This document shows, in pieces, positions 1 through 64,000 of a stretch of DNA of 64,000 nucleotides (its first letter is position 1; every line of letters begins with the position of its first letter). Position numbers and translations under genes: made by a program. Source of the stretch: Microbacterium testaceum StLB037 (GTDB lineage Bacteria > Actinomycetota > Actinomycetes > Actinomycetales > Microbacteriaceae); contig NZ_FNJN01000007.1 in assembly GCF_900104345.1 (NCBI RefSeq), positions 62,001 to 126,000 of the forward strand, written 5' to 3'. Under the pieces are notes generated by a model. That model did no database searches. It was not told the DNA's origin and saw only the letters and a program-made list of their open reading frames with translations.

Positions 1-137
1 GCGCGCGGCTCGGTGAGCTCCACGATCCTGCTCTGAAAGCCCGACGAACACGCCGGGTCGCATTGCCCGGGCGCCCCGATCACGGCACGCTGGAGGAGGA
101 CGTGGTTCCGTCCAGCAGACTGACGAAAGGAACGCCC

Positions 138-779
138 ATGCCCCGCATCGCCGTCATCGGAGGCACCGGCTACGCCGGCAGCCACATCGTGACCGAAGCC
201 GTGCGCCGCGGCCACACCGTGGTCTCGGTCGCCCGCTCGGTTCCGGCCGAGCGCATCGAGGGAGCGACCTACGTCGAAGGCACCGTGCTCGACGTCCCCG
301 GGCTCGTCGCCGAGCTCGAGGGGGTCGACGTGGTCGTGTCGGCCGTGGCCCCCCGCGGCGACATGGAGGGCAAGCTGCGCCCCGCGATCGCCGAGCTCGT
401 GGCCGCGCTCCCCGACGGCGTCCGCATCGGCGTCGTGGGTGGCGCGGGTGGATCGCTGGTCGCCGAGGGCGGCCCGCGCCTGGTCGACACCGCCGAGTTC
501 ACCGAGGAGTTCAAGCCCGAGGCCCTCGAGGCGTACGGCATCCTCGAGGACCTCCAGGCCGACGACACCGGTCGCGACTGGTTCTACATCCACCCCGCCG
601 GCGGCTTCGGCGCGTGGGCTCCGGGGGAGCGCACCGGGTCGTACCGCGACGGCGGCGACGTGCTCGTCGTCGACGACGAAGGCAACTCGTTCATCGGCGG
701 TGCCGACTTCGCGATCGCGGTCCTCGACGAGATCGAGAACCCGAAGCACACGCGCGAGCGCTTCACCGTGGGGTACTGA
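138..779 (+). CDS. NAD(P)-binding oxidoreductase (YwnB/NmrA-like SDR)
   Basis: A 213-residue single-domain Rossmann protein. The nucleotide-binding loop GGTGYAG lies at residues 8-14, straight after the first beta strand, as in atypical short-chain dehydrogenases of the YwnB/NmrA type often annotated as Rrf2-linked NADH-flavin reductases. There is no classical YxxxK catalytic pair, so it may be a redox sensor or flavin/quinone reductase rather than a dehydrogenase; the substrate is unknown. The frame is open back to the window edge, but ATG 138 is chosen because GAAAGGA sits 8-14 nt upstream and the Rossmann motif begins immediately after it. It is transcribed alone and faces the DUF4032 gene across a strong hairpin. 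Confidence 0.8.
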   Translation: MPRIAVIGGTGYAGSHIVTEAVRRGHTVVSVARSVPAERIEGATYVEGTVLDVPGLVAELEGVDVVVSAVAPRGDMEGKLRPAIAELVAALPDGVRIGVVGGAGGSLVAEGGPRLVDTAEFTEEFKPEALEAYGILEDLQADDTGRDWFYIHPAGGFGAWAPGERTGSYRDGGDVLVVDDEGNSFIGGADFAIAVLDEIENPKHTRERFTVGY

Positions 780-793
780 GCCCGCGAGACACC

Positions 794-835
794 GAGGCCG
801 TGGCATCCGGGATCGAATCCGGATGCCACGGCCTC
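794..835. terminator. Bidirectional hairpin between convergent genes
   Basis: A perfect 17-bp stem (794-810 with 819-835) and an 8-nt loop lie between the two convergent stop codons. There is no clear T-run. The two arms each carry one copy of the dispersed word GGCATCC/GGATGCC. Confidence 0.75.
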
Positions 836-873
836 CGTCGTTCCGGGCGCGCGGTGCCCGGCCCGAGGAGCGG

Positions 874-2196
874 TCAGACCAGGTCGCGCCAGTCCACCGC
901 GTCGGTGTCGGTCGTGGGGACCTCACCGGTTTCGGGAGCGTCGGCGTCGGAGACCGTCGGCAGCGACATCGTGTCGGTGGGCGGGCCCATCACGGTGGCC
1001 TCGTCGCGACGGTGACGCAGGACGTCGTCGATGTACGAACTCACGACCTCGGCCAGGGGCACCGAACGACCGCGCGCCTGCGACATGTACCAGCGGTGTT
1101 CGAGTACCTGGTGGAACACCTCGGCGGGCTCGAGCTTGGCGCGCAGGTCCCACGGGATCGCCATGACGATCGGCTCGAACACGCGGGTGAGCCACTCGTG
1201 CGCGACCATCTCTTCATCGGCGCCGAGGCGTGACACGCGGGCCCGGAACTCGTCCAGGTCGTTGAGCAGTCGACGGGCCTGGTTCTCTTCGACATCGAGG
1301 CCGGTCAGACGGAGCAGGCGGCGCTGGTGGTGTCCGGCATCCACCACCTTGGGTTGGATCGACACCTTCGTGCCGTCGCTGGCCGTGCGGATCGACATCT
1401 CGCCGATGTCGAAGCCGAGGGCGTTCAACCGATGCACGCGCTCGGTGATGCGCCACGACTCGTCGACGGCGAAGGACTCCTTGTCGGTGAGAGCCCCCCA
1501 CAGCGAGTGATACGACGAGACGAGACCGTCGGCGATGGCCACGGCATCCACTCCGCCCTCGAGGCGGCCCCCGGCTTCGAGATCCATGATCTCGCCGGCG
1601 ATGTTGATGCGGGCGATGTCGAGATCGTGCGCACGCTGACCCGGCGTCAGGCGGTTGCCGTGCAGCTCACCCGTCTCGGCGTCGACCAGGTACGCGGCGA
1701 ACGCGCCGGCGTCGCGGCGGAAAAGGGTGTTCGACAGCGAGACGTCGCCCCAGTAGAAGCCCACGTTGTGCAGACGCACCAGCAGCACGGCCAGGGCGTC
1801 GACGAGGCGCGTCGCGGTGTGCGGGCGGAGCACCTGCGTGAACAGGGCACGGTAGGGGAGCGAGAAGCGCAGGTGCGCCGTCACGAGCGCGGCGGGGAGC
1901 GGGCGACCCGAGGCGTCGGTGCGACCGGCGATCACCGCGACGCGGTCGACGCAGGGGGCGTCGAGACGGTCGAGGTTGCCGAGCATGTCGTACTCGCGCC
2001 GTGCCATCTCTTCGGTCGTCTCCTTGATGGCGACGACCCGACCCGACAGGTTGGCGAAGCGCACGAGGTGCCGCGAGATGCCCTTCGGAAGCGCCACGAT
2101 GTGGCTGCTGGGCCAGTCGGCGAGGCCGGTCGACCAGGGCAGCTGCAGGAGGCCCGGGTCGACGGTGCTGGCCGTGATGCTGAGGGATTCGGACAC
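874..2196 (-). CDS. DUF4032 protein with WaaP/LPS-kinase-like fold
   Basis: A 440-residue protein matching actinobacterial DUF4032 proteins, whose N-terminal half resembles the atypical kinases of the Kdo/WaaP group. The catalytic-loop-like segment WGDVSLSNTLF is followed by YLVDAETGE, corresponding to the H/W-G-D...N loop and the metal-binding D of kinases. An invariant-looking Lys in AIKETTEEMARRE may be the ATP lysine. The C-terminal half is the DUF4032 region, and the last 40 residues are low-complexity. The start is GTG with CGGAGG upstream. It lies 80 nt downstream of the ABC ATPase on the same strand, so the two are probably one operon. The substrate is unknown. Confidence 0.75.
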   Translation of the reverse strand: MSESLSITASTVDPGLLQLPWSTGLADWPSSHIVALPKGISRHLVRFANLSGRVVAIKETTEEMARREYDMLGNLDRLDAPCVDRVAVIAGRTDASGRPLPAALVTAHLRFSLPYRALFTQVLRPHTATRLVDALAVLLVRLHNVGFYWGDVSLSNTLFRRDAGAFAAYLVDAETGELHGNRLTPGQRAHDLDIARINIAGEIMDLEAGGRLEGGVDAVAIADGLVSSYHSLWGALTDKESFAVDESWRITERVHRLNALGFDIGEMSIRTASDGTKVSIQPKVVDAGHHQRRLLRLTGLDVEENQARRLLNDLDEFRARVSRLGADEEMVAHEWLTRVFEPIVMAIPWDLRAKLEPAEVFHQVLEHRWYMSQARGRSVPLAEVVSSYIDDVLRHRRDEATVMGPPTDTMSLPTVSDADAPETGEVPTTDTDAVDWRDLV

Positions 2197-2276
2197 GGGT
2201 ACCTCCGGGGGAAACGGTGCGGCGCGCCCCCGACCCGACGGATCGGGATCGAGGACGCGCCGCGTCGAAGCGTGGG

Positions 2277-3380
<1,104 letters not shown>

Positions 3381-3592
3381 GTTTTCTTCTCCTTCACCGG
3401 CAGGTACGTGCCGGACGATCCGTAGTGAATGGAATGAACGGGGGCGACCCCGTGCGCCCGACGTTGGACGCAGGGTCAGTATCGCACGTGTCTGGTCATT
3501 TCTCAGCCAGCCTGGCTACCATCGATGCTCGGTCGCCCCACCCGCGCGGCCCCCCTGATTTCATGCGGCATCGTCCGTGCCCGGAAGGTTTC

Positions 3593-4573
3593 ATGTCCAA
3601 CGACCAGTCACCGAATGTGCCAGCAGAACGCGACCGCCGCGAGGCGGTGCGCGAGAAGGCGCAGCAGGTCAAGGCGAAGCAGACGCGGTGGCGTATCGTG
3701 CGCCGCTCGCTGCTGGGCGTGGGCGCCGTCGCCGTGATCGCGGTCGCCGCGGTGGGAGTCTCGTTCGCCCTGAACTCCCGCGAGGCCCGCTCGCAGGCTC
3801 TCCCCGACGCGGCGACCGACGACGGCTTCGTGATCACCAACGCCTCGCAGGTGGCCGACCCCCTTGCCGACCAGACCGTCGACGGCAGCGCCGCCACCAC
3901 GTCGGCCCAGGCCACTCCTCCCGGAGACGCGCCCGCGCCCACCGCCGAGGCGACGCCGGAGCCCACGGGCACGGCCGCTCCCGTCGACATCCGCGTGTAC
4001 GTCGACTACATGTCGGCCGAGGCCCGCGAGTTCCAGTCCGCGAACGCCAGCCAGCTGTCGAAGTGGGTCGGAGACAAGGCCGCGACCCTCACCTATTACC
4101 CCGTGGCGATGTTGACGTCCAAGTCCAACGGCACGAAGTACAGCCTGCGTGCGGCCGGTGCCGCCGCCTGCGTCGCGACCCACTCGTCCGACCGGTTCTT
4201 CGCGTTCAACCACGAGCTGCTCACCAACCAGCCCGCTGTCGATTCCGACGGCTACAGCGACCAGCAGCTCGCCGACATGGCGCAGGGCGCGGGCGTGAGC
4301 GACATCGGCACGGTGCGCGACTGCATCGAAGACGAGACCTACACGGCCTGGGCGAAGGCGGCGACCGATCGCGCCATCAAGGGGCTGCCCGGCACGAAGG
4401 GGCAGGCGCTGACGGCGACCCCGACCGTGCTCGTCAACGGCACCGAGTACGTCGGGAATATGGACGACGCGAAGGAGTTCGCCCAGTTCGTACTCACGGT
4501 CGACAGCAACGCGTACTACTCGACCGCCACCCCGACGCCGTCGACCACCCCGTCGACGACGCCCGCGGGCTGA
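3593..4573 (+). CDS. Membrane-anchored DsbA-fold protein lacking CXXC
   Basis: A 326-residue protein: a charged cytosolic N-terminus, one membrane helix (about residues 38-60), a Pro/Thr/Ala-rich linker, then a DsbA/thioredoxin_4 domain. After the first strand VDIRVYVDY, where family members carry a C-P-Y-C motif, this protein has MSAEAREFQ, so both redox cysteines are gone. The cis-Pro loop TPTVLVNG and the overall length are kept. Two other Cys (in AAACVATH and RDCIED) may form a structural bond. It cannot be a normal disulfide oxidase and may be a chaperone-like or binding homologue. ATG 3593 is selected over the upstream frame start because it begins the conserved hydrophilic N-terminus. 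The C-terminal tail is Thr/Pro-rich. Confidence 0.78.
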   Translation: MSNDQSPNVPAERDRREAVREKAQQVKAKQTRWRIVRRSLLGVGAVAVIAVAAVGVSFALNSREARSQALPDAATDDGFVITNASQVADPLADQTVDGSAATTSAQATPPGDAPAPTAEATPEPTGTAAPVDIRVYVDYMSAEAREFQSANASQLSKWVGDKAATLTYYPVAMLTSKSNGTKYSLRAAGAAACVATHSSDRFFAFNHELLTNQPAVDSDGYSDQQLADMAQGAGVSDIGTVRDCIEDETYTAWAKAATDRAIKGLPGTKGQALTATPTVLVNGTEYVGNMDDAKEFAQFVLTVDSNAYYSTATPTPSTTPSTTPAG

Positions 4574-4615
4574 TTCGATCCCTCGAAGAGGCCTGTGGTG
4601 TGCGATTCTGGTCGT

Positions 4616-4993
4616 ATGAACGAGAAGCTTGAGGACTCCCCGCCGCGGCGGTCCCTGGCGCAGCTGAAGGTTTGGGTGCAGGAGTTCCGTGAGCAGGGGC
4701 ATCTGTTCGCCGGCCAGCTGAAGGTCGTCGAGCAAGAGGACGCCGACAGTCAGGACACCGGTCTCGTGGTGATGAACCTGATGAACGCGCGCGCGTCGAT
4801 CTATATGCAGCCCAAGGGCTACGACGAGCCGCTGTGGGAGGCGACGTTGACGTCGCGTCCCGACGATCTCACCCTCACGCCGCACGAGATGGCGAGCCTG
4901 GCCGCCGAACTCGTCGTCGCGGGCAACCTCTGCTCTTTTCTGCAGTGGAAGTCCCTCGAGTGGGACCGCGAGAGCGGAACCCACGCCGTCTGA
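4616..4993 (+). CDS. Conserved hypothetical protein, paralogue A
   Basis: A 125-residue soluble protein of unknown function, no signal peptide. It is a close paralogue of the gene at 5594: both begin with EDSPPRRS, share DTGLV, PLWE and HE(M/I)ASLAAELVV, and end with the identical FLQWKSLEWDRESG. No enzyme motif is recognised. ATG 4616 has no ribosome site; a -10-like GATTCT (4604-4609) lies 6 nt upstream, suggesting a leaderless transcript, and the paralogue alignment supports this start. Confidence 0.75.
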   Translation: MNEKLEDSPPRRSLAQLKVWVQEFREQGHLFAGQLKVVEQEDADSQDTGLVVMNLMNARASIYMQPKGYDEPLWEATLTSRPDDLTLTPHEMASLAAELVVAGNLCSFLQWKSLEWDRESGTHAV

Positions 4994-5021
4994 CGCGTCG
5001 AGAGCGGCCCGCCCGCCGCTC

Positions 5022-5027
5022 TAGACT
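5022..5027 (+). promoter_or_regulatory. -10 box of tRNA-Thr
   Basis: TAGACT lies 28 nt before the tRNA and matches the TAGNCT form seen at many starts in this window. No good -35 is visible. Confidence 0.45.
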
Positions 5028-5054
5028 CGTCCATCGAGACGCTCCCCGTCTCAC

Positions 5055-5127
5055 GCCGGCTTGGCGCAATTGGTAGCGCACCGTACTTGTAATACGGGGG
5101 TTGCAGGTTCAAGTCCTGTAGCCGGCA
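5055..5127 (+). tRNA. tRNA-Thr (anticodon TGT)
   Basis: A 73-nt cloverleaf. The acceptor stem GCCGGCT pairs fully with AGCCGGC; D stem GCGC/GCGC; anticodon stem CCGTA/TACGG with loop CTTGTAA, giving anticodon TGT (reads ACA and wobble Thr codons); T arm GCAGG/CCTGT with loop TTCAAGT; discriminator A. CCA is not encoded. Confidence 0.96.
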
Positions 5128-5154
5128 CCCCATCCATCCCCTGCGCGGGATCGC

Positions 5155-5460
5155 TCAGATGACGTCGAAGGGCGTGTCGTCGTCGTCGTAGTTGATCGAC
5201 GGCGGCGCCCAGGCGGCCTGTTGCGCATCCGCCGTGTCCTCCTGCAGATGAACCGTCACGACGGAGATGGTGGCCGAGGTGGCGGGGGTGACGAGAATGC
5301 TCAGCTTGCTGCCGTCGTCGGTGGTCACCGTCAAAAAGCCTCCACCCGCGTGGACGGCGGCGAGGACCTGACGGCGCAGGTCGTCCGCGTGCTCGAGGGG
5401 CGCGAGCGCGTGCGAGACGCCGTCGACGGCGATCCGCAATCGTTCGATGCTCTGTCCCAT
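5155..5460 (-). CDS. Small conserved hypothetical protein
   Basis: A 101-residue protein beginning MGQSIERLRIAVDG and ending in an acidic stretch YDDDDTPFDVI. A central region (GGGFLTVTTDDGSKLSILV) looks like paired beta strands. Nothing catalytic is recognisable. The frame stays open further upstream, but that part is out-of-frame-like in composition, so the internal ATG at 5460 is preferred. It lies between the two paralogous small genes, on the opposite strand. Function unknown. Confidence 0.6.
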   Translation of the reverse strand: MGQSIERLRIAVDGVSHALAPLEHADDLRRQVLAAVHAGGGFLTVTTDDGSKLSILVTPATSATISVVTVHLQEDTADAQQAAWAPPSINYDDDDTPFDVI

Positions 5461-5593
5461 GACACGCACGGTAGGCGTGTTCCATCGATGCCGGACGGGG
5501 GTTGCCGGAACGGGGGAGCGCGAGGCACACTGCGGGGCGTCAACCCCTGACGGAGTTTCGTCATAACGAACGCCGGAAACGTAAGCTCGGCCC

Positions 5594-6004
5594 GTGACCG
5601 ACGCCGACATCGAAGACTCCCCGCCGCGGCGCTCGCGCGAGCAACTGCAGGTTTGGGTGGACGAGTTCGAAGAGAACGAGCACTGCATCGCGGGCAGCAT
5701 CTCCGTGGCGCCCCAGGAGGACGACGGGGGAGAGGACACCGGGCTGGTGATCCTGCGCCTTCGGTATGCATCGTCCTCGGTCTACATGAAGCCGCGCGGC
5801 TGGGACGACCCGCTGTGGGAGATGACGATCACTCCGCAGCCCCGGGAACTCGGGTTGTCCGTGCACGAGATCGCCAGTCTCGCCGCCGAACTCGTCGTGG
5901 CGAGCAACCTCTGCACGTTTCTCCAGTGGAAGTCGCTCGAGTGGGATCGCGAGAGCGGCCAGCGAGGAGCCTCCGCAGGCGCGGCGCCCTCGAGCCCCCG
6001 CTGA
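5594..6004 (+). CDS. Conserved hypothetical protein, paralogue B
   Basis: A 136-residue paralogue of the gene at 4616, well over half of the positions matching by eye and the C-terminal core motif FLQWKSLEWDRESG identical. It ends in a short Gly/Ala/Pro-rich extension that paralogue A lacks. The GTG start has no ribosome site; TAAGCT (5582-5587) sits 6 nt before it, the leaderless arrangement also seen for paralogue A. Function unknown; soluble, no membrane segment. Confidence 0.75.
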   Translation: MTDADIEDSPPRRSREQLQVWVDEFEENEHCIAGSISVAPQEDDGGEDTGLVILRLRYASSSVYMKPRGWDDPLWEMTITPQPRELGLSVHEIASLAAELVVASNLCTFLQWKSLEWDRESGQRGASAGAAPSSPR

Positions 6005-6017
6005 CGTCCACGCGGAC

Positions 6018-6220
6018 TCAGCCTCCGTGCGTGGCGGTCCACTCGCGGAACGGCGAGGTCGAATCGTCGACCGGGATCTGCTCCGAGGGCAGGGCGCGTT
6101 CCTCGCCTCGACGATGATCTCGCCGTCTTTCACGATGAGGCAGGCGAAGGGCTTTCCCCCGTTCCGGACGTTCTCCCTGGCGCGGGAGACGGTCAGGGCG
6201 GAGAGCTCGGCGTCGTTCAT
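6018..6220 (-). pseudogene. Nucleoside deaminase remnant with internal deletion
   Basis: The N-terminus (MNDAELSALTVSRARENVR, then PFACLIVKDGEIIVEARN) matches the first about 40 residues of guanine/nucleoside deaminases of the CDA fold. The next segment should hold the zinc motifs HAE and PCxxC but is absent. In the -1-shifted frame the sequence continues as a deaminase-like C-terminal tail (ALPSEQIPVDDS, then PFREWTATHGG and stop). The distance from ATG 6220 to that stop is 203 nt, not a multiple of three. The simplest reading is a deletion of the catalytic middle plus frame loss. The tail assignment is an inference from resemblance. Confidence 0.6.
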
Positions 6221-6290
6221 GGCCTCACCGTAGGCGTTCAGCCCGACGCGGATCGGCCCTTGCCCTTCCCACGGTCGGCGTGCGAGGCGT

Positions 6291-6572
6291 TCACGACAGG
6301 GCCCGCGCCAGAGCGACGAGGAACACCGCCGCCGCGACGATCATGGCCAGGCCCGCCAGCAGAGCCCCGGCGATGGCGAGGGCGCGAAGGGGCCCCCTGC
6401 GGCGGCTTCCGTCCAGGGCGAATAGGAGGGTGCAGACCGAGACCACCAGGACGAGAAGATCGCCGATCAGCCCGGGCGGTGCCCAGACCGAGGTCGCCAT
6501 CGCGACGACCCCCGCGCCCAGCGCGGCGAGGTGCCACGCGTGGTTGCGTGCGGGACGGGAGTCCTCGGGCAC
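6291..6572 (-). CDS. Small membrane protein
   Basis: A 93-residue protein with three predicted hydrophobic helices (around residues 14-30, 34-50 and 62-90), separated by the basic loop DGSRRRGP. It starts with GTG 3 nt after the amylosucrase stop, so it is co-transcribed with it. No family recognised; function unknown. Confidence 0.65.
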   Translation of the reverse strand: MPEDSRPARNHAWHLAALGAGVVAMATSVWAPPGLIGDLLVLVVSVCTLLFALDGSRRRGPLRALAIAGALLAGLAMIVAAAVFLVALARALS

Positions 6573-6575
6573 GAC

Positions 6576-8462
6576 TCAGCGCATCCGCACGCGCAGCCAC
6601 CGCACACCGTGAGGCGCGAGGGTGATTCCGGCACCCAGCCACACGGGCTGCGACGACACCAGGTCGAGCGCCTCCGGTACCAGTCCCGACAGGGTCAGGG
6701 CGTCGACCTCGACCGCCGAGTCGGCGACGTTCGCCAGCACCAGGACCGAGAATTCGCGTCCCGGGCGGAGGAACGAGACGACGGATGCCACGTTCGCACC
6801 GAACGCGATCAGTTCGTTGCCCGCGAATTCCGGCGTCGACCGGCGGACCTCGGTGAGGCGCGAGAGCCGAGAGAAGACGCGACCGGCCGGGGTGCCGGCA
6901 TCCGTTCGATCCTCGTAGTTCTGCGCGGGACGGAAGGGGCGGTTGACCCACCGGCTGTCGTCGGCCTCGTCCGCTCGTTCGGTGTAGGTGTATTCGTTCA
7001 GCTGGGCGACCTCGTCACCGAGGTAAAGCAGGGGGATGCCCCCTGTCGAGAGCGCGAGGGCGTGGGCGAGCACGACCCGGTCTTCGCCCCCGGCGTCTCC
7101 CGCTTCGACCCCGGCCAGCGAGGCGGTGGTTCCCGTGACGCGAGCGTCTCCCGTGCGCGGGTTCTCTTGGAACGGCACGCCGCGCGCGAACGAACCCTCC
7201 GCCCGGCCGACGTAGAAGTCGTTGAGGAAGCGGCGGTGCGGGGACGCGTCGATGCCCAGCTCGGCGGCATCCTCGTCGGCGAAGGTCCACCCGATGTCGT
7301 CGTGACTGCGCACGTAGTTGACCCACGCGGTGCCGGCGGGGAGGGCGTGGCGGCGCTCGAGCGCCTGCTGCAGGAGGCGGCCGTCGCGGGTGGCGAGAGC
7401 CTCCCAGGTGAGGGCCATCTGCAGCGGGTTGTACGAGATCTGGCACTCGTCCGGCGAGATGTACGAGATCACCTCGTCGGGGTGCACGATGGCCTCCGAC
7501 TTGAACAGCAGGCCCGGGGCCGCCATGCGCAGGACCGCGTTGAAAGCCTGCAGCAGCAGGTGCGCCTCGGGGAGGGACTCGCAGGTGGTGCCGAGCTGTT
7601 TCCAGATGAAGGCCACGGCATCCATGCGGAGGATCTCGACGCCCTGGTTGGCGAGGAAGAGCATCTCGCCCGCCATCGCCTCGAAGACAGCGGGGTTGGC
7701 GTAGTTGAGGTCCCACTGGAAGTGGTAGAACGTCGCCCAGATCCAGCGGCCGTCGTCGAGCTGGACGAAGGAACCCGGGTGATCGTCGGGGAAGATCTCG
7801 CGCGTGGTCCGCTCGTAGGCGTCGGGCATCTCGCGGTCGGGGAAGATCAGGTAGAAGTCCTCGTACCCCGCCTCGCCCGCGAGGGCCTTCTGCGCCCACT
7901 CGTGCTCGTTGCTCGTGTGGTTGAAGATGAAGTCGACCACGAGCGAGATCCCCGCCCGGCGCAGCTCGGTCGCGAGGGCGGCCAGCTCGTCCATCGTTCC
8001 CAGCGCGGGGTTCACGCGCCGATAGCTGGACACCGCGTAGCCCCCGTCACTGTTGCCCTCGGGGCTTTCGAACAGCGGCATGAGGTGCAGGTAGGTGAGA
8101 CCCAGCTCGCGGAAGTACGGGATCGATTCCCGGATGCCGTGGAGTCCGCCCGCGTACCGGTCGACGTAGCAGACGCCCCCGAGCATGCCCTCGCTCTCGA
8201 ACCAGCCGGGTGCGCTCTCGCGTTCGCGGTCCAGGGCCTTCAGCGTCCGGGGACGCGCCAGCCACGACGTGCGTGCGAGATCAACGACGGATGCCAGACG
8301 CTCGAGGCCGTCGGGACGCTCGCCGTACAGCCGCGTGAACAGATCGTGCAGGCGCGGAAGGTGCTGCTCGGCATGTGTGAGGAACTCGCGGTCGGTGTCG
8401 GCCGCGCGGAGGTCGTCGATCAGGCGCGAGACGTCGTCGGAGCCGGGGTGGAGCTGGGTCAC
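6576..8462 (-). CDS. ams: Amylosucrase (GH13 subfamily 4)
   Basis: A 628-residue enzyme, the usual length for amylosucrase, which transfers glucosyl units from sucrose to build alpha-1,4-glucan and releases fructose. The GH13 triad is visible: nucleophile Asp281 (ILRMDAVAF), acid/base Glu323 (FKSEAIVHPDE) and Asp388 (RSHDDIGW). An N-terminal helical domain precedes the barrel, and DFIFNHTSNEHEWA is the conserved region I typical of this subfamily. No signal peptide, so cytoplasmic. The GTG start lacks a ribosome site and has a CAGGCT box 7 nt upstream. Sucrose hydrolase is the main alternative, since the two differ by few residues. No sucrose transporter or glycogen genes are adjacent. Confidence 0.85.
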   Translation of the reverse strand: MTQLHPGSDDVSRLIDDLRAADTDREFLTHAEQHLPRLHDLFTRLYGERPDGLERLASVVDLARTSWLARPRTLKALDRERESAPGWFESEGMLGGVCYVDRYAGGLHGIRESIPYFRELGLTYLHLMPLFESPEGNSDGGYAVSSYRRVNPALGTMDELAALATELRRAGISLVVDFIFNHTSNEHEWAQKALAGEAGYEDFYLIFPDREMPDAYERTTREIFPDDHPGSFVQLDDGRWIWATFYHFQWDLNYANPAVFEAMAGEMLFLANQGVEILRMDAVAFIWKQLGTTCESLPEAHLLLQAFNAVLRMAAPGLLFKSEAIVHPDEVISYISPDECQISYNPLQMALTWEALATRDGRLLQQALERRHALPAGTAWVNYVRSHDDIGWTFADEDAAELGIDASPHRRFLNDFYVGRAEGSFARGVPFQENPRTGDARVTGTTASLAGVEAGDAGGEDRVVLAHALALSTGGIPLLYLGDEVAQLNEYTYTERADEADDSRWVNRPFRPAQNYEDRTDAGTPAGRVFSRLSRLTEVRRSTPEFAGNELIAFGANVASVVSFLRPGREFSVLVLANVADSAVEVDALTLSGLVPEALDLVSSQPVWLGAGITLAPHGVRWLRVRMR

Positions 8463-8600
8463 GGATCACAGCCTGACGCATCCGGGGGTCAGCGGTCGAC
8501 AGCGACGTGCCGCCGCCGGCCCGGAGGCGAGGGCAGGGTGGCCCGACCCCGCGTCGTACGATCGACGGTGGCTCCCGCGTGGGGGCGCGAGGGGAGAGCC

Positions 8601-9542
8601 GTGGCGGAGCGGGGAACGGTCGGCGTGGCCGTCGGGGGAGCGGTGCTCATCGGCGCCCTCACCGCGCTGCAGGCGCGTATCAACGGCACCCTCGGGGCGG
8701 AGATCGGCGACGGCTTCGTCGCGGCAGCGGTCTCGTTCAGCTCCGGACTCGTGATCCTCGTCGTCCTGTCCGCCCTGATTCCCGGGGGCCGACGCGGGTT
8801 CGGTCGCCTGGTCGCCGGCATCCGGACCCGAACCATCCCGCCCTGGATGCTGCTCGGGGGTCTGGTCGGGGCGTTCACCGTCGCGAGCCAGGGGCTGACG
8901 GTCGCGACGATCGGCGTGGCACTCTTCACGGTCGGTTTCGTCGCGGGTCAGACCACCGGGGGAATGGTGCTCGACCGCATCGGCTACGGGCCCGCCGGGG
9001 TCGTACCGGTGACGGTCCGCCGTCTGGTCGGCGCTCTGCTCGCCATCGCCGGAGTCGTCGTGTGCCTCTCTGGCGACGCGCTCGGCGGGGTTCCGCTGTG
9101 GATGCTGGTCGTCCCCGCGATCGCGGGCGCGGGTGTGGCCTGGCAGCAGGGCACCAACGGGCGCCTGCGCGTGCGCGTCGAGAGCCCGCTCACCGCGACG
9201 CTGGTGAACTTCATCGGCGGGACGGTGGTCCTCGTGATCGCCGCGGGTGTGCACGTCGGCCTCGTGGGGGCTCCGCGCACCATCCCGACCGAGCCGTGGC
9301 TCTACCTCGGCGGGGCGGTGGGCGTGATCTACATCTTCTTGTCGTCCGTCGTCGTACGCCGGACGGGGGTGTTGCTCCTCGGCCTCGGGTCGGTGGTCGG
9401 TCTTCTCACGACCTCGGTGCTACTCGACGCGCTCTGGCCGGCCCCGGCCGCCCCCTCCACTCCGGTGGCGCTGCTCGCCGCAGCCGTGGCCATCGCCGGG
9501 GTGGCCGTCGCCGCCGTGCCGTGGAGGCGCCGCCGCCGCTGA
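8601..9542 (+). CDS. DMT-family transporter (DUF606/YdcZ, two-repeat)
   Basis: A 313-residue integral membrane protein with about ten helices made of two DUF606 halves: GALTALQARINGTLG and FSSGLVILVVLS in the first, and VAWQQGTNGRLRVRVESPL with TLVNFIGGTVVLV in the second. This is the fused form of the YdcZ family in the drug/metabolite transporter superfamily; substrates are unknown. GTG 8601 is selected: GAGGGGAG lies 4-11 nt before it and the transmembrane repeat starts at once, while the open frame further upstream reads antisense to amylosucrase. Single gene, followed by a terminator. Confidence 0.82.
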   Translation: MAERGTVGVAVGGAVLIGALTALQARINGTLGAEIGDGFVAAAVSFSSGLVILVVLSALIPGGRRGFGRLVAGIRTRTIPPWMLLGGLVGAFTVASQGLTVATIGVALFTVGFVAGQTTGGMVLDRIGYGPAGVVPVTVRRLVGALLAIAGVVVCLSGDALGGVPLWMLVVPAIAGAGVAWQQGTNGRLRVRVESPLTATLVNFIGGTVVLVIAAGVHVGLVGAPRTIPTEPWLYLGGAVGVIYIFLSSVVVRRTGVLLLGLGSVVGLLTTSVLLDALWPAPAAPSTPVALLAAAVAIAGVAVAAVPWRRRRR

Positions 9543-9553
9543 CCGCGAAACGA

Positions 9554-9590
9554 CGACGCCGCCGGGGACGGCTGTCCCACGGCGGCGTCG
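9554..9590. terminator. Hairpin between convergent genes
   Basis: Perfect 11-bp stem (9554-9564 with 9580-9590), 15-nt loop, between the transporter and the nitroreductase gene. Confidence 0.65.
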
Positions 9591-9602
9591 ATCGGAGGAA
9601 GG

Positions 9603-10172
9603 TCAGAGACGCGTCTCGTCGACCGTGCGCTTCTTCGAGCCTCCGGGCATGCGCGACAGGTGCTTCGCGGCATCCACGGTCTTTCGTCGAGCGGCGCGGG
9701 TCCGCGGGGGCTTCCCGCCGACGTACAGCCAGCCGAGCAGGACCTCGCCTTTAGCGAGCCCGTGGGCCTTCGCGAGCACCTTGCTGCGGGTGTTGTCGTC
9801 CGTGCGCCAGAACACGCCGAAGCCCGCCTCGTCGAGCACGAGGCTGAGCATGTGGGCGACCCCGGATGCCACGGCCTCCTGCTCCCACGCGGGGATCTTC
9901 TTCGAGCTGAGGTCGGCGACGACCGCGATGATCAGCGGAGCGCGGCGGGGCTTCGACGAGTGCCCCTTCTTGCCGTCGGCCTTGTTCAGAGCTCGCGCGA
10001 GCACGTCGCGATCGGCGCCGCGGATCTCGATGAGCCGCCACGGACGCAGGCTCTTGTGATCGGCGACGCGACCGGCCGCGGCGACGAACGTCTCGAGCTC
10101 GGGGCCGGTGGGGGCGAGGTCGGTGACCTTCGACCACGACCGGCGGTCGCGCATCGCCTCGAGCGCGCTCAT
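9603..10172 (-). CDS. Nitroreductase-family protein
   Basis: A 189-residue protein of the FMN-dependent nitroreductase fold. The N-terminal MSALEAMRDRRSWSKV gives the FMN-phosphate RRS motif; SLRPWRLIEIRG and DEAGFGVFWRTDDNTR match the flavin-binding core, and GWLYVGGKP is the usual C-terminal strand before a basic tail (TRAARRKTVDAAKHLSR). It probably reduces nitroaromatics or quinones using NAD(P)H; the substrate is not predictable. Its ATG overlaps the msrB stop by 4 nt (ATGA), so translation is coupled to msrB. The pairing suggests an oxidative-stress role (inference). Confidence 0.82.
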   Translation of the reverse strand: MSALEAMRDRRSWSKVTDLAPTGPELETFVAAAGRVADHKSLRPWRLIEIRGADRDVLARALNKADGKKGHSSKPRRAPLIIAVVADLSSKKIPAWEQEAVASGVAHMLSLVLDEAGFGVFWRTDDNTRSKVLAKAHGLAKGEVLLGWLYVGGKPPRTRAARRKTVDAAKHLSRMPGGSKKRTVDETRL

Positions 10173-10588
10173 GCCTCGTCGACGGGGGAGTCGGCGGGGG
10201 TGAAGTTCAGCGACAGCGAGTTCATGCAGTAGCGGTCGCCGGTGGGCGTGCCGAATCCGTCGGGGAAGACGTGACCCAGGTGCGAGCCGCAGTTCGCGCA
10301 GCGGACCTCGGTGCGCTGCATACCGTGGCTGTTGTCCTCGAGCAGCTCGACGGCCTCGGGACGGACCGACTCGTAGAAGCTCGGCCACCCGCAGTGCGAG
10401 TCGAACTTGGTGCCGCTCTGGAACAGCTCGTTCCCGCAGGCGGCGCAGGTGTAGAAGCCGGCACGGCTCTCATCGAGCAGCTCACCGGTCCAGGCGCGCT
10501 CGGTTCCCGCCTGGCGGAGCACCGCGTACTGCTCGGGGCTGAGCTCGGCGCGCCACTGGTCGTCGGACTTGTCGACGGCGTAGGTCAT
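10169..10588 (-). CDS. msrB: Peptide-methionine (R)-S-oxide reductase MsrB
   Basis: A 139-residue MsrB, repairing methionine-R-sulfoxide in proteins with thioredoxin as donor. Two zinc CxxC pairs are present (YTCAACGNELF and VRCANCGSHLGHVF), the substrate signature GWPSFYE, and the catalytic Cys in DRYCMNSLSLNF. ATG 10588 is preferred to GTG 10594 because AAGGAGAG stands 7 nt from the ATG but abuts the GTG. First gene of a two-gene operon with the nitroreductase. Confidence 0.93.
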   Translation of the reverse strand: MTYAVDKSDDQWRAELSPEQYAVLRQAGTERAWTGELLDESRAGFYTCAACGNELFQSGTKFDSHCGWPSFYESVRPEAVELLEDNSHGMQRTEVRCANCGSHLGHVFPDGFGTPTGDRYCMNSLSLNFTPADSPVDEA

Positions 10589-10660
10589 GTTCACTCTCCT
10601 TCTTCGCTTCCATTCTCTCGTGCCCGAAGACGGTCAGGTCGTGACGGCATAATCTCCCGG

Positions 10661-11650
10661 GTGACTCAGGACGCCGTGACCGCCGTCGTCGACCGCTACC
10701 GGCGGTTCGCGCGAGACGAAGCCCCCGGCCGTTCGGCGGTGTACGAGGCGTGGGCCCGCCGCGTCGCGGACGACGCCGCGGTGGCCGCGGCGCTCGCGCG
10801 CATCCCCGAGACACGGCGGCAGCCTCCCCTCGTGTTCGCGGTCATGCGCTTGCTCGGAGCGCCGCTCGACGACGTCGACGCGTGGAGCTCGTGGGCCCTC
10901 GACCACGCCGACGCGATCGTCGCCGAGTGCGGGCGCCGGAGCGTTCAGACCAACGAGCCTCTGCGCTGCGCCGCCCTGCTGCCGGCGCTTTCGCTGATCG
11001 AGGGGCCGATCGCCCTGCTCGAGGTGGGAGCGAGCGCGGGGCTATGCCTCTTCCCCGACCGGTACTCGTACCGGTATCGCCGCGGCGGCGAGCTCGTCAC
11101 GCTCGATCCCGCCGACGGGCCGAGCTCCGTCGTGCTCGATAGCGACCTCGAGGGACACCCCGACCTGCGCATGCCCGAGATCGTCTGGCGGGCCGGGATC
11201 GACCTGAGCCCCCTCGACGCTCGAAGCGAGCAGGACCGCTCGTGGCTCACGGGTCTCGTGTGGCCGGGCGAACAGGGGCGCCTCGAGCGCATCGAGCGAG
11301 CCCTCGACATCGCCGCGGCCGCTCCGCCCGTCCTCGTCGCCGGTGATGGGGCCGGGGCGCTTCCCGCGCTCGCCGCGACCGCTCCGGCCGGGGCGACGCT
11401 CGTCGTGACGACCCCCGGAGTGCTCGCGCACGTCCCCCGCGTCCATCGCGCCGCGGTGATCGACGCCGCGCGGACGGCGGGCAGGTGGATCACCCTCGAC
11501 GCGCCCGGGCTGCACGACGGGTGGACGAGACGTCCGGAGCCCGCGCGCGGCGGGTTCGCCCTCGCCCTCGACGGCGAGGTGCTCGCGGAGGTCGATCCGC
11601 TCGGGGCGTGGGTGGCGTGGCATCCGGAATCGCGGGCGGCGGCGCAGTAG
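10661..11650 (+). CDS. DUF2332 family protein
   Basis: A 329-residue actinobacterial DUF2332 protein. The hallmark LLEVGASAGLCLFPDRY resembles a SAM-binding motif I, and LLVAGDGAGALP a second nucleotide-type loop, so a methyltransferase-like fold is plausible but unproven. GTG 10661 has no ribosome site; TAATCT (10650-10655) lies 5 nt before it, as in leaderless genes. Its TAG stop doubles as the start of the next gene's -10 box. Confidence 0.78.
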   Translation: MTQDAVTAVVDRYRRFARDEAPGRSAVYEAWARRVADDAAVAAALARIPETRRQPPLVFAVMRLLGAPLDDVDAWSSWALDHADAIVAECGRRSVQTNEPLRCAALLPALSLIEGPIALLEVGASAGLCLFPDRYSYRYRRGGELVTLDPADGPSSVVLDSDLEGHPDLRMPEIVWRAGIDLSPLDARSEQDRSWLTGLVWPGEQGRLERIERALDIAAAAPPVLVAGDGAGALPALAATAPAGATLVVTTPGVLAHVPRVHRAAVIDAARTAGRWITLDAPGLHDGWTRRPEPARGGFALALDGEVLAEVDPLGAWVAWHPESRAAAQ

Positions 11651-11659
11651 CGTGACGGC

Positions 11660-11914
11660 GTGACCCTGTCGGACCGTGACCTCGCCTTCCTCGCTTTCGA
11701 GGGGGAGTGGCGCCGCCACGCGGGTGCGAAAGAAGAAGCCATCCGCGCGGAGTTCGCACTGACGCCCGCCCGGTACTACCAGCTGCTCGGTCGGCTGATC
11801 GACACCCCCGAGGCCCTCGCGCACGACCCCATGCTCGTGCGTCGACTGCGCCGTCGGCGCGACGACGCGGCTGCCCAGCACCGGGCGCGCCTGGGGCGGA
11901 CGGCGGAACGCTGA
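11660..11914 (+). CDS. DUF3263 domain protein
   Basis: An 84-residue actinobacterial DUF3263 protein. FEGEWRRHAGAKEEAIRAEF followed by LTPARYYQLLGRLID looks like a winged-helix or HTH element, so DNA binding is likely. In many actinobacteria this family sits just before a LytR_C protein, as here. GTG 11660 lies 6 nt after TAGCGT (11648-11653), whose TAG is also the stop of the preceding gene; no ribosome site is seen. Confidence 0.78.
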   Translation: MTLSDRDLAFLAFEGEWRRHAGAKEEAIRAEFALTPARYYQLLGRLIDTPEALAHDPMLVRRLRRRRDDAAAQHRARLGRTAER

Positions 11915-11949
11915 CGGGTTCGCTCGGACGCGACCGATAGCATCGTCCA

Positions 11950-12552
11950 ATGGCCAGATCGACCTTCCCTCGGGATCGCTTCGACGACCTCCCGGCCGAC
12001 TCCGGTCGCGTCGGCGCTCACCGGGCCGAGAACCCGCGTCTGCGCGGGTGGATCGTCTTCCTGTGGGCGGCCATCGCCACCCTGGTGCTGATCATCGCCG
12101 GCATCTTCGCGACGCTCGTGGTCTCGGGCCGTATCTCGCTGGGCCCCGCCGACGCTCCCACCCCGATCGCCTCGGCGGAGCCGACGACCCCGGCCGTGGT
12201 CGACACGTCGTACTCGGTGGTGGTGCTCAACGGCACGCCCGACAGCGGTCTCGCCGCCTCCGTCCGCGACCAGATCGTGGCGGCGGGGTGGAGCGGCGAC
12301 ACCGTCGAGACCGGCAACTCCGACAGCACCGACTTCGCTGACACGACCATCTACTACCGTCTCGACAGCGATGAGGCGGCGGCCGAGGGGCTGGCTCAGA
12401 CGATCGGTGGCGCGCAGGTCGCGCAGAGCGACTTCCTGCAGCCCACCGATGACCCGAACACCCCCGACGACGAGAGCAACGTCAAGCGTCTGATCGTCGT
12501 GATCGGCCTCGACCGGGCATCCGGTCAGCCGTCCGCCTCGCCCTCATCCTGA
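11950..12552 (+). CDS. LytR_C domain membrane protein
   Basis: A 200-residue protein: a short cytosolic N-terminus, one membrane helix (about residues 34-60), a Pro/Thr linker and an extracellular LytR C-terminal domain (YSVVVLNGTPDSGLAASVRDQIVAAGW), ending in a Ser/Pro tail. Such stand-alone LytR_C proteins are cell-envelope proteins near LCP enzymes, role unclear. ATG 11950 is 6 nt after TAGCAT (11938-11943) with no ribosome site, so probably leaderless. Confidence 0.8.
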   Translation: MARSTFPRDRFDDLPADSGRVGAHRAENPRLRGWIVFLWAAIATLVLIIAGIFATLVVSGRISLGPADAPTPIASAEPTTPAVVDTSYSVVVLNGTPDSGLAASVRDQIVAAGWSGDTVETGNSDSTDFADTTIYYRLDSDEAAAEGLAQTIGGAQVAQSDFLQPTDDPNTPDDESNVKRLIVVIGLDRASGQPSASPSS

Positions 12553-12683
12553 CAGGTCGCGGGCCGCGTGTTTCCGCGGAGTAACAACTTGGATGCACGC
12601 GCGTCAACAATGCTCCCGAACCCCGATTCGGTGGCGCCCCCCGTGCTTACGATGACCTCGTCGTTCAGCAACAGGAGATTCGC

Positions 12684-12884
12684 ATGACGCAGGGCACTGT
12701 CAAATGGTTCAACGCCGAGAAGGGCTTCGGCTTCATCACGGTCGATGACGGGCAGGACGTTTTCGTCCACTACTCGAGCATCGAGATGTCGGGCTTCCGC
12801 GTCCTCGAGGAGGGGCAGGCCGTCGAATTCACCGTCGGCACCGGTCAGAAGGGCCCCCAGGCGGAGTCCGTGCGACTGGCCTGA
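12684..12884 (+). CDS. cspA: Cold-shock protein CspA family
   Basis: A 66-residue single cold-shock domain. RNP1 is KGFGFITV and RNP2 DVFVHYS, both intact, so it binds single-stranded RNA/DNA as an RNA chaperone. CAGGAGA lies just upstream. The 131-nt upstream region could carry a long 5' leader of the type found on cold-shock genes. The gene ends before a strong terminator. Confidence 0.95.
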
Positions 12885-12894
12885 GCGCTGATCA

Positions 12895-12933
12895 GAACGC
12901 CGCGGCATCCGAGTTCCGGATGCCGCGGCGTTC
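12895..12933 (+). terminator. cspA terminator
   Basis: Perfect 17-bp stem (12895-12911 with 12917-12933), 5-nt loop AGTTC, followed by GGTGTTT. The arms contain GGCATCC and GGATGCC. Confidence 0.85.
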
Positions 12934-12957
12934 GGTGTTTCCGGGACGGTGCGCGGC

Positions 12958-12986
12958 TTGCACTCCCCAGGGGCGAGTGCCAGAAT
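12958..12986 (+). promoter_or_regulatory. groEL promoter
   Basis: -35 TTGCAC (12958-12963), 17-nt spacer, -10 CAGAAT (12981-12986). The CIRCE operator starts 4 nt downstream, over the predicted start point. Confidence 0.7.
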
Positions 12987-12988
12987 GA

Positions 12989-14674
<1,686 letters not shown>

Positions 14675-14690
14675 TCCACGCTGACGCCTG

Positions 14691-14723
14691 AGAACGCCCC
14701 CTTCCTCCGGGAGGGGGCGTTCT
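14691..14723 (+). terminator. groEL terminator
   Basis: Perfect 12-bp stem (14691-14702 with 14712-14723), 9-nt loop, then TCGTTTC. Confidence 0.88.
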
Positions 14724-14911
14724 TCGTTTCGGGGCAGGGGCGGGGTGACACCGGAGGGAGGGTGAGATTTCTCACATCTTTGACGCGGGCCATGGACTCG
14801 GGGACTACTTTCACCCGAGTGACAGACCTCTTCTCCTCTCGTGAAGCCGAGGCGGCCATCGCTCGGATCGAGCCATCGCGGGTCACGGCGCCGTGACGCA
14901 GGAGGTTGGTC

Positions 14912-15220
14912 ATGTCTTCCCTCGATGACTCCCTCGTCAGCGACGCGATCGTGCGCTACATCGGCGAAGACCGCTCACCCTTCCCTCTCGATGAGATATC
15001 CGCGGTCAGGAAAGCGCATGCGAACGAGGGGCTCGAACTCACCTCGATGATCGTTCAGACCCTCGTACGATCGGAGGCGATCACACCGGGAGAGGTGGCG
15101 CCTTCCGATGACGGGTTGAGGGAACGGCTTTATGAAAAGCTCAGGGCGCTATTCCCGGGCCTGTCCGAGCAGGCAGTGCGCGCCATCGCGTGGAGGTGGG
15201 GGTTCCTCAACCTCAGGTGA
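14912..15220 (+). CDS. Hypothetical protein
   Basis: A 102-residue soluble protein of no recognised family, probably all-helical. Motifs that stand out are VRYIGEDRSPFPLDEISAVR and a C-terminal ARRAIAWRWGF-like end (actually VRAIAWRWGFLNLR). ATG 14912 is supported by AGGAGG 6 nt upstream. Codon choice is less GC-extreme than the neighbours (for example CTTTATGAAAAG near 15129), so it may be a recent arrival. The upstream region holds inverted repeats (see findings). Confidence 0.6.
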   Translation: MSSLDDSLVSDAIVRYIGEDRSPFPLDEISAVRKAHANEGLELTSMIVQTLVRSEAITPGEVAPSDDGLRERLYEKLRALFPGLSEQAVRAIAWRWGFLNLR

Positions 15221-15369
15221 GGGTGGAAAGACCACGCGCTGACGCGCAAGAGACCGCTCAAGCCGTTATCGACAGCCACGGGGTGGAGCGCCGGTTCCGG
15301 GAGTCTGAGGAGCAGAAGGGCGCGAGCAACCGTGATCGCGATCCGGCCTCCGGGGCGAACCCCGCTTGA

Positions 15370-17169
15370 TCAAGCGTCGTTCTCGGGTCGGTAGTTCTCG
15401 GGGAGGCGTTCGAGGGGCTGCGTCTCGATGAGTGCGTGCTCCTGGGCGTCGCGACGATCAGCGAGGGGAAGGGAGACACGGAAGGTCGCTCCGCCCCCGG
15501 GGGTGTCGCGCACATCGACCGTGCCGTGCAGGAGGTCGACGATGGATGCCACGATCGACAGGCCCAGACCCGAGCCGCCGGTCTCTCGGGTGCGCGAGGT
15601 GTCGGCGCGCCAGAAGCGCTGGAAGATCTGCTCGCGGATCTGCTCGGGCACTCCCTCGCCGTGGTCGATGATCTCGATCCAGCCCATGTCGCTCTCGGCG
15701 TCGACGCCGACGCGCAGACCGATGGGGGAGTCCTCGGCGGTGAAGCGGCGGGCATTGCCGAGCAGGTTCGCGACGACCTGACGCACCTTGTTCTCGTCGC
15801 CCATGACGATGGGGGCGAGACGCGGAACGGGCCGGACGACACCGAGGGGGGGCGTGCCCTGCGCGGGCTCGCCTTCGGAAGAGGAGGATGCCGTGGGCTC
15901 TGCGCCGTCCTTCGACCGACGCCGCAACCGGGACAGGGTCGCGCCCGCGATCGCCATCGCCGACGTGGTGGGGGCGGTGCGGCGTCGACCGGTGCCGCTC
16001 GCAGGTCGTCCACCGGAGTCCAGCAGCGGGTCGAGGGTGATCGTGGGAAGCACCAGCTCGTCGCGCGAGGTGGTGTCGTCGACGGTCACCTCGCGCTGAG
16101 GGGAGGTCACGCGCAGGTCGAGGGCGGCATCGCGGGCGATCGGGCGCAGATCGAGGGCGATGATCGTGACGTCACGACGCTCGTCGAGGCGGGCGAGGGC
16201 CAGAAGATCCTCGACCAGGGCGCCCATCCGGATCGCCTCCTTCTCGATGCGCTCCATCGACTGAGCGACGTCCTCGTCGGAACGGATCGCACCCATGCGG
16301 TACAGCTCCGCGTAGCCGCGCATGGTCACGAGGGGAGTGCGGAGTTCGTGGCTGGCGTCGCCGATGAATCGACGCATCTGCCGCACGGTGGCATCCCGTT
16401 GCCCGAGGGCTCCATCGATCCGAGCGAGCATCGCGTTGATGGCCGTCTTGAGCCGACCCACCTCGGTGTCGGGGACGATGTCGGTCAAGCGCTGACTGAA
16501 GTCTCCCGCCGCGATGTCCATGGCTGTCGTCTCGACCTGCCGCAGGTTGCGGAAGGCGAGGGTGACGAGCCAGCGCGTGAGCAGAGCCGTCGCGATGAGG
16601 ATGAGCAAGGCCACGAAGGCGTATATGCCGATGTAGGCCGCGACGATCCGATCCGTCGGGGCCAGCGGCTGGATCACCATCTGGGTGTAGACGCCGGGAT
16701 TTCCCGGCACCTGCAGCACCCCGACGCGGGCGAGGAAGTGCTGCCCCGACTCGGGCGACTCGAGGTCGATGCGTCGATCGATCTGGCTGTAGGTCTGCTC
16801 GACCGTGAAGGTCGACGGGATGTCGGGGAGGGCGGTCGTCGACGTGCCGTTGTAGAACGCCTCGCGCTGACCGTCGGGACCGTAGACGACCACCATCGAC
16901 CCGATCTGCGGTGCGTTGTCGACCTGCGAGAAGACGACGCGGCCGTCGACGGGCGCGGTGGTGAAGATGCTGTTCGCGATGCTTCCGGCGGCCTGCTGAG
17001 CGAGCTGCTCGTCGAGGTTGTTCACCAGGGTGGTGCGTAGGAACACCATGGTTCCGATGCCCGCGGTGAACAACCCGATGGCGAGGAGCGCGACGGTGAC
17101 GCCGGTGACCTTGGTACGCAGGCTCAGCCCGCGCCACCAGCGCGTGAGCGAATCGTCGGAATGCGACAG
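15370..17169 (-). CDS. Two-component sensor histidine kinase
   Basis: About 599 residues: membrane helix 1, an extracytoplasmic sensor of about 150 residues, membrane helix 2, HAMP, HisKA (GDASHELRTP, phospho-His around 270), then HATPase_c with the N box NLLGNARRFT and G box GGSGLGLSIV. Between HisKA and the N box is an unusual Ser/Pro/Arg-rich insertion of about 80 residues. No ATG, GTG or upstream TTG gives a complete first helix; the in-frame TTG at 17073 would remove it. A CTG at 17167-17169, 7 nt after AGAGAAGG and 14 nt past the regulator stop, restores it and is chosen with caution. Operon partner of the OmpR regulator upstream. Confidence 0.8.
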   Translation of the reverse strand: MSHSDDSLTRWWRGLSLRTKVTGVTVALLAIGLFTAGIGTMVFLRTTLVNNLDEQLAQQAAGSIANSIFTTAPVDGRVVFSQVDNAPQIGSMVVVYGPDGQREAFYNGTSTTALPDIPSTFTVEQTYSQIDRRIDLESPESGQHFLARVGVLQVPGNPGVYTQMVIQPLAPTDRIVAAYIGIYAFVALLILIATALLTRWLVTLAFRNLRQVETTAMDIAAGDFSQRLTDIVPDTEVGRLKTAINAMLARIDGALGQRDATVRQMRRFIGDASHELRTPLVTMRGYAELYRMGAIRSDEDVAQSMERIEKEAIRMGALVEDLLALARLDERRDVTIIALDLRPIARDAALDLRVTSPQREVTVDDTTSRDELVLPTITLDPLLDSGGRPASGTGRRRTAPTTSAMAIAGATLSRLRRRSKDGAEPTASSSSEGEPAQGTPPLGVVRPVPRLAPIVMGDENKVRQVVANLLGNARRFTAEDSPIGLRVGVDAESDMGWIEIIDHGEGVPEQIREQIFQRFWRADTSRTRETGGSGLGLSIVASIVDLLHGTVDVRDTPGGGATFRVSLPLADRRDAQEHALIETQPLERLPENYRPENDA

Positions 17170-17183
17170 GAGGACGCCTTCTC

Positions 17184-17876
17184 TCAGGCGGTCTTGCCCG
17201 ACTTCAGCATGTAGCCGAAGCCGCGCTTGGTCTGGATGAGCGGCTCGGAGGAGTGCGGGTCGATCTTGCGCCGCAGGTACGAGATGTAGCTCTCGACGAT
17301 GCCCGCGTCGCCGTTGAAGTCGTACTCCCAGACGTGGTCGAGGATCTGCGCCTTCGACAGCACGCGGTTCGGGTTGAGCATGAGGTAGCGCAGGAGCTTG
17401 AACTCGGTGGGGCTGAGGTCGATCGAGACGTCGCCGACACTGACGTCGTGCGTGTCCTGGTCCATCGTCAGCTCACCGGTGCGGATGATCGACTCCTCGT
17501 CGGCCTGCATCGTGCGACGCAGGATCGCCTGGATGCGAGCGACGATCTCGTCGAGGCTGAACGGCTTGGTGACGTAGTCGTCGCCTCCCGCGTTCAGGCC
17601 CATGATCTTGTCCTCGGTCTCGTCCTTGGCGGTGAGGAACAGGATCGGAGCGGTGTAGCCGGCGCCGCGCAGACGCTTGGTGACGCTGAACCCGTTCATG
17701 TCGGGGAGCATCACGTCGAGCACGATGAGGTCGGGTTCCTCTTCGAGCACGGCCGAGATCGTCTGCGCGCCGTTGGCCACGGCTCGCACCTGGAACCCGG
17801 CGAAACGCAGGCTCGTGATGAGCAGGTCGCGGATGTTCGGTTCGTCGTCCACGACGAGGATGCGAGGAGCTGTCAT
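17184..17876 (-). CDS. OmpR-family response regulator
   Basis: A 230-residue regulator: receiver domain with acidic pair D10/D11, phospho-acceptor Asp54 (LIVLDVMLPD) and the conserved Lys in LFLTAKDE, then a winged helix (LSPTEFKLLRYLMLNPNRVLSKAQILDHVW, shortened here to its key feature RVLSKAQILDHVWEYD). It resembles MprA/TcrA-type actinobacterial regulators. ATG 17876 has no ribosome site; on the minus strand GATAAT lies 6 nt upstream, so leaderless. Partner is the kinase downstream. Confidence 0.92.
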   Translation of the reverse strand: MTAPRILVVDDEPNIRDLLITSLRFAGFQVRAVANGAQTISAVLEEEPDLIVLDVMLPDMNGFSVTKRLRGAGYTAPILFLTAKDETEDKIMGLNAGGDDYVTKPFSLDEIVARIQAILRRTMQADEESIIRTGELTMDQDTHDVSVGDVSIDLSPTEFKLLRYLMLNPNRVLSKAQILDHVWEYDFNGDAGIVESYISYLRRKIDPHSSEPLIQTKRGFGYMLKSGKTA

Positions 17877-17945
17877 GCCCTCATTATCGTGATCTGACCC
17901 AGCAATGTGCTGGATATGGAACGGAAAGCCGCGTGCTGGTATGCG

Positions 17946-19595
17946 TCAGGCCGCTTCTGCGTCGATTCCGTCGGCATCCAGAATCGTGTAGGCGTACCCT
18001 TGCTCGGCCAGGAATCGCTGGCGATTCTGGGCGAAATCCTGGTCCACGGTGTCGCGGGCGATGAGGGTGTAGAAGCTCGCGGTGTGGTTCGACTGCTTCG
18101 GACGGAGCAGGCGACCGAGCCGCTGGGCCTCTTCTTGGCGCGAGCCGAACGACCCCGACACCTGGATGGCGACCGACGCCTCGGGAAGGTCGACCGAGAA
18201 ATTGGCGACCTTGGACACCACCAGCAACGGGATCGATCCGTCGCGGAACCCCTGGAAGAGCTCTTCGCGCTCGGGGATCGGCGTGGCGCCGGTGATCTGC
18301 GGGGCGTTCAACGCTTCCGCCAACTCGTCGATCTGATCGAGGTACTGTCCGATCACGAGGATCCTCTCGCCCGGATGCCGTTCGACGAGCCGGCGCGCGA
18401 CCTCGATCTTGGCGGGGGCGGTGGCCGCGAGACGGTACCGGTCCTCGTCGGCGGCGGCGGCGTATTCGAGCCGCTCGTCGGCGGGGAGGTCGATGCGCAC
18501 CTCGTAGCAGGCCGCGGGAGAGATGAAGCCCTGAGCCTCGATCTCCTTCCACGGGGCGTCGAAGCGCTTCGGACCGATGAGGCTGAAGACATCGCCCTCG
18601 CGACCGTCCTCGCGCACGAGTGTCGCCGTGAGGCCGAGGCGGCGGCGGGCCTGCAGGTCGGCCGTGAGCTTGAACACGGGAGCCGGGAGCAGGTGCACCT
18701 CGTCGTACAGCACCAGGCCCCAGTCGAGGGCATCGAGGAGGGCGAGGTGGGCGTACTGGCCTTTCCGCTTGGCGGTGAGGATCTGGTACGTCGCGATGGT
18801 GACCGGCTTGATCTCCTTGACCTGGCCGGAGTACTCGCCGATCTCGTCGGGGGTCAGACTCGTGCGGCGCAGCAGCTCGTCGCGCCACTGACGGGCGCTG
18901 ACGGTGTTGGTGACGAGGATCAGGGTGGTGGTCCGGGTGTCCGCCATGGCTCCCGCACCCACCAGCGTCTTGCCCGCCCCGCAGGGGAGCACCACGACAC
19001 CGGAGCCGCCCTCCGAGAAGGATTCGACCGCCTGACGCTGGTAGGGGCGCAGGCTCCACCCGTCTTCGGCCAGATCGATCGGGTGCGGGGTGCCGGGGGT
19101 GTACCCGGCGAGGTCTTCGGCGGGCCAGCCGATCTTCAGCAGCTCCTGCTTGATGTGGCCGCGTGCCCACGCGTCGACCAGGAAGCTGTCGTCGCTCGGA
19201 CGACCGATCAGCAGCGGGGCGATGCGCTTGTTGCGCGAGACCTCGCTGAGGACGGCGGCATCGGAGGAGCGCAGGACGAGCTCCCCGTCGTCGTTGCGCT
19301 CGATGACGAGACGCCCGTAACGGTTGACGGATTCGCGGATGTCGGTGCTGACCGAGGCGGGCACGGGGAAGCGCGACCACCGGTCGAGGGTGTCGAGCAT
19401 GGACTCGGCGTCGTGACCGGCCGCTCGAGCGTTCCAGAGGCCCAGGCGGGTGATGCGGTACGTGTGGATGTGCTCGGGTGCGCGCTCGAGCTCGGCGAAG
19501 ACCGCGAGCTCATGCCGCGCCGTCTCTGCCTGGGGGTGCGCGACCTCGAGGAGTACGGTGCGGTCGCTCTGCACGATGAGGGGGCCGTCAGCCAT
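17946..19595 (-). CDS. XPB/Rad25-type DNA helicase
   Basis: A 549-residue SF2 helicase of the bacterial XPB type, a 3'-5' DNA helicase linked to nucleotide excision repair. An N-terminal damage-recognition-like domain (residues 1-175) precedes motif I GAGKT (206-210), motif II DEVH (298-301), motif III TAT, the RED-like segment VREDGREGDVF, and motif VI EEAQRLGRLLRP. All catalytic residues are present. ATG 19595 is supported by a minus-strand TAGACT 8 nt upstream; the frame upstream runs into the previous gene. It lies 47 nt after the Helicase_C_3 gene on the same strand. Confidence 0.9.
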   Translation of the reverse strand: MADGPLIVQSDRTVLLEVAHPQAETARHELAVFAELERAPEHIHTYRITRLGLWNARAAGHDAESMLDTLDRWSRFPVPASVSTDIRESVNRYGRLVIERNDDGELVLRSSDAAVLSEVSRNKRIAPLLIGRPSDDSFLVDAWARGHIKQELLKIGWPAEDLAGYTPGTPHPIDLAEDGWSLRPYQRQAVESFSEGGSGVVVLPCGAGKTLVGAGAMADTRTTTLILVTNTVSARQWRDELLRRTSLTPDEIGEYSGQVKEIKPVTIATYQILTAKRKGQYAHLALLDALDWGLVLYDEVHLLPAPVFKLTADLQARRRLGLTATLVREDGREGDVFSLIGPKRFDAPWKEIEAQGFISPAACYEVRIDLPADERLEYAAAADEDRYRLAATAPAKIEVARRLVERHPGERILVIGQYLDQIDELAEALNAPQITGATPIPEREELFQGFRDGSIPLLVVSKVANFSVDLPEASVAIQVSGSFGSRQEEAQRLGRLLRPKQSNHTASFYTLIARDTVDQDFAQNRQRFLAEQGYAYTILDADGIDAEAA

Positions 19596-19642
19596 AGCGT
19601 TCGAGTCTACCGGGGTCGGGGAGGGCGGGGCGTGCGCGGCCG

Positions 19643-21364
19643 TCACTCGACGGGTGCGACCCCGTCGATGTGCGACAGGGGCAGGGTGCGTTCGACGTCG
19701 GCGCCGCGATCGCGACCGCGCAGTCGACCTCCGCCGAGACCCGTCGCTTCGAGCCGGAAGACGCGCGCCGAACCGTCGGGCAGGCGCACCGTGACGTCGA
19801 TGACCGAGCGAGCGCGCACCGCCTGGTCGAGCTCGCGCTCGAGCCACGCGGCATCCGAGTCCTCCGCTCCCGTCCGCAGGCGCTCGATGAGGTCGGCGTA
19901 GGTGTCGGCGGGGGCGGTTTCGGGTGAGGCGGGGGCCGCTAGCTTCGCACGTTCGAGTGCGCGGGGACGTCCGTCGGCGTCGACGGCGACCGCCGGGTAG
20001 TGCGCGTCGGTCAGCGCCCAGAACACGACGTCGGCCGAGACATGGGAGACCAGCTCGTCGTCCGTGCGCGTGAGGGCGATCGAGCGGAGCGACTGATCGA
20101 CCTCCATCGACCGCAGGAGCGTCTCGTCGTCGGTCATGACACGGGTGAGATGCGAGGCGGCATCGGTGGTCACCCGCACGCGTCCGTGCTCGGCGGCGGT
20201 GCGCTCGATGACGTACGCCAGAGGCTGGGGGAGACCGGTGAGCGAGATCCCGGTGAGGAACTCGCGCAGCGAGTCGGCGGTCTCTCCCGCCGTGATCGCC
20301 GCGCCGATGGTGGCGGCGCTGAAGCGATAGCTCGAGGCCTGGGCGCGCGATTCGCGGGCGGCCATCGACCGCAGCCGCACGTCCAGGTGAGGGGCCAGCG
20401 GCCCGGGCGCGATCGCCGTGAGGTCGTTCTGCAGGTACACGCGATCGACCTCGGGAGGCAGGAGCTCGCGCAGCGCCGAGGTGTCGACGTCACCGCCCTC
20501 CGCCAGGGGGCGTGCCCACGGCGTCGCGTGACCGGCGGCGTCGAGAAGACCCCACCGCACGAGACGTTTGATCCAGAGGGCGGCACGGTCGGGTCCCTCG
20601 AGGTCGAAGGGCGTCGCCTGGGCCCACTGCTCGGTGGGGATCCAGCCGCCGTCGGACGAGCGGTAGGCCCGCGGAAGGGCGTCGCGCAAAGCCTCGGCGG
20701 TGCGCTGCCAGCGCTCGAGGGTCGGCAGTCGCAGCCATTCGCGCCCGGCCGGAGACACGAGCCACGCGCGGTCGTTCGTGCCGAGCAGGCCCACGTCGGC
20801 GGCGAGCCCCACGAGGAGGTCCGCCTCGGCCGCGGTCGTGACGGCACCGGCATCGACGAGGCGACGTCTCTCGGTGGCTCCGAGCGATCCGGAGCCGATG
20901 CGCCCGAGCGGGGCATCGAGGGTCTGCATGAGGATGTCGGCGACGGATGCCGCGTTGGTGAACACCGCCTCGGAGGCGGCCCCCGTGCTCTCGGGCGTCG
21001 ACGTCGCGCGGCGCGGGGCAACGGCATCCGGGATCCCCGAGGGCAGGATCTCGCGCGCCGTCTCGAACACGGACGGGAAGGGGAGTCCGTCCTCTCCGAC
21101 GAGGGCATGGGATGCCAACTGCTCGCGGACTCCGGCGGGTGCGGGGTGCTCCGCATCGAGCAGAGCCGCGGCTTCGTCGCGGTTGAGAGCGGGCAGGCCG
21201 CGGGCGATCGAGGCCGTGTCGAGGAGCGCCTCGGCGGCGTCGAACATGTCCCGCCAGGTGCTCGAGGGGGAGATGCTGCGTTCGGCGAAGAGGCGGGCGA
21301 GGTCGGCGTCGCTGCGCGCGCTCAACGAGACCGCCAGTGCGCGTTGTGCGGAGGTCTCGGGCAC
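19643..21364 (-). CDS. Helicase-associated (Helicase_C_3) protein
   Basis: A 573-residue protein of the family with a Helicase_C_3 (XPB/Ssl2-associated) domain, without helicase motifs of its own. VDRVYLQNDLTAIAPGPLAPHLDVRLR is the family hallmark region and sits mid-protein; the N-terminal half is helical with winged-helix-like repeats. It is regularly next to bacterial XPB genes in actinobacteria, so it is likely an XPB partner, perhaps standing in for TFIIH subunits (inference). Preceded by a small membrane-protein gene only 4 nt away. Confidence 0.8.
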   Translation of the reverse strand: MPETSAQRALAVSLSARSDADLARLFAERSISPSSTWRDMFDAAEALLDTASIARGLPALNRDEAAALLDAEHPAPAGVREQLASHALVGEDGLPFPSVFETAREILPSGIPDAVAPRRATSTPESTGAASEAVFTNAASVADILMQTLDAPLGRIGSGSLGATERRRLVDAGAVTTAAEADLLVGLAADVGLLGTNDRAWLVSPAGREWLRLPTLERWQRTAEALRDALPRAYRSSDGGWIPTEQWAQATPFDLEGPDRAALWIKRLVRWGLLDAAGHATPWARPLAEGGDVDTSALRELLPPEVDRVYLQNDLTAIAPGPLAPHLDVRLRSMAARESRAQASSYRFSAATIGAAITAGETADSLREFLTGISLTGLPQPLAYVIERTAAEHGRVRVTTDAASHLTRVMTDDETLLRSMEVDQSLRSIALTRTDDELVSHVSADVVFWALTDAHYPAVAVDADGRPRALERAKLAAPASPETAPADTYADLIERLRTGAEDSDAAWLERELDQAVRARSVIDVTVRLPDGSARVFRLEATGLGGGRLRGRDRGADVERTLPLSHIDGVAPVE

Positions 21365-21368
21365 GTCG

Positions 21369-21647
21369 TCAGGCCTTGTTGGCCCGGGCCCTTCGGACGA
21401 AGCTCATGATCAGCACGGCCAGCAGGCACGCGAAGGCCACGGGCGGGGCGATGTAGACGAGCAGGCCGATGACGGGCCACACCCCCGAACCCATGTCGGC
21501 TCCGGAACTCGAGCCGATGATGATGGCGAAGAAGCACACGATCGACAGCGCGAGCAGGCCCAGCGACATGAACGCGAGAATGCGGTCGATGCGGCGGACG
21601 GGGACGTCGTCGCCCGGTGTGCTGCCACCGGAGGTGCGGGTGCTCAT
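21369..21647 (-). CDS. Small membrane protein
   Basis: A 92-residue protein with two long hydrophobic segments (about 24-46 and 58-82) after a Ser/Gly/Asp-rich cytosolic start and a basic tail FVRRARANKA. No family recognised. ATG 21647 has a minus-strand TAGGCT 7 nt upstream and no ribosome site. It ends 4 nt before the Helicase_C_3 start, so it leads the operon with that gene and XPB. Confidence 0.68.
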   Translation of the reverse strand: MSTRTSGGSTPGDDVPVRRIDRILAFMSLGLLALSIVCFFAIIIGSSSGADMGSGVWPVIGLLVYIAPPVAFACLLAVLIMSFVRRARANKA

Positions 21648-21679
21648 CGGGCTCAGCCTACTGCCTGGCGGAGGTGCCG

Positions 21680-21685
21680 TAGGCT
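21680..21685 (+). promoter_or_regulatory. -10 box of second cold-shock gene
   Basis: TAGGCT, 68 nt before the ATG; a mirror TAGGCT on the opposite strand (21655-21660) serves the divergent membrane-protein gene. Confidence 0.45.
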
Positions 21686-21753
21686 GGAAGACCGGGATCC
21701 GATCGGCTCCCGCGTTCCGCCGCGCTTGCGCGCACTCATCCAGCGAGGTGTCC

Positions 21754-22137
21754 ATGCCCACCGGCAAGGTCAGGTTCTACGACGACGAGAAGGGCTTCGG
21801 CTTCATCGTCACCGATGACGGCCAGGACGTGTTCCTGCACGCCACCGCCCTGCCCGCCGGAGCCCCCGGACCCAAGGCCGGGACGCGCCTCGAGTTCGGC
21901 GTGGCCGACGGCAAGCGGGGCCTCCAGGCCCTCTCGGTGCGCGTTCTCGACGCCCCCGTGAGCCTGTCGAAGCGATCGCGCAAGCCCGCGGACGACATGG
22001 CGATCATCGTCGAGGATCTCGTCAAGCTGCTCGACGGCATCGGCGGCGACCTGCGACGCGGTCGCTACCCCAACGGCCCGCACGCCCAGAAGATCGCCGC
22101 GGTCCTGCGCAAGGTCGCCGATGACTTCGAAGCCTGA
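21754..22137 (+). CDS. Cold-shock-domain protein with C-terminal extension
   Basis: A 127-residue protein: cold-shock domain (residues 1-66, RNP1 KGFGFIVT, RNP2 DVFLHAT) followed by a 60-residue helical extension (MAIIVEDLVKLLDGIGGDLRR) characteristic of actinobacterial CspA/B-like two-part proteins. Binds single-stranded nucleic acid. Its last 17 nt overlap the DUF3027 gene, so the two are translationally linked. Confidence 0.88.
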   Translation: MPTGKVRFYDDEKGFGFIVTDDGQDVFLHATALPAGAPGPKAGTRLEFGVADGKRGLQALSVRVLDAPVSLSKRSRKPADDMAIIVEDLVKLLDGIGGDLRRGRYPNGPHAQKIAAVLRKVADDFEA

Positions 22138-22711
22138 ACAGCCCGTCGATGAGCGTCTGATCGGCGCCCACGACCTGGCTCTCGCCGCCCTTCACGAGAT
22201 CACCCCCGCAAGCACCGTCGGACCCGCGGCCGGGTACACCGCCGAGGACGAGGGGGCGGTTTCGCTGCGGTTCCACACGCGCCTCGCCGGGTACCCGGGA
22301 TGGTTCTGGACAGTCAGCGTCGCCGTCGTCGACGATTCCGAACCGACCGTGCTCGAGGTCGAACTGCTGCCCGGTGACGGCGCGCTGCTCGCTCCCGACT
22401 GGGTGCCGTGGGCGACGCGACTCGCGGAGTACCAGGCGGCACAGGCGGCGGCCGCCGTCGACGATGATTCCGACGATGACGACGACGAGGATGCGGACGA
22501 CGACTCGGACGACGAGGACTCGGATGACGAGGACGACTCCGACGACGAGGAGCCGAAGGCGCGCTTCCACGCGGGAGACCTCGACGGCGTCGACATCGAC
22601 GAGTTGGACGCGACGCACACGGACGATCCGGCCGACGACGACGAGGCGGAGGACGACGAATCCGACGACGACGAGTCCGACGACGACGACGAGCGCGAAC
22701 GCAGTTACTGA
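22121..22711 (+). CDS. DUF3027 protein with hyperacidic linker
   Basis: A 196-residue actinobacterial DUF3027 protein. Residues 1-110 form the conserved domain (GYPGWFWTVSVAVVDD, LAPDWVPWATRL). Then come about 40 residues almost entirely Asp, Glu and Ser, the short conserved block FHAGDLDGVDIDELDATH, and a second acidic tail. The acidic tract could mimic nucleic acid or bind basic partners (inference). It overlaps the cold-shock gene by 17 nt, suggesting linked function. Confidence 0.82.
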   Translation: MTSKPEQPVDERLIGAHDLALAALHEITPASTVGPAAGYTAEDEGAVSLRFHTRLAGYPGWFWTVSVAVVDDSEPTVLEVELLPGDGALLAPDWVPWATRLAEYQAAQAAAAVDDDSDDDDDEDADDDSDDEDSDDEDDSDDEEPKARFHAGDLDGVDIDELDATHTDDPADDDEAEDDESDDDESDDDDERERSY

Positions 22712-22720
22712 ACGTCTTTC

Positions 22721-22762
22721 ACGACGAAGGCCGCCCCGCTGATGCGGGGCGGCCTTCGTCGT
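22721..22762. terminator. Bidirectional terminator
   Basis: Perfect 19-bp stem (22721-22739 with 22744-22762) with a TGAT loop, between the convergent DUF3027 and serC genes. Confidence 0.9.
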
Positions 22763-22770
22763 TCCGGGGC

Positions 22771-23892
22771 TCAGGCCCGTGGCAGGTGCTCGATCGTGTA
22801 GTCGATCGCACCGATGAGGCGACGCACGTCGTCGGGCTCGATCGACACGAAGGTCGCCACGCGAAGCTGGTTGCGTCCGAGCTTGCGATACGGCTCGGTG
22901 TCGACGATCCCGTTCGCGCGGAGGCTCTTCGCGATCGCCGCCGCGTCGATGCTGTCGTCGAAGTCGACGGTGACGACCACGGGGGAGCGGTCGGCGGGGT
23001 CGCTCACAAAGGGGGTGGCCACCTCGCTCGCGTCGGCCCACTCGTACAGGGCCGTCGACGACTCCGCGGTCCGGGCGCCCGCCCACGACAGGCCGCCGTT
23101 GTCGAGGATCCACCCGAGCTGCTCGTCGAGCAGGAGGAGCGTCGCGAGGGCCGGGGTGTTGAGCGTCTGCTGCAGGCGCGAGTTGTCGAGCGCGTTCTTC
23201 AGGCTGAGGAACTCGGGGATGTAGCGGTCGGATGCCGCGATCCGCTCGATTCGCTCGATCGCGGCGGGCGACACGGCCGCGTACCAGAGGCCGCCGTCGG
23301 AACCGAGGTTCTTCTGGGGCGCGAAGTAGTAGACGTCAGCCTGCGTGACGTCGAGGTCGATGCCGCCGGCGGCGCTGGTGGCATCGATGACGGTGAGTGC
23401 GCCGGCGTCGGCGTTCACGCGCTGGACGGGAGCGGACACCCCCGTCGAGGTCTCGTTGTGCGGCCAGGCGTAGACGTCGACGCCGTCGACGGCCTCGGCG
23501 ATCGAGCGGGTGCCGGGTGCGGCCTTGCGCACGTCGGGTGCCTGCAACCAGGGAGCCGCGGCGGCCGACGCGAACTTGCCGCCGAACTCGCCGAAGACGA
23601 GGTTCTGGCTGCGCTTCTCGATCAGGCCGAAGGCGGCGGCATCCCAGAAGGCGGTCGATCCGCCGTTGCCGAGGATGATCTCGTAGCCCTCGGGCAGACG
23701 GAACAGCTGCGACAGACGCTCGCGCGTGCTGGCGACGAGGTTCTTCACGGGCGCCTGACGGTGCGAGGTTCCGAGGATCGAGGCTCCGCGGGTGACGAGG
23801 GCCTCGAGCTGCGCGCCGCGCACCTTCGAAGGGCCGCACCCGAAGCGACCGTCGGCGGGCAGGAGATCGGTGGGCAGTTCCACGTGCGACAT
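22771..23892 (-). CDS. serC: Phosphoserine aminotransferase SerC
   Basis: A 373-residue class V aminotransferase, converting 3-phosphohydroxypyruvate to phosphoserine in serine synthesis. DGRFGCGPSKVR is the typical start, GTSHRQAPVKNL the phosphate-binding region, and the PLP Lys is in YFAPQKNLGSDGG. Length and start match the actinobacterial type. ATG 23892 has a minus-strand TAGAAT 7 nt upstream without a ribosome site. Single gene. Confidence 0.95.
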   Translation of the reverse strand: MSHVELPTDLLPADGRFGCGPSKVRGAQLEALVTRGASILGTSHRQAPVKNLVASTRERLSQLFRLPEGYEIILGNGGSTAFWDAAAFGLIEKRSQNLVFGEFGGKFASAAAAPWLQAPDVRKAAPGTRSIAEAVDGVDVYAWPHNETSTGVSAPVQRVNADAGALTVIDATSAAGGIDLDVTQADVYYFAPQKNLGSDGGLWYAAVSPAAIERIERIAASDRYIPEFLSLKNALDNSRLQQTLNTPALATLLLLDEQLGWILDNGGLSWAGARTAESSTALYEWADASEVATPFVSDPADRSPVVVTVDFDDSIDAAAIAKSLRANGIVDTEPYRKLGRNQLRVATFVSIEPDDVRRLIGAIDYTIEHLPRA

Positions 23893-23991
23893 GGGACCGA
23901 TTCTAGGGTCACCCCCGGGTGGGCCCCGCGCTCATGTCGGAGGGGGTCGGTAGGCTGGGATGACTTGCCGCGCGACATCGAGGACACCTGA

Positions 23992-24690
23992 ATGACCGAT
24001 CTGATCGACACCACCGAGATGTACCTGCGCACGATCCTCGAGCTCGAAGAAGAGAAGATCGTGCCGCTGCGCGCGCGGATCTCCGAGCGCCTGGGCCACT
24101 CGGGTCCGACCGTCTCGCAGACCGTGGGACGAATGGAGCGCGACGGTCTCGTCGTGGTCTCCGAAGATCGTCGCCTCGAGCTGACCGACGACGGTCGGCA
24201 GAAGGCCGTCGACGTGATGCGCAAGCACCGGCTCGCCGAGCGCCTGCTGAGCGACGTCATCGGTCTCGACTGGGCGTACGTGCACGATGAGGCCTGCCGC
24301 TGGGAGCACGTCATGAGCGAGCAGGTGGAGCGTCGCCTCGTCGAACTGCTCGGCCACCCCACCGAGTCGCCGTACGGCAATCCGATCCCGGGTCTCGACC
24401 AGCTCGGCGACGCCAACAGCGTCACCTTCGACGACGGTGTCGTCGGCCTCGTCCGCAAGCTCACCGATGCGGGCGGCCCCATCTCGGGGACGGTCCGCCG
24501 CCTCGCCGAGCCCGCGCAGGTCGACCCCGAACTGCTGCAGCAGCTCAAGGCCGCGGGAGTGCTCCCCGGTGCCCGCGGCGACTACCGCTTCAACGAGGGC
24601 TACGTGCTCGTGCAGATGGACGGCGTCGATGAGGGACTCGAGCTGCCCGTCGAGGTCGCCTCGCACATCTTCCTCGTCGCCGAGGACTGA
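23992..24690 (+). CDS. ideR: Iron-dependent regulator, DtxR/IdeR family
   Basis: A 232-residue DtxR-family repressor with HTH, metal-binding/dimer domain and C-terminal SH3-like domain. The metal ligands fall at DtxR numbering: site 1 His79, Glu83, His98; site 2 Met10, Cys102, Glu105, His106. Cys102 points to iron (DtxR/IdeR) rather than manganese (MntR has Glu there). It should repress iron uptake genes when iron is plentiful. GAGGA precedes the ATG and a TAGGCT box (23951-23956) lies upstream. Confidence 0.92.
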   Translation: MTDLIDTTEMYLRTILELEEEKIVPLRARISERLGHSGPTVSQTVGRMERDGLVVVSEDRRLELTDDGRQKAVDVMRKHRLAERLLSDVIGLDWAYVHDEACRWEHVMSEQVERRLVELLGHPTESPYGNPIPGLDQLGDANSVTFDDGVVGLVRKLTDAGGPISGTVRRLAEPAQVDPELLQQLKAAGVLPGARGDYRFNEGYVLVQMDGVDEGLELPVEVASHIFLVAED

Positions 24691-24747
24691 GCGCGGCCGC
24701 GTTCGACGGTGCCGGGCCGAGCATCGCCTGGGAGCGGTTACTGAAGC

Positions 24748-24776
24748 GTGACATGTTCGTTATCTTCGGGTAGCCT
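24748..24776 (+). promoter_or_regulatory. Promoter of the M23 peptidase gene
   Basis: -35 GTGACA (24748-24753), 17-nt spacer, -10 TAGCCT (24771-24776). It gives a leader of about 145 nt before the TTG start, with no riboswitch that I can recognise. Confidence 0.55.
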
Positions 24777-24929
24777 CAGAAAGTCCACAGGCGAGAAGCC
24801 CGCCGTCGGACCCCTCGCGGTTTGCCTCATCGGCTCGTCGTCCGCGCAGGGCCCAGCCCGCACATCGTGCCCCACATTCGAGTGCTGACGAGCCAGCGTC
24901 CCCGAAGACGCAGAGGCGCCGGAGGAACT

Positions 24930-25850
24930 TTGGCTGAACACAACGAGCCCGCAGCGGACCTACCCGAAGGCGCCGCGACGGGACCCACCCGCAAGAGCGC
25001 GCGCGCCGCGGTGACCCGCCCGACCGGTCGCGCCCTGCAGACCACGGCCCCCGCGACCGCACCCGTCGCACGCACCGCTCCTGCTCGAAGCGCCTCGTCG
25101 CCGCGTCGCGTCGGCAAGCCGTTGCGCAGCGCCGTCATCCTCTCGATGGTCGCCGGGCTCGTCGCCACGGTCGCCATCCCCGCGTATGCGGCGACCATGC
25201 CGGCCGCCGAGACCATGACGCTCCAGCAGATGTCGGCCGCCGACAACCAGTCGCTCGTCGTGGCCTCGGACGCCACCGCCGAGACCCTCGACCGCAGCAG
25301 CTACTCCGCCACCACCGCCGACGAGATCCAGAAGAAAAAGGATCAAGAAGCCGCCGCGGCCGCCGCCGCGGAGCGCGCGCGTCAGCTGGCCGCCAACGCC
25401 ACGAAGGCGTCGACGTCGGTGAGCTCGATCGACCTCAACATGACCGCGCCCGGATCGGGTGAGGTGCGCTGGCCGCTGACGAGCTACACGCTCGGCCGTG
25501 GCCTGTGGGATTCCGGCTACCACCAGGGAGTCGACCTCCTCGCCCCCGGCGGACAGCCCATCTTCGCCGCGGCCGGCGGAGTCGTCAGCGTCTCGCAGGA
25601 GAGCTACGGCGGCTACGGTGTCGCCATCGTGATCGAGCACGTCATCAACGGTCAGAAGGTCTCGACCACGTACGGTCACATGACGTACGGCAGCCGCCAG
25701 GTGCAGGCCGGACAGACCGTCGCCCCGGGCCAGCTCATCGGCCTGGTCGGCTCGACGGGCAGCTCGACCGCCAACCACCTCCACTTCGAGGTGCACATCA
25801 ACGGCTCGGTCGTCGATCCCTACGCGTGGCTGCAGCAGAACGCCGGCTGA
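24930..25850 (+). CDS. M23 (LytM) cell-wall metallopeptidase
   Basis: A 306-residue protein: a basic, Ala/Pro-rich cytosolic N-terminus of about 65 residues, a membrane helix (VILSMVAGLVATVAIPAYA), an Ala-rich coiled coil (DEIQKKKDQEAAAAAAAERA), then a LytM domain with zinc ligands in HQGVDLLAPGG and HLHFEVHING. It should hydrolyse or regulate hydrolysis of peptidoglycan cross-bridges outside the membrane. TTG 24930 is chosen as it directly follows GGAGGA; the frame is open further upstream but lacks a start signal. Confidence 0.88.
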   Translation: MAEHNEPAADLPEGAATGPTRKSARAAVTRPTGRALQTTAPATAPVARTAPARSASSPRRVGKPLRSAVILSMVAGLVATVAIPAYAATMPAAETMTLQQMSAADNQSLVVASDATAETLDRSSYSATTADEIQKKKDQEAAAAAAAERARQLAANATKASTSVSSIDLNMTAPGSGEVRWPLTSYTLGRGLWDSGYHQGVDLLAPGGQPIFAAAGGVVSVSQESYGGYGVAIVIEHVINGQKVSTTYGHMTYGSRQVQAGQTVAPGQLIGLVGSTGSSTANHLHFEVHINGSVVDPYAWLQQNAG

Positions 25851-25863
25851 TATTCCACACGAG

Positions 25864-25900
25864 GCGGCGTGCCGGAGGACATCGTTCTCCGACACGCCGC
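25864..25900 (+). terminator. M23 gene terminator
   Basis: Stem 25864-25871 with 25893-25900 plus an inner 5-bp stem, followed by TTCTTGTTTC. Confidence 0.8.
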
Positions 25901-25945
25901 TTCTTGTTTCCCTCCGCGGCCGACCCCGGGCGTGTCGCAGTGGGT

Positions 25946-25951
25946 TAGCCT
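25946..25951 (+). promoter_or_regulatory. -10 box of leader-like ORF
   Basis: TAGCCT, same form as the M23 promoter, about 36 nt before the small ORF's ATG. Position is within one base by my count. Confidence 0.45.
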
Positions 25952-25986
25952 GTCAGCGACGTCGGAAGAACCGAAGGGACATACCG

Positions 25987-26100
25987 ATGAACACCAGTCC
26001 GCGCATCCGCACCATGGATGCGCTCGGGCTGCTCGTTCTTCGGCATCGTGTGTTCGGATGCCGCGGTTTCACCGTGACCTCCCAGGCGCTGTCTGCCTAG
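25987..26100 (+). CDS. 37-residue leader-peptide-like ORF
   Basis: ATG 25987 with AAGGGA about 8 nt upstream opens a 37-codon ORF starting MNTSPRIRTMDALGLLVLRH, containing RVFGCRGF and ending QALSA-stop. Its stop codon TAG lies in the loop and right arm of a strong intrinsic terminator, the geometry of a transcription attenuator. Downstream lies the HNH gene. It may be a regulatory leader peptide or a stand-alone small protein; no run of one amino acid points to a signal. Too short for routine gene calling. Confidence 0.5.
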   Translation: MNTSPRIRTMDALGLLVLRHRVFGCRGFTVTSQALSA

Positions 26101-26113
26101 ACAGCGCCTTTTT
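26084..26113 (+). terminator. Intrinsic terminator/attenuator overlapping small ORF
   Basis: Perfect 11-bp stem (26084-26094 with 26099-26109), 4-nt loop GCCT and a run of five T: the best canonical terminator in the window. It overlaps the end of the 37-codon ORF and precedes the HNH gene by 75 nt. Confidence 0.9.
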
Positions 26114-26188
26114 CATACCCTTTCGCACCTTCCGTCGTCGCGAGTCGAACATCCGAGAAGCCGTCTCGGCCATTCGAGAGGACGAGAA

Positions 26189-26686
26189 ATGCGCACACTG
26201 GTGCTGAACGCGGGCTACGAGCCCCTCGCGGTCGTGTCGTTCAAGCGAGCCCTCGTGCTCGTGATGAACGACAAGGCCACCGTCGTCGAGAGCATCGACG
26301 AAGACCCGGTCTGGGCCGCCCACGGAACCTACGATCGCCCGGCGGTGATCATCCTGACCCGTTACGTGCGGGTTCCGGGGGCCCGCCAGGTGCCGGTCAC
26401 CCGTCGAGGGGTCCTGCGCCGCGACGCCCACCGTTGCGGATACTGCGGCAAGGCCGCGTCGACGATCGATCACGTGCTGCCCCGTTCGCGCGGCGGCAAG
26501 GACACGTGGGAGAACCTCGTGGCGTGCTGCCTGCTGTGTAACAACGTCAAGGGCGATCGCACTCCTCAGGAGATGCGGTGGGAGCTGCGGCTCGTCCCGG
26601 CGCCTCCGAGGGGGTCGTCGTGGACGGTGCGCGGTGTGGACAAGAGCGATCCGCGGTGGGAGCCGTACCTGGCGTTGGCCGCGTGA
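26189..26686 (+). CDS. HNH endonuclease
   Basis: A 165-residue actinobacterial HNH protein. The zinc/nuclease core reads CGYCGKAASTIDHVLPRSRGG, then WENLVACCLLCNNVKGDRTP, giving the CxxC...CxxC zinc pairs and the catalytic His in IDHV. The N-terminal MRTLVLNAGYEPL is the usual start of this widely conserved subfamily, whose job is not settled (DNA repair has been suggested). GAGAGGACGAG precedes the ATG. Transcription may depend on read-through of the upstream attenuator. Confidence 0.9.
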   Translation: MRTLVLNAGYEPLAVVSFKRALVLVMNDKATVVESIDEDPVWAAHGTYDRPAVIILTRYVRVPGARQVPVTRRGVLRRDAHRCGYCGKAASTIDHVLPRSRGGKDTWENLVACCLLCNNVKGDRTPQEMRWELRLVPAPPRGSSWTVRGVDKSDPRWEPYLALAA

Positions 26687-26753
26687 GACCGGCATCCGGG
26701 ATCCTTCTGCGCGCGTGTGGTGGGTGAGGCGTTCCGGGTGATGGGATGGGGGC

Positions 26754-27311
26754 ATGACTCGTGCTCTTCTCGTCATCGACATGCAGCGGGGTTTCGACGA
26801 CCTCTCGTTCTGGGGTCCGACCGCGAATCCGGAGTGCGAGGCGCATGTCGCGGCGCTGATCAATGCGTGGCGTCGTGACGACGAGCCGATCGTCGTGGTG
26901 CGCCATGAGTCGGCGTCCGTCGGTTCCCCCCTTCACCCGGATGCTGAGGGCAACGGGCTCGTCGACGCGGTCGCCGCTGCTCCCGCCGCTCTCGTCGTCT
27001 CGAAGAGCGTCAACTCGGCGTTCTACGGAGACCCCGATCTGTACGCGTGGTTGCACGAGCGCGGCATCCGGGAACTGGTGATCTGCGGCATCCAGACGAA
27101 CATGTGCGTCGAGACGACGGCACGGATGGCGGGCAACCTCGGCTACGACGTGACGGTCGTCCTGGATGCCACGCGCACCTTCGACCTGACCGGGGAGGTC
27201 GCGGGGCTCGGTACCGTCACCCGCACGGCGGCGGAGCTCATGGCGAACACCGCCATCGTGCTGCAGCAGGGGGGATTCGCGCGGATCGCGGCGACGGCCG
27301 ATCTGGTCTGA
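26754..27311 (+). CDS. Isochorismatase-family cysteine hydrolase
   Basis: A 185-residue cysteine hydrolase. The catalytic triad is visible as Asp in VIDMQRGF, Lys in VSKSVNSAF and Cys in GIQTNMCVETTAR. The fold includes nicotinamidases and N-carbamoyl hydrolases; the substrate cannot be told. Single gene, 67 nt after the HNH gene. Confidence 0.88.
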   Translation: MTRALLVIDMQRGFDDLSFWGPTANPECEAHVAALINAWRRDDEPIVVVRHESASVGSPLHPDAEGNGLVDAVAAAPAALVVSKSVNSAFYGDPDLYAWLHERGIRELVICGIQTNMCVETTARMAGNLGYDVTVVLDATRTFDLTGEVAGLGTVTRTAAELMANTAIVLQQGGFARIAATADLV

Positions 27312-27394
27312 GCGGGGCTGTCACCGGCGGGACGCGGGGGAGCCGGTGCGCTCTGCCGGGCGCGCGATCGGGGCTGTCCGCCCAATGTCGGAGG

Positions 27395-27410
27395 TCGATC
27401 GTATCTTCGA
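27395..27410. promoter_or_regulatory. Possible second, weak LexA box
   Basis: TCGA, 8 nt, TCGA: the outer arms and spacing of an SOS box without the inner AC/GT. It lies 35 bp (centre to centre) upstream of the strong box. Confidence 0.35.
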
Positions 27411-27420
27411 CCCACAGGGA

Positions 27421-27449
27421 TTGAGGTCATCGAACAGATGTTCTAACCT
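27421..27449 (+). promoter_or_regulatory. imuA-imuB-dnaE2 promoter
   Basis: -35 TTGAGG (27421-27426), 17-nt spacer, -10 TAACCT (27444-27449). The LexA box fills the spacer. Confidence 0.65.
27430..27445. promoter_or_regulatory. LexA (SOS) box
   Basis: TCGAACAGATGTTCTA: one mismatch from the actinobacterial consensus TCGAAC-N4-GTTCGA, sitting between -35 and -10 of the mutasome operon. LexA cleavage after DNA damage should release it. Confidence 0.88.
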
Positions 27450-27467
27450 GTGGGAGTGAGGGCGATC

Positions 27468-28184
27468 GTGAGAGACCAGGTACAGGCCGTACCCGACATC
27501 CATGCGCTGCGCGATCGCCTCGAGCGCATGCAGGGGCGGCGCATGGACGCACCGGTCCTGCCGACGCATCCGGCTTTCTCTTCGCTGCTGCCCGGTGGGG
27601 GATTGCGGTCGGGGTCGGCATACGCGCTGGCCCGCTCGGCGTCTCTTCTGCTGGCGCTCATGGCGCGACCCTCGCAGGACGGCGCGTGGTGCGGGGTGAT
27701 CGGCATGCCCGAGCTCGGAGCCGAGGCCGCCGAGAAGTACGGTCTCGACCTCGATCGACTCGTGTTCATCCCCGACCCGGGTCCCCGATGGCTCGCCGTG
27801 ACGGCGACGATCACCGAAGTGCTGCCCGTGGTGGCGGTGCGCCCTCCCTCGGGGTCGACGGCCGCCCGCGGAGGCGCCGAGACCACGAGACTGGCCGCGC
27901 GGTTACGCGATCGCGGTTCGGTCCTGCTCGTACAGGGAGCCTGGCCCCAGGCCGAGGCGGTGATCGATGTCGCCGATCCGCGGTGGTCGGGGCTCGGCCA
28001 CGGACACGGGTACCTCGCCGGGCGTGAGCTGACCGTGTCCGTGACCAGCCGACGCTCGCCGAACGCCCGACGCGCGCGCATGCTGCTGCCCGCCGCAGAC
28101 GGGACGATCGAGCTGCTGGGTGCTCCGGCGGAGCGACTGGTTCCGCGCGAGCGCGATGCCTTCCCGGTGCGGGCGGTGGGATGA
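27468..28184 (+). CDS. imuA': ImuA' mutasome protein
   Basis: A 238-residue actinobacterial ImuA', a RecA-like accessory of the ImuB-DnaE2 translesion system. THPAFSSLLPGGGLRSGSAY corresponds to the position of the RecA Walker A, but has no GKT, as usual for ImuA'. It recruits ImuB and DnaE2. GTG 27468 is preferred over GTG 27450, which would lie inside the promoter; GTGAGG stands 6 nt before it. Its stop overlaps the imuB start (ATGA). Confidence 0.83.
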   Translation: MRDQVQAVPDIHALRDRLERMQGRRMDAPVLPTHPAFSSLLPGGGLRSGSAYALARSASLLLALMARPSQDGAWCGVIGMPELGAEAAEKYGLDLDRLVFIPDPGPRWLAVTATITEVLPVVAVRPPSGSTAARGGAETTRLAARLRDRGSVLLVQGAWPQAEAVIDVADPRWSGLGHGHGYLAGRELTVSVTSRRSPNARRARMLLPAADGTIELLGAPAERLVPRERDAFPVRAVG

Positions 28185-29728
28185 TGCAGGCCCCCACGCG
28201 CAGCCTCGTGCTGTGGTTCCCCGACTGGCCCATCACGGCGTTCTCGAACGAGGCGGTGAGCCCTCCTCGGCCGGATGCCGCGGTGGCGGTGTTCTCCCAC
28301 AATGTCGTCGTCGCCTGCTCGTGGGCCGCCCGGGCGCAGGGCGTGCGCCGCGGACAGAAGCGCCGCGATGCGCAGGCGCTGTGCCCGGGACTGCAGATGG
28401 TGCCGGCCGATCCCGTGCGAGATGCACGAGCATTCGCCCCGGTCGTCGCCCGGATCGAGGAGCGCGCTCCCGGCGTTCAGGTCGTCCGGCCCGGTCTCTG
28501 CGCCCTCCGCGCACGAGGACCGGCGCGCTATTACGGCGGTGAGGTCGAGGCTGCGCGCATGCTGATCCGGCAGCTCGACGACGACGGGTTCGGGGGCGTG
28601 CGCGCGAGTGTCGCCGACGGGGTGTTCACCGCGGAGCAGGCGGCTCGGACGGCACCTGATGACGACCCCGTCCGCATCGTCGAGCCCGGTGGGGCCGGGG
28701 CCTTCCTCGCGCCCCTGTCGATCGCGACTCTCGACGACGCCGAGTTCGGCAGCCTGCTGTCTCGACTGGGAGTGCACACCCTGGGCGAGCTGGCGGGACT
28801 CCAGGTCGAGCGGGTGCGGGAACGGTTCGGCGAGAGGGGGGTTCGCCTGCACGCCCTCGCCGGGGGACTCGATTCGCAGCCGGTCCAGCCGCGGACACCC
28901 CCTCCCGAGTTGCACCGCGACGTCGCGTTCGAACCGCCTCTCGAGCTCGCCGACCAGGTCGCTTTCGGCATGCGTGTCGCCGCCGAGGAGTTCATCGCCC
29001 AGCTCGGCGTGCACGATCTGGTGTGCACCGAGCTGCGCGTCGTGCTCACGGGTGAACGGGGCGAACGCAGCGAGCGCGTGTGGCTGCACCCCGGTTCGTT
29101 CGACGCCGCCGGGGTGGTCGACCGCGTGCGCTGGCAGCTCGCCGAAGACGCGCAGGGCATCTTCGGTAGCGGGGTCGCGGGGGTGCACATCGAGCCGGAG
29201 GCCGTCGACGCCGCAGCGCACCATGCCAAGGGGCTGTTCGGGGCCGGACCCGACGAGCGGGTGCATCACGCTCTCTCTCGCGTCCAGGCGATGCTCGGCC
29301 ACCGCGGCGTTGTGACCCCCACGATCGGTGGCGGACGCTGGCTCACCGAGCGTCAGGTGCTCGTGCCGTGGGGTGATCGGGCGATCGCCGAGAAGGTGCG
29401 GACGCGGCCGTGGCCGGGCAGCCTCCCCGACCCTCTGCCCGCCACCGTCTATCCGGAGCCGCGTCTGGTGGGGGTCACCGACATCGCCGGTGCGCCGGTC
29501 ACAGTAGGCGAACGCGACGTGCTGAGCGCTCCGCCGGCCGTCCTCGAGACCGCCGGGCAGCGACGCCGCATCAGCGAGTGGGCGGGTCCGTGGCCGATCA
29601 GCGAGCGGGGGTGGGATGCCCTGCGGGCGCGCAAGGCTCACCGGTTCCAGGTGGTCGACACCGATGGGGGTGCCTGGTTGCTGGTGGTCGAAGAGGGCGA
29701 GTGGAGAGCAGAGGGACGCTATGACTGA
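28181..29728 (+). CDS. imuB: ImuB, catalytically inactive Y-family polymerase
   Basis: A 515-residue ImuB, the hub that binds the sliding clamp, ImuA' and DnaE2. It has the Y-family layout (ACSWAARAQGVRRGQKRRDA fingers; LGVHTLGELAGL helix-hairpin-helix) but lacks the catalytic acidic residues: the N-terminus reads LWFPDWP, and RPGLCALRARG replaces the SxDE motif. This is normal for ImuB. The C-terminal region after about 340 is the ImuA'/DnaE2-binding part. Middle gene of the SOS operon. Confidence 0.92.
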   Translation: MMQAPTRSLVLWFPDWPITAFSNEAVSPPRPDAAVAVFSHNVVVACSWAARAQGVRRGQKRRDAQALCPGLQMVPADPVRDARAFAPVVARIEERAPGVQVVRPGLCALRARGPARYYGGEVEAARMLIRQLDDDGFGGVRASVADGVFTAEQAARTAPDDDPVRIVEPGGAGAFLAPLSIATLDDAEFGSLLSRLGVHTLGELAGLQVERVRERFGERGVRLHALAGGLDSQPVQPRTPPPELHRDVAFEPPLELADQVAFGMRVAAEEFIAQLGVHDLVCTELRVVLTGERGERSERVWLHPGSFDAAGVVDRVRWQLAEDAQGIFGSGVAGVHIEPEAVDAAAHHAKGLFGAGPDERVHHALSRVQAMLGHRGVVTPTIGGGRWLTERQVLVPWGDRAIAEKVRTRPWPGSLPDPLPATVYPEPRLVGVTDIAGAPVTVGERDVLSAPPAVLETAGQRRRISEWAGPWPISERGWDALRARKAHRFQVVDTDGGAWLLVVEEGEWRAEGRYD

Positions 29729-29768
29729 GGCTCCGCGCACCCCCGGTCCGCAGAAGGGGTCGCGCTGA
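29721..29768 (+). CDS. 15-codon coupling minicistron
   Basis: ATG 29721 overlaps the end of imuB in another frame and encodes MTEAPRTPGPQKGSR; its TGA (29766-29768) overlaps the dnaE2 ATG by one base (TGATG). It bridges the 39-nt gap so ribosomes leaving imuB can reach dnaE2. Whether the peptide itself matters is unknown; it may be chance. Confidence 0.35.
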   Translation: MTEAPRTPGPQKGSR

Positions 29769-32700
29769 TGGGATGGACCAACCCTCCCGTGAAGTGGTCC
29801 GAGCTCGAGCGCGTGCTCAGCGACGCCCGCAGACCCACCGGCGCACCGCCGAACGGCGACGGCGGTGACAGCCCCGCCTGGTCGCACAAACGCGGAGCCT
29901 ACGTACCGCCCTCGATCGAGCGGCCCACCGATACGGTGCCCTACGCCGAGCTCCACGCGCACTCGTCCTACTCGTTCCTCGACGGCGCGTCCTCACCCGA
30001 AGAACTCGTCGAAGAGGCCGAGCGCTTGGGGTTGCACGCCCTCGCCCTCACCGACCACGACGGCTTCTACGGCATCGTACGATTCGCCGAGGCGGCCGAA
30101 CAGCGGGCCGTGAACACCGTCTTCGGCGCGGAGTTGTCGCTCGGGCTCCCCGGCCCCCAGAACGGGGAGGCGGACCCGACCGGCTCGCACCTGCTCGTCC
30201 TCGCCCGCCAGGAAGAGGGTTATCACCGCCTCGCCGCCGCCATCACCCACGCCCAGCTGACCGGTGCAGAGAAGGGCCGGCCGGTCTACGACCTCGAAGA
30301 CCTCGCCGAACGAGCCGGGGGACCGGGCGACCCGCAGTGGGCGGTGCTCACCGGATGCCGCAAGGGGGCGGTACGCCAGGCCCTCGCCTTCGAGGGGCCG
30401 GCCGGAGCCGCGCGTGAACTCGACACCCTCGTCGACCTGTTCGGCGCCGAGGCGATCTATGTCGAGCTGATGGATCACGGCGATCCGCTCGACTCGCGCC
30501 GCAACGACGTCCTGGCCGCGCTCGCCGCCGAGCGAGGGTTGCCGATCCTCGCCACCAACAACGTGCACTACGCCGCTCCGCAGAAGGAGCTGTTGGCCGC
30601 CGCCGTCGCCGCGGTGCGGGCGAACCGCGGCCTCGATGAGCTCGACGGCTGGCTCCCCTCCCACGCCGGGGCGCATCTGCGTTCGGGCGTCGAGATGGCG
30701 GCGCGGTTCCGGCGCTACCCGGGAGCGGTGGCGCGCACGGTCGAGCTCGCCGATGAGATCGCTTTTCCGTTACGGCGGGCCAAGCCCGCCCTGCCGAAGC
30801 AGAAGGTGCCCGAGGGGCACACGCCCATGTCGTGGCTGCGGCACCTGGTCTGGGCGGCCGTACCTCGCAAGTACCCAAATCTGTCCGACGACGACCGGCG
30901 GCGCATCGAACGCGAGCTCGAGGTCATCGAGATGAAGGACTTCCCGGGCTACTTCCTCATCGTCTACGGCATCGTGGCCGAGGCGCGGCGGCGCGGCATC
31001 CTGTGTCAGGGGCGGGGGTCGGCGGCCAACAGCGCCGTCTGCTACCTGCTCGACATCACCGCCGTCGACTCGATCTTCTACAAGCTGCCGTTCGAGCGGT
31101 TCCTCTCGAGCCTGCGCGACGAAGAGCCCGACATCGACGTCGACTTCGACTCCGACCGTCGCGAAGAGATCATCCAGTGGGTCTACGGCGAATACGGGCG
31201 TGAACGAGCGGCGCAGGTCGCGAACGTGATCCAGTACCGCCCGAAGAACGCCGTGCGCGACATGGCCCGTGCGCTCGGGCACTCCCCGGGCCAGCAGGAT
31301 GCCTGGTCGAAGCAGGTCGAGCGGTGGGGAGCCACCCTCGAGAGCGGAGCCGATCACGACATCCCCGACCAGGTCATCGAGTTCGCGTCGGAGCTGTTGA
31401 AGGCGCCGCGACACCTCGGCATCCACTCCGGGGGAATGGTGCTCACCGACCGCCCGGTGGGCGAGGTCGTCCCCATCGAGCACGCGCGGATGGAGAACCG
31501 CACGGTGATCCAGTGGGACAAGGACGATGCCGCGTGGATGGGGCTGGTCAAGTTCGACCTCCTGGGCCTCGGCATGCTCGCGGCCCTGCAGTACTGCTTC
31601 GACCTGATCCGCGACGCCACGGGGGAGGAGTGGGAACTGTCGACTCTGCCGAAGGAAGAGAAGGCGGTGTACGACATGCTCTGCCGTGCGGATTCGATCG
31701 GGGTGTTCCAGGTGGAGTCGCGCGCGCAGATGGGTCTTCTGCCCCGGTTGCAGCCCCGCAAGTTCTACGACCTCGTGGTGCAGATCGCCCTCATCCGCCC
31801 CGGCCCGATCCAGGGCGGGGCCGTCCACCCGTTCGTGCGCCGCAAGCTCGGCCAGGAGCCGATCACCTACGTGCACCCCAAGCTCGAGCCGGTGCTCTCA
31901 CGCACGATGGGAGTACCGGTGTTCCAAGAACAACTCATGCAGATGGCCGTGGCCATCGGCAACTGCTCCGCCGAAGACGCCGATCTGCTGCGTCGCGCCA
32001 TGGGATCCAAGCGTGGACTGGAGCGGATCGACTCCTTGCGGGAGACGCTCTACGCGGGCATGGCCGAGAACGGCCTGGTGGGGCAGGTCGCCGACGAGCT
32101 CTACGCCAAGATCCAGGCCTTCGCGAACTTCGGTTTCGCGGAGTCGCATTCGCTGTCGTTCGCTCTTCTGGTCTACGCCAGCTCATGGATCAAGCTGCAC
32201 TACCCGGCCGCCTTCCTCGCCGGGCTCCTGCGCGCACAGCCCATGGGGTTCTACTCGCCCGCCACACTCACCGCCGATGCCCGCCGGCACGGGGTGCAGG
32301 TACGTCGGCCCGATCTGCTGCGCTCGGGGGTCGAGGCGACCCTCGAACCCGTGGACGACACGGACAGCGAGAGGGGATCGGAGCGGACGAATGCCGCGGG
32401 GACGGCGAGAGGGGCGGATGCCGCGGGGTCCGCATCACCGGGTTCGGCGCCGCGGCGGGCGAGGAGGCCGGCGACCGGGCTCGAGGCGTGTGCTCACGCG
32501 ATCCAGCCGCCGACGGGGGAGTTCGACCCCGCGGAGGCCGATGAGACGCTCGCCCATCGCCGCGACGGGGGTTTCGCCGTGCGTCTCGGGCTGGCCGGCG
32601 TCACCGGAATCGGAGCCAAGGTCGCCGCGCGCATCGTCGACGAGCGAGAGAACGGCGGAGACTACCGCGACCTGCGCGACCTCGTTCGGCGGACGGGATT

Positions 32701-33277
32701 GGTCACGGCTCAGCTCGAAGCCCTCGCCACGGCGGGAGCGTTCGACTGCCTCGGGCACACGAGGCGCGAGGCGATCTGGTTGTCGGGGTCGGCCGCCCTC
32801 GACCGTCCGGAGTTCCTCCCCGACTCCCTGGTGGCCGTCCAGCCTCCTCTATTCACCGACCCGTCGAGCTACGAGATCCTCGCATCCGACCTGTGGGCCA
32901 CGGGCCTGTCGGCGGACGACCATCCGCTCACCCATTTCCGGGCCGCGCTCGATGCCCGCGGGGTGCTGACCTCGCGTGAGCTCCGCACCTTCGAGACCGA
33001 CCGGCGCATCGAGGTGGCGGGGCTCGTGACGCACCGACAGCGGCCGGCCACGGCATCCGGGATCACGTTCCTCAACCTCGAAGACGAACACGGCCTGATG
33101 AACATCATCTGCTCGGTCGGCGTGTGGAACAGATACCGCCGCGTCGCGCGCGAATCACCCGCTCTCATCGTGCGCGGGATGCTCGAGCGCTCGGTCGAGG
33201 GAGTGACCAACGTGGTCGCCGACGGATTCACCGATCTGCGCGTGGGAGTGTCCCACGCGTCGCGAGACTTCCGATGA
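29768..33277 (+). CDS. dnaE2: Error-prone DNA polymerase DnaE2
   Basis: A 1169-residue C-family polymerase. PHP domain begins near residue 58 (AELHAHSSYSFLDGASSPEE, LALTDHDGFYG); the polymerase active-site DxD is in PDIDVDFDSD near 455-460; then beta-clamp/HhH region and a C-terminal OB fold (FLNLEDEHGLMNIICSVGVW). It makes mutagenic translesion DNA with ImuA' and ImuB. Residues about 858-914 are an Arg/Gly/Ala/Ser-rich insertion that looks disordered and is absent from the usual family core. Last gene of the LexA-controlled operon. A 9-bp hairpin lies in its last codons (33239-33259). Confidence 0.95.
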   Translation: MGWTNPPVKWSELERVLSDARRPTGAPPNGDGGDSPAWSHKRGAYVPPSIERPTDTVPYAELHAHSSYSFLDGASSPEELVEEAERLGLHALALTDHDGFYGIVRFAEAAEQRAVNTVFGAELSLGLPGPQNGEADPTGSHLLVLARQEEGYHRLAAAITHAQLTGAEKGRPVYDLEDLAERAGGPGDPQWAVLTGCRKGAVRQALAFEGPAGAARELDTLVDLFGAEAIYVELMDHGDPLDSRRNDVLAALAAERGLPILATNNVHYAAPQKELLAAAVAAVRANRGLDELDGWLPSHAGAHLRSGVEMAARFRRYPGAVARTVELADEIAFPLRRAKPALPKQKVPEGHTPMSWLRHLVWAAVPRKYPNLSDDDRRRIERELEVIEMKDFPGYFLIVYGIVAEARRRGILCQGRGSAANSAVCYLLDITAVDSIFYKLPFERFLSSLRDEEPDIDVDFDSDRREEIIQWVYGEYGRERAAQVANVIQYRPKNAVRDMARALGHSPGQQDAWSKQVERWGATLESGADHDIPDQVIEFASELLKAPRHLGIHSGGMVLTDRPVGEVVPIEHARMENRTVIQWDKDDAAWMGLVKFDLLGLGMLAALQYCFDLIRDATGEEWELSTLPKEEKAVYDMLCRADSIGVFQVESRAQMGLLPRLQPRKFYDLVVQIALIRPGPIQGGAVHPFVRRKLGQEPITYVHPKLEPVLSRTMGVPVFQEQLMQMAVAIGNCSAEDADLLRRAMGSKRGLERIDSLRETLYAGMAENGLVGQVADELYAKIQAFANFGFAESHSLSFALLVYASSWIKLHYPAAFLAGLLRAQPMGFYSPATLTADARRHGVQVRRPDLLRSGVEATLEPVDDTDSERGSERTNAAGTARGADAAGSASPGSAPRRARRPATGLEACAHAIQPPTGEFDPAEADETLAHRRDGGFAVRLGLAGVTGIGAKVAARIVDERENGGDYRDLRDLVRRTGLVTAQLEALATAGAFDCLGHTRREAIWLSGSAALDRPEFLPDSLVAVQPPLFTDPSSYEILASDLWATGLSADDHPLTHFRAALDARGVLTSRELRTFETDRRIEVAGLVTHRQRPATASGITFLNLEDEHGLMNIICSVGVWNRYRRVARESPALIVRGMLERSVEGVTNVVADGFTDLRVGVSHASRDFR

Positions 33278-33293
33278 CGTCGGATGCCATCAC

Positions 33294-33299
33294 TAGACT
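33294..33299 (+). promoter_or_regulatory. -10 box of DUF2510 gene
   Basis: TAGACT, 42 nt before the ATG; no clear -35. Confidence 0.4.
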
Positions 33300-33341
33300 C
33301 GGGCCATCTCGCCCGGTTCCGCACCTGACAGGGGAAACGAC

Positions 33342-34706
33342 ATGACCGACACTCCCACTCCGCCCGACGGCTGGTATCCCGACCCCGCCGGAGGCGGCGG
33401 TCTGCGCCGCTGGAACGGCACCGGCTGGACCGACGAGGTGCGCTCCGCCACGGAATCCGCGTCGGCGCACGACGCCGCGCCGCGACCCGGCGACAGCTCG
33501 GCGGACCAGGGCTCCGCGGCCACCGAAGGGTCGTCGTACGACATCTCGTCGAGCCTCGACCCGCAGGAGCACCCCGCAGGCGCGGCGCACGAGGGAGCGT
33601 CGGCCGACGCTTCGGCGCACGAGGGCACTCCGTCGCTCGACACCCCGTCGGCGTACGCTGCGGGCGGTGCGGACAGCCACGACACGCACGGCCAGGACGG
33701 CGCGCACGATGCGGCCGCTCCGCTCACCGCCTCCGAGCCGGCGGCCCCTGCTCCACACGAGCCGGCTCCGTACGACTCTGCCGCGCACAACTCAGCCGCG
33801 CACGACTCTGTCGCGCACGAGTCCCCGTCGCATGACTCCGCAGCGTCCGAGTCCGCCTCGCACGGCTCGGCGTCGCACGGCTCGGCATCGCACGGCTCGG
33901 CGTCGTCCGGCTCCGCGCCCTCGGCGGTTCCGGATTCGGCGTACTCCGCCGCCGGGGCAGCCGCCGCCGCGGGCGTGCCGCCCGTGGCTCCGCCCGCAGC
34001 CCCCGTGGCTCCGCCCGCAGCCCCCGTGGCTCCGCCCGCAGCCCCGGCCTACACGTCCGCCCCGGCTTTCCCGGGCGCGCCGGCTTCCTCCTCCGCTCCG
34101 GCGTACGTCGCCGGCGCGGCCGGGGCCGGCTACGCCGCAGGCCCGGGCTACCCGAGCGCACCCCCGGTGTCGTACGACACCGCAGCCCCTCGCCGCGACA
34201 TCAAGACCAACACCGTGTGGGTGTGGCTCATGGTCTTCCTGCCGGTGCTCAGCCTGCTCGGAGTGGTGATCTTCGACTGGTCGTCGTACTTCCGTGACGC
34301 CTTCTACGCCGGCGTGTACTCCTACGACTCCGGCCCGGCGTCGATGGCCGGCACGAACGCCGCGACCGCGCTGATCACCGTCGTGACGTCGGTGGTGAGC
34401 ATCGTCGTCTCGGCGCTCACGGTTCTGTTCGCCTTCCTCGACTGGCGTCAGTTGCGCGCACGCGGTGTCGATCGTCCGTTCCACTGGGCCTTTAGCTTCT
34501 TCGTGCTGGTCATCGGCTCGGGCCTTGTGTACATCATCGGTCGCGGTGTGATCCTGCGTCGCCGCACCGGCTCGGGCCTCGGTCCGATCTGGGCCGCTGT
34601 CGCTGTCAAGCTCGCCGTGGTGATCGGCTTCATCGTCTGGATCGTCGTGCTCATCGCGCAGATGTCAGCTCTCATCAACGACTTCTCCACCAGTTTCGGC
34701 TACTGA
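33342..34706 (+). CDS. DUF2510 membrane protein with repetitive linker
   Basis: A 454-residue protein. Residues 5-35 are a DUF2510 domain (PDGWYPDPAGGGGLRRWNGTGW), a surface-type WYxDP motif. Residues 36-285 are low-complexity: runs of AHDS/SHGSA, three PVAPPAA heptads and Ala/Pro/Ser. The last 165 residues hold four membrane helices (VWVWLMVFLPVLSLLGVVIF and others). Probably a multi-pass protein with a long disordered cytosolic tail. AGGGGAAA precedes the ATG. Function unknown. Confidence 0.78.
   Translation: MTDTPTPPDGWYPDPAGGGGLRRWNGTGWTDEVRSATESASAHDAAPRPGDSSADQGSAATEGSSYDISSSLDPQEHPAGAAHEGASADASAHEGTPSLDTPSAYAAGGADSHDTHGQDGAHDAAAPLTASEPAAPAPHEPAPYDSAAHNSAAHDSVAHESPSHDSAASESASHGSASHGSASHGSASSGSAPSAVPDSAYSAAGAAAAAGVPPVAPPAAPVAPPAAPVAPPAAPAYTSAPAFPGAPASSSAPAYVAGAAGAGYAAGPGYPSAPPVSYDTAAPRRDIKTNTVWVWLMVFLPVLSLLGVVIFDWSSYFRDAFYAGVYSYDSGPASMAGTNAATALITVVTSVVSIVVSALTVLFAFLDWRQLRARGVDRPFHWAFSFFVLVIGSGLVYIIGRGVILRRRTGSGLGPIWAAVAVKLAVVIGFIVWIVVLIAQMSALINDFSTSFGY
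33861..33905 (+). repeat. Three 15-bp tandem repeats in coding sequence
   Basis: Unit CACGGCTCGGCGTCG, one copy with a single change; encodes SHGSA-type repeats in the DUF2510 protein linker. Confidence 0.9.
33981..34043 (+). repeat. Three identical 21-bp tandem repeats in coding sequence
   Basis: Three identical units beginning CCCGTGGCTCCGCCCGCAG; each encodes PVAPPAA. Identity at DNA level indicates recent slippage. Confidence 0.93.
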
Positions 34707-34711
34707 ATCGT

Positions 34712-34738
34712 CGGGCGGGCGCCCCTGGTGCCCGCCCG
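34712..34738. terminator. Hairpin between convergent genes
   Basis: Perfect 9-bp GC stem (34712-34720 with 34730-34738) with a 9-nt loop between DUF2510 and coaBC. Confidence 0.7.
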
Positions 34739-34807
34739 GCCACGTTCGAAGTCCGTCGTGCGTCTTGCGCCCCGCGTTGTCAGCCGCGCGGCGACAGTCA
34801 CGCGTCG

Positions 34808-36019
34808 TCAGTGGCGCATCGACGCGCGCACGGTCAGGACCGCGTCGAGGAGCGCGTGAGCCGCGTCATCCTTGGATCCCGCGACCGTCGCGAGCACGTC
34901 ACCCGTGGCATCCACGATGGTGAGGGCGTTCTCAGACGATTCGAACCCGCGCGTCCAGCCCACGGCATTGGCCGCCAGCAGATCGACGCCCTTTCGCGCC
35001 GCCTTCGCGCGAGCGCGTTCCCGCAGCTCCGCTTCGTCGGCCACGGTCTCGGCCGCGAACCCGACGATCGTCTGCCCGGGGCGGCGGGCGGTCGCGAGTC
35101 CCGCGAGGATGTCGCGGTTCTCGCGCAACTCGAGCGTAAGGCCGCCGGGGGAGTCCTGCTTCCGGAGCTTGTGTTCCGACACCGCGGCGACGGAGTAGTC
35201 GGCGACAGCCGCGGCCATGACGATCACGTCGGCGTCGGGGGCTACGGCATCCATCGCCCGTCCCAACTCGTCAGCGGTCCCGGCGGCGATCACTTCGACG
35301 CGAGGGTCGGGGCGCACGTCCGCGTCGAGGTGCGCGGCGACGAGCGTCACGCGCGCGCCCCGGTCCGCGGCGGCCCGTGCGATCGCCACGCCCTGCCGAC
35401 CGCTCGAGCGGTTCCCGAGGAACCGCACGGGGTCGATGGGCTCGCGCGTCCCCCCGGCGCTCACGACGATCGAAAGCCCCTCAAGGTCGCGCGGGCGTCC
35501 GACGAGCGCCAGGGCCGCGGCCACGATCTCTTCGGGCTCCGACATGCGCCCGGGGCCCGAGTCGCCGCCCGTGAGCACGCCGTCGGCCGGTCCGACCACG
35601 TGCACGCCGCGGGAGCGCAGGACGTCCATGTTGTGCGCGGTGGCCGGGTGCCGCCACATCTCTGTGTGCATGGCCGGGGCGACGACGACCGGAGCCGTCG
35701 TCGCGAGGAGAGTCGTGCCGAGCAGGTCGGACGCCAGCCCCGCCGTCATCGCGGCGAGAGTGTTCGCGGTGGCGGGGGCGACGATCACCAGGTCGGCTGA
35801 CTGGCCCAGCGCGACGTGCCGGACACGCGCGACGTCATCGTGCACCGAGGTCGTCACGGGGTTGCGGCTGAGGGCCTCCCACGTGGGCAGGCCCACGAAA
35901 CGCAGGGCGTCCGCGGTCGGGATCACGTGCACGTCGTGCCCCGCCTTCACGAGCAGGCGCACGAGGCTCACGGTCTTGTAGGCGGCGATGCCCCCGGTCA
36001 CTCCCACGACGACGAACAT
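34808..36019 (-). CDS. coaBC: CoaBC: PPC decarboxylase / PPC synthetase
   Basis: A 403-residue bifunctional enzyme of coenzyme A synthesis. The N-terminal flavin-dependent CoaC domain starts VVVGVTGGIAAYK, with PATANTLAAMTAGLASDLL and the PAMHTEMW substrate loop. The C-terminal CoaB domain (from about 190) carries SAGGTREPIDPVRFLGNRSSG and AVADYSV. It couples phosphopantothenate to cysteine and then decarboxylates the product. ATG 36019 is the only start giving the conserved N-terminus; upstream frame is an artefact of the inverted repeats. Confidence 0.95.
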   Translation of the reverse strand: MFVVVGVTGGIAAYKTVSLVRLLVKAGHDVHVIPTADALRFVGLPTWEALSRNPVTTSVHDDVARVRHVALGQSADLVIVAPATANTLAAMTAGLASDLLGTTLLATTAPVVVAPAMHTEMWRHPATAHNMDVLRSRGVHVVGPADGVLTGGDSGPGRMSEPEEIVAAALALVGRPRDLEGLSIVVSAGGTREPIDPVRFLGNRSSGRQGVAIARAAADRGARVTLVAAHLDADVRPDPRVEVIAAGTADELGRAMDAVAPDADVIVMAAAVADYSVAAVSEHKLRKQDSPGGLTLELRENRDILAGLATARRPGQTIVGFAAETVADEAELRERARAKAARKGVDLLAANAVGWTRGFESSENALTIVDATGDVLATVAGSKDDAAHALLDAVLTVRASMRH

Positions 36020-36061
36020 CGTCCCAGTCTTCCAGGTCGGCGTCCGAGACGGGGGTGGTGC

Positions 36062-36140
36062 GATGAGAACAGGGGGAGCGACGAGAACAGGCGGTTCCGA
36101 CGCCGAACGGCCTGTTCCCGTCGCGCGGCCTGTTCTCGTC
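36062..36140. repeat. Four-copy inverted repeat array
   Basis: Two direct copies of GAYGAGAACAGG (36062-36073, 36080-36092) face two inverted copies of GCCTGTTCYCGTC (36110-36122, 36128-36140). The array can fold as nested hairpins with an inner GGTTC/GAAC stem. It fills the divergent intergenic region between coaBC and the NRDE gene. Confidence 0.85.
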
Positions 36141-36212
36141 ACGGACCCGGGCCGCCGCACGGGGCGTCCGCGGCCCGCCCCGTCCGGGCCTCGCGCGGGT
36201 AGCGTTGTCGGA

Positions 36213-36977
36213 ATGTGCACGGTCGTGATCGACGTTCCCGCGAGTCCCGGTGAGCCCGTGCGGGTGCTCGCCGTCCGCGATGAGGACCGCGACCGCCCCT
36301 GGCGGGGCATCGGTGCCTGGTGGCCCGAGCGCGACGGCGTCCTGGGCGTGCGCGATGACCGCGCCGGAGGAGCGTGGCTGGCCCTCGACCCAGCCGCTCA
36401 CCGGCTCGCGGTTCTGCTCAATCGCCAAGACCTGTCCGATCGTCCGGACGACGGCCTCGTCAGCCGGGGCGGTGTTCCCCTCGATGCGGTGGGGGCCGGC
36501 ATCCCGGATCGTCCCTCCACGCGGGGGTTCAACCTTGTCGAGGTGGATGCCGCGGGTGCGCACCTCGTGGAGTGGGACGGCGTGGTCTCGCGTCGCACCG
36601 CACTCGCCCCGGGCACGCACATGGTCGCCCACCACGCGGTCGACGACCCGGGAACCCCGCGCATCGCGCGGTGGCTCGAGGCGTTCCGCGCGGCCGGCCC
36701 GGCGGCCGGCTCGGACTGGTGGATGCCGTGGCTCGGCGTGATCGAGAAGGCGACGCGCGAGCCCGAGTCGTCGATCCTGCGGCGGGATGCCCACGACGGG
36801 CTCGTCCTCGAGTCGCTCCTGGTCTGTGCGGTGAGCATCGGGCCCGACGGCGTGGACGTGCGCGAAGCGACCCTCGCCGAGCCGGGGCGATGGGACGACG
36901 GTCTGGTCGCGGCGCTGCGGGAGCGCACGCCGCTGACGGGCGCCGACCGAACCGCCCGGGTCGAAGCGCCGCAGTAG
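36213..36977 (+). CDS. NRDE (TANGO2-like) protein
   Basis: A 254-residue NRDE-family protein: MCTVVIDV gives the invariant Cys2, LAVRDEDRDRPW is the NRDE-equivalent motif (here VRDE), and LNRQDLSDRP, RGFNLVEVD follow the family. Members are Ntn-hydrolase-like, and the eukaryotic homologue TANGO2 is linked to lipid/haem handling; the bacterial role is open. ATG 36213 is 7 nt after TAGCGT (36200-36205), with no ribosome site. The stop TAG begins the -10 of tRNA-Arg. Confidence 0.82.
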   Translation: MCTVVIDVPASPGEPVRVLAVRDEDRDRPWRGIGAWWPERDGVLGVRDDRAGGAWLALDPAAHRLAVLLNRQDLSDRPDDGLVSRGGVPLDAVGAGIPDRPSTRGFNLVEVDAAGAHLVEWDGVVSRRTALAPGTHMVAHHAVDDPGTPRIARWLEAFRAAGPAAGSDWWMPWLGVIEKATREPESSILRRDAHDGLVLESLLVCAVSIGPDGVDVREATLAEPGRWDDGLVAALRERTPLTGADRTARVEAPQ

Positions 36978-36980
36978 GCT
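36975..36980 (+). promoter_or_regulatory. -10 box of tRNA-Arg
   Basis: TAGGCT, 12 nt before the tRNA. Its first three bases are the TAG stop of the NRDE gene. Confidence 0.5.
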
Positions 36981-36991
36981 GGGACGATCCC

Positions 36992-37064
36992 GCCTCCGTA
37001 GCTCAGGGGATAGAGCGCCGCACTCCTAACGCGGGCGTCGCAGGTTCGAATCCTGTCGGGGGCA
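36992..37064 (+). tRNA. tRNA-Arg (anticodon CCT)
   Basis: A 73-nt cloverleaf: acceptor GCCTCCG/CGGGGGC with one T-G pair, D stem GCTC/GAGC, anticodon stem CCGCA/CGCGG with an A-C mismatch next to the loop, loop CTCCTAA, anticodon CCT (reads AGG), T loop TTCGAAT. CCA is not encoded. Confidence 0.95.
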
Positions 37065-37180
37065 CTCCATCGCGATGACTTCGTCGCGCCTCCTTCTGCG
37101 CTCGGCGCGACGCGCCCCGCGCGCGACGTCGCTCCGGCAGCGTCCGACGTGCCGTGATTCCGACGACGTCCGTCTCGGCG

Positions 37181-37210
37181 TTGCCTCCCCGCGTACCGCC
37201 GTGGCATGAT
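37181..37210 (+). promoter_or_regulatory. Promoter of paaJ-F-H-Z-I-K unit
   Basis: -35 TTGCCT (37181-37186), 18-nt spacer, -10 CATGAT (37205-37210). The operator overlaps the -10 and start point. Confidence 0.5.
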
Positions 37211-37233
37211 TACTGAACGATCGGTCGGAAAAC
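37208..37233. promoter_or_regulatory. PaaR-type TetR operator, copy 1
   Basis: Palindrome centred on CGATCG with TTACTGAACGATCGGTC identical to the operator before paaA; the outer right arm is less symmetric here. Lies 54 nt before paaJ. Confidence 0.75.
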
Positions 37234-37286
37234 CTCGCAGGCGAGGTGGACGGGCCCCGCCAGAGTCGGCGGGGGAGAGGAAGACG

Positions 37287-38477
37287 ATGGCGGACGCGTT
37301 TCTCATCGGCGGTGCGCGCACCCCGGTCGGGCGGTACGGCGGGGCGCTGGCATCCGTTCGTCCCGACGATCTCGCGGCCCTCGTCGTGGCCGAGGCGGTG
37401 GCCCGCGCGGGCGTCCCCGGCGAGGCGATCGACGAGGTGATCCTCGGTGCTGCGAACCAGGCGGGGGAGGACAACCGCAACGTCGCCCGCATGGCCGTGC
37501 TGCTCGCGGGGCTGCCCGACAGCATCCCCGGTCTGACCGTCAACCGCCTCTGCGCCTCGGGAATGACCGCGATCGCGCTCGCCGCGCAGGCCGTGCGCGC
37601 GGGGGACGCCGACCTCGTCGTGGCCGGCGGCGTCGAGTCGATGACCCGCGCGCCCTGGGTGCAGGCGAAGCCCGAGAAGGCCTGGGCGAAGCCCGGGGCG
37701 GCATTCGACACCTCGATCGGCTGGCGCTTCACCAATCCACGCCTCGCCGCGCGCGAGAAGGCCACGTTCTCGATGCCCGAGACGGCCGAAGAGGTCGCGC
37801 GCCTCGACGGGATCTCGCGGGCGGATGCCGATGCCTTCGCCCTGCGCAGCCACGAGCGCGCGATCGCGGCCCAGGATGCTGGTCGCTTCGCGAGCGAGAT
37901 CGTCGCCGTCGACACCGGCCGGGGCATCGTCGACAGCGACGAGGGACCGCGCCGCGACACCTCGCTCGACGTGCTCGCGAAGCTCAAGCCGGTCGTGAGG
38001 GACGGCGAGGTCGTCACCGCGGGCAACTCCAGCTCGCTCAACGACGGGGCCTCGGCCCTCGTCGTCGCGAGCGCCGAGGCCGTCGAGCGTTACGGACTCC
38101 GGCCGCGCGCGAGGATCGTGGCGCACGCCTCCGCGGCTCTCGCCCCCGAGATCATGGGCCTCGGCCCCGTGCCCGCAACCGAGAAAGCCCTCGCGAAGGC
38201 CGGGCTCTCGGCATCCGACCTCGGCGCCGTCGAACTCAACGAGGCCTTCGCCTCGCAGTCGCTCGCGTGCGTGCGGCGCCTCGGGCTCGACCCCGAGATC
38301 GTCAACGCCGACGGCGGGGCGATCGCGCTGGGGCATCCGCTGGGCTCGAGCGGCTCGCGGCTCATCGTGACGCTGCTCGGCCGGCTCGAGCGCGAGGGCG
38401 CGCGGTACGGCCTCGCGACGATGTGCGTCGGCGTCGGCCAGGGCACGGCGATGATCGTGGAGCGGGTCGATGGCTGA
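37287..38477 (+). CDS. paaJ: 3-oxoadipyl-CoA / acyl-CoA thiolase (PaaJ)
   Basis: A 396-residue thiolase. Acyl-enzyme Cys89 is in NRLCASGM; NEAFASQSLA, GHPLGSSGSR and CVGVGQGTA carry the catalytic His and second Cys. In this operon it should cleave 3-oxoadipyl-CoA to acetyl-CoA and succinyl-CoA and the preceding 3-oxo-5,6-dehydrosuberyl-CoA. ATG 37287 has GGAGAGG 5-11 nt upstream. First gene of the unit, overlapping paaF by 8 nt. Confidence 0.9.
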   Translation: MADAFLIGGARTPVGRYGGALASVRPDDLAALVVAEAVARAGVPGEAIDEVILGAANQAGEDNRNVARMAVLLAGLPDSIPGLTVNRLCASGMTAIALAAQAVRAGDADLVVAGGVESMTRAPWVQAKPEKAWAKPGAAFDTSIGWRFTNPRLAAREKATFSMPETAEEVARLDGISRADADAFALRSHERAIAAQDAGRFASEIVAVDTGRGIVDSDEGPRRDTSLDVLAKLKPVVRDGEVVTAGNSSSLNDGASALVVASAEAVERYGLRPRARIVAHASAALAPEIMGLGPVPATEKALAKAGLSASDLGAVELNEAFASQSLACVRRLGLDPEIVNADGGAIALGHPLGSSGSRLIVTLLGRLEREGARYGLATMCVGVGQGTAMIVERVDG

Positions 38478-39207
38478 AACCATCCGCATCGACGCCACCG
38501 CCGACCGCGTCGTCGCCACCCTCGACCGCCCCGAGGTGCGCAACGCGATCGATCAGGCCATGGTCGACGAACTGCACGTCCTGTGCGCCGAGCTCGAGGC
38601 GAACCCGCGCACCCTCATCCTCACCGGCGCGGGCGGTGTCTTCGCCGCGGGAGCCGACATCTCCCAGCTGCGCGAGCGCACGGGAGACGACGCGCGACGC
38701 GGCATCAACGCGACGGTGTTCGATCGCATCCGGCACCTCCCGATGCCCGTGATCGCCGCGGTCGACGGCTTCGCCCTCGGCGGGGGAGCCGAACTCGCGT
38801 ACGCGGCCGACATCCGCCTCGGCACCCCCCGCGTGCGCTTCGGCAATCCCGAGCCGGGCCTGGGCATCATCGCCGCCGCGGGTGCGTCATGGCGTCTGCC
38901 CGAGATCGTCGGCCACGCCCGCGCGAGCGAGCTGCTGCTCACCGCGCGCGTGATCGACGCCGACGAGGCCCTCGCCTGGGGGCTGCTGTCGAGCGTGCAC
39001 GAGCCCGACGACCTGCTCGCCGCCGCGCACGCGATCGCCGACCGCATCGCCGCGAACTCGGCGCGCGCGACGATCCTCACCAAGCGCGCGCTGCTCGCGC
39101 CTCGCGCCGAGCACCCCGCGATCGACGGTGAGCTGCAGGCCGAGCTTTTCGACAGCGCCGACAAGCGCGCCCGCATGACCGCGTTCCTCGAGAGGAAGAA
39201 GAAGTGA
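38470..39207 (+). CDS. paaF: Enoyl-CoA hydratase (PaaF)
   Basis: A 245-residue crotonase. The oxyanion-hole segments AGADISQLRE and FALGGGAELAYAADIRL and the catalytic Glu in RFGNPEPGLGI are intact, fitting a true hydratase acting on 2,3-dehydroadipyl-CoA. Overlaps paaJ by 8 nt and paaH by 4 nt. Confidence 0.85.
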   Translation: MAETIRIDATADRVVATLDRPEVRNAIDQAMVDELHVLCAELEANPRTLILTGAGGVFAAGADISQLRERTGDDARRGINATVFDRIRHLPMPVIAAVDGFALGGGAELAYAADIRLGTPRVRFGNPEPGLGIIAAAGASWRLPEIVGHARASELLLTARVIDADEALAWGLLSSVHEPDDLLAAAHAIADRIAANSARATILTKRALLAPRAEHPAIDGELQAELFDSADKRARMTAFLERKKK

Positions 39208-40130
39208 CCCTTCCCGAGACCACGTCTCGCACCCGCGCCGCCGCCACGGACGCGACCGACACAGCCGCCGCTCCCGCCGGAGCCACGGCATCCGTCCCCG
39301 CCGTCGTCGGCGTGCTCGGCGGAGGCCGCATGGGTGCGGGGATCGCGCACGCGTTCCTGCTCGCCGGCTCCCGCGTGCACGTCGTCGAGCGCGACGAGGC
39401 CGCCGCTGCCCAGGCACGGGAGCGCGTCGAGACCGCCCTGGCCCGCTCGGCCGAGCGCGGAACGCAGATTCCGGATGCCGACACCCTCACCACCGGAGTC
39501 GACGCGGACGCATTCGCCGAGGCGGGCCTCGTGATCGAGGCCGTGCCCGAGGATCGCGACCTCAAGCGCGACGCCCTCGCGCGGATCGAGGGGGCTGTGC
39601 AGGACGACGCGGTCGTGGCATCCAACACCTCCTCCATCTCGATCGACGCGCTCGCCGCCTCGCTCGCCCGGCCCGACAGATTTCTCGGGCTGCACTTCTT
39701 CAACCCCGTGCCCGCCTCGGCCCTCGTCGAGGTGGTGACCGGCGAGCGCACCGCCGCCGCGGTCGTCACGCGGGCGACGCACTGGGTCGAGGCGATCGGC
39801 AAGGCCGCGGTCGTCGTGCGCGATGCGCCGGGCTTCGCGTCAAGCCGGCTGGGGGTCGCGCTCGGGCTCGAGGCGATCCGCATGCTCGAGGAGGGTGTCG
39901 CCACCGCGCACGACATCGACACGGCGATGGAGCTGGGCTACCGGCATCCGATGGGACCCCTGCGCACCACCGACATCGTCGGGCTCGACGTGCGCCTCGG
40001 CATCGCCGAAGAACTCGAGCGCGCTTTCGGCGCGCGTTTCACCCCGCCCGCTTTGCTGCGCGACCTCGTCGCCGAGGGGCACCTGGGCCGCAAGACCGGC
40101 CGCGGATTCTACGAATGGAGCGCCTCATGA
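39204..40130 (+). CDS. paaH: 3-hydroxyacyl-CoA dehydrogenase (PaaH)
   Basis: A 308-residue NAD-dependent dehydrogenase (3-hydroxyadipyl-CoA to 3-oxoadipyl-CoA). An Ala/Thr-rich 30-residue N-terminal extension precedes the NAD loop GVLGGGRMGAGIAHAF; catalytic His is in GLHFFNPVP with Glu in LVEVVTGE; the C-terminal domain has MELGYRHPMGPLRTTDIVGLD. The GTG start overlaps paaF (GTGA). Confidence 0.9.
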   Translation: MTLPETTSRTRAAATDATDTAAAPAGATASVPAVVGVLGGGRMGAGIAHAFLLAGSRVHVVERDEAAAAQARERVETALARSAERGTQIPDADTLTTGVDADAFAEAGLVIEAVPEDRDLKRDALARIEGAVQDDAVVASNTSSISIDALAASLARPDRFLGLHFFNPVPASALVEVVTGERTAAAVVTRATHWVEAIGKAAVVVRDAPGFASSRLGVALGLEAIRMLEEGVATAHDIDTAMELGYRHPMGPLRTTDIVGLDVRLGIAEELERAFGARFTPPALLRDLVAEGHLGRKTGRGFYEWSAS

Positions 40131-42184
40131 CCTTCCTCCCCAGCTACGTGAACGGCGCCTGGTGGGCACCCGAAAGCGACTCCGACGCGGCGATCGTGCG
40201 TGACGCCTCGACGGGGGAGGAGATCGTTCGCATCAGCACGCGCGGACTCGATCTCGCGGGCGCGGTCGCCTACGCGCGCACCACCGGCCAGAAGAGCCTC
40301 GGTGCCCTCACCTTCCACCAGCGCGCGATGGTGCTGAAGAACCTCGCGATCGCGCTGAACGAGCGTCGCGAAGAGCTCTACGCCCTCTCGGCGCGCTCCG
40401 GCTCGACCCGCCGCGACTCGCTCAGCGACATCGATGGCGGCATCGGCGTGTTGTTCACCTTCTCGTCGAAGGCGCGGCGCGAGCTGCCCGCCGGAAAGGT
40501 CGTGCTCGACGGACCGATCGAGCCCCTGTCGAAGGACGGCTCGTTCCTCGGCCGGCACGTCTACACGCGCCTGCCGGGCGTCGCGGTGCAGATCAACGCC
40601 TTCAACTTCCCGATGTGGGGCGCGCTCGAGAAGTTCGCTCCGGCCTTCCTCGCCGGGCTCCCCACGATCGTCAAGCCCGCAACCCCGACGGCCTATGTCG
40701 CCGAGGCGTGGGTGCGCATGGTCGTCGAGACCGGCCTGCTGCCCGAGGGCTCGCTGCAGCTGGTGAGCGGAAGCGTCCCGGGCCTGTTCGACCTGCTCGA
40801 CCTCGGCGACACCGTCGGGTTCACCGGCAGTGCCTCGACCGCCGAGCGCCTGCGCGCCCAGGCGAAGCCCGGCGTGCGGTTCATGAGCGAGACCGACTCG
40901 ATCAACGCCTCGATCCTCGGCCCCGACGCCACCCCCGGCACCCCCGAGTTCGACGCCTACGTCAAGCAACTGCTGGTCGAACTCACGACCAAGGCGGGTC
41001 AGAAGTGCACGGCGATCCGCCGCGCGATCGTGCCGACGGGCATGACGGATGCCGTGGCCCAGGCGCTGCGCGACAAGATCGCCGAGCGCGTGGTCCTCGG
41101 CGACCCACGCGCCGAGGGCGTGACGATGGGGCCGGTCGTCTCCCTCGAGCAGCGCGACGAGGTGCTACGCCAGGTGCGCGCCCTCACCGATGCGGGTGGG
41201 CGCTTCGTGGTGGGATCCGCGGAGACGCCCGAGGGTGCTCCTACCGATGGCGCGTTCCTGCAGCCGATGCTGCTCGCCTTCGCGGATGCCGCGACCCCGG
41301 CCGTCAACGACATCGAGGCGTTCGGACCGGTCGCGAGCATCGTCGAGTACGCCGACGTCGCCGAGGCCGCGACCATCGTGGGCCGCGGCGGGGGATCGCT
41401 GGTCACCAGCGTCGCCACCCACGACCCCGACATCGCGACCGAGCTGCTCACCCGCATGGGCGCGATGAACGGCCGCGTGCTCTTCCTCGACCGTGACGAC
41501 GCCCGCACCTCGACCGGACACGGTGCCCCCGTGCCGCACCTCGTGCACGGCGGACCCGGCCGCGCCGGCGGCGGTGAGGAGCTCGGCGGCATCCGCTCAG
41601 TGCTCCACTCCATGCAGCGCACCGCGATCCAGGGCTCGCCCCGAATGCTCACCGCGTTGACCGGGGTGTGGCATCCGGGAGCCGAGACCGACTCCGCCGG
41701 GACGCATCCGTTCCGCAAGCCCCTCTTGGACCTCCGAATCGGGGATGCCGTGGAATCGGCCGAACGCGAGGTCACCCTCGACGACATCGAGGTGTTCGCG
41801 AGATTCACCGGCGACAGGTTCTACGCGCACATGGACGAGGAGTCGGCGGCGGCGAACCCCTTCTTCCCGGGCCGCGTCGCGCACGGATACCTGCTCGTGT
41901 CGTGGGCGGCCGGCCTCTTCGTCGACCCCGCGCCCGGCCCGGTGCTGGCGAACTCGGGGCTCGAGAACCTGCGCTTCGTCACTCCCGTCTCACCCGGCGA
42001 CCGGATCCGCGTCGCCCTGACGGCGAAGCAGATCACCCCGCGCGAGACCGACGCCTACGGCGAGGTGCGGTGGGATGCCGTGATCCGCAACCAGAACGAC
42101 GAGATCGTCGCGCAGTACGACGTGCTCACGCTCGTGGCCAAGACGTGGGCGCCCGCTCCTCGGTCGGAGGGGGTGCTCGCATGA
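40127..42184 (+). CDS. paaZ: PaaZ ring-opening bifunctional protein
   Basis: A 685-residue fusion: an aldehyde dehydrogenase domain (nucleophile Cys294 in AGQKCTAIRR; residues 1-500) and a C-terminal MaoC-type (R)-hydratase domain (FTGDRFYAHMDEESA with the catalytic Asp/His). It hydrolyses oxepin-CoA and oxidises the resulting aldehyde, opening the ring. ATG 40127 overlaps the paaH stop (ATGA); an alternative start 12 nt upstream would add four residues. Confidence 0.95.
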   Translation: MTFLPSYVNGAWWAPESDSDAAIVRDASTGEEIVRISTRGLDLAGAVAYARTTGQKSLGALTFHQRAMVLKNLAIALNERREELYALSARSGSTRRDSLSDIDGGIGVLFTFSSKARRELPAGKVVLDGPIEPLSKDGSFLGRHVYTRLPGVAVQINAFNFPMWGALEKFAPAFLAGLPTIVKPATPTAYVAEAWVRMVVETGLLPEGSLQLVSGSVPGLFDLLDLGDTVGFTGSASTAERLRAQAKPGVRFMSETDSINASILGPDATPGTPEFDAYVKQLLVELTTKAGQKCTAIRRAIVPTGMTDAVAQALRDKIAERVVLGDPRAEGVTMGPVVSLEQRDEVLRQVRALTDAGGRFVVGSAETPEGAPTDGAFLQPMLLAFADAATPAVNDIEAFGPVASIVEYADVAEAATIVGRGGGSLVTSVATHDPDIATELLTRMGAMNGRVLFLDRDDARTSTGHGAPVPHLVHGGPGRAGGGEELGGIRSVLHSMQRTAIQGSPRMLTALTGVWHPGAETDSAGTHPFRKPLLDLRIGDAVESAEREVTLDDIEVFARFTGDRFYAHMDEESAAANPFFPGRVAHGYLLVSWAAGLFVDPAPGPVLANSGLENLRFVTPVSPGDRIRVALTAKQITPRETDAYGEVRWDAVIRNQNDEIVAQYDVLTLVAKTWAPAPRSEGVLA

Positions 42185-42669
42185 GCCTGCGGCCGATGAT
42201 GCGCAACGACAACGCCTCGCGCATGCTCGGCATGGTCGTCGAGCACGACGCGCCGGGGGAGTCCCGCGTGTCGATGACCGTGCGCGACGACATGCTCAAC
42301 GGCTTCGCCATCACCCACGGCGGGCTCGTGTTCACCCTCGCCGACACGGCCTTCGCGATCGCGTGCAACGAAGACGCGCGGGTCACGGTCGCCGGGGGCG
42401 CCGACATCACGTTCTTGAAGTCGACGACGGCGGGGCAGACGCTCACCGCGACGGCCGCCCGTCGCGCGCGGAGCGGGCGGATGGGCCTGTACGACATCCG
42501 CGTGACCGATGAGACGGGCGACCTCGTCGCCGAGGTGCGCGGCCGCAGCATCACGACCGACCGGCGGCCGCCGGAGGCTGAGCCCGTCGAAGCCGCCAGC
42601 CGCCGCGCACCCCACGACCCCGCCCCCGAGCGCGACGAGGCGCTCACGACCACGGAGGTGTCCCGATGA
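42181..42669 (+). CDS. paaI: PaaI hotdog thioesterase with long tail
   Basis: A 162-residue thioesterase that removes stalled aryl-CoA intermediates. The hotdog domain (1-122) has GFAITHGGLVFTLADTAFA with the catalytic Asp. The last 40 residues are a Pro/Glu/Ala-rich tail not found in typical PaaI (about 120-140 aa); the tail contains the repeat-derived peptide EAEPVEA. Overlaps paaZ and paaK by 4 nt each. Confidence 0.9.
   Translation: MSLRPMMRNDNASRMLGMVVEHDAPGESRVSMTVRDDMLNGFAITHGGLVFTLADTAFAIACNEDARVTVAGGADITFLKSTTAGQTLTATAARRARSGRMGLYDIRVTDETGDLVAEVRGRSITTDRRPPEAEPVEAASRRAPHDPAPERDEALTTTEVSR
42576..42594 (+). repeat. 19-bp dispersed repeat, copy in paaI
   Basis: GGCTGAGCCCGTCGAAGCC, identical to 46195-46213 in paaC and read in the same frame. 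Both copies lie in non-conserved tails. Confidence 0.85.
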
Positions 42670-43976
42670 CCCTGACCGCCGCATCGCGCCCCGACTTCCT
42701 GGCATCCGTCGATCCGACCGCGATCCCGCTCGAGAGCCTGCGCGCGCTGCAGCTCGAACGGCTGCAGTGGACCGTCCGCCACGCCTACGACAACGTCGCG
42801 CTCTACCGACGCAAATTCGACGAGGCCGGCGTTCACCCCGACGACATCCGCAGCCTCGACGACATCCGCCTGCTGCCCTTCACGACCAAGGCCGATCTGC
42901 GCGAGACCTACCCCTTCGGCATGTTCGCGGTGCCGATGGCCGACGTCCGCCGCATCCACGCGTCGTCGGGTACGACCGGGCGCCCCACCGTCGTCGGCTA
43001 CACCGCGGGCGACCTCGACCGGTGGGCCGATCTCGTCGCGCGGTCGCTGAGTGCTGCCGGCATCCGCGCCGGGGATCGCGTGCACAACGCCTACGGCTAC
43101 GGCCTGTTCACCGGCGGTCTCGGAGCCCACGCGGGGATCGAGCGCCTCGACGCGACCGTCATCCCCATGTCGGGTGGGCAGACCGCGCGGCAGGCGCAGC
43201 TCATCCAGGACTTCGAGCCGGATGCCATTCTCTGCACGCCCAGCTACCTCCTGACGATCGCCGACGCGCTCGAGTCCGCCGGCGTCGACCCGCGGTCGAC
43301 CTCGCTGAGGGTCGCGGTGCTCGGTGCCGAGCCGTGGACCAACGAGATGCGCCACGAGATCGAGCGTCGCCTCGACCTCGTCGCGGTCGACATCTACGGC
43401 CTGAGCGAGGTGATGGGTCCGGGCGTGGCATCCGAGAGTGCCCTGACGAAGGACGGTCCGCACATCTGGGAAGACCACTTCCTCCCCGAGACGATCGACG
43501 GCGACAGCGGAGAGCCCGTCGGCGACGGCGAGCTCGGCGAGCTGGTGTTCACCTCGCTCACGAAGGAGGCGTTCCCGGTCATCCGCTACCGCACTCGCGA
43601 CCTCACCCGGCTGCAGCCCGGCTCGGCGTTCCCGGCGATGCGGCGCATCGAGAAGATCACCGGCCGCAACGACGACATGATCATCCTGCGCGGGGTGAAC
43701 CTCTTCCCCACGCAGATCGAGGAGATTGTGCTGGGCATCGAGAAGCTCACCCCGCACTTCGTGCTCGAGCTGCGTCGAGAAGGACGAATGGATGCCATGA
43801 CCGTGCGCATCGAGCGGCATCCGGCCCTCGACCGCGAGGTGTGCGAGGCCGCGGGCGTCGTGCTGCAGCAGCGCATCAAGGTGCTGATCGGCACGACCGT
43901 CGACGTGCGCGTCGAGGAGCCCGGCGTGCTGCCGCGCAGCGAGGGCAAGTACAAGCGCGTGTACGACCTGCGCTGA
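42666..43976 (+). CDS. paaK: Phenylacetate-CoA ligase PaaK
   Basis: A 436-residue AMP-forming ligase that starts the pathway. The P-loop HASSGTTGRPTVVGYT, the adenylate motif VDIYGLSEVMGPG, YRTRDLT and the C-terminal GRNDDMIILRGVNLFPTQIE are all present. Overlaps paaI by 4 nt; last gene of the first paa unit. Confidence 0.96.
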   Translation: MTLTAASRPDFLASVDPTAIPLESLRALQLERLQWTVRHAYDNVALYRRKFDEAGVHPDDIRSLDDIRLLPFTTKADLRETYPFGMFAVPMADVRRIHASSGTTGRPTVVGYTAGDLDRWADLVARSLSAAGIRAGDRVHNAYGYGLFTGGLGAHAGIERLDATVIPMSGGQTARQAQLIQDFEPDAILCTPSYLLTIADALESAGVDPRSTSLRVAVLGAEPWTNEMRHEIERRLDLVAVDIYGLSEVMGPGVASESALTKDGPHIWEDHFLPETIDGDSGEPVGDGELGELVFTSLTKEAFPVIRYRTRDLTRLQPGSAFPAMRRIEKITGRNDDMIILRGVNLFPTQIEEIVLGIEKLTPHFVLELRREGRMDAMTVRIERHPALDREVCEAAGVVLQQRIKVLIGTTVDVRVEEPGVLPRSEGKYKRVYDLR

Positions 43977-44015
43977 CGTCCCGGCGATCGAGAGCGGCCG
44001 CCCCGCCCGCGCGCT

Positions 44016-44075
44016 GAGGACGCACCGCTTCGTCGAGGACGCACTCGTTCGGTGGCCATCTGGTGCGTCTTCGAC
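44016..44075. repeat. Inverted repeat between convergent genes
   Basis: GTCGAGGACGCAC (44032-44044) faces GTGCGTCTTCGAC (44063-44075), one mismatch; an extra GAGGACGCAC copy is at 44016-44025. It may act as the paaK terminator or be a REP-like element. Confidence 0.65.
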
Positions 44076-44118
44076 AAACGCGTGCGGTCTCGCCGACGCG
44101 GCGCGGCCGCGGGGCGTC

Positions 44119-44781
44119 TCAGGCCTCCGGGCGGGCGAGCGTGGTGTCGTCGAGTCCGTCGATGAGATCGCGGAGGCTGTCGAACACGCGAACGGCTCCG
44201 GCGTCCCGAAGCTCTTCCGGAGAGAAGCCACCCGTGCGCACGGCGATCGTGGAGATGCCGGCCTTCCGAGCGGCGATCGCGTCCCAGGGGGAGTCCCCGA
44301 TCATGATGCCGCGCGAACCCGGCACGCGATCGAGTGCCGTCTGAACGAGGTCGGGCGCGGGCTTGCTCGCCTCGACGTCGTCGGAGGTGGTCCAGGCGTC
44401 GGCGAGTTCGCGAGCTTCGACGAGGTCGAGGAAGTGCTCGACATGATCGCCTTTGCCGGAGCTGGCGAGGACGATCTGGAACCCACGCCTCTTCACCTCC
44501 GCGAGAAGGTCGTGCGCTCCCTCGAAGGGTTTCACCTCGTCGATGAGGGGGTCGAACTCCTCGGTCCACGCCGTCCGCAAGGCCTCGCCGTGCTTGCGCT
44601 CGACGTCGTCGCTGGTGAGGGACGCGACGAGCTGATCCCCGCCCATGCCGATGGCGCGGTGGATCCGCCAGATCGGCAGCACGATGTCGTGCCGCAGGAA
44701 CGAGCGGTACCACGCGAGGGCGTGCTGGTAGTTGGTGTCGACGAGGGTGCCGTCGACGTCGAAGATCGCGGTGTCTGCCAT
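44119..44781 (-). CDS. HAD-superfamily phosphatase
   Basis: A 220-residue HAD hydrolase (phosphoglycolate phosphatase/beta-PGM-like). Motif I FDVDGTLVDTN, motif II VLASSGKG, motif III Lys in EASKPAPD and motif IV GDSPWDA are complete, with an alpha-helical cap. Substrate unknown. It is the only opposing gene within the paa region and separates the two units. ATG 44781 gives the standard N-terminus. Confidence 0.88.
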   Translation of the reverse strand: MADTAIFDVDGTLVDTNYQHALAWYRSFLRHDIVLPIWRIHRAIGMGGDQLVASLTSDDVERKHGEALRTAWTEEFDPLIDEVKPFEGAHDLLAEVKRRGFQIVLASSGKGDHVEHFLDLVEARELADAWTTSDDVEASKPAPDLVQTALDRVPGSRGIMIGDSPWDAIAARKAGISTIAVRTGGFSPEELRDAGAVRVFDSLRDLIDGLDDTTLARPEA

Positions 44782-44822
44782 GTCCTCCACGACACACGTC
44801 CGGCGGCGCAGGTGCACGCCCG

Positions 44823-44851
44823 TTGCAGTCCCTCGCGCCCTCCGCTACAGT
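44823..44851 (+). promoter_or_regulatory. paaA promoter
   Basis: -35 TTGCAG (44823-44828), 17-nt spacer, -10 TACAGT (44846-44851), directly followed by the operator. Confidence 0.7.
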
Positions 44852-44876
44852 TTTACTGAACGATCGGTCTGTAAAA
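44851..44876. promoter_or_regulatory. PaaR-type TetR operator, copy 2
   Basis: A 26-bp palindrome centred on CGATCG, 11 of 13 base pairs symmetric (arms TTTTAC...GTAAAA). It covers the predicted start point and runs into the paaA ribosome site, ideal for repression relieved by phenylacetyl-CoA. Confidence 0.85.
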
Positions 44877-44886
44877 GGAGTCGACG

Positions 44887-45858
44887 ATGACGATGACCGC
44901 CCCCACGACGGAGGCCCTCGACGGCGAGGCGATGTTCGACGCCCTCATCGAGGCCGACGGACGCATCGAGCCGCGCGACTGGATGCCCGACGGCTACCGA
45001 CGCACGCTCATCCGCCAGATCTCGCAGCACGCGCACTCGGAGATCATCGGCATGCAGCCCGAGGGGGCGTGGATCACGCGCGCCCCGAGCCTCAAGCGCA
45101 AGTCGATCCTGCTCGCCAAGGTGCAGGACGAGGCCGGTCACGGGCTCTACCTGTACTCCGCCGCGCAGACCCTCGGCATCACGCGCGACGAGATGACGCA
45201 GCAACTGGTCGACGGCAAGGCGCGGTACTCGTCGATCTTCAACTACCCGACCCCGACGTGGGCCGACATGGGGGCGATCGGCTGGCTCGTCGACGGCGCC
45301 GCGATCTGCAACCAGGTGCCCCTGTGCCGCGCCTCGTACGGACCGTACGGACGCGCGATGGTGCGCGTCTGCAAGGAGGAGTCGTTCCACCAGCGCCAGG
45401 GATTCGAGATCCTGCTGACGCTCATGCAGGGCACCGACGAGCAGCGGCAGATGGCTCAGGATGCCGTGGACCGGTGGTACTGGCCGAGCCTCATGATGTT
45501 CGGACCCCCTGACGACGACTCGCCCAACTCGGCGCAGTCGATGGCGTGGAACATCAAGCGTTTCAGCAACGACGATCTGCGCCAGCGGTTCGTCTCGATG
45601 CTCGTGCCGCAGGCCGCGGTGTTGGGCGTGACCCTGCCCGACCCCGAGCTGCGTTTCAACGACGAGACCGGCCAGTACGACATGGGCGAGATCGACTGGA
45701 CCGAGTTCCACGAGGTGCTCGCCGGTCGAGGGCCGCTCAATCGCCAGCGTCTGCAGAACCGTCGCGCCGCGCACGAAGAGGGCGCCTGGGTGCGCGAGGC
45801 CGCGGCGGCCTATGCCGCGAAGAAGAGCGTCGCCCGTACCGAGACGGCGGCGGCCTGA
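44887..45858 (+). CDS. paaA: PaaA, catalytic subunit of phenylacetyl-CoA epoxidase
   Basis: A 323-residue ferritin-like di-iron oxygenase subunit making ring-1,2-epoxyphenylacetyl-CoA. Iron-ligand helices are seen in [17 protein letters not shown] and [14 protein letters not shown] (ExxH pairs). AAAAGGAG is 6 nt before the ATG. Leads paaABCDE-G; stop overlaps the paaB ATG. Confidence 0.97.
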
Positions 45859-46163
45859 TGGCCACCCCCGGCGGCAGCCCCGCCGAGACCTGGCCGCTGT
45901 GGGAGGTCTTCGTGCGCGCGAACCGCGGTCTGAGTCACGTGCACGTGGGCTCGCTCCACGCCCCCGATGCCGAGCTCGCGGTGCGCAACGCCCGCGACCT
46001 CTACACCCGTCGCGGCGAGGGAGTGTCGGTGTGGGTCGTGCCCTCGGATGCCGTGACGACGAGCGACCCGGGAGCCAAGGGCGCCTTCTTCGAGTCGCCC
46101 GCGGGAAAGAACTACCGGCACGCGGTGTACTACACCGCCTCCGAGGGGGTGCCGCACCTGTGA
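45858..46163 (+). CDS. paaB: PaaB epoxidase subunit
   Basis: A 101-residue PaaB. WPLWEVFVRANRGLSHVHVGS and NARDLYTRRGEGVSVWVV are the family signature; it bridges PaaAC pairs in the epoxidase. TGATG start overlap with paaA, GTGA overlap with paaC. Confidence 0.95.
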   Translation: MATPGGSPAETWPLWEVFVRANRGLSHVHVGSLHAPDAELAVRNARDLYTRRGEGVSVWVVPSDAVTTSDPGAKGAFFESPAGKNYRHAVYYTASEGVPHL

Positions 46164-47047
46164 GCACCTGGACCGACCACGGTGCAGCGCCGGCGGCTGA
46201 GCCCGTCGAAGCCCCTGATCCCCCGCACGGCGACGATCCGCACGGCGACGTCTCGCTCGACGCGCGCGAGCTGTCGGCCGAGCTCGCCGGGGGAGAGGAC
46301 CGCGCGACCGACCCCGACGTCGCCGCGTACGCCCTGCGCCTCGGCGACGACGCCCTGATCCTGTCGCAGAACCTCTGCGGCTGGATCGCCCGTGCCCCCG
46401 AGCTCGAAGAAGACGTCGCGCTCGGCAACATCGCCCTCGACCTGCTCGGCCACGCCCGCTCGCTCCTGCGCTACGCGGGGTCGTACGACGGCCGCAGCGA
46501 GGACGACCTCGCGTACTGGCGCGACGAGCCGGAGTTCCGCAGCGCCTGGCTGTTCGAGCTCCCGAACGGCGACTTCGCCCACACGATCGCCCGACAGCTC
46601 CTGGCATCCGCATATCTGCTCGAGCTGTACCGCGACCTCACGGCATCCGCCGACCCGGTGATCTCGGCGGTCGCGGCGAAGGCCGAGAAAGAGGTCGACT
46701 ACCACCGCGACCACGCCGTGCAGTGGACGCTGCGTCTCGCCGGCGGCACCGACGAGTCGCGCCGACGCTTCCTCGTCGCCCTCGACGACGTATGGCCCTA
46801 CCTCGACGAACTGTTCCGCGACGAGCCGCTGCACGAGCGGCTCGACGGAATCGCCGTGCGCCCATCGTCGCTGCGCGGTCGCGTCGACGACGTGCTCGCC
46901 GCCGTTCTGGCCGAAGAGGACGTTCCCGTGCCCTCGATCCCCGGCTCCTCCGCGGGGGGTCGCCGGGGTGCCCACCATCCCTCGTTCGGGCCGTTGCTCG
47001 CCGAGATGCAGGTGCTGGCCCGCCGGCATCCGGGGGCGACATGGTGA
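46160..47047 (+). CDS. paaC: PaaC epoxidase structural subunit
   Basis: A 295-residue inactive ferritin-like partner of PaaA. Core segments: AYALRLGDDALILSQNLCGW, GNIALDLLGHARSLL, EKEVDYHRDHAVQW. The first about 45 residues are a non-conserved Pro/Asp/His-rich extension holding the AEPVEA peptide shared with the PaaI tail. A linker rich in Gly/Ser near residue 265 is also loose. GTG start overlaps paaB. Confidence 0.94.
   Translation: MSTWTDHGAAPAAEPVEAPDPPHGDDPHGDVSLDARELSAELAGGEDRATDPDVAAYALRLGDDALILSQNLCGWIARAPELEEDVALGNIALDLLGHARSLLRYAGSYDGRSEDDLAYWRDEPEFRSAWLFELPNGDFAHTIARQLLASAYLLELYRDLTASADPVISAVAAKAEKEVDYHRDHAVQWTLRLAGGTDESRRRFLVALDDVWPYLDELFRDEPLHERLDGIAVRPSSLRGRVDDVLAAVLAEEDVPVPSIPGSSAGGRRGAHHPSFGPLLAEMQVLARRHPGATW
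46195..46213 (+). repeat. 19-bp dispersed repeat, copy in paaC
   Basis: GGCTGAGCCCGTCGAAGCC, identical to the paaI copy 3.6 kb upstream, same reading frame. Confidence 0.85.
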
Positions 47048-47526
47048 CCGCGACACTCGCGCACGCGCGCGAGGTCGTCGCGGCCGTCGTCGACCCCGAG
47101 GTGCCCGTGCTCACGATCGACGACCTCGGGGTGCTCCGCGACGTGCGCCTCGACGGCGACACCGTGACCGTCACGATCACCCCGACCTACTCGGGCTGCC
47201 CCGCGGTCGACGCGATCCGCGACGACATCGTGCTCGCGCTGACCTCGGCCGGCTTCGACAACGCGGTGGTCAAGACGACGCTGACCCCCGCGTGGACGAC
47301 CGACTGGATGAGCGACGACGGCAAGCGCAAGCTCACCGAGTACGGCATCGCCCCGCCGACCGGCCGCGCGCCCGCGGGACCCATCCGCGTGAAGCTCAGC
47401 GTCGCGTGCCCCCGCTGCGGATCCCTCGACACCCGCGAGGTCTCGCGCTTCGGCTCCACCTCGTGCAAGTCGCACTGGGAGTGCCGCGCGTGCCTCGAAC
47501 CCTTCGACCACTTCAAGGCCCTCTGA
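47041..47526 (+). CDS. paaD: PaaD, epoxidase Fe-S maturation factor
   Basis: A 161-residue PaaD (MIP18/DUF59 family), needed for assembly of the epoxidase. The DUF59 part has DPEVPVLTIDDLGVLRDV and TPTYSGCPAVDAIR with the conserved Cys; the C-terminus is a zinc ribbon CPRCGS...CKSHWECRAC. ATG 47041 overlaps paaC by 7 nt; GTG 47044 would give the usual 4-nt overlap. Confidence 0.94.
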   Translation: MVTATLAHAREVVAAVVDPEVPVLTIDDLGVLRDVRLDGDTVTVTITPTYSGCPAVDAIRDDIVLALTSAGFDNAVVKTTLTPAWTTDWMSDDGKRKLTEYGIAPPTGRAPAGPIRVKLSVACPRCGSLDTREVSRFGSTSCKSHWECRACLEPFDHFKAL

Positions 47527-48662
47527 TGACGATGACGGATGCCGTGAACCCGGTCGCCACACCGGGAACCCCGCGCGCCCGCGCCCGCTTCCACACCCTC
47601 CGCGTCGCCGACGTGCGCCCGCTCACCCCGACCGCGATCGAGGTGACCTTCGCGGTCCCCGACGACCTCGCGGACGCGTTCGACTACGCGCCCGGGCAGT
47701 ACGTCGCGCTGCGCGCCCGTATCGACGGCGAGGAGCTGCGCCGCTCGTACTCGATCTGCCGGCCGCCGGCGCCCGGCTCGGTCAGCGTCGGCATCAAGCG
47801 CGACCCCGACGGGCGCTTCTCGACCTGGGCGCACGAGGGCCTGCGTCCCGGCGACGAGGTCGACGTGATGAGCCCCCAGGGAACCTTCGTCTCGAAGGCC
47901 TCGACGGCCACGGGCCATGTCGTCGCGATCGCCGCGGGCTCGGGCATCACCCCGATCATGGCGCTCGCCGCCGACGTGCTCGAGCGCTCCGTCGACAGCC
48001 GGATGACCATCGTGTACGCCAACCGGTCGTCGACCGACGTGATGTTCGTCGACGAGCTCGCCGACCTGAAGGACCGGTATCCGTCGCGCCTGACGCTCCA
48101 TCACGTGCTGTCGCGCGAGCAGCGCGCTGCGCCCGTGTTCTCGGGGCGCATCGACGACGAGCGGCTGCGGCTGATCCTCTCGCGGCTCATCGATCCGGCA
48201 TCCGTCGACGAGTGGTTCCTGTGCGGTCCGTTCGCCCTCGTCGAGCTGTGCCGCGAGGTGCTCGCCGAGGTCGGCGTACCGCGCGAGCGCGTGCGGTTCG
48301 AGCTGTTCACCGCGGGAGACGGCGACGCCCCCGCGCAGGCCGGGGGAGCGCGCCCGGTGCGCCTGCGCCAGGACGAACCCGTGCGCCGCATCGACTTCAC
48401 CCTCGACGGACAGTCGGCGTCGGTCGACAGCCCGGTCGCGGCGAACGAGACGATTCTCGCGGCCGCGCTCCGCGTGCGCCCCGATGTGCCGTTCGCGTGC
48501 GCGGGTGGGGTGTGCGGAACCTGCCGCGCCCGCGTGATCGAGGGCGCCGTGACGATGACCGAGAACTACGCCCTCGAGCCCGACGAGATCGAGCGCGGAT
48601 ACGTCCTCACCTGTCAGTCGCACCCGAGCACCGACGCCGTCCGCGTCGACTACGACGGGTGA
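47526..48662 (+). CDS. paaE: PaaE reductase subunit
   Basis: A 378-residue reductase feeding electrons from NADPH to PaaA. FAD domain (RRSYSICRPP), NAD(P) domain (AAGSGITPIMALA), then a plant-type [2Fe-2S] ferredoxin domain with ligands in CAGGVCGTCRARV and LTCQSHP. TGATG overlap with paaD. Confidence 0.96.
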   Translation: MTMTDAVNPVATPGTPRARARFHTLRVADVRPLTPTAIEVTFAVPDDLADAFDYAPGQYVALRARIDGEELRRSYSICRPPAPGSVSVGIKRDPDGRFSTWAHEGLRPGDEVDVMSPQGTFVSKASTATGHVVAIAAGSGITPIMALAADVLERSVDSRMTIVYANRSSTDVMFVDELADLKDRYPSRLTLHHVLSREQRAAPVFSGRIDDERLRLILSRLIDPASVDEWFLCGPFALVELCREVLAEVGVPRERVRFELFTAGDGDAPAQAGGARPVRLRQDEPVRRIDFTLDGQSASVDSPVAANETILAAALRVRPDVPFACAGGVCGTCRARVIEGAVTMTENYALEPDEIERGYVLTCQSHPSTDAVRVDYDG

Positions 48663-48667
48663 GCGCG

Positions 48668-49438
48668 ATGATCGACTACCGCTTCGACGAGAGCGTCGCC
48701 GAGATCGTGCTGAACGCGCCCTCCCGCCGCAACGCCCTCGGCCTCAACGACCTGCACGAGCTCGCCGCCGCGTACGACCGCGCCGAGGCCGACGGCGCCC
48801 GCGCCGTGCTGCTGCGCGGAGAGGGGCCCTCGTTCTGCGCCGGCCGCGACATCTCGGGCGTCGATCCCGCGACCGACGACGTCGGCGGCTACCTCGATGA
48901 CATGCTGACCCCGCTGCTGCGCCGCATGGCGATGTTCCCCGCACCCACGTTCGGCGTCGCGCACGGCGCCTGCCTCGGCGTGGGACTCGGTCTGCTGATC
49001 GCCACCGACGTCGTCTACGTCGCCGACACCGCGAAGATCGGCTCACCCTTCGGCGCCCTCGGAGCGACCCTCGATTCCGGCGGTCACGCGCTGTTCGTCG
49101 AGCGCCTCGGCGCTCACGCCACGCTCGACCTCATCTACACGGGGCGGCTGATGTCGGGTGCCGAGGCCGTTCGTGCCGGACTCTTCTCGCGCGCTTTCCC
49201 GGCGGATGAGCTTCCGGATGCCGCGTCCTCGGCGGCCCTCTCGGCCGCGGCCGGTCCGACGCAGGCCTTCGGCGTGAGCAAGCGCATCGTGAGCGCGATC
49301 CGCGACGAGCGCCTGGGCCTGTGGGACGCGATGGCGCTCGAGAACCGCGCCCAGGCGGCCCTGGCCGCCACGGACGACTACCGCGAGGGGTTCGCCGCCT
49401 TCCAGGCCAAGCGCCGTCCGGAGTTCACGGGGCGGTGA
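48668..49438 (+). CDS. paaG: Enoyl-CoA isomerase PaaG
   Basis: A 256-residue crotonase that should isomerise the epoxide to oxepin-CoA. SFCAGRDISGVD and GACLGVGLGLLIATDVV form the oxyanion hole; where hydratases have catalytic Glu this protein has SPFGALGATLDSGG, with an Asp in the position used by PaaG isomerases. GTG 48659 (GTGA overlap with paaE) is an alternative start adding three residues. Last gene of the unit. Confidence 0.85.
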   Translation: MIDYRFDESVAEIVLNAPSRRNALGLNDLHELAAAYDRAEADGARAVLLRGEGPSFCAGRDISGVDPATDDVGGYLDDMLTPLLRRMAMFPAPTFGVAHGACLGVGLGLLIATDVVYVADTAKIGSPFGALGATLDSGGHALFVERLGAHATLDLIYTGRLMSGAEAVRAGLFSRAFPADELPDAASSAALSAAAGPTQAFGVSKRIVSAIRDERLGLWDAMALENRAQAALAATDDYREGFAAFQAKRRPEFTGR

Positions 49439-49475
49439 ACCGCGGCCGCGGGGCAGACCCTGCTTGAATCGGGAG

Positions 49476-50222
49476 ATGCCGCGCATCGACGATGATGACG
49501 AATTGTCCGCCCTCCGCCGCCGGGCGTACGCGCCGGGCGGCGACATCGCCGACGATCCCGAGGCCCTCGGGCGCTTGATCGAGCTCGAGAGCCGCGACGG
49601 CTCCTCCTCGACCTCCGCTTCCGGGTCGGCGCCGCCGGATGTGGAGGGGGCGCCGATCGAGGACAGCGCGGATGAGGGGCCGGACCCGGTACCCGACCCG
49701 CCGCGACGGAGGTTCCGGATGCCGCGCCTGCGGCGTTCCACGACGATCCTGCTGACCGCGGCGGCCCTGGTCGTCGTCTGCGCGGGGACCGCGCTCGTCC
49801 TCGTGCAGCGCGTGCAGACCGACCCTCTGCAGGTGGGCGCGACCCAGGTCGCCCGACTCGCGCCGGATCCGGGCTTCCGCCCGCCGAGCTCGTTCACGCG
49901 GGGAGTGTCGAGCGGCGTCACGTCGTACGCGGAGTTCGAGGGCTTCCGCGTCGCCGTGTACGCCTCGTTCGACGCCGGGGAAGGAGGGTCGAAGTGCATG
50001 ACCGTCTGGCAACCCGCGCTGCTGCAGGAGCTGGGTGACGGCACGTCCTATGACGGCCAGTACCTCATGCCCTCCTGTGGGGCCGGGCTGTTCCCGCCCA
50101 CCGCGACGATGCTCCTGAGCGACGGCACCCCCGAATTGCGCAACGGCGACCTGCCCGCCGGCACCGCCCTGCAGTTCGTCTACGACGCCGCGAACGACGA
50201 GGTCGTGGTCTTCGAGGGCTGA
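49476..50222 (+). CDS. Hypothetical membrane-anchored protein
   Basis: A 248-residue protein: an acidic cytosolic N-terminus (PRIDDDDELSALRRRAYAPGG), one membrane helix (TILLTAAALVVVCAGTALVLV, about residues 92-112) and an extracytoplasmic domain with two Cys (SKCMTVW, PSCGAG) that could pair. No family recognised. ATG 49476 follows CGGGAG. Confidence 0.7.
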   Translation: MPRIDDDDELSALRRRAYAPGGDIADDPEALGRLIELESRDGSSSTSASGSAPPDVEGAPIEDSADEGPDPVPDPPRRRFRMPRLRRSTTILLTAAALVVVCAGTALVLVQRVQTDPLQVGATQVARLAPDPGFRPPSSFTRGVSSGVTSYAEFEGFRVAVYASFDAGEGGSKCMTVWQPALLQELGDGTSYDGQYLMPSCGAGLFPPTATMLLSDGTPELRNGDLPAGTALQFVYDAANDEVVVFEG

Positions 50223-50267
50223 GGTCTCGGCATCCGCCCCGCCCATGCGCCACCCCCGCCGCACGCG

Positions 50268-50298
50268 ACGATGCCCCGGCACGCGGCCGGGGCATCGT
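50268..50298. terminator. Hairpin between convergent genes
   Basis: 13-bp stem (50268-50280 with 50286-50298), 5-nt loop ACGCG. Confidence 0.75.
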
Positions 50299-50315
50299 TC
50301 GACAGCGTCAGCGCG

Positions 50316-50603
50316 TCACGCGGCGCTGGTCACCGCGAACTGCACCGAGCCCTGTTCGGGGTCGATCTGCGCGTCGAGCACGCGGTCGTCGAGGACGGCG
50401 GCGGCGTCGCTGTCGAGGAAGACACGCGCTCCGGCGTTCTCCACGACGGCGTCGTCGGGCTGTGGGCCATCCACGACCGAGAGCGCGAACTGCGACTCGG
50501 GGGATCCCGCGCCTTCGATGCGGACGCCGCCCTGGGCGGCGTCCGGGAACTGGGCGGTGATGGTCTTCACGGCGGTCGTGGCCTCTTCGGTGAGCGTCAG
50601 CAT
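50316..50603 (-). CDS. HesB/IscA-like protein without cysteines
   Basis: A 95-residue protein with the start and beta-rich fold of A-type Fe-S carriers (MLTLTEEATTAVK, GGVRIEGAGSP, ARVFLDSDAAAVLDD). The three conserved Cys, including the C-terminal CGC, are missing; there is no Cys at all. It cannot carry a cluster by the known mechanism. AGAAGGAGAG precedes the ATG. Confidence 0.72.
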   Translation of the reverse strand: MLTLTEEATTAVKTITAQFPDAAQGGVRIEGAGSPESQFALSVVDGPQPDDAVVENAGARVFLDSDAAAVLDDRVLDAQIDPEQGSVQFAVTSAA

Positions 50604-50718
50604 GGTGACTCTCCTTCTCTGATCGACGACAGGAGTCAGCCACGATGCCGAGAATCCGAGCCGCGCTCAAGCTCAGGCCGTCATTGCCAGGGTTTTCCCA
50701 CCGGCCTCTCGACCGGAC

Positions 50719-51570
50719 TCAGGGCAGCAGGCCGGCGCGCCGCGCCCGCGTCACCGCCGCGTGACGCGTGGAGGCGTCGAGCTTCGACATCGCCGAGGCG
50801 AGATACGACTTGACCGTGGTCTCGCGCAGGTGCAGCGATGCCGCGATCTCGCCGTTCGTCGACCCCACCGCGGCGCAGGCGAGCACGTCGATCTCGCGAC
50901 GGGACAGGTGCACCTCGGAATCGGATGCCGTGTCGCCGGCGTCTCCGGTGAGGGCGGCGAGACGCGCTTCGACGTCTTCGAGGCGACGGCGCACCGCGTC
51001 GTCGGACACCCTCGCCGCGATGCTGCGCAGCTGGGCGTAGCTCTCTCGGATCTCCTCGCGCGCTCCGGCGCCGAGTCCGTTCTCGGGGCCGGGGGCCGAG
51101 GCCAGTCGCCGCTCGACTTCGGCGCGCACGCGGAGCTCGGTGCCGAGCTCGCCGGCGACGTCGAAGGCGGGGCGCGCCTCGATGTCTCCGACCGGGGCCT
51201 GCGCCCACGATCCGCAGTACAGGATTCCGCGAGCCGCTCCGCTGACGAGGACGGGGACGGCGAACAGCGTGGCGATCCCCTCGCCGAGGATGGCGCGGTC
51301 GTAGTCGTGGGTGATCGAGCGAGACGTGCGGTAGTCCAGCGTCATGCGCGGGCGCCGCTCCACGAGGGCGCGGCCGCCGAGGCCCCGCGACGCGTGGACG
51401 ACGAGGCCCTCGATGCTGCGCGTGCGGGCGCCGACGATCGTGCTGACGTGGACGGCGCCGTCGTGCTCCAACCCGCCGAAGGCGACGGGGAAGTGCGTAC
51501 GGCGCGCGAGCTCGGCGACCGCGTGCGACACGAGGGTCGCATCGTCTCGAAGTGTGGAGGGTGCACTCAC
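50719..51570 (-). CDS. GAF-LuxR transcriptional regulator
   Basis: A 283-residue regulator: GAF-like sensor (residues 10-140, with VHASRGLGGRALVERRPR), a coiled linker and a LuxR HTH (LSRREIDVLACAAVGSTNGE, then IAASLHLRETTVKSYLASAM). The ligand is unknown. It is divergent from the yjcH-actP acetate permease genes, so it may control them or respond to CoA metabolism (inference). Confidence 0.85.
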   Translation of the reverse strand: MSAPSTLRDDATLVSHAVAELARRTHFPVAFGGLEHDGAVHVSTIVGARTRSIEGLVVHASRGLGGRALVERRPRMTLDYRTSRSITHDYDRAILGEGIATLFAVPVLVSGAARGILYCGSWAQAPVGDIEARPAFDVAGELGTELRVRAEVERRLASAPGPENGLGAGAREEIRESYAQLRSIAARVSDDAVRRRLEDVEARLAALTGDAGDTASDSEVHLSRREIDVLACAAVGSTNGEIAASLHLRETTVKSYLASAMSKLDASTRHAAVTRARRAGLLP

Positions 51571-51710
51571 GCACTACCTACTTCCGGGGGTGACGGCTTC
51601 GTCGCCGCGTTTCGTAGCGTCGACCCTATCACCGGGGAAGCAGCGGCCGACCCGGACTTTTCCGCCGTTCGACGCAGCGTTGCGTCGCACTCATGAGGCA
51701 AGGAGGCCAC

Positions 51711-52064
51711 ATGACGGACCGTCGCATCGACGAAGCCCACAAGGGCGGCGTCGACTACATCGCGGTCGAGGAGTCCGCCCCGTTCCGGGAGTTGAAGAAG
51801 CGGCAACGCAGCTTCGTCTTCCCCCTCGCGGTGGCGTTCCTCGTCTGGTACTTCGTCTACGTTCTGCTGTCGTCGTTCGCGCCGGAGTTCATGGCGCAGC
51901 CGGTCTCGGGAGCCATCACGGTGGGGCTCGTGCTGGGGCTCGGCCAGTTCGTCACCACGTTCGCCATCACCATGGGCTACGTCGCGTATGCCAACCGCCG
52001 CCTCGACCCGGGGGCCGAGGCGTTGCGGGTCGAACTCGAGCGAGCTGACGGGGGCCGCGCATGA
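51711..52064 (+). CDS. yjcH: DUF485 (YjcH) membrane protein
   Basis: A 117-residue DUF485 protein with two membrane helices (FVFPLAVAFLVWYFVYVLL and TVGLVLGLGQFVTTFAITM), a constant partner of ActP. AAGGAGG is upstream; its stop overlaps the actP ATG by 4 nt. Confidence 0.9.
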   Translation: MTDRRIDEAHKGGVDYIAVEESAPFRELKKRQRSFVFPLAVAFLVWYFVYVLLSSFAPEFMAQPVSGAITVGLVLGLGQFVTTFAITMGYVAYANRRLDPGAEALRVELERADGGRA

Positions 52065-53677
52065 ACGACGTCTTCGCCAGCATCGAGGCGGCCGTGCAGA
52101 CGGTCGAGAACAACCCGGTGCTCAACATCTCGATCTTCGGGGCGTTCGTCGCCGTGACCCTGTTCATCGTCATCCGGGCCAGCCGCAACAGCAAGACCGC
52201 GGCCGACTACTACGCCGCGGGTCGCTCGTTCACCGGGCCGCAGAACGGGTTCGCGATCGCCGGCGACTACCTGTCGGCCGCGTCGTTCCTCGGCATCGTC
52301 GGCGCCATCGCCATCAACGGCTACGACGGCTTCCTCTATTCGATCGGCTTCCTCGTCGCGTGGCTCGTCGCGCTGCTCCTCGTCGCCGAGCTGATGCGCA
52401 ACACCGGCAAGTTCACGATGGCCGACGTGCTGTCGTTCCGTCTGAAGGAACGGCCGGTGCGCATGGCCGCGGCCATCACCACGCTGGCCGTCTGCTTCTT
52501 CTACCTCCTCGCGCAGATGGCCGGAGCCGGTGGCCTTGTGTCGCTGCTGCTGGGCATCACCGAGCGCGTCGGGCAGTCGATCGTCGTCGCGGTGGTCGGC
52601 ATCCTGATGATCGTGTACGTCCTCATCGGCGGCATGAAGGGCACCACCTGGGTGCAGATCGTCAAGGCGTTCCTGCTGATCGGCGGCGCGATCGTCATGA
52701 CGGTCTGGGTGCTGGCGATCAACGGCTTCAACCTCAACACGCTCCTCGAGAGCGCGGTGGCGGCCTCTCCCAAGGGTGATGCCGTCCTTGCGCCGGGCCT
52801 GCAGTACGGCAAGAACCCCTGGGACTTCATCTCGCTCGCGCTGGCCCTGGTGCTCGGCACCGCGGGTCTGCCGCACGTGCTGATGCGCTTCTACACCGTG
52901 CCCACCGCGAAAGAGGCGCGTCGCTCGGTGGTGTGGGCCATCTGGCTGATCGGTCTGTTCTACATCCTCACCCTCGTCCTGGGCTACGGCGCCGGTGCGA
53001 TGGTCGGATCCGAGACGATCCTCGCCGCGCCCGGGGGAGTGAACGCGGCGGCGCCGCTGCTCGCCCTGGCTCTCGGCGGGCCGCTCCTGCTTGGGTTCAT
53101 CTCGGCGGTGGCGTTCGCGACGATCCTGGCGGTGGTGGCCGGCCTCACGATCACGGCGGCCGCGTCGTTCGCGCACGACATCTACGCGAACGTCGTGAAG
53201 AAGGGCGACGTCCCGCCTGACGGCGAGGTCAAGGTCGCGCGGCGCACGGTCATCGTGATCGGCGTGCTCGCGATCCTCGGCGGCATCGGCGTGCAGGGGC
53301 AGAACGTCGCGTTCCTCGTGGCGCTGGCCTTCGCGGTCGCGGCGTCGGCGAACCTGCCGACGATCCTCTTCTCGCTTTTCTGGCGCCGCTTCACCACTCG
53401 CGGTGCCGTCTGGAGCATGTACGGCGGTCTGGGATCGGCCCTGGTGCTGATCTTCCTCTCGCCGGTGTTCTGGGGGACCGCGACGAGCGTGTTCGCCAAC
53501 ACGGGTGTGGCGATCTGGCCGCTGAACAACCCCGGCATCGTGTCGATTCCGCTCGGGTTCTTCCTCGGGTGGCTCGGGTCCGTCACGTCGCGGACGCCGG
53601 AGGATCCGCGCAAGGCCGCTGAGATGGACGTCCGCTCCCTCACCGGTTACGGCGCCGAGAAGGCCTCGAATCACTGA
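52061..53677 (+). CDS. actP: Cation/acetate symporter ActP
   Basis: A 538-residue sodium:solute symporter with about 13 helices; ADYYAAGRSFTGPQNGFAIAGDYLSAASFLG is the family start (key part GDYLSAASFLG), with GTAGLPHVLMRFYTVP in the middle. Takes up acetate and other short carboxylates. Couples with yjcH; followed by a terminator. Confidence 0.92.
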   Translation: MNDVFASIEAAVQTVENNPVLNISIFGAFVAVTLFIVIRASRNSKTAADYYAAGRSFTGPQNGFAIAGDYLSAASFLGIVGAIAINGYDGFLYSIGFLVAWLVALLLVAELMRNTGKFTMADVLSFRLKERPVRMAAAITTLAVCFFYLLAQMAGAGGLVSLLLGITERVGQSIVVAVVGILMIVYVLIGGMKGTTWVQIVKAFLLIGGAIVMTVWVLAINGFNLNTLLESAVAASPKGDAVLAPGLQYGKNPWDFISLALALVLGTAGLPHVLMRFYTVPTAKEARRSVVWAIWLIGLFYILTLVLGYGAGAMVGSETILAAPGGVNAAAPLLALALGGPLLLGFISAVAFATILAVVAGLTITAAASFAHDIYANVVKKGDVPPDGEVKVARRTVIVIGVLAILGGIGVQGQNVAFLVALAFAVAASANLPTILFSLFWRRFTTRGAVWSMYGGLGSALVLIFLSPVFWGTATSVFANTGVAIWPLNNPGIVSIPLGFFLGWLGSVTSRTPEDPRKAAEMDVRSLTGYGAEKASNH

Positions 53678-53683
53678 CTGATA

Positions 53684-53716
53684 GATGCCCGGTCCCGCAT
53701 CGCGAGGCCGGGCATC
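53684..53716. terminator. Hairpin between convergent genes
   Basis: 9-bp stem GATGCCCGG (53684-53692) with CCGGGCATC (53708-53716). Confidence 0.7.
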
Positions 53717-53739
53717 GTCGCGCGCGGCGCCCGGGGCGT

Positions 53740-54273
53740 TCAGGCCGAGGCGCGCAGGGTCTCGCCGAGGATCACGTCGCTCTCGAGCGAGAGCAGGTAT
53801 TCCTTCACCTCGGGGTGGCCGCCGTATTCGCCGATCGAGCCGTCGGCGCGGACGACCCGGTGCACCGGGACGACGATCGAGAACGGCGACGACGCGCACG
53901 CCGTTCCCACCGCGCGGGCTGCTCGCGGGGCCCCGGCCATCATCGACACCTCGCCGTACGAGGCGACTTCGCCGTAGGGGATCTCGAGGGTGGCCTCGAG
54001 CGCAGCGCGGGTGAATCCGCGGGCGAAGCGCCAGTCGAGGGCGACATCGAAGGCCCGTCGCGTCCCGTCGAAGTACTCCTCGAGCTGCGAGACCAGGGGG
54101 TGGTCCGTGGGCTGATGGTGCTCGGGGACGACCCCGAGACGGTGCGCGATCTCGGCGCGCGCGAGCTCGAGACCGTCGAGGGCCACATTCAGACGCACGA
54201 GGGCGTCGTCGACGAAGGTCAGCAGGATCGGCCCGACGGGGCTGTCGTATTCGGTGCTGGTGACTCTGTTCAT
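53740..54273 (-). CDS. Alkyltransferase-like protein (Ogt family, active Cys replaced)
   Basis: A 177-residue member of the O6-alkylguanine-DNA alkyltransferase family with full N-terminal and DNA-binding domains. The Arg finger region reads YGEVSMMAGAPRAARAVG and the C-terminal GEYGGHPEVKEYLL is normal. The active-site motif PCHR is PVHR: codon GTG encodes Val137 instead of Cys, and the preceding NP is SP. It cannot accept an alkyl group. It fits the alkyltransferase-like (ATL) class, which bind O6-alkylguanine and hand it to excision repair; known ATLs often have Trp here. Confidence 0.85.
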   Translation of the reverse strand: MNRVTSTEYDSPVGPILLTFVDDALVRLNVALDGLELARAEIAHRLGVVPEHHQPTDHPLVSQLEEYFDGTRRAFDVALDWRFARGFTRAALEATLEIPYGEVASYGEVSMMAGAPRAARAVGTACASSPFSIVVPVHRVVRADGSIGEYGGHPEVKEYLLSLESDVILGETLRASA

Positions 54274-54434
54274 ACGCTCATCCTCATGACCGTGCCCGGG
54301 GCGTGCGCCGCGATCGCGCGCGAATGGGGAGGATCTCGCCGACTCCCTACCTGGGGAGGAAGAGCCGGTGGCGCGGCGTGTCGCCGATTACCGCGAAACT
54401 CGGGCCCGCTGCGCACGATCCCGCACTGCCCGGC

Positions 54435-54440
54435 TTAGTC
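54435..54440 (+). promoter_or_regulatory. -10 box of helicase-like gene
   Basis: TAGTCT, 32 nt before GTG 54473; -35 not clear. Supports the downstream start. Confidence 0.4.
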
Positions 54441-54472
54441 TGACAGGTGTGTGGCGAGCTGAGGACGGTGCC

Positions 54473-57400
54473 GTGATCGGCACTGACGGAGACGAGACGG
54501 TGTCGTCCGTCGATCCCGGCGACCTGCGATTGTCGGAACCCGGCATCGTGGTTCGCCACGTGGCCGACCCCGAACGCGACCGGATCCGGTCCGAGGCTGC
54601 GGCTCTCGGCGGACGTTCGACCCTCCTGCGCTTCGACGACGCCCGCGATGCCGGCATCGACATCACGAAGGCGCACCCGGGTTCGCTCCCGCAGTTCATC
54701 ACGGGTCGCGCGACGATGCTGTCGAACCTCTTCCGCGACGAGGTGGCCCTGCGCACGGCCCGCATGGCCGCCGAGCGCATCACGGCGAAGAACGTCGAGC
54801 TGCGCACCGCGCGCGGCCTCGAGCCCGTGCACCTCGCGGTGGGCCTGTCGGCGTGGAAGATCGGGGGAGTGGAGTGGTCCGCTCCGGTCCTCCTGCGCCC
54901 GCTCGCCATCCGCCGCCACCACGGTGACTTCGAACTGAAGCTGCACGGCGCGTTCGTCATGAACCCCGAGCTCGCTCGCGCGTTCCGCACGCACCTCGGC
55001 ATCCAGATCGATCCCGCGGCTCTCGCGGGCCTCGCCTACGACCAGGGCGTGTTCAAGCCGCAGCCGGTCATCGACCACATCCGCCGCCTCACTTCGCACG
55101 TGCCGACCTTCGTCGTGCACCCGCGTCTGGTGATCTCGTCGTTCGCCGACGTCGGATCGGGTATGGCTCGCGACACGCACGACCTCGACCACACCCTCTT
55201 GAACGCGCTCGCCGGTCACCCCGACGACCGCGCGCGCATCACGGTGCGTCGCGACGACCCGCAGGTCGTGAGCCCCGACGAGCGCACTCCCGCTGCCGAC
55301 ACCCTGCTCCTCGACGCGGATGCCGAGCAGGAGCGCGTCCTCGCCCGCATCGCCGCGGGGCAGTCGCTCGCCGTGCACACCCTGCCCGGCACGGGCGGCA
55401 CGCAGACGGTCATCAACGCGATCGGGCAGCTCGTCCACGACAACAAGCGCGTGCTCGTGGTCAGTGCCCGTCGCTCGACGCTCGACGGCATCCGTCACCG
55501 TCTGGCCGGAGTCGGCCTCACGGGTCTCGCCGTCTCTCCGAACCACGTGCGTCGCGACCTCATCCGCGCGATCGGTCGCAACGAGAAGGCCGACCAGCCG
55601 AAGGTCGCCGAGATCGACGACGCCCTCGTGCGTCTGCGCACGGTCCTGCGCGACTACCGCTCCGCCGTGACCGAGCCGCACCTGGCGCTGGGCGTCTCGG
55701 CGCTCGACATCCTGCGCGCGCTGACGTCGTTGGCATCCACTTCTCCCGCTCCGTCGACCGAGGCCCGCTTCGATCTCGCGACCCTCGAGAGACTCGCCGG
55801 ACGACGGGATGCCGCGGCCCGGGCGCTCGCGATGGCCGCGCGCCTCGGCGAGTTCCGCTTCGGGCCCGACGATTCGCCCTGGTACGGTGTCAGCTTCTCG
55901 CGGACCGAGGACGCGCGTGCGGCGCACGATCTCGCGGGCAAGCTCCACAGCAGCGACGTTCCTCGTCTGCTCGAGCGCGGGTACGAGCTCATCGCGCAGA
56001 CGCGCATGCGCCCGTTCCAGACGGTGTCCGAGCTCGGGTCGTACCTGAAGCTCCTGCAGGGCATCCGCGAGTCGCTCGATCGCTTCAGCCCGAGTGTCTT
56101 CGAGCGTCCGCTCGGCGAGCTCATCGACGCGCACTCGCCGCGCCGCGACGCCTCCGCGATGAGCGGTCCCAACCGTCGTCGCCTCAAGCGGCTGTCGAAG
56201 GAGTACGTGCGCCCGGGCGTCCACGTGCCCGACATGTACGAGGCGCTCGTGCGCATCCAGCAGCAGCGTACGGAGTGGCAGCGCGTCGTCGACGCCGGCG
56301 TCACCCCCGAGGTGCCGCTGGGTCTCGCGGACGTCCACGTCGCGTGGCAGCGCACCGACGCCCTGCTCGGCGAACTCGATCAGATCCTCGGCCGTCAGGG
56401 CTCCGAGCGCCTCGCGACCCTGCCCGTGCAGCGTCTCGTGCGCACCCTCGCCGGTCTCGCCGCGGAGTCGACCTTCTTCGACAACCTCGTCGAGCGCGCG
56501 CAACTGCGTTCCGAGCTCGCGCGCCTGGGTCTCGAGCAGCTCCTCGTCGAGCTCTCGGTGCGCCACGTTCCCGAGGAGCGCGTGGGGGCCGAACTCGAGT
56601 TCGCGTGGTGGCAGTCGGCCCTCGAGCACCTGCTGCGCACCGACCGTGCTCTTCTCGGTGCGAACACGAGCGTCGTCGACCGTCTCGAGCGCGACTTCCG
56701 ACTCGTCGACGAGGCCCACGCCGCTGCGGCCGGCCCGTTGCTCGCCGCTCAGCTCGCGACGCAGTGGCGTATCGGCATCGTCGATCACGCCGACGAGGCG
56801 GCCGCCCTCAAGCGCGTCCTGAAGGACGGCCTGCACACGGCGCAGGAGATGTCGGATGCCGCGCCCACCCTGCTGCGCACGCTCGCGCCGGTGTGGCTCG
56901 CGTCGCCGTACGAGGTTCCCGACGTTCCGACCGATCTCGCGTTCGACGTCGTCATCATCGCGGATGCCGCGGCCCTGTGCCTCGCCGAGGCGGCCCCGGC
57001 CCTGCGCCGGGCTCGCCAGGTCGTGCTGTTCGGCGACCCGGTGGTGCAGAAGCCCACCCCCTTCCGCGTGAGCGCGTCGATCGCCGCCGGCCCCGACGAG
57101 GCCGACGAGGTCCCCTTCGACGAGACCTCGGTCTTCGAGCGCATCGCCGAGCTGCTGCCCGTCGAGACGCTCACCCGCAGCTACCGCGCCGGCGGCGAGG
57201 ATCTCTCGCAGCTGGTGAACGACGCCTTCTACGGCGGAGAGATCGTCTCGCTTCCCTGGGCCGGTTCGTACCTCGGCCGCGGCAGCCTGAGCGTCGATTA
57301 CGTCGAGGGCGGTGTCGGTGCCCCCGACCCCGTCAGCGGCGCGGTCGAGAGCCCCGATGCCGAGGTCGCCCGCGTCGTCACGCTCGTCGTCGAGCACGCC

Positions 57401-58180
57401 GTGAACCGGGCGTCCGAATCGCTCATGGTCGTCACCGCCAGCCGCAAGCACGCCGAGCGCGTGCGTGCCTCGGTCGTGGCGGCGTTGGCCGGACGCTCCG
57501 ACGTCGCCGAGTTCATCTCGAGGGATGCCGCCGAGCCCTTCGCCGTGCTGACGCTCGAGGAGTCCGTGGCCGAGAGTCGCGACCGCGTGGTGTTCTCGCT
57601 CGGCTTCGGTCTCACGCGCCACGGTCGCGTACTGAGCGACTTCGGCGACCTGTCGACGCCCGATGGGGAGCGACTGCTCACCGTCGGGATGACGCGTGCT
57701 CGCCGTTCGATGGTGATCGTGTCGTCGATCCGTCCCTCGGCGTTCGACGACGGCCGCCTCGAGCACGGTGCCGCGACCCTCATGGGCATTCTGGGCAATG
57801 TCGCGTCGCGCAGCCGCGAGACGCGCCTCGAAGACCTCGCCGATCCGCTGACCCGCGCCCTGGCGCGCGAGCTGCGCAGACTCGGCATCGAGGTCGACGT
57901 CGATTACCGCGGGTTGCTTCCCCTCGTCGCTCGCTACCAGGGCAAGGCGGTGGTGGCCGAGAGCGATCCCGAGACCATCGGCGAATCCCTCCGCGAGACC
58001 CTCCGTCTGCGGCCGCAGATCCTCCGCCGCCTCGGCTGGCACTACGTGCGCGTGCACGCGTTCGATCTGTACAGCGACCCCGCGGGCGTGGCATCCCGTA
58101 TCGGGGAGCTCCTGGGGATCGCTCCCGACGACGCGGTCGCCCCCGATGCGACCACCGAGTCGCTCGATCTCCCCGACTGA
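54473..58180 (+). CDS. Large SF1 helicase-nuclease homologue with degenerate active sites
   Basis: A 1235-residue protein (from GTG 54473, GAGGAC 6 nt upstream; the frame is open to 54368). Its layout matches the SF1 helicases related to DUF4011/Hhe-type proteins with a C-terminal Vsr-like nuclease. Motif I should be GTGKS/T but is GTGGTQT (Gly309 for Lys). Motif II should be DEAS but is ADAA (Ala830-Asp831). Motif III GDP and motif VI MTRARRSMVIVSS remain; motif V is changed (AESRDRVV). The nuclease end keeps PQILRRLGWHYVRVHAFDLYSDP but has lost the catalytic Asp (LLPLVA) and the His after ESD. Probably a DNA-binding pseudoenzyme. Role unknown. Confidence 0.82.
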   Translation: MIGTDGDETVSSVDPGDLRLSEPGIVVRHVADPERDRIRSEAAALGGRSTLLRFDDARDAGIDITKAHPGSLPQFITGRATMLSNLFRDEVALRTARMAAERITAKNVELRTARGLEPVHLAVGLSAWKIGGVEWSAPVLLRPLAIRRHHGDFELKLHGAFVMNPELARAFRTHLGIQIDPAALAGLAYDQGVFKPQPVIDHIRRLTSHVPTFVVHPRLVISSFADVGSGMARDTHDLDHTLLNALAGHPDDRARITVRRDDPQVVSPDERTPAADTLLLDADAEQERVLARIAAGQSLAVHTLPGTGGTQTVINAIGQLVHDNKRVLVVSARRSTLDGIRHRLAGVGLTGLAVSPNHVRRDLIRAIGRNEKADQPKVAEIDDALVRLRTVLRDYRSAVTEPHLALGVSALDILRALTSLASTSPAPSTEARFDLATLERLAGRRDAAARALAMAARLGEFRFGPDDSPWYGVSFSRTEDARAAHDLAGKLHSSDVPRLLERGYELIAQTRMRPFQTVSELGSYLKLLQGIRESLDRFSPSVFERPLGELIDAHSPRRDASAMSGPNRRRLKRLSKEYVRPGVHVPDMYEALVRIQQQRTEWQRVVDAGVTPEVPLGLADVHVAWQRTDALLGELDQILGRQGSERLATLPVQRLVRTLAGLAAESTFFDNLVERAQLRSELARLGLEQLLVELSVRHVPEERVGAELEFAWWQSALEHLLRTDRALLGANTSVVDRLERDFRLVDEAHAAAAGPLLAAQLATQWRIGIVDHADEAAALKRVLKDGLHTAQEMSDAAPTLLRTLAPVWLASPYEVPDVPTDLAFDVVIIADAAALCLAEAAPALRRARQVVLFGDPVVQKPTPFRVSASIAAGPDEADEVPFDETSVFERIAELLPVETLTRSYRAGGEDLSQLVNDAFYGGEIVSLPWAGSYLGRGSLSVDYVEGGVGAPDPVSGAVESPDAEVARVVTLVVEHAVNRASESLMVVTASRKHAERVRASVVAALAGRSDVAEFISRDAAEPFAVLTLEESVAESRDRVVFSLGFGLTRHGRVLSDFGDLSTPDGERLLTVGMTRARRSMVIVSSIRPSAFDDGRLEHGAATLMGILGNVASRSRETRLEDLADPLTRALARELRRLGIEVDVDYRGLLPLVARYQGKAVVAESDPETIGESLRETLRLRPQILRRLGWHYVRVHAFDLYSDPAGVASRIGELLGIAPDDAVAPDATTESLDLPD

Positions 58181-58187
58181 GCGCGTG

Positions 58188-58424
58188 ATGAGCGACACCC
58201 CGCACGATGCCGTCCCCGAGGCGGACGTGACGAGCGGTCGCGGCACCGAGCGTCAGCCGGTCGTCCGCGTCCGCGGTGCTCGTCGGGCGCGCCTTCTCGC
58301 CGCCCCGGGCACGACCGCCGAACCGGCGCCGGCCGATGATCCCGCGCGCGGGACGGGTGCGCGGCCCGCGGCATCCGGCCCCAACGACGAGCGCATGATG
58401 CGCGACGTCCCGCCGCACTACTGA
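58188..58424 (+). CDS. Small hypothetical protein
   Basis: A 78-residue disordered-looking protein, Ala/Pro/Arg-rich, with the motif VVRVRGARRARLL and the end NDERMMRDVPPHY, which looks conserved rather than random. It starts 7 nt after the helicase-like gene, so it is in the same operon. Function unknown. Confidence 0.6.
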   Translation: MSDTPHDAVPEADVTSGRGTERQPVVRVRGARRARLLAAPGTTAEPAPADDPARGTGARPAASGPNDERMMRDVPPHY

Positions 58425-58438
58425 CCCGCGCAGACGAA

Positions 58439-58479
58439 ACGGCGCCCGGACCGGGATGCGATCCCGGCGCGGACGCCGT
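58439..58479 (+). terminator. Hairpin between convergent genes
   Basis: Imperfect long stem with outer ACGGCG/CGCCGT and inner CCGGGA/TCCCGG. Confidence 0.5.
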
Positions 58480-58499
58480 CAGGGTGGGGCGATATCGGT

Positions 58500-58919
58500 T
58501 CAGAGTTTGTTCTGGCGCTCCAGCAGGTCGCGGATCTGCACGAGCAGCTCCTGCTCCGTCGGCAGCTTCGGCTCGTCCGAGGCGGGCTCGTTCACCCCGG
58601 CGCGCGCGGCGGCGATGGCCTTCCACCGGTTCATCGGGTAGACGAACACGAGGTAGACGACGATCGCCACGGCGAAGAAGCTGATGATCGCCGAGAGCAG
58701 GGTGGGGAGGGGGAAGACCACTTCCTGCCCGTAGATGCCCGTGATCGTCGGCCCGACCTCGCCGTTCTCGGCGGGCTTGTAGAACACCTCGATCAGCGGG
58801 GTGATGACCGCCGCGACGATGGCGTTGACGACCGCCGTGAACGCCGCGCCGATGACCACCGCGACGGCGAGGTCGATGACGTTCCCGCGGAGGATGAACT
58901 CCTTGAATCCCTTGATCAT
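58500..58919 (-). CDS. mscL: Large-conductance mechanosensitive channel MscL
   Basis: A 139-residue MscL: MIKGFKEFILRGNVIDLAVAVVIG is the N-terminal amphipathic helix and pore helix TM1 (key core DLAVAVVIGAAF), then a periplasmic loop and TM2 (IISFFAVAIVVYLVFVYPMN), and the cytosolic helix LLVQIRDLLERQ. Opens under hypo-osmotic shock. Confidence 0.95.
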   Translation of the reverse strand: MIKGFKEFILRGNVIDLAVAVVIGAAFTAVVNAIVAAVITPLIEVFYKPAENGEVGPTITGIYGQEVVFPLPTLLSAIISFFAVAIVVYLVFVYPMNRWKAIAAARAGVNEPASDEPKLPTEQELLVQIRDLLERQNKL

Positions 58920-58953
58920 GCGCTGGCTCCTCTCAGGCCGCGCCGACTCGGGC

Positions 58954-59223
58954 TCAGGAGGCCGAGGACGGGGCGGACGACTTCGATTCCGACTTCGATG
59001 ATGTCGAAGAACCGGTCGAGCCGCTACCGGACCCGCCGGAGGTGGAGCTGCGGGAGTCGGTGCGGTAGAACCCCGAGCCGTTGAACGTCACGCCGATCGA
59101 TCCGTACTGCTTGCGCACCTCGCCGCCGCACTCGGGGCACTCGGTGAGGGCGGCGTCCGCGAACGACTGGACCGCGTCGAAACGGTGACCGCACTGCTTG
59201 CAGGCGTAGGAGTAGGTGGGCAT
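58954..59223 (-). CDS. FmdB-family zinc-ribbon protein
   Basis: An 89-residue protein: FmdB zinc ribbon MPTYSYACKQCGHRF...CPECGGEVRK (two CxxC pairs), GFYRTD motif, and a Ser/Gly/Lys-rich disordered tail. Probably a regulatory or assembly factor; role unclear. Lies 17 nt after the cyclo-ligase gene. Confidence 0.88.
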   Translation of the reverse strand: MPTYSYACKQCGHRFDAVQSFADAALTECPECGGEVRKQYGSIGVTFNGSGFYRTDSRSSTSGGSGSGSTGSSTSSKSESKSSAPSSAS

Positions 59224-59240
59224 GAGCGTCCTTCGGGTGT

Positions 59241-59837
59241 TCAGGAGGTGTGGGCGGCGAGCGGAAGCGTGCGCGTGGGGGTGACCACGCCCGTGACGGG
59301 CTGGTCGTGCACGTCGCGCGGCACGTCGTCGATGAGCTCGGAGTCGAAGATGACCGCGTACACCGGCGGGCACTTCTCCATCGAGCCGAGGGTCTTGTCG
59401 AAGTAGCCGCGGCCCCAGCCGAGACGCATGCCCTGGTGATCGACGGCGGCAGCCGGGATGATCAGGAGGTCGACGTCGTTGACGGCGATCGGCCCCAGAA
59501 CGTCACCGATCGGTTCGGGAAGCCCGAACAGTCCCTCGGTGATCTCGGTGTCGGGAGTGGCCACGCTCCAGTCGAGCAGACCGTCTTCGCGGGTGATCGG
59601 GAGCAGGACCCGGATGCCGCGCCCCACCGCCGCGCGGACGAAGGCGTGCGTGCCGGGCTCGGTGGGGGTTGACAGGAAACACGAGATGCTGCGCGCGCCG
59701 AGGCGGGCGACGAGGGCGTCGAGCTGCTCTGTGACGCCGGCCGCGGCCACCTCGCGCGCATGGGCGGAGATGGTCTGGCGGCGTTCGCGCAGATCGGCGC
59801 GCAGTGCGCGCTTGGCCTGCTCGATACGATCCGGCAT
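59241..59837 (-). CDS. fthC: 5-formyltetrahydrofolate cyclo-ligase
   Basis: A 198-residue cyclo-ligase (5-formyl-THF to 5,10-methenyl-THF, ATP-dependent). IEQAKRALRADLRERRQ is the N-terminus; VNDVDLLIIPAAAVDHQGMRLGWGRGYFDK is the family signature (core RLGWGRGYFDK). ATG 59837 has a minus-strand TAGACT 6 nt upstream and no ribosome site. Confidence 0.93.
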   Translation of the reverse strand: MPDRIEQAKRALRADLRERRQTISAHAREVAAAGVTEQLDALVARLGARSISCFLSTPTEPGTHAFVRAAVGRGIRVLLPITREDGLLDWSVATPDTEITEGLFGLPEPIGDVLGPIAVNDVDLLIIPAAAVDHQGMRLGWGRGYFDKTLGSMEKCPPVYAVIFDSELIDDVPRDVHDQPVTGVVTPTRTLPLAAHTS

Positions 59838-59899
59838 GCGTTAAGTCTACGGGTGGGCGCGTTACCGGCGGTGTCGTAGGACCCCGCTAAGGTATGCCC

Positions 59900-60793
59900 A
59901 TGCCTCATAAGCCCTTCAAGGCCGTCATCCCGGCCGCCGGACTCGGTACGCGCTTCCTGCCCGCCACGAAGGCGATGCCCAAAGAGATGCTGCCCGTCGT
60001 CGACAAGCCGGCCATCCAGTACGTCGTCGAAGAGGCCACCGGCGCCGGCATCGAAGACGTCCTGATCATCATCGGTCGCAACAAGAACAACATCGCCAAC
60101 CACTTCGACTCGATGCCCGAGCTCGAGGCGAAGCTGCGCGAGAAGGGCGATGACGACAAGCTCGCCAAGGTCGAGCACTCGTCCGAGCTCGCCGACATCC
60201 ACATGGTGCGTCAGGGCGAGCCGAAGGGTCTGGGTCACGCGGTGCTGCGTGCGCGCAGCCACGTCGGCGACCACCCCTTCGCCGTCCTGCTGGGCGACGA
60301 CCTCATCGACGAGCGCGACCCGCTGCTCACCAAGATGATGGACGAGTACGACAAGCGCGGCGGTGCCACCGTCATCGCGCTGATGGAGGTCGATCCCGCC
60401 CACATCCACCTCTACGGCGTGGCCGCCGTCGAGGCCACCGACGAAGAAGACGTCGTCAAGGTCACGCAGCTCGTCGAGAAGCCCAAGGCCGAAGACGCGC
60501 CCTCGAACCTGGCGATCATCGGTCGGTACGTTCTCGGTCCCGATGTCTTCGACATCCTCGAGCGCACCGAGCCCGGCAAGGGCGGCGAGATCCAGCTGAC
60601 CGATGCCCTCGAAGAGCTCGCGACCGGTGGTGGCGACGGCGGCGGCGTGTACGGCGTCGTCTTCCGCGGGCGTCGTTACGACACCGGCGACCGTGTCGAC
60701 TACATCAAGGCGATCGTGCAGCTGGCTGCCGACCGCGACGACCTCGGCCCCGCCCTCCGCCCCTGGTTCAAGGAGTTCGCGCAGGGTCTCTGA
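59900..60793 (+). CDS. galU: UTP-glucose-1-phosphate uridylyltransferase GalU
   Basis: A 297-residue nucleotidyltransferase making UDP-glucose for envelope glycans. The signature AAGLGTRFLPATKAMPKEML and the LGDD metal site are intact. Two ATGs (59894, 59900) are in frame. 59900 is chosen: TAAGGT (59888-59893) lies exactly 6 nt before it as a -10, suggesting leaderless initiation, although TAAGG could also serve as a weak ribosome site. Confidence 0.95.
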   Translation: MPHKPFKAVIPAAGLGTRFLPATKAMPKEMLPVVDKPAIQYVVEEATGAGIEDVLIIIGRNKNNIANHFDSMPELEAKLREKGDDDKLAKVEHSSELADIHMVRQGEPKGLGHAVLRARSHVGDHPFAVLLGDDLIDERDPLLTKMMDEYDKRGGATVIALMEVDPAHIHLYGVAAVEATDEEDVVKVTQLVEKPKAEDAPSNLAIIGRYVLGPDVFDILERTEPGKGGEIQLTDALEELATGGGDGGGVYGVVFRGRRYDTGDRVDYIKAIVQLAADRDDLGPALRPWFKEFAQGL

Positions 60794-60808
60794 CCCGGGC
60801 AAGACGCC

Positions 60809-61432
60809 ATGGATCTGTCCGTCCCCCGGCGGCACGGCGACGTGTCGATCCGTCTCATCCGCAATCGCGATGCGCGCGTCCTCCAGCAGCAGCTGATCGA
60901 CAACCGCTCGTGGTTGAAGCGGTGGGAGGCGACCAGCCCCGACGGTCCCGTGTCGTTCGACATGCGCCTCGGCATCCGTCGTCTCCTGCAGCAGTACCGT
61001 GACGGCGTCGGCGTCCCCTTCGTGATGGCGTGGGACGACGACGTCGCCGGGCAGCTGAACGTGTGGGGCGTGTCGCGCGGGTCGCTGGCGTCGGCGACGA
61101 TCGGGTACTGGGTCGCCGAGGAGTTCGCGGGTCGCAACATCACCACGATCAGCGTGGCGATGGCGACCGATGTGTGCTTCACCGAGCTCAACCTGCACCG
61201 CGTCGAGATCTGCATCCGGCCCGAGAACCACGCCAGCCTGCGCGTGGTCGAGAAGCTCGGCTTCCGCTACGAGGGGTTGCGCCGCAAGTACATCCACATC
61301 GACGGCGATTGGCGCGACCACTACGCCTTCGCCCTCGTGCGCGAAGAGGTTCCGTACGGGGTGCTGGACCGATACGTGCGGGGGCAGGTCCCGCCGGATG
61401 CCGCTCGCGTTCCTCCTTCGGATCGGGTCTGA
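60809..61432 (+). CDS. rimJ: GNAT acetyltransferase (RimJ/RimL type)
   Basis: A 207-residue GNAT protein. IGYWVAEEFAGRNITTISVA and LNLHRVEICIRPENHASLRVV carry the acetyl-CoA site, KLGFRYEGLRRKY the C-terminal motif; this is the RimJ-like class that acetylates ribosomal or other N-termini. Starts 16 nt after galU, so co-transcribed. Confidence 0.88.
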   Translation: MDLSVPRRHGDVSIRLIRNRDARVLQQQLIDNRSWLKRWEATSPDGPVSFDMRLGIRRLLQQYRDGVGVPFVMAWDDDVAGQLNVWGVSRGSLASATIGYWVAEEFAGRNITTISVAMATDVCFTELNLHRVEICIRPENHASLRVVEKLGFRYEGLRRKYIHIDGDWRDHYAFALVREEVPYGVLDRYVRGQVPPDAARVPPSDRV

Positions 61433-61532
61433 ACGGTTCCGTTGCGATCCGCCTCCGGTACGTGGCGAAAGTCTCGTCGCGACACGCCGGGGGATGCCGA
61501 GGTGTGATCTCTCGGTGACCTACCTTTATGGC

Positions 61533-62594
61533 ATGGGTGGGCAGGTTCTCAGCGGCGGCGTGATCGTCTTCGTCGCGGTCGCGCTCTGGCTCGTCTATCT
61601 GCTTCCGTCGTGGCAGAGCCGTCACCGGTTCACCTCTGCCGAACGCAATGCCGTGCGTCTCAACCAGGCGCTGCGCGTGCTCGCCGAGACAGCCGAGACG
61701 CCCCGCGAGGTCCGCCTGGAGCTGACGGCCCGCACCGCCCACCAACAGCAGAAGCTCGCGCGCCAGATCCAGGCCGAGAAGGCCCAGACCGAGCTCGCCG
61801 CGGCCAAGGCACGACTCGAGGTGGCTCGTCTCGAGAGTGCCCGCGATCGCGATGTCGTCAAGGAGCAGCGCGCCGCGGCCGTGGACCTGGCTCGTGCCGA
61901 GCGTGCCGCGGCCGTCGAGGTCGCTCGCGCCGAACGCGCTGCCGCGCTCGAGAAGACCCGCGCCGAGCGTGCCGCCGCCGTCGAGCGGGCGCACGCCGAG
62001 CGCGCCGCGGCCGTTGCGCGCCCCGAGGCTCGTCGAGTCCGTGCTCGCCGCCGCTTCCGTCTGAGCGTGACCACGGTGGGCCTTGCGGGCCTTGTTGCCG
62101 CGCTGGTCGGCCTCGCGCAGGTCGTCACCGGGGGAGCGCCGGTGCTACTTTCTCTCGGGTCGGTCGTCGTCGTGGCATCCCTCGTCGTCCTCCGCCGCAT
62201 CTCGGTCGTGGCCGCCCGCACGGCGCCTGTGTCCGTTACGACGTCGGTGGCGACGCGCACGGTCGCGACAGAAGTTCAGGACGTCGCCCTCGTGCCCGAG
62301 CCGCGCCCCACGTGGACGCCTCGCGAGCTTCCGCGCCCGCTCGTCGCGTCGGCCGGGTCGCGTGCCGCCGCCGTGGTCGACGAGCAGATCGCCCGCGAGG
62401 CGCTGCGCGCCGCCGCCCGCGAGGAGGCCGCGCGCGAGTTCGCCGCCGAGCAGGCTCCCACCCCGATCGAGACGGCTCGTCCGGCCGCTGTCGCCCCCGC
62501 TCCGTCGCCGTATGCCGCGATGGGGTACGTCGACGAATCGGAGATCCAGGATCACGTTCAGCGGCTCCTGGCGCGTCGCGCGTCGGGGGAGTGA
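61533..62594 (+). CDS. Membrane protein with hendecad coiled coil
   Basis: A 353-residue protein: N-terminal membrane helix (VLSGGVIVFVAVALWLVYLLP), a long Ala/Glu/Arg coiled coil (residues about 45-170) with an 11-residue repeat of type xxxARAERAAA, two further helices (VGLAGLVAALVGLAQVV and VLLSLGSVVVVASLVVL), then an Ala/Pro-rich cytosolic tail. Unknown family. ATG 61533 is 6 nt after TACCTT (61521-61526), no ribosome site, so probably leaderless. Confidence 0.75.
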   Translation: MGGQVLSGGVIVFVAVALWLVYLLPSWQSRHRFTSAERNAVRLNQALRVLAETAETPREVRLELTARTAHQQQKLARQIQAEKAQTELAAAKARLEVARLESARDRDVVKEQRAAAVDLARAERAAAVEVARAERAAALEKTRAERAAAVERAHAERAAAVARPEARRVRARRRFRLSVTTVGLAGLVAALVGLAQVVTGGAPVLLSLGSVVVVASLVVLRRISVVAARTAPVSVTTSVATRTVATEVQDVALVPEPRPTWTPRELPRPLVASAGSRAAAVVDEQIAREALRAAAREEAAREFAAEQAPTPIETARPAAVAPAPSPYAAMGYVDESEIQDHVQRLLARRASGE

Positions 62595-62743
62595 CGCCGG
62601 CCCGTTCGCGGGTGCCGGGCTCGCTCCGTCGATCTCCCTCTCGACCGATGCTGTCAGCGGCATACGTTGCTCGTCGCGTGCTCGCCGGGGGCAGCGCGCG
62701 TCGAGGTGGGCGCGGATGACGTGATAGTGTTTACGAGGTTTCC

Positions 62744-62819
62744 GGGCCTGTGGCGCAGTTGGTAGCGCGCCTCGTTCGCATCGAGGAGGTCAGGGGTTCG
62801 AATCCCCTCAGGTCCACCA
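62744..62819 (+). tRNA. tRNA-Ala (anticodon CGC)
   Basis: A 76-nt tRNA with encoded CCA. Acceptor GGGCCTG/CAGGTCC with one G-T pair, D stem GCGC/GCGC, anticodon stem CCTCG/CGAGG, loop TTCGCAT, anticodon CGC (reads GCG), T arm AGGGG/CCCCT with TTCGAAT, discriminator A, then CCA. Confidence 0.96.
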
Positions 62820-62828
62820 GAACACCAC

Positions 62829-62859
62829 AAGAAGGCCTCCGCTCAGCGGGGGCCTTCTT
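62829..62859. terminator. tRNA-Ala / dedA terminator
   Basis: 14-bp stem with one G-T pair (62829-62842 with 62846-62859), loop TCA, then CGTTTGTC. Confidence 0.85.
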
Positions 62860-62992
62860 CGTTTGTCGCCGGACTCTTCGGGGATGTGCGCACCTTCGCG
62901 CTGTAGGCCTGCGCCCTCGGGCTTCTTCCGCACGGCGGTGAGGAGCACGGGCTCGGATGCCCTCGGCCCCTCGTCCGATGGACGTCTCCGAT

Positions 62993-63649
62993 TCAGTCGG
63001 CCTCCGCCGCGGCGCGTGCCCGGCGAGAGGCGACCGTCTTGCGGACGATCGCGATGATCACGGGTAGTACCGAGATGAGCACGATCACGATCATGAGGAC
63101 GTCGATGTTGTCGACGATGAACGGGATGCCGCCCAGAAGCAGACCGATGAGGGTCATGGCCACGACCCAGAGCGTGGCGCCCAGGGTGTTCCACACGAGG
63201 AACCGGCGATAGTGCATATGCGCGGTCCCGGCTGCCACCGGCACGTACGTCCGCACGATCGGCACGAAGCGTCCGAGCACGAGGGAGCCGCCGCCGTACC
63301 GGGTGAAGAAACGCTCGGCATCGTGCAGACGTTCGGGGCGCAGCACGCGCGCGTCTTCGCGGAAGAGGCGGCGTCCGAAGCGTCGACCGAGCCAGTATCC
63401 GACTTGATCGCCCAGGATCGCGGCGGGGATGCCGACCAGCAGCACCTGCCAGGGCTGGATGCCGAGAGGGCCGGCCAGCACCGCCGCGGTGACCAGCAGG
63501 GAGTCGCCGGGCAGGAACGGGAACAGCACGCCCGACTCGATGAAAATGAGCAGCGCGATGCCCCCGAGCACCCAGGGCCCGAAAGCGTGGAGGATCGACG
63601 CCGCGTCGGGCAGGATCCCGGTCGCCATGGCGACGGAGTGGATGGTCAC
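62993..63649 (-). CDS. dedA: DedA-family membrane protein
   Basis: A 218-residue DedA protein, thought to act in undecaprenyl-phosphate or lipid translocation. FIESGVLFPFLPGDSLLVTAA has the family Glu and PGDS motif; GDQVGYWLGRRFGRRLF and the F[x]RYGGGSLVLGRFVPIVRTY helix with its key Arg residues are intact. Five to six helices. Confidence 0.92.
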   Translation of the reverse strand: MTIHSVAMATGILPDAASILHAFGPWVLGGIALLIFIESGVLFPFLPGDSLLVTAAVLAGPLGIQPWQVLLVGIPAAILGDQVGYWLGRRFGRRLFREDARVLRPERLHDAERFFTRYGGGSLVLGRFVPIVRTYVPVAAGTAHMHYRRFLVWNTLGATLWVVAMTLIGLLLGGIPFIVDNIDVLMIVIVLISVLPVIIAIVRKTVASRRARAAAEAD

Positions 63650-63838
63650 GGCAGGTTCGCTCCCCGATTCGATCCGGCGCGCGTGGGTTCGCGGGCGCCG
63701 GGGCCCGGGGCGACGCTAACGCCCGCGCTCTAAGGAGTCGCCAAGAATCCAAGGATGAGCGGACGAAGCGCGGGTGAATGGCGGGCGGCGCGGCATCCGA
63801 AGCTTCCTCGAAACCGCGCCTGATGGCGCGGCCGGTGC

Positions 63839-64000
63839 CTACGACGCGGGCTCGGGAAGCCGCGCGCCCGCACGGATCTCCTGCAGGGCCCAGGAGTTGC
63901 CGTCGGGATCTGCGAAGAACGCGTAGCGCACCCCGCCGCCCGTGTCCTGCACCGGCGTCACCTCGAGGCCCTTCCCCGCGAGGTCCGCGCGAACGGTGTC
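63839..64000 (-). CDS. VOC/glyoxalase-family protein, 3' part only
   Basis: The last 53 codons of a gene that enters from beyond the window. VRYAFFADPDGNSWALQEI is the conserved end of VOC (glyoxalase/bleomycin-resistance) domains. The rest is outside, so no specific function can be given. Confidence 0.8.
   Translation of the reverse strand, partial: DTVRADLAGKGLEVTPVQDTGGGVRYAFFADPDGNSWALQEIRAGARLPEPAS

Follow-up and report, generated by a model that had tools for sequence, protein, structure and literature searches.

Why is a large helicase–nuclease homologue kept when the residues of its motor have been replaced? The question is posed by a gene of Microbacterium testaceum StLB037 in the window analysed here, a stretch of 64,000 nucleotides to which all positions refer. 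Its frame (54473-58180, forward strand) is open over 1235 codons from a GTG start, in agreement with the first-pass annotation, and the product is an intact 1235-residue UPF1-like SF1 helicase–nuclease homologue (Table 1). A minus-strand ORF of 1299 residues over the same DNA was ruled out, homology having been found on the forward-strand frame, and we read it as a high-GC shadow. Measured from stop to stop, the open frames of 119 aligned rows have a median of 1342 codons (range 869-1790); one family genome carries an in-frame TAG inside the matched stretch.

Table 1. Features of the gene, its product and its neighbours (residue numbers in brackets; positions are those of the window).
Feature	Position	Strand	Evidence
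Pseudo-helicase-nuclease gene, 1235 aa, GTG start	54473..58180	+	open frame, orthologues
N-terminal DUF4011-like domain (36-270)	54578..55282	+	relatives' Pfam matches, conservation
Former Walker A / motif I, PGTGGTQT (305-312), Gly309 at Lys column	55385..55408	+	motif alignment
Helical insert (421-780) between motifs I and II	55733..56812	+	model, conservation
Basic element RRRLKRLSKEYVRPG (568-582) within insert	56174..56218	+	conservation
Former Walker B / motif II, IIADAAA (828-834)	56954..56974	+	motif alignment
Motif III FGDPVVQKPT (853-862), kept	57029..57058	+	motif alignment
Motif V ESVAESRDRVVFSLG (1030-1044), QGDE gone, RD kept	57560..57604	+	motif alignment
Motif VI LLTVGMTRARRSM (1068-1080), Arg kept	57674..57712	+	motif alignment
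C-terminal MTES_1575/Vsr-like nuclease domain (1120-1220)	57830..58132	+	profile match, alignment
O6-methylguanine methyltransferase (ogt), upstream neighbour	53740..54273	-	locus comparison
mscL, convergent downstream neighbour	58500..58919	-	locus comparison
FmdB-type zinc-ribbon protein, conserved neighbour	58954..59373	-	locus comparison
5-formyltetrahydrofolate cyclo-ligase ORF (longest frame), conserved neighbour	59241..59837	-	locus comparison
Nucleotidyl transferase, here called galU, conserved neighbour	59894..60793	+	locus comparison

The hallmark of SF1B enzymes, a Walker A lysine together with a Walker B Asp-Glu pair, is missing. Alignment bears out the replacements proposed from the sequence of this gene: GTGGTQT at Walker A, with Gly309 for the lysine, and ADAA at Walker B, where motif II reads VIIADAAAL (827-835) with Ala830 in the Asp column and Asp831 in the Glu column. 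Motif V is likewise altered (VAESRD for QGDERD, 1032-1037). The claim that every catalytic motif is eroded was nevertheless too strong, because motifs III (GDPVVQKPT) and VI (TRAR), listed as retained by the same annotation, are indeed present, as are motif IV (YR) and the nuclease ExD. In the nuclease, whose catalytic positions were placed by alignment to intact relatives, Pro1150 replaces the first Asp, so the D...ExD set is incomplete; E1163-x-D1165 and the GW pair at 1188-1189 are kept. The nuclease His is missing, as had been said, but this loss is not diagnostic because the motor-intact proteins L192 and L193 also lack it; L200, motor-intact and non-syntenic, has it. The profile of this nuclease family (PF18741, MTES_1575/Vsr-like REase) scores 20.3 bits here, under its Pfam gathering score of 38.2, whereas six scanned relatives, not counting the same-genome paralogue L141, score 42.7-121.6 bits. 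At the N-terminus, a Pfam profile search found no match to DUF4011 (PF13195) in this protein at E <= 1; the domain reaches gathering score in L192, L193, L200 and L208, not in L214 and L218. The DUF4011-like domain has a conserved AHPGSLPQFITGRAT block and a conserved N164 (126/126 rows), the basic element of the helical insert is nearly invariant (R568 in 126/127 rows), and W470 and D825 are each found in 127/127.

The eroded state is old and shared. We label the families of the sampled genomes with f-codes (f1 is Microbacteriaceae). GTGGTQT is identical in 115/115 Microbacterium rows, some of them the same genome fetched twice, and this identity argues that the motif is not there by chance. 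The Walker lysine is absent from all of these rows (0/115), from Microbacteriaceae (0/49 rows) and from 53 genomes of 16 other families of the order (0/53). GK[ST] and DE are both intact in 9/12 genomes of f5 and f18, that is, in 9 of the 65 genomes of the order outside Microbacteriaceae, which were hand-picked over 18 families rather than drawn at random (L125 of f13, with an unreadable motif I, was left out); they are jointly present in 0/49 Microbacteriaceae and in 0/9 f35. Within the order the two are kept or lost as a pair (9/9 intact vs 0/56 eroded), and the first nuclease Asp is still present in 13 of the 56 eroded rows. As nine genomes of the order retain the motor motifs, the motor is still worth having in f5 and f18. 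In the tree, 51 eroded rows form one clade (SH-aLRT 100). Since f5 and f18 retain intact motifs, in three loci next to mscL and fmdB, the ancestral protein was probably a working motor, lost early in the order and a second time in f35; the f35 loss is read from SH-aLRT values of a quick tree, a kind of support that is weaker when long rows are present (L224 was flagged). The tree also places a further loss inside f18, which is not secure, because an AU test on 46 rows did not reject a single clade of the 28 eroded rows of the order (p-AU 0.142). The orthologue alignment proposed as a check thus finds the degenerate state common to whole families. The sign of a one-off decay named beforehand, intact orthologues, is found in part: intact relatives exist in f5 and f18, and the three whose flanks were compared sit at the same locus; one-off decay itself is ruled out by the shared 115/115 consensus, the low dN/dS of close pairs and the family-wide loss.

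Close pairs show purifying selection. In the closest bin of pairs, the median dN/dS is 0.025 (6 pairs, range 0.017-0.103; galU 0.042) and in the second-closest 0.049 (72 pairs, range 0.013-0.372; galU 0.063), not near 1. The medians are higher at dS 0.5-0.6 (0.206, 317 pairs) and at dS 0.6-0.8 (0.277, 1999 pairs), above or near the galU values of 0.141 and 0.215, a rise that we tentatively read as synonymous saturation at a GC3 of 0.90; these bins supersede an unbinned figure, 0.27 as the median of 5926 pairs, most of them distant. With the near-universal presence of the gene (below) and the family-wide erosion, the low close-pair values uphold the view that this is almost certainly a maintained pseudoenzyme and not a decaying pseudogene. 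The catalytic columns tell where constraint has gone: they are 1.77x as conserved as the rest in 12 intact rows (0/5000 random sets as high) and 1.10x in 35 eroded rows of the order outside Microbacteriaceae (760/5000 random sets).

In Microbacteriaceae, conservation at the former motif columns remains 1.45x that of the other columns, and 41/45 loci keep the motif VI Arg, which leaves room for some remaining use of the old nucleotide pocket there. One could go further and propose a nucleotide-binding clamp, in which the lysine-less P-loop of Microbacteriaceae binds a nucleotide or phosphate ligand without hydrolysis and so gates the grip on nucleic acid. The general conservation of PGTGxTQT, GD, SYR and TRAR in this family and the retention of Asp855 in 123/127 rows would suit such a clamp; we still hold it to be unlikely, given that the lysine column varies over the 45 loci (G, A, L, Y, V, S, I) and that the gene is retained where the P-loop is unrecognisable (f4) or strongly altered (f3, f9, f10, f14).

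Within the order this is a core gene with vertical inheritance. In genomes of 95% completeness or more, counting matches at E <= 1e-60, it was found in 119/120 genomes and 75/76 genera of the family, and in 138/139 genomes and 58/58 genera of the order; the two genomes without a match at this threshold are G105 of the family, in 290 contigs, and G452 of the order, in 580. Across the class, 148/197 genomes gave no match at E <= 1e-60. Reduced genomes down to 0.8-0.9 Mb retain it, including each of the 11 in the family that measure no more than 1.6 Mb and an f4 genome of 0.8 Mb. The locus is conserved as well: one or more of mscL, fmdB and the cyclo-ligase gene follow downstream, in opposite orientation, in 44/45 loci of Microbacteriaceae (the exception is L150), 17/22 other loci of the order (exceptions L195, L212, L221, L223 and L225, the last two on short contigs) and 9/9 f35 loci. 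No conserved neighbour was seen at L190, L200, L201 and L205 in the locus comparison. The flank test of the nine motif-intact genomes of the order covered three, leaving out L121 and L227-L231, and all three share the mscL-fmdB neighbourhood. A search of the flanks for an operon partner found none conserved: downstream lie the convergent mscL and genes without evident link, and the upstream side varies across families, ogt adjoining in 78/80 Microbacterium loci and 0/80 of the loci L146-L225. As the gene is near-universal though the motor looks dead in most families, it probably has an important job that does not need a motor.

What that job may be is suggested by comparison with known systems. 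The DUF4011-SF1 helicase-MTES_1575 nuclease core is shared with ProA (NF058533; HEPN-SF1 helicase-Vsr REase-wHTH) and, in the same order, with the anti-phage protein Hhe (NF042953; DUF4011-helicase-Vsr). The ProA profile gives 280.4 bits here, under its curated cut-off of 1500, against 1713.9 for L141 and 765 for the intact orthologue L192; the Hhe profile gives 136.9, far below its cut-off of 2000. ProA differs in being a patchy gene with motor and nuclease motifs and some 900 more residues, and HEPN_Swt1 and DUF3320, found in L141, have no match in this protein; from Hhe the gene differs by its lost catalytic motifs and fixed locus. A parallel in logic comes from RecC and AddB. RecC resembles a helicase, carries a nuclease domain that is dead, and serves as a DNA-handling scaffold (PMC1185551); in AddB a helicase-like recognition domain is retained to this end (PMC4824097). 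Motifs and model likewise show here a helicase that is dead or partial, followed by a nuclease-like domain that is dead too; unlike RecC and AddB, the gene does not share a conserved operon with a motor, and the top fold matches of its product are UPF1-like. Pseudohelicases are otherwise known singly, Utp25 among them, and PriA is an SF2 helicase. In Deinococcus radiodurans, according to PMC4504706, PriA has undergone a lineage-specific loss of ATPase activity with DNA binding kept. It resembles our case as a bacterial helicase whose relatives are intact; it differs in having a known role, whereas the loss described here spans most families of the order.

We lean, at slightly better than even, towards a motor-less nucleic-acid-binding scaffold, RecC/AddB-like by analogy and derived from the ProA/Hhe lineage of anti-phage helicases. 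Among the roles proposed in the first-pass annotation this one fits best; the scaffold role is itself the uncertain part of the explanation. Read from sequence, tree and models, its descent would start from an active helicase of the DUF4011/UPF1-like SF1B type with a Vsr-like (MTES_1575) nuclease fused to it; ProA and Hhe would have come from this lineage too. The ATPase would have died in the ancestor of most families of the order, the Walker lysine and DE box going together, and the nuclease would then have degraded in many lineages, with the overall fold kept. The protein would grip or recognise a DNA (or RNA) structure by means of its former helicase channel and its basic helical insert, and would hand this structure to an active enzyme in trans, or regulate that enzyme, on the pattern of RecC/RecB and AddB/AddA. 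Candidates for such a partner are AdnAB- or UvrD-type proteins, since they persist with the gene in genomes of 0.8-0.9 Mb, and UvrD-type and PDDEXK_1 proteins occur in 9/9 genomes tested; AdnAB is also found outside the order, which makes its presence weak evidence of partnership. More tentatively, and with less than even confidence, the gene would encode an order-wide core factor for handling DNA or RNA: an anti-phage-type helicase–nuclease that was domesticated and then, at an orthologous locus, was deprived of its motor on what seem to be two or more occasions in actinobacteria, and that acts like RecC as a subunit of some machine for repair, recombination or surveillance not yet described, one that may be essential in genomes down to 0.8 Mb. 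Among the papers listed on essentiality, none was on point judging by title and opening of the abstract; searches on PDC-S37 and on conserved signature proteins gave no paper, and the passages of PMC8467076 on Micrococcus luteus transformation loci showed no link to the gene. A 1,200-residue pseudohelicase that is near-universal across a whole bacterial order suggests that these bacteria have a core function which our searches did not find named, and possibly points to an anti-phage-type protein turned housekeeping; the motif-intact versions at the same locus in sister families amount to a natural experiment on a motor-less helicase–nuclease.

Kinship with defence proteins also allows the protein to be a domesticated immune component, acting against phages as sensor, guard or decoy. 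Sequence scores speak for this (ProA 280 bits, Hhe 137, PDC-S37 285), as does the full ProA in the same genome. We nonetheless find an immune role improbable, since the gene usually occurs once, as a core gene whose locus is fixed, and genomes of 0.8-1.6 Mb retain it, and the second genes of the superfamily are patchy by contrast (at least 11/120 family genomes at E <= 1e-60). Membership of a defence complex, as had also been suggested, is possible as ancestry or domestication.

The predicted fold bears on both the scaffold and a further alternative. Structure prediction, another check proposed at the outset, gave an AF2 model with a pLDDT of 90.5 and a pTM of 0.80, whose UPF1-like fold keeps two RecA-like domains. 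Its best VIA match is RNA-bound IGHMBP2 (4b3g; Z 19.5, rmsd 4.7, 496 aligned); Dna2 (5eax; Z 18.7, rmsd 4.5, 487 aligned) and UvrD (Z 18.4) match as well; the matches span model residues 1-1079 and barely cover the nuclease end. The modelled f4 homologue, whose P-loop is gone, has a pLDDT of 86.5 and also matches 4b3g (Z 18.6, rmsd 4.5, 471 aligned). By sequence, the solved structures found at E <= 1 were two SMUBP-2 entries alone (E about 0.005). The protein thus shares its fold with the UPF1-like SF1B helicases (IGHMBP2, UPF1, Dna2, senataxin) and differs from them in lacking the Walker A Lys and Walker B DE, in its large helical insert and in its fused, weakened nuclease. That the top folds of the structure search include RNA-bound IGHMBP2, UPF1, senataxin and Aquarius, with HelD bound to RNA polymerase at rank 44 of the Foldseek list, could suggest an ATP-independent factor associated with RNA or RNA polymerase, UPF1/IGHMBP2- or HelD-like. 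This seems to us rather improbable: the SF1 fold is blind to DNA vs RNA, Dna2 and UvrD score near IGHMBP2, and the C-terminal domain comes from a DNase-type family.

An inhibitor of the active ProA-like paralogue in the same cell (G000:C7), one of the roles first proposed, is very unlikely. This genome does have a paralogue with intact motifs, but at E <= 1e-60 a second gene occurs in at least 11/120 family genomes and the pseudo-helicase in 119; ten of the eleven second genes lie in frames of at least 1690 aa, and within Microbacterium, with this protein as query at E <= 1e-10, G000 and G007 alone of 35 genomes show one. Equally implausible is a pseudogene on its way out, or a slow ATPase with unusual motifs, since the loss of the Walker Lys, the DE and several nuclease residues, with one in-frame TAG, has to be set against open frames in 119 rows, low close-pair dN/dS, a new consensus fixed in 115/115 and the joint absence of GK and DE in 56/56 eroded rows of the order.

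The reading frame of the pseudo-helicase-nuclease gene is open across its full coordinates (see the table), and a plausible ribosome-binding stretch, judged by eye, lies directly 5' of its GTG start. Aligned with its relatives, the protein reads PGTGGTQT instead of PGTGKSQT in motif I, VIIADAAAL instead of VVFDEASQV in motif II, and VAESRD instead of QGDERD in motif V, and the first Asp of the nuclease is replaced by Pro1150. The first-pass annotation had described a 1235-residue SF1 helicase-nuclease homologue with eroded catalytic motifs, which holds for these four sites but not for motifs III, IV, and VI, where GD, YR, and TRAR are retained, nor for nuclease residues E1163 and D1165. The motif sequences support a predicted loss of the ATPase and weakening of the nuclease. 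Erosion has reached fixation within the genus: among 115 Microbacterium rows (L004-L117 and the window protein, some genomes being present twice because they were fetched by two tools), P305-T312 is identical in 115/115, the Walker B Glu column (831) carries Asp in 115/115, and the Asp column (830) carries Ala 74 times and Val 41 times. Across 45 loci from 45 genomes of other Microbacteriaceae, the Lys column holds G, A, L, Y, V, S, or I, and K in none. A 1299-aa open frame on the opposite strand (window 54347-58246, -) spans the whole gene; we took it as a high-GC shadow frame.

Features discussed in the text, with their coordinates and strands
Feature	Coordinates	Strand	Remarks
Pseudo-helicase-nuclease gene	window 54473-58180	+	frame open throughout
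mscL	window 58500-58919	-	median dN/dS 0.24 and 0.37 among closely related Microbacterium pairs
Full-length ProA-type anti-phage protein L141, 2171 aa	G000:C7:184000-192500, 368-6880	+	1713.9 bits, above the ProA cut-off

This is a core gene of the family and the order. A profile built from 26 rows matched 119/120 Microbacteriaceae genomes at least 95% complete, in 75/76 genera (E <= 1e-60), including all 11 genomes of at most 1.6 Mb, the smallest being 0.9 Mb. In the order, 138/139 genomes and 58/58 genera had a match, one of them in a 0.8-Mb genome. The sole misses are drafts of 290 contigs (family set) and 580 contigs (order set). Across the class, 49 of the 197 genomes matched: 19 from the order, 19 from a family outside it (f35), and 11 others, several of whose matches are the longer paralogue. 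In a 1.4-Mb genome, the matched stretch (G081:C10:13713-17210) has one in-frame TAG and an open frame that is still 1205 aa long. A Microbacterium-type copy, 77% identical, occurs in a record titled Planococcus sp. (L056, JASDDH010000007.1), which is probably a mislabelled or mixed assembly.

The locus is conserved as well. The gene converges on mscL, beyond which come genes for an FmdB-type zinc ribbon and a 5-FTHF cyclo-ligase, and then galU. One or more of mscL, fmdB, and the cyclo-ligase gene is found downstream on the opposite strand at 44/45 Microbacteriaceae loci (mscL 33, fmdB 36, cyclo-ligase 43), 17/22 loci from the remaining families of the order (9, 15, and 11, respectively), and 9/9 loci of f35 (9, 8, and 1). 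In Microbacterium, mscL was inside the fetched stretch at 79/80 loci. Upstream genes showed no conservation between families. Some relatives are motif-intact, with the Walker A Lys (GK[ST]) and the DE of motif II both present. Three of the nine motif-intact order genomes were fetched with flanks, and all three have the gene at the conserved locus (L192 in family f5, L193 and L198 in f18). The downstream neighbours were not seen at the intact L190, L200, and L205 or the eroded L201, and we took these as separate, possibly mobile, relatives. The Microbacteriaceae genome with L190 (G141:C22) also has a core-type copy (G141:C29).

From 18 other families of the order we hand-picked 65 genomes in which motif I can be read, and nine of them have GK[ST]: 2/2 of f5, 7/10 of f18, and 0/53 of the 16 other families. 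These nine all have DE in motif II (0/56 of the rest) and the first nuclease Asp, which is also kept in 13/56 eroded genomes. At the nine f35 loci (L202-L204, L206-L211), the same locus shows a different erosion: the Lys column is Arg, and DE is replaced by ED in eight and DD in one, apparently an independent loss. We inferred a quick maximum likelihood tree of 79 rows with the motif columns removed. A single clade (SH-aLRT 100) unites the 51 eroded order rows; its sister group is f5 with f18 (SH-aLRT 100), and both lie within a 62-row order clade (99). The Lys state requires four changes on this tree, three of them forced by well-supported branches. We judge regain of all motifs at once, in the form of the outgroup, not to be credible, so an active motor is the most likely ancestral state. 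One loss for the whole order is not rejected by an AU test (p 0.142). We therefore regard two losses, in the order and in f35, as backed by the tree, and a third, in f18, as only favoured.

The gene is still under selection, but probably for a different function. In Microbacterium, its median dN/dS is 0.025 (6 pairs, dS 0.02-0.3) against 0.042 for galU, and 0.049 (72 pairs, dS 0.3-0.5) against 0.063; in more distant pairs, where synonymous change approaches saturation (GC3 0.90), values are 0.206 and 0.277 against 0.141 and 0.215. The highest dN/dS among the six genes measured in close pairs is that of mscL, which may reflect a variable part of that protein. Relative to other columns, the catalytic columns are 1.77 times as conserved in twelve intact rows, L190, L200, and L205 included (0/5000 random column sets as high), against 1.10 times in 35 eroded order rows outside Microbacteriaceae (760/5000) and in the nine f35 rows (229/5000). 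The 23 Microbacteriaceae rows are intermediate (1.45 times; 0/5000), which indicates that the old pocket settled into a new consensus there. Near-invariant residues in 127 intact and eroded rows (with f35, L200, L201, and L205; excluding L190 and five long paralogues) are W470 (127/127), D825 (127/127), N164 (126/126), and R568 (126/127). Purifying selection and near-universal retention are supported; with the consensus fixed in 115/115 rows and low close-pair dN/dS, they bear out the earlier proposal of a maintained pseudoenzyme.

An AlphaFold2 model from 63 rows (pLDDT 90.5, pTM 0.80) has as top structural neighbour RNA-bound IGHMBP2 (Z 19.5, rmsd 4.7, 496 aligned), tied by the rule of the structure tool with UPF1 (Z 18.8) and Dna2 (Z 18.7). 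L218, an orthologue from order family f4 whose P-loop is gone (ASGRNGVSS), also gave IGHMBP2 first (pLDDT 86.5, pTM 0.74; Z 18.6, rmsd 4.5, 471 aligned); the matches barely cover the nuclease end of either model. The models support a fold conserved in spite of P-loop loss in f4.

Pfam gave sub-threshold matches only: AAA_11 (22 bits, cut-off 27), AAA_12 (20.2, cut-off 27), MTES_1575 (20.3, cut-off 38.2), and, weakly, Herpes_ori_bp. The NCBIfam models ProA (280.4 bits, cut-off 1500), Hhe (136.9, cut-off 2000), and TIGR00376 (39.5, cut-off 348.9) behaved likewise, and the top PADLOC matches were PDC-S37 (284.9 bits) and Hhe (105 bits). The protein falls below the thresholds for ProA, Hhe, DUF4011, and MTES_1575, and we placed it in none of them. 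The same genome encodes L141, with HEPN_Swt1, DUF4011, helicase, MTES_1575, and DUF3320 domains and intact helicase motifs, an architecture matching that reported for MTES_1575 of M. testaceum (PMC3710099). We found no paper on PDC-S37 in the literature searched, and no description of this gene in the literature on DUF4011, pseudohelicases, MTES_1575, or helicase-nuclease pseudoenzymes of Actinobacteria, or among the 10 of 2,510 matches listed on at least two of inactive helicases, Actinobacteria, and Walker A, judged mostly by listings and mostly outside subscription papers. Pseudohelicases as such are already known; this real, old, and widespread pseudo-helicase-nuclease adds to them.

The helical insert carries a basic element, RRRLKRLSKEYVRPG. 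The protein may bind nucleic acid through its old channel and this insert, and would then serve an enzyme supplied in trans. Precedents are RecC, whose inactivated nuclease domain acts as a DNA hoop (PMC1185551), AddB, whose helicase-like region recognises Chi (PMC4824097), and Deinococcus PriA, which binds DNA although its ATPase is dead and for which there is evidence of DnaB contact (PMC4504706). UvrD-type helicases and PDDEXK_1 proteins were found in all nine genomes tested, eight of them of 0.8-1.5 Mb, with only one PDDEXK_1 match in the draft G062. In most of the nine, they are carried by two adjoining frames of roughly 950-1300 codons, which we take to be AdnAB.
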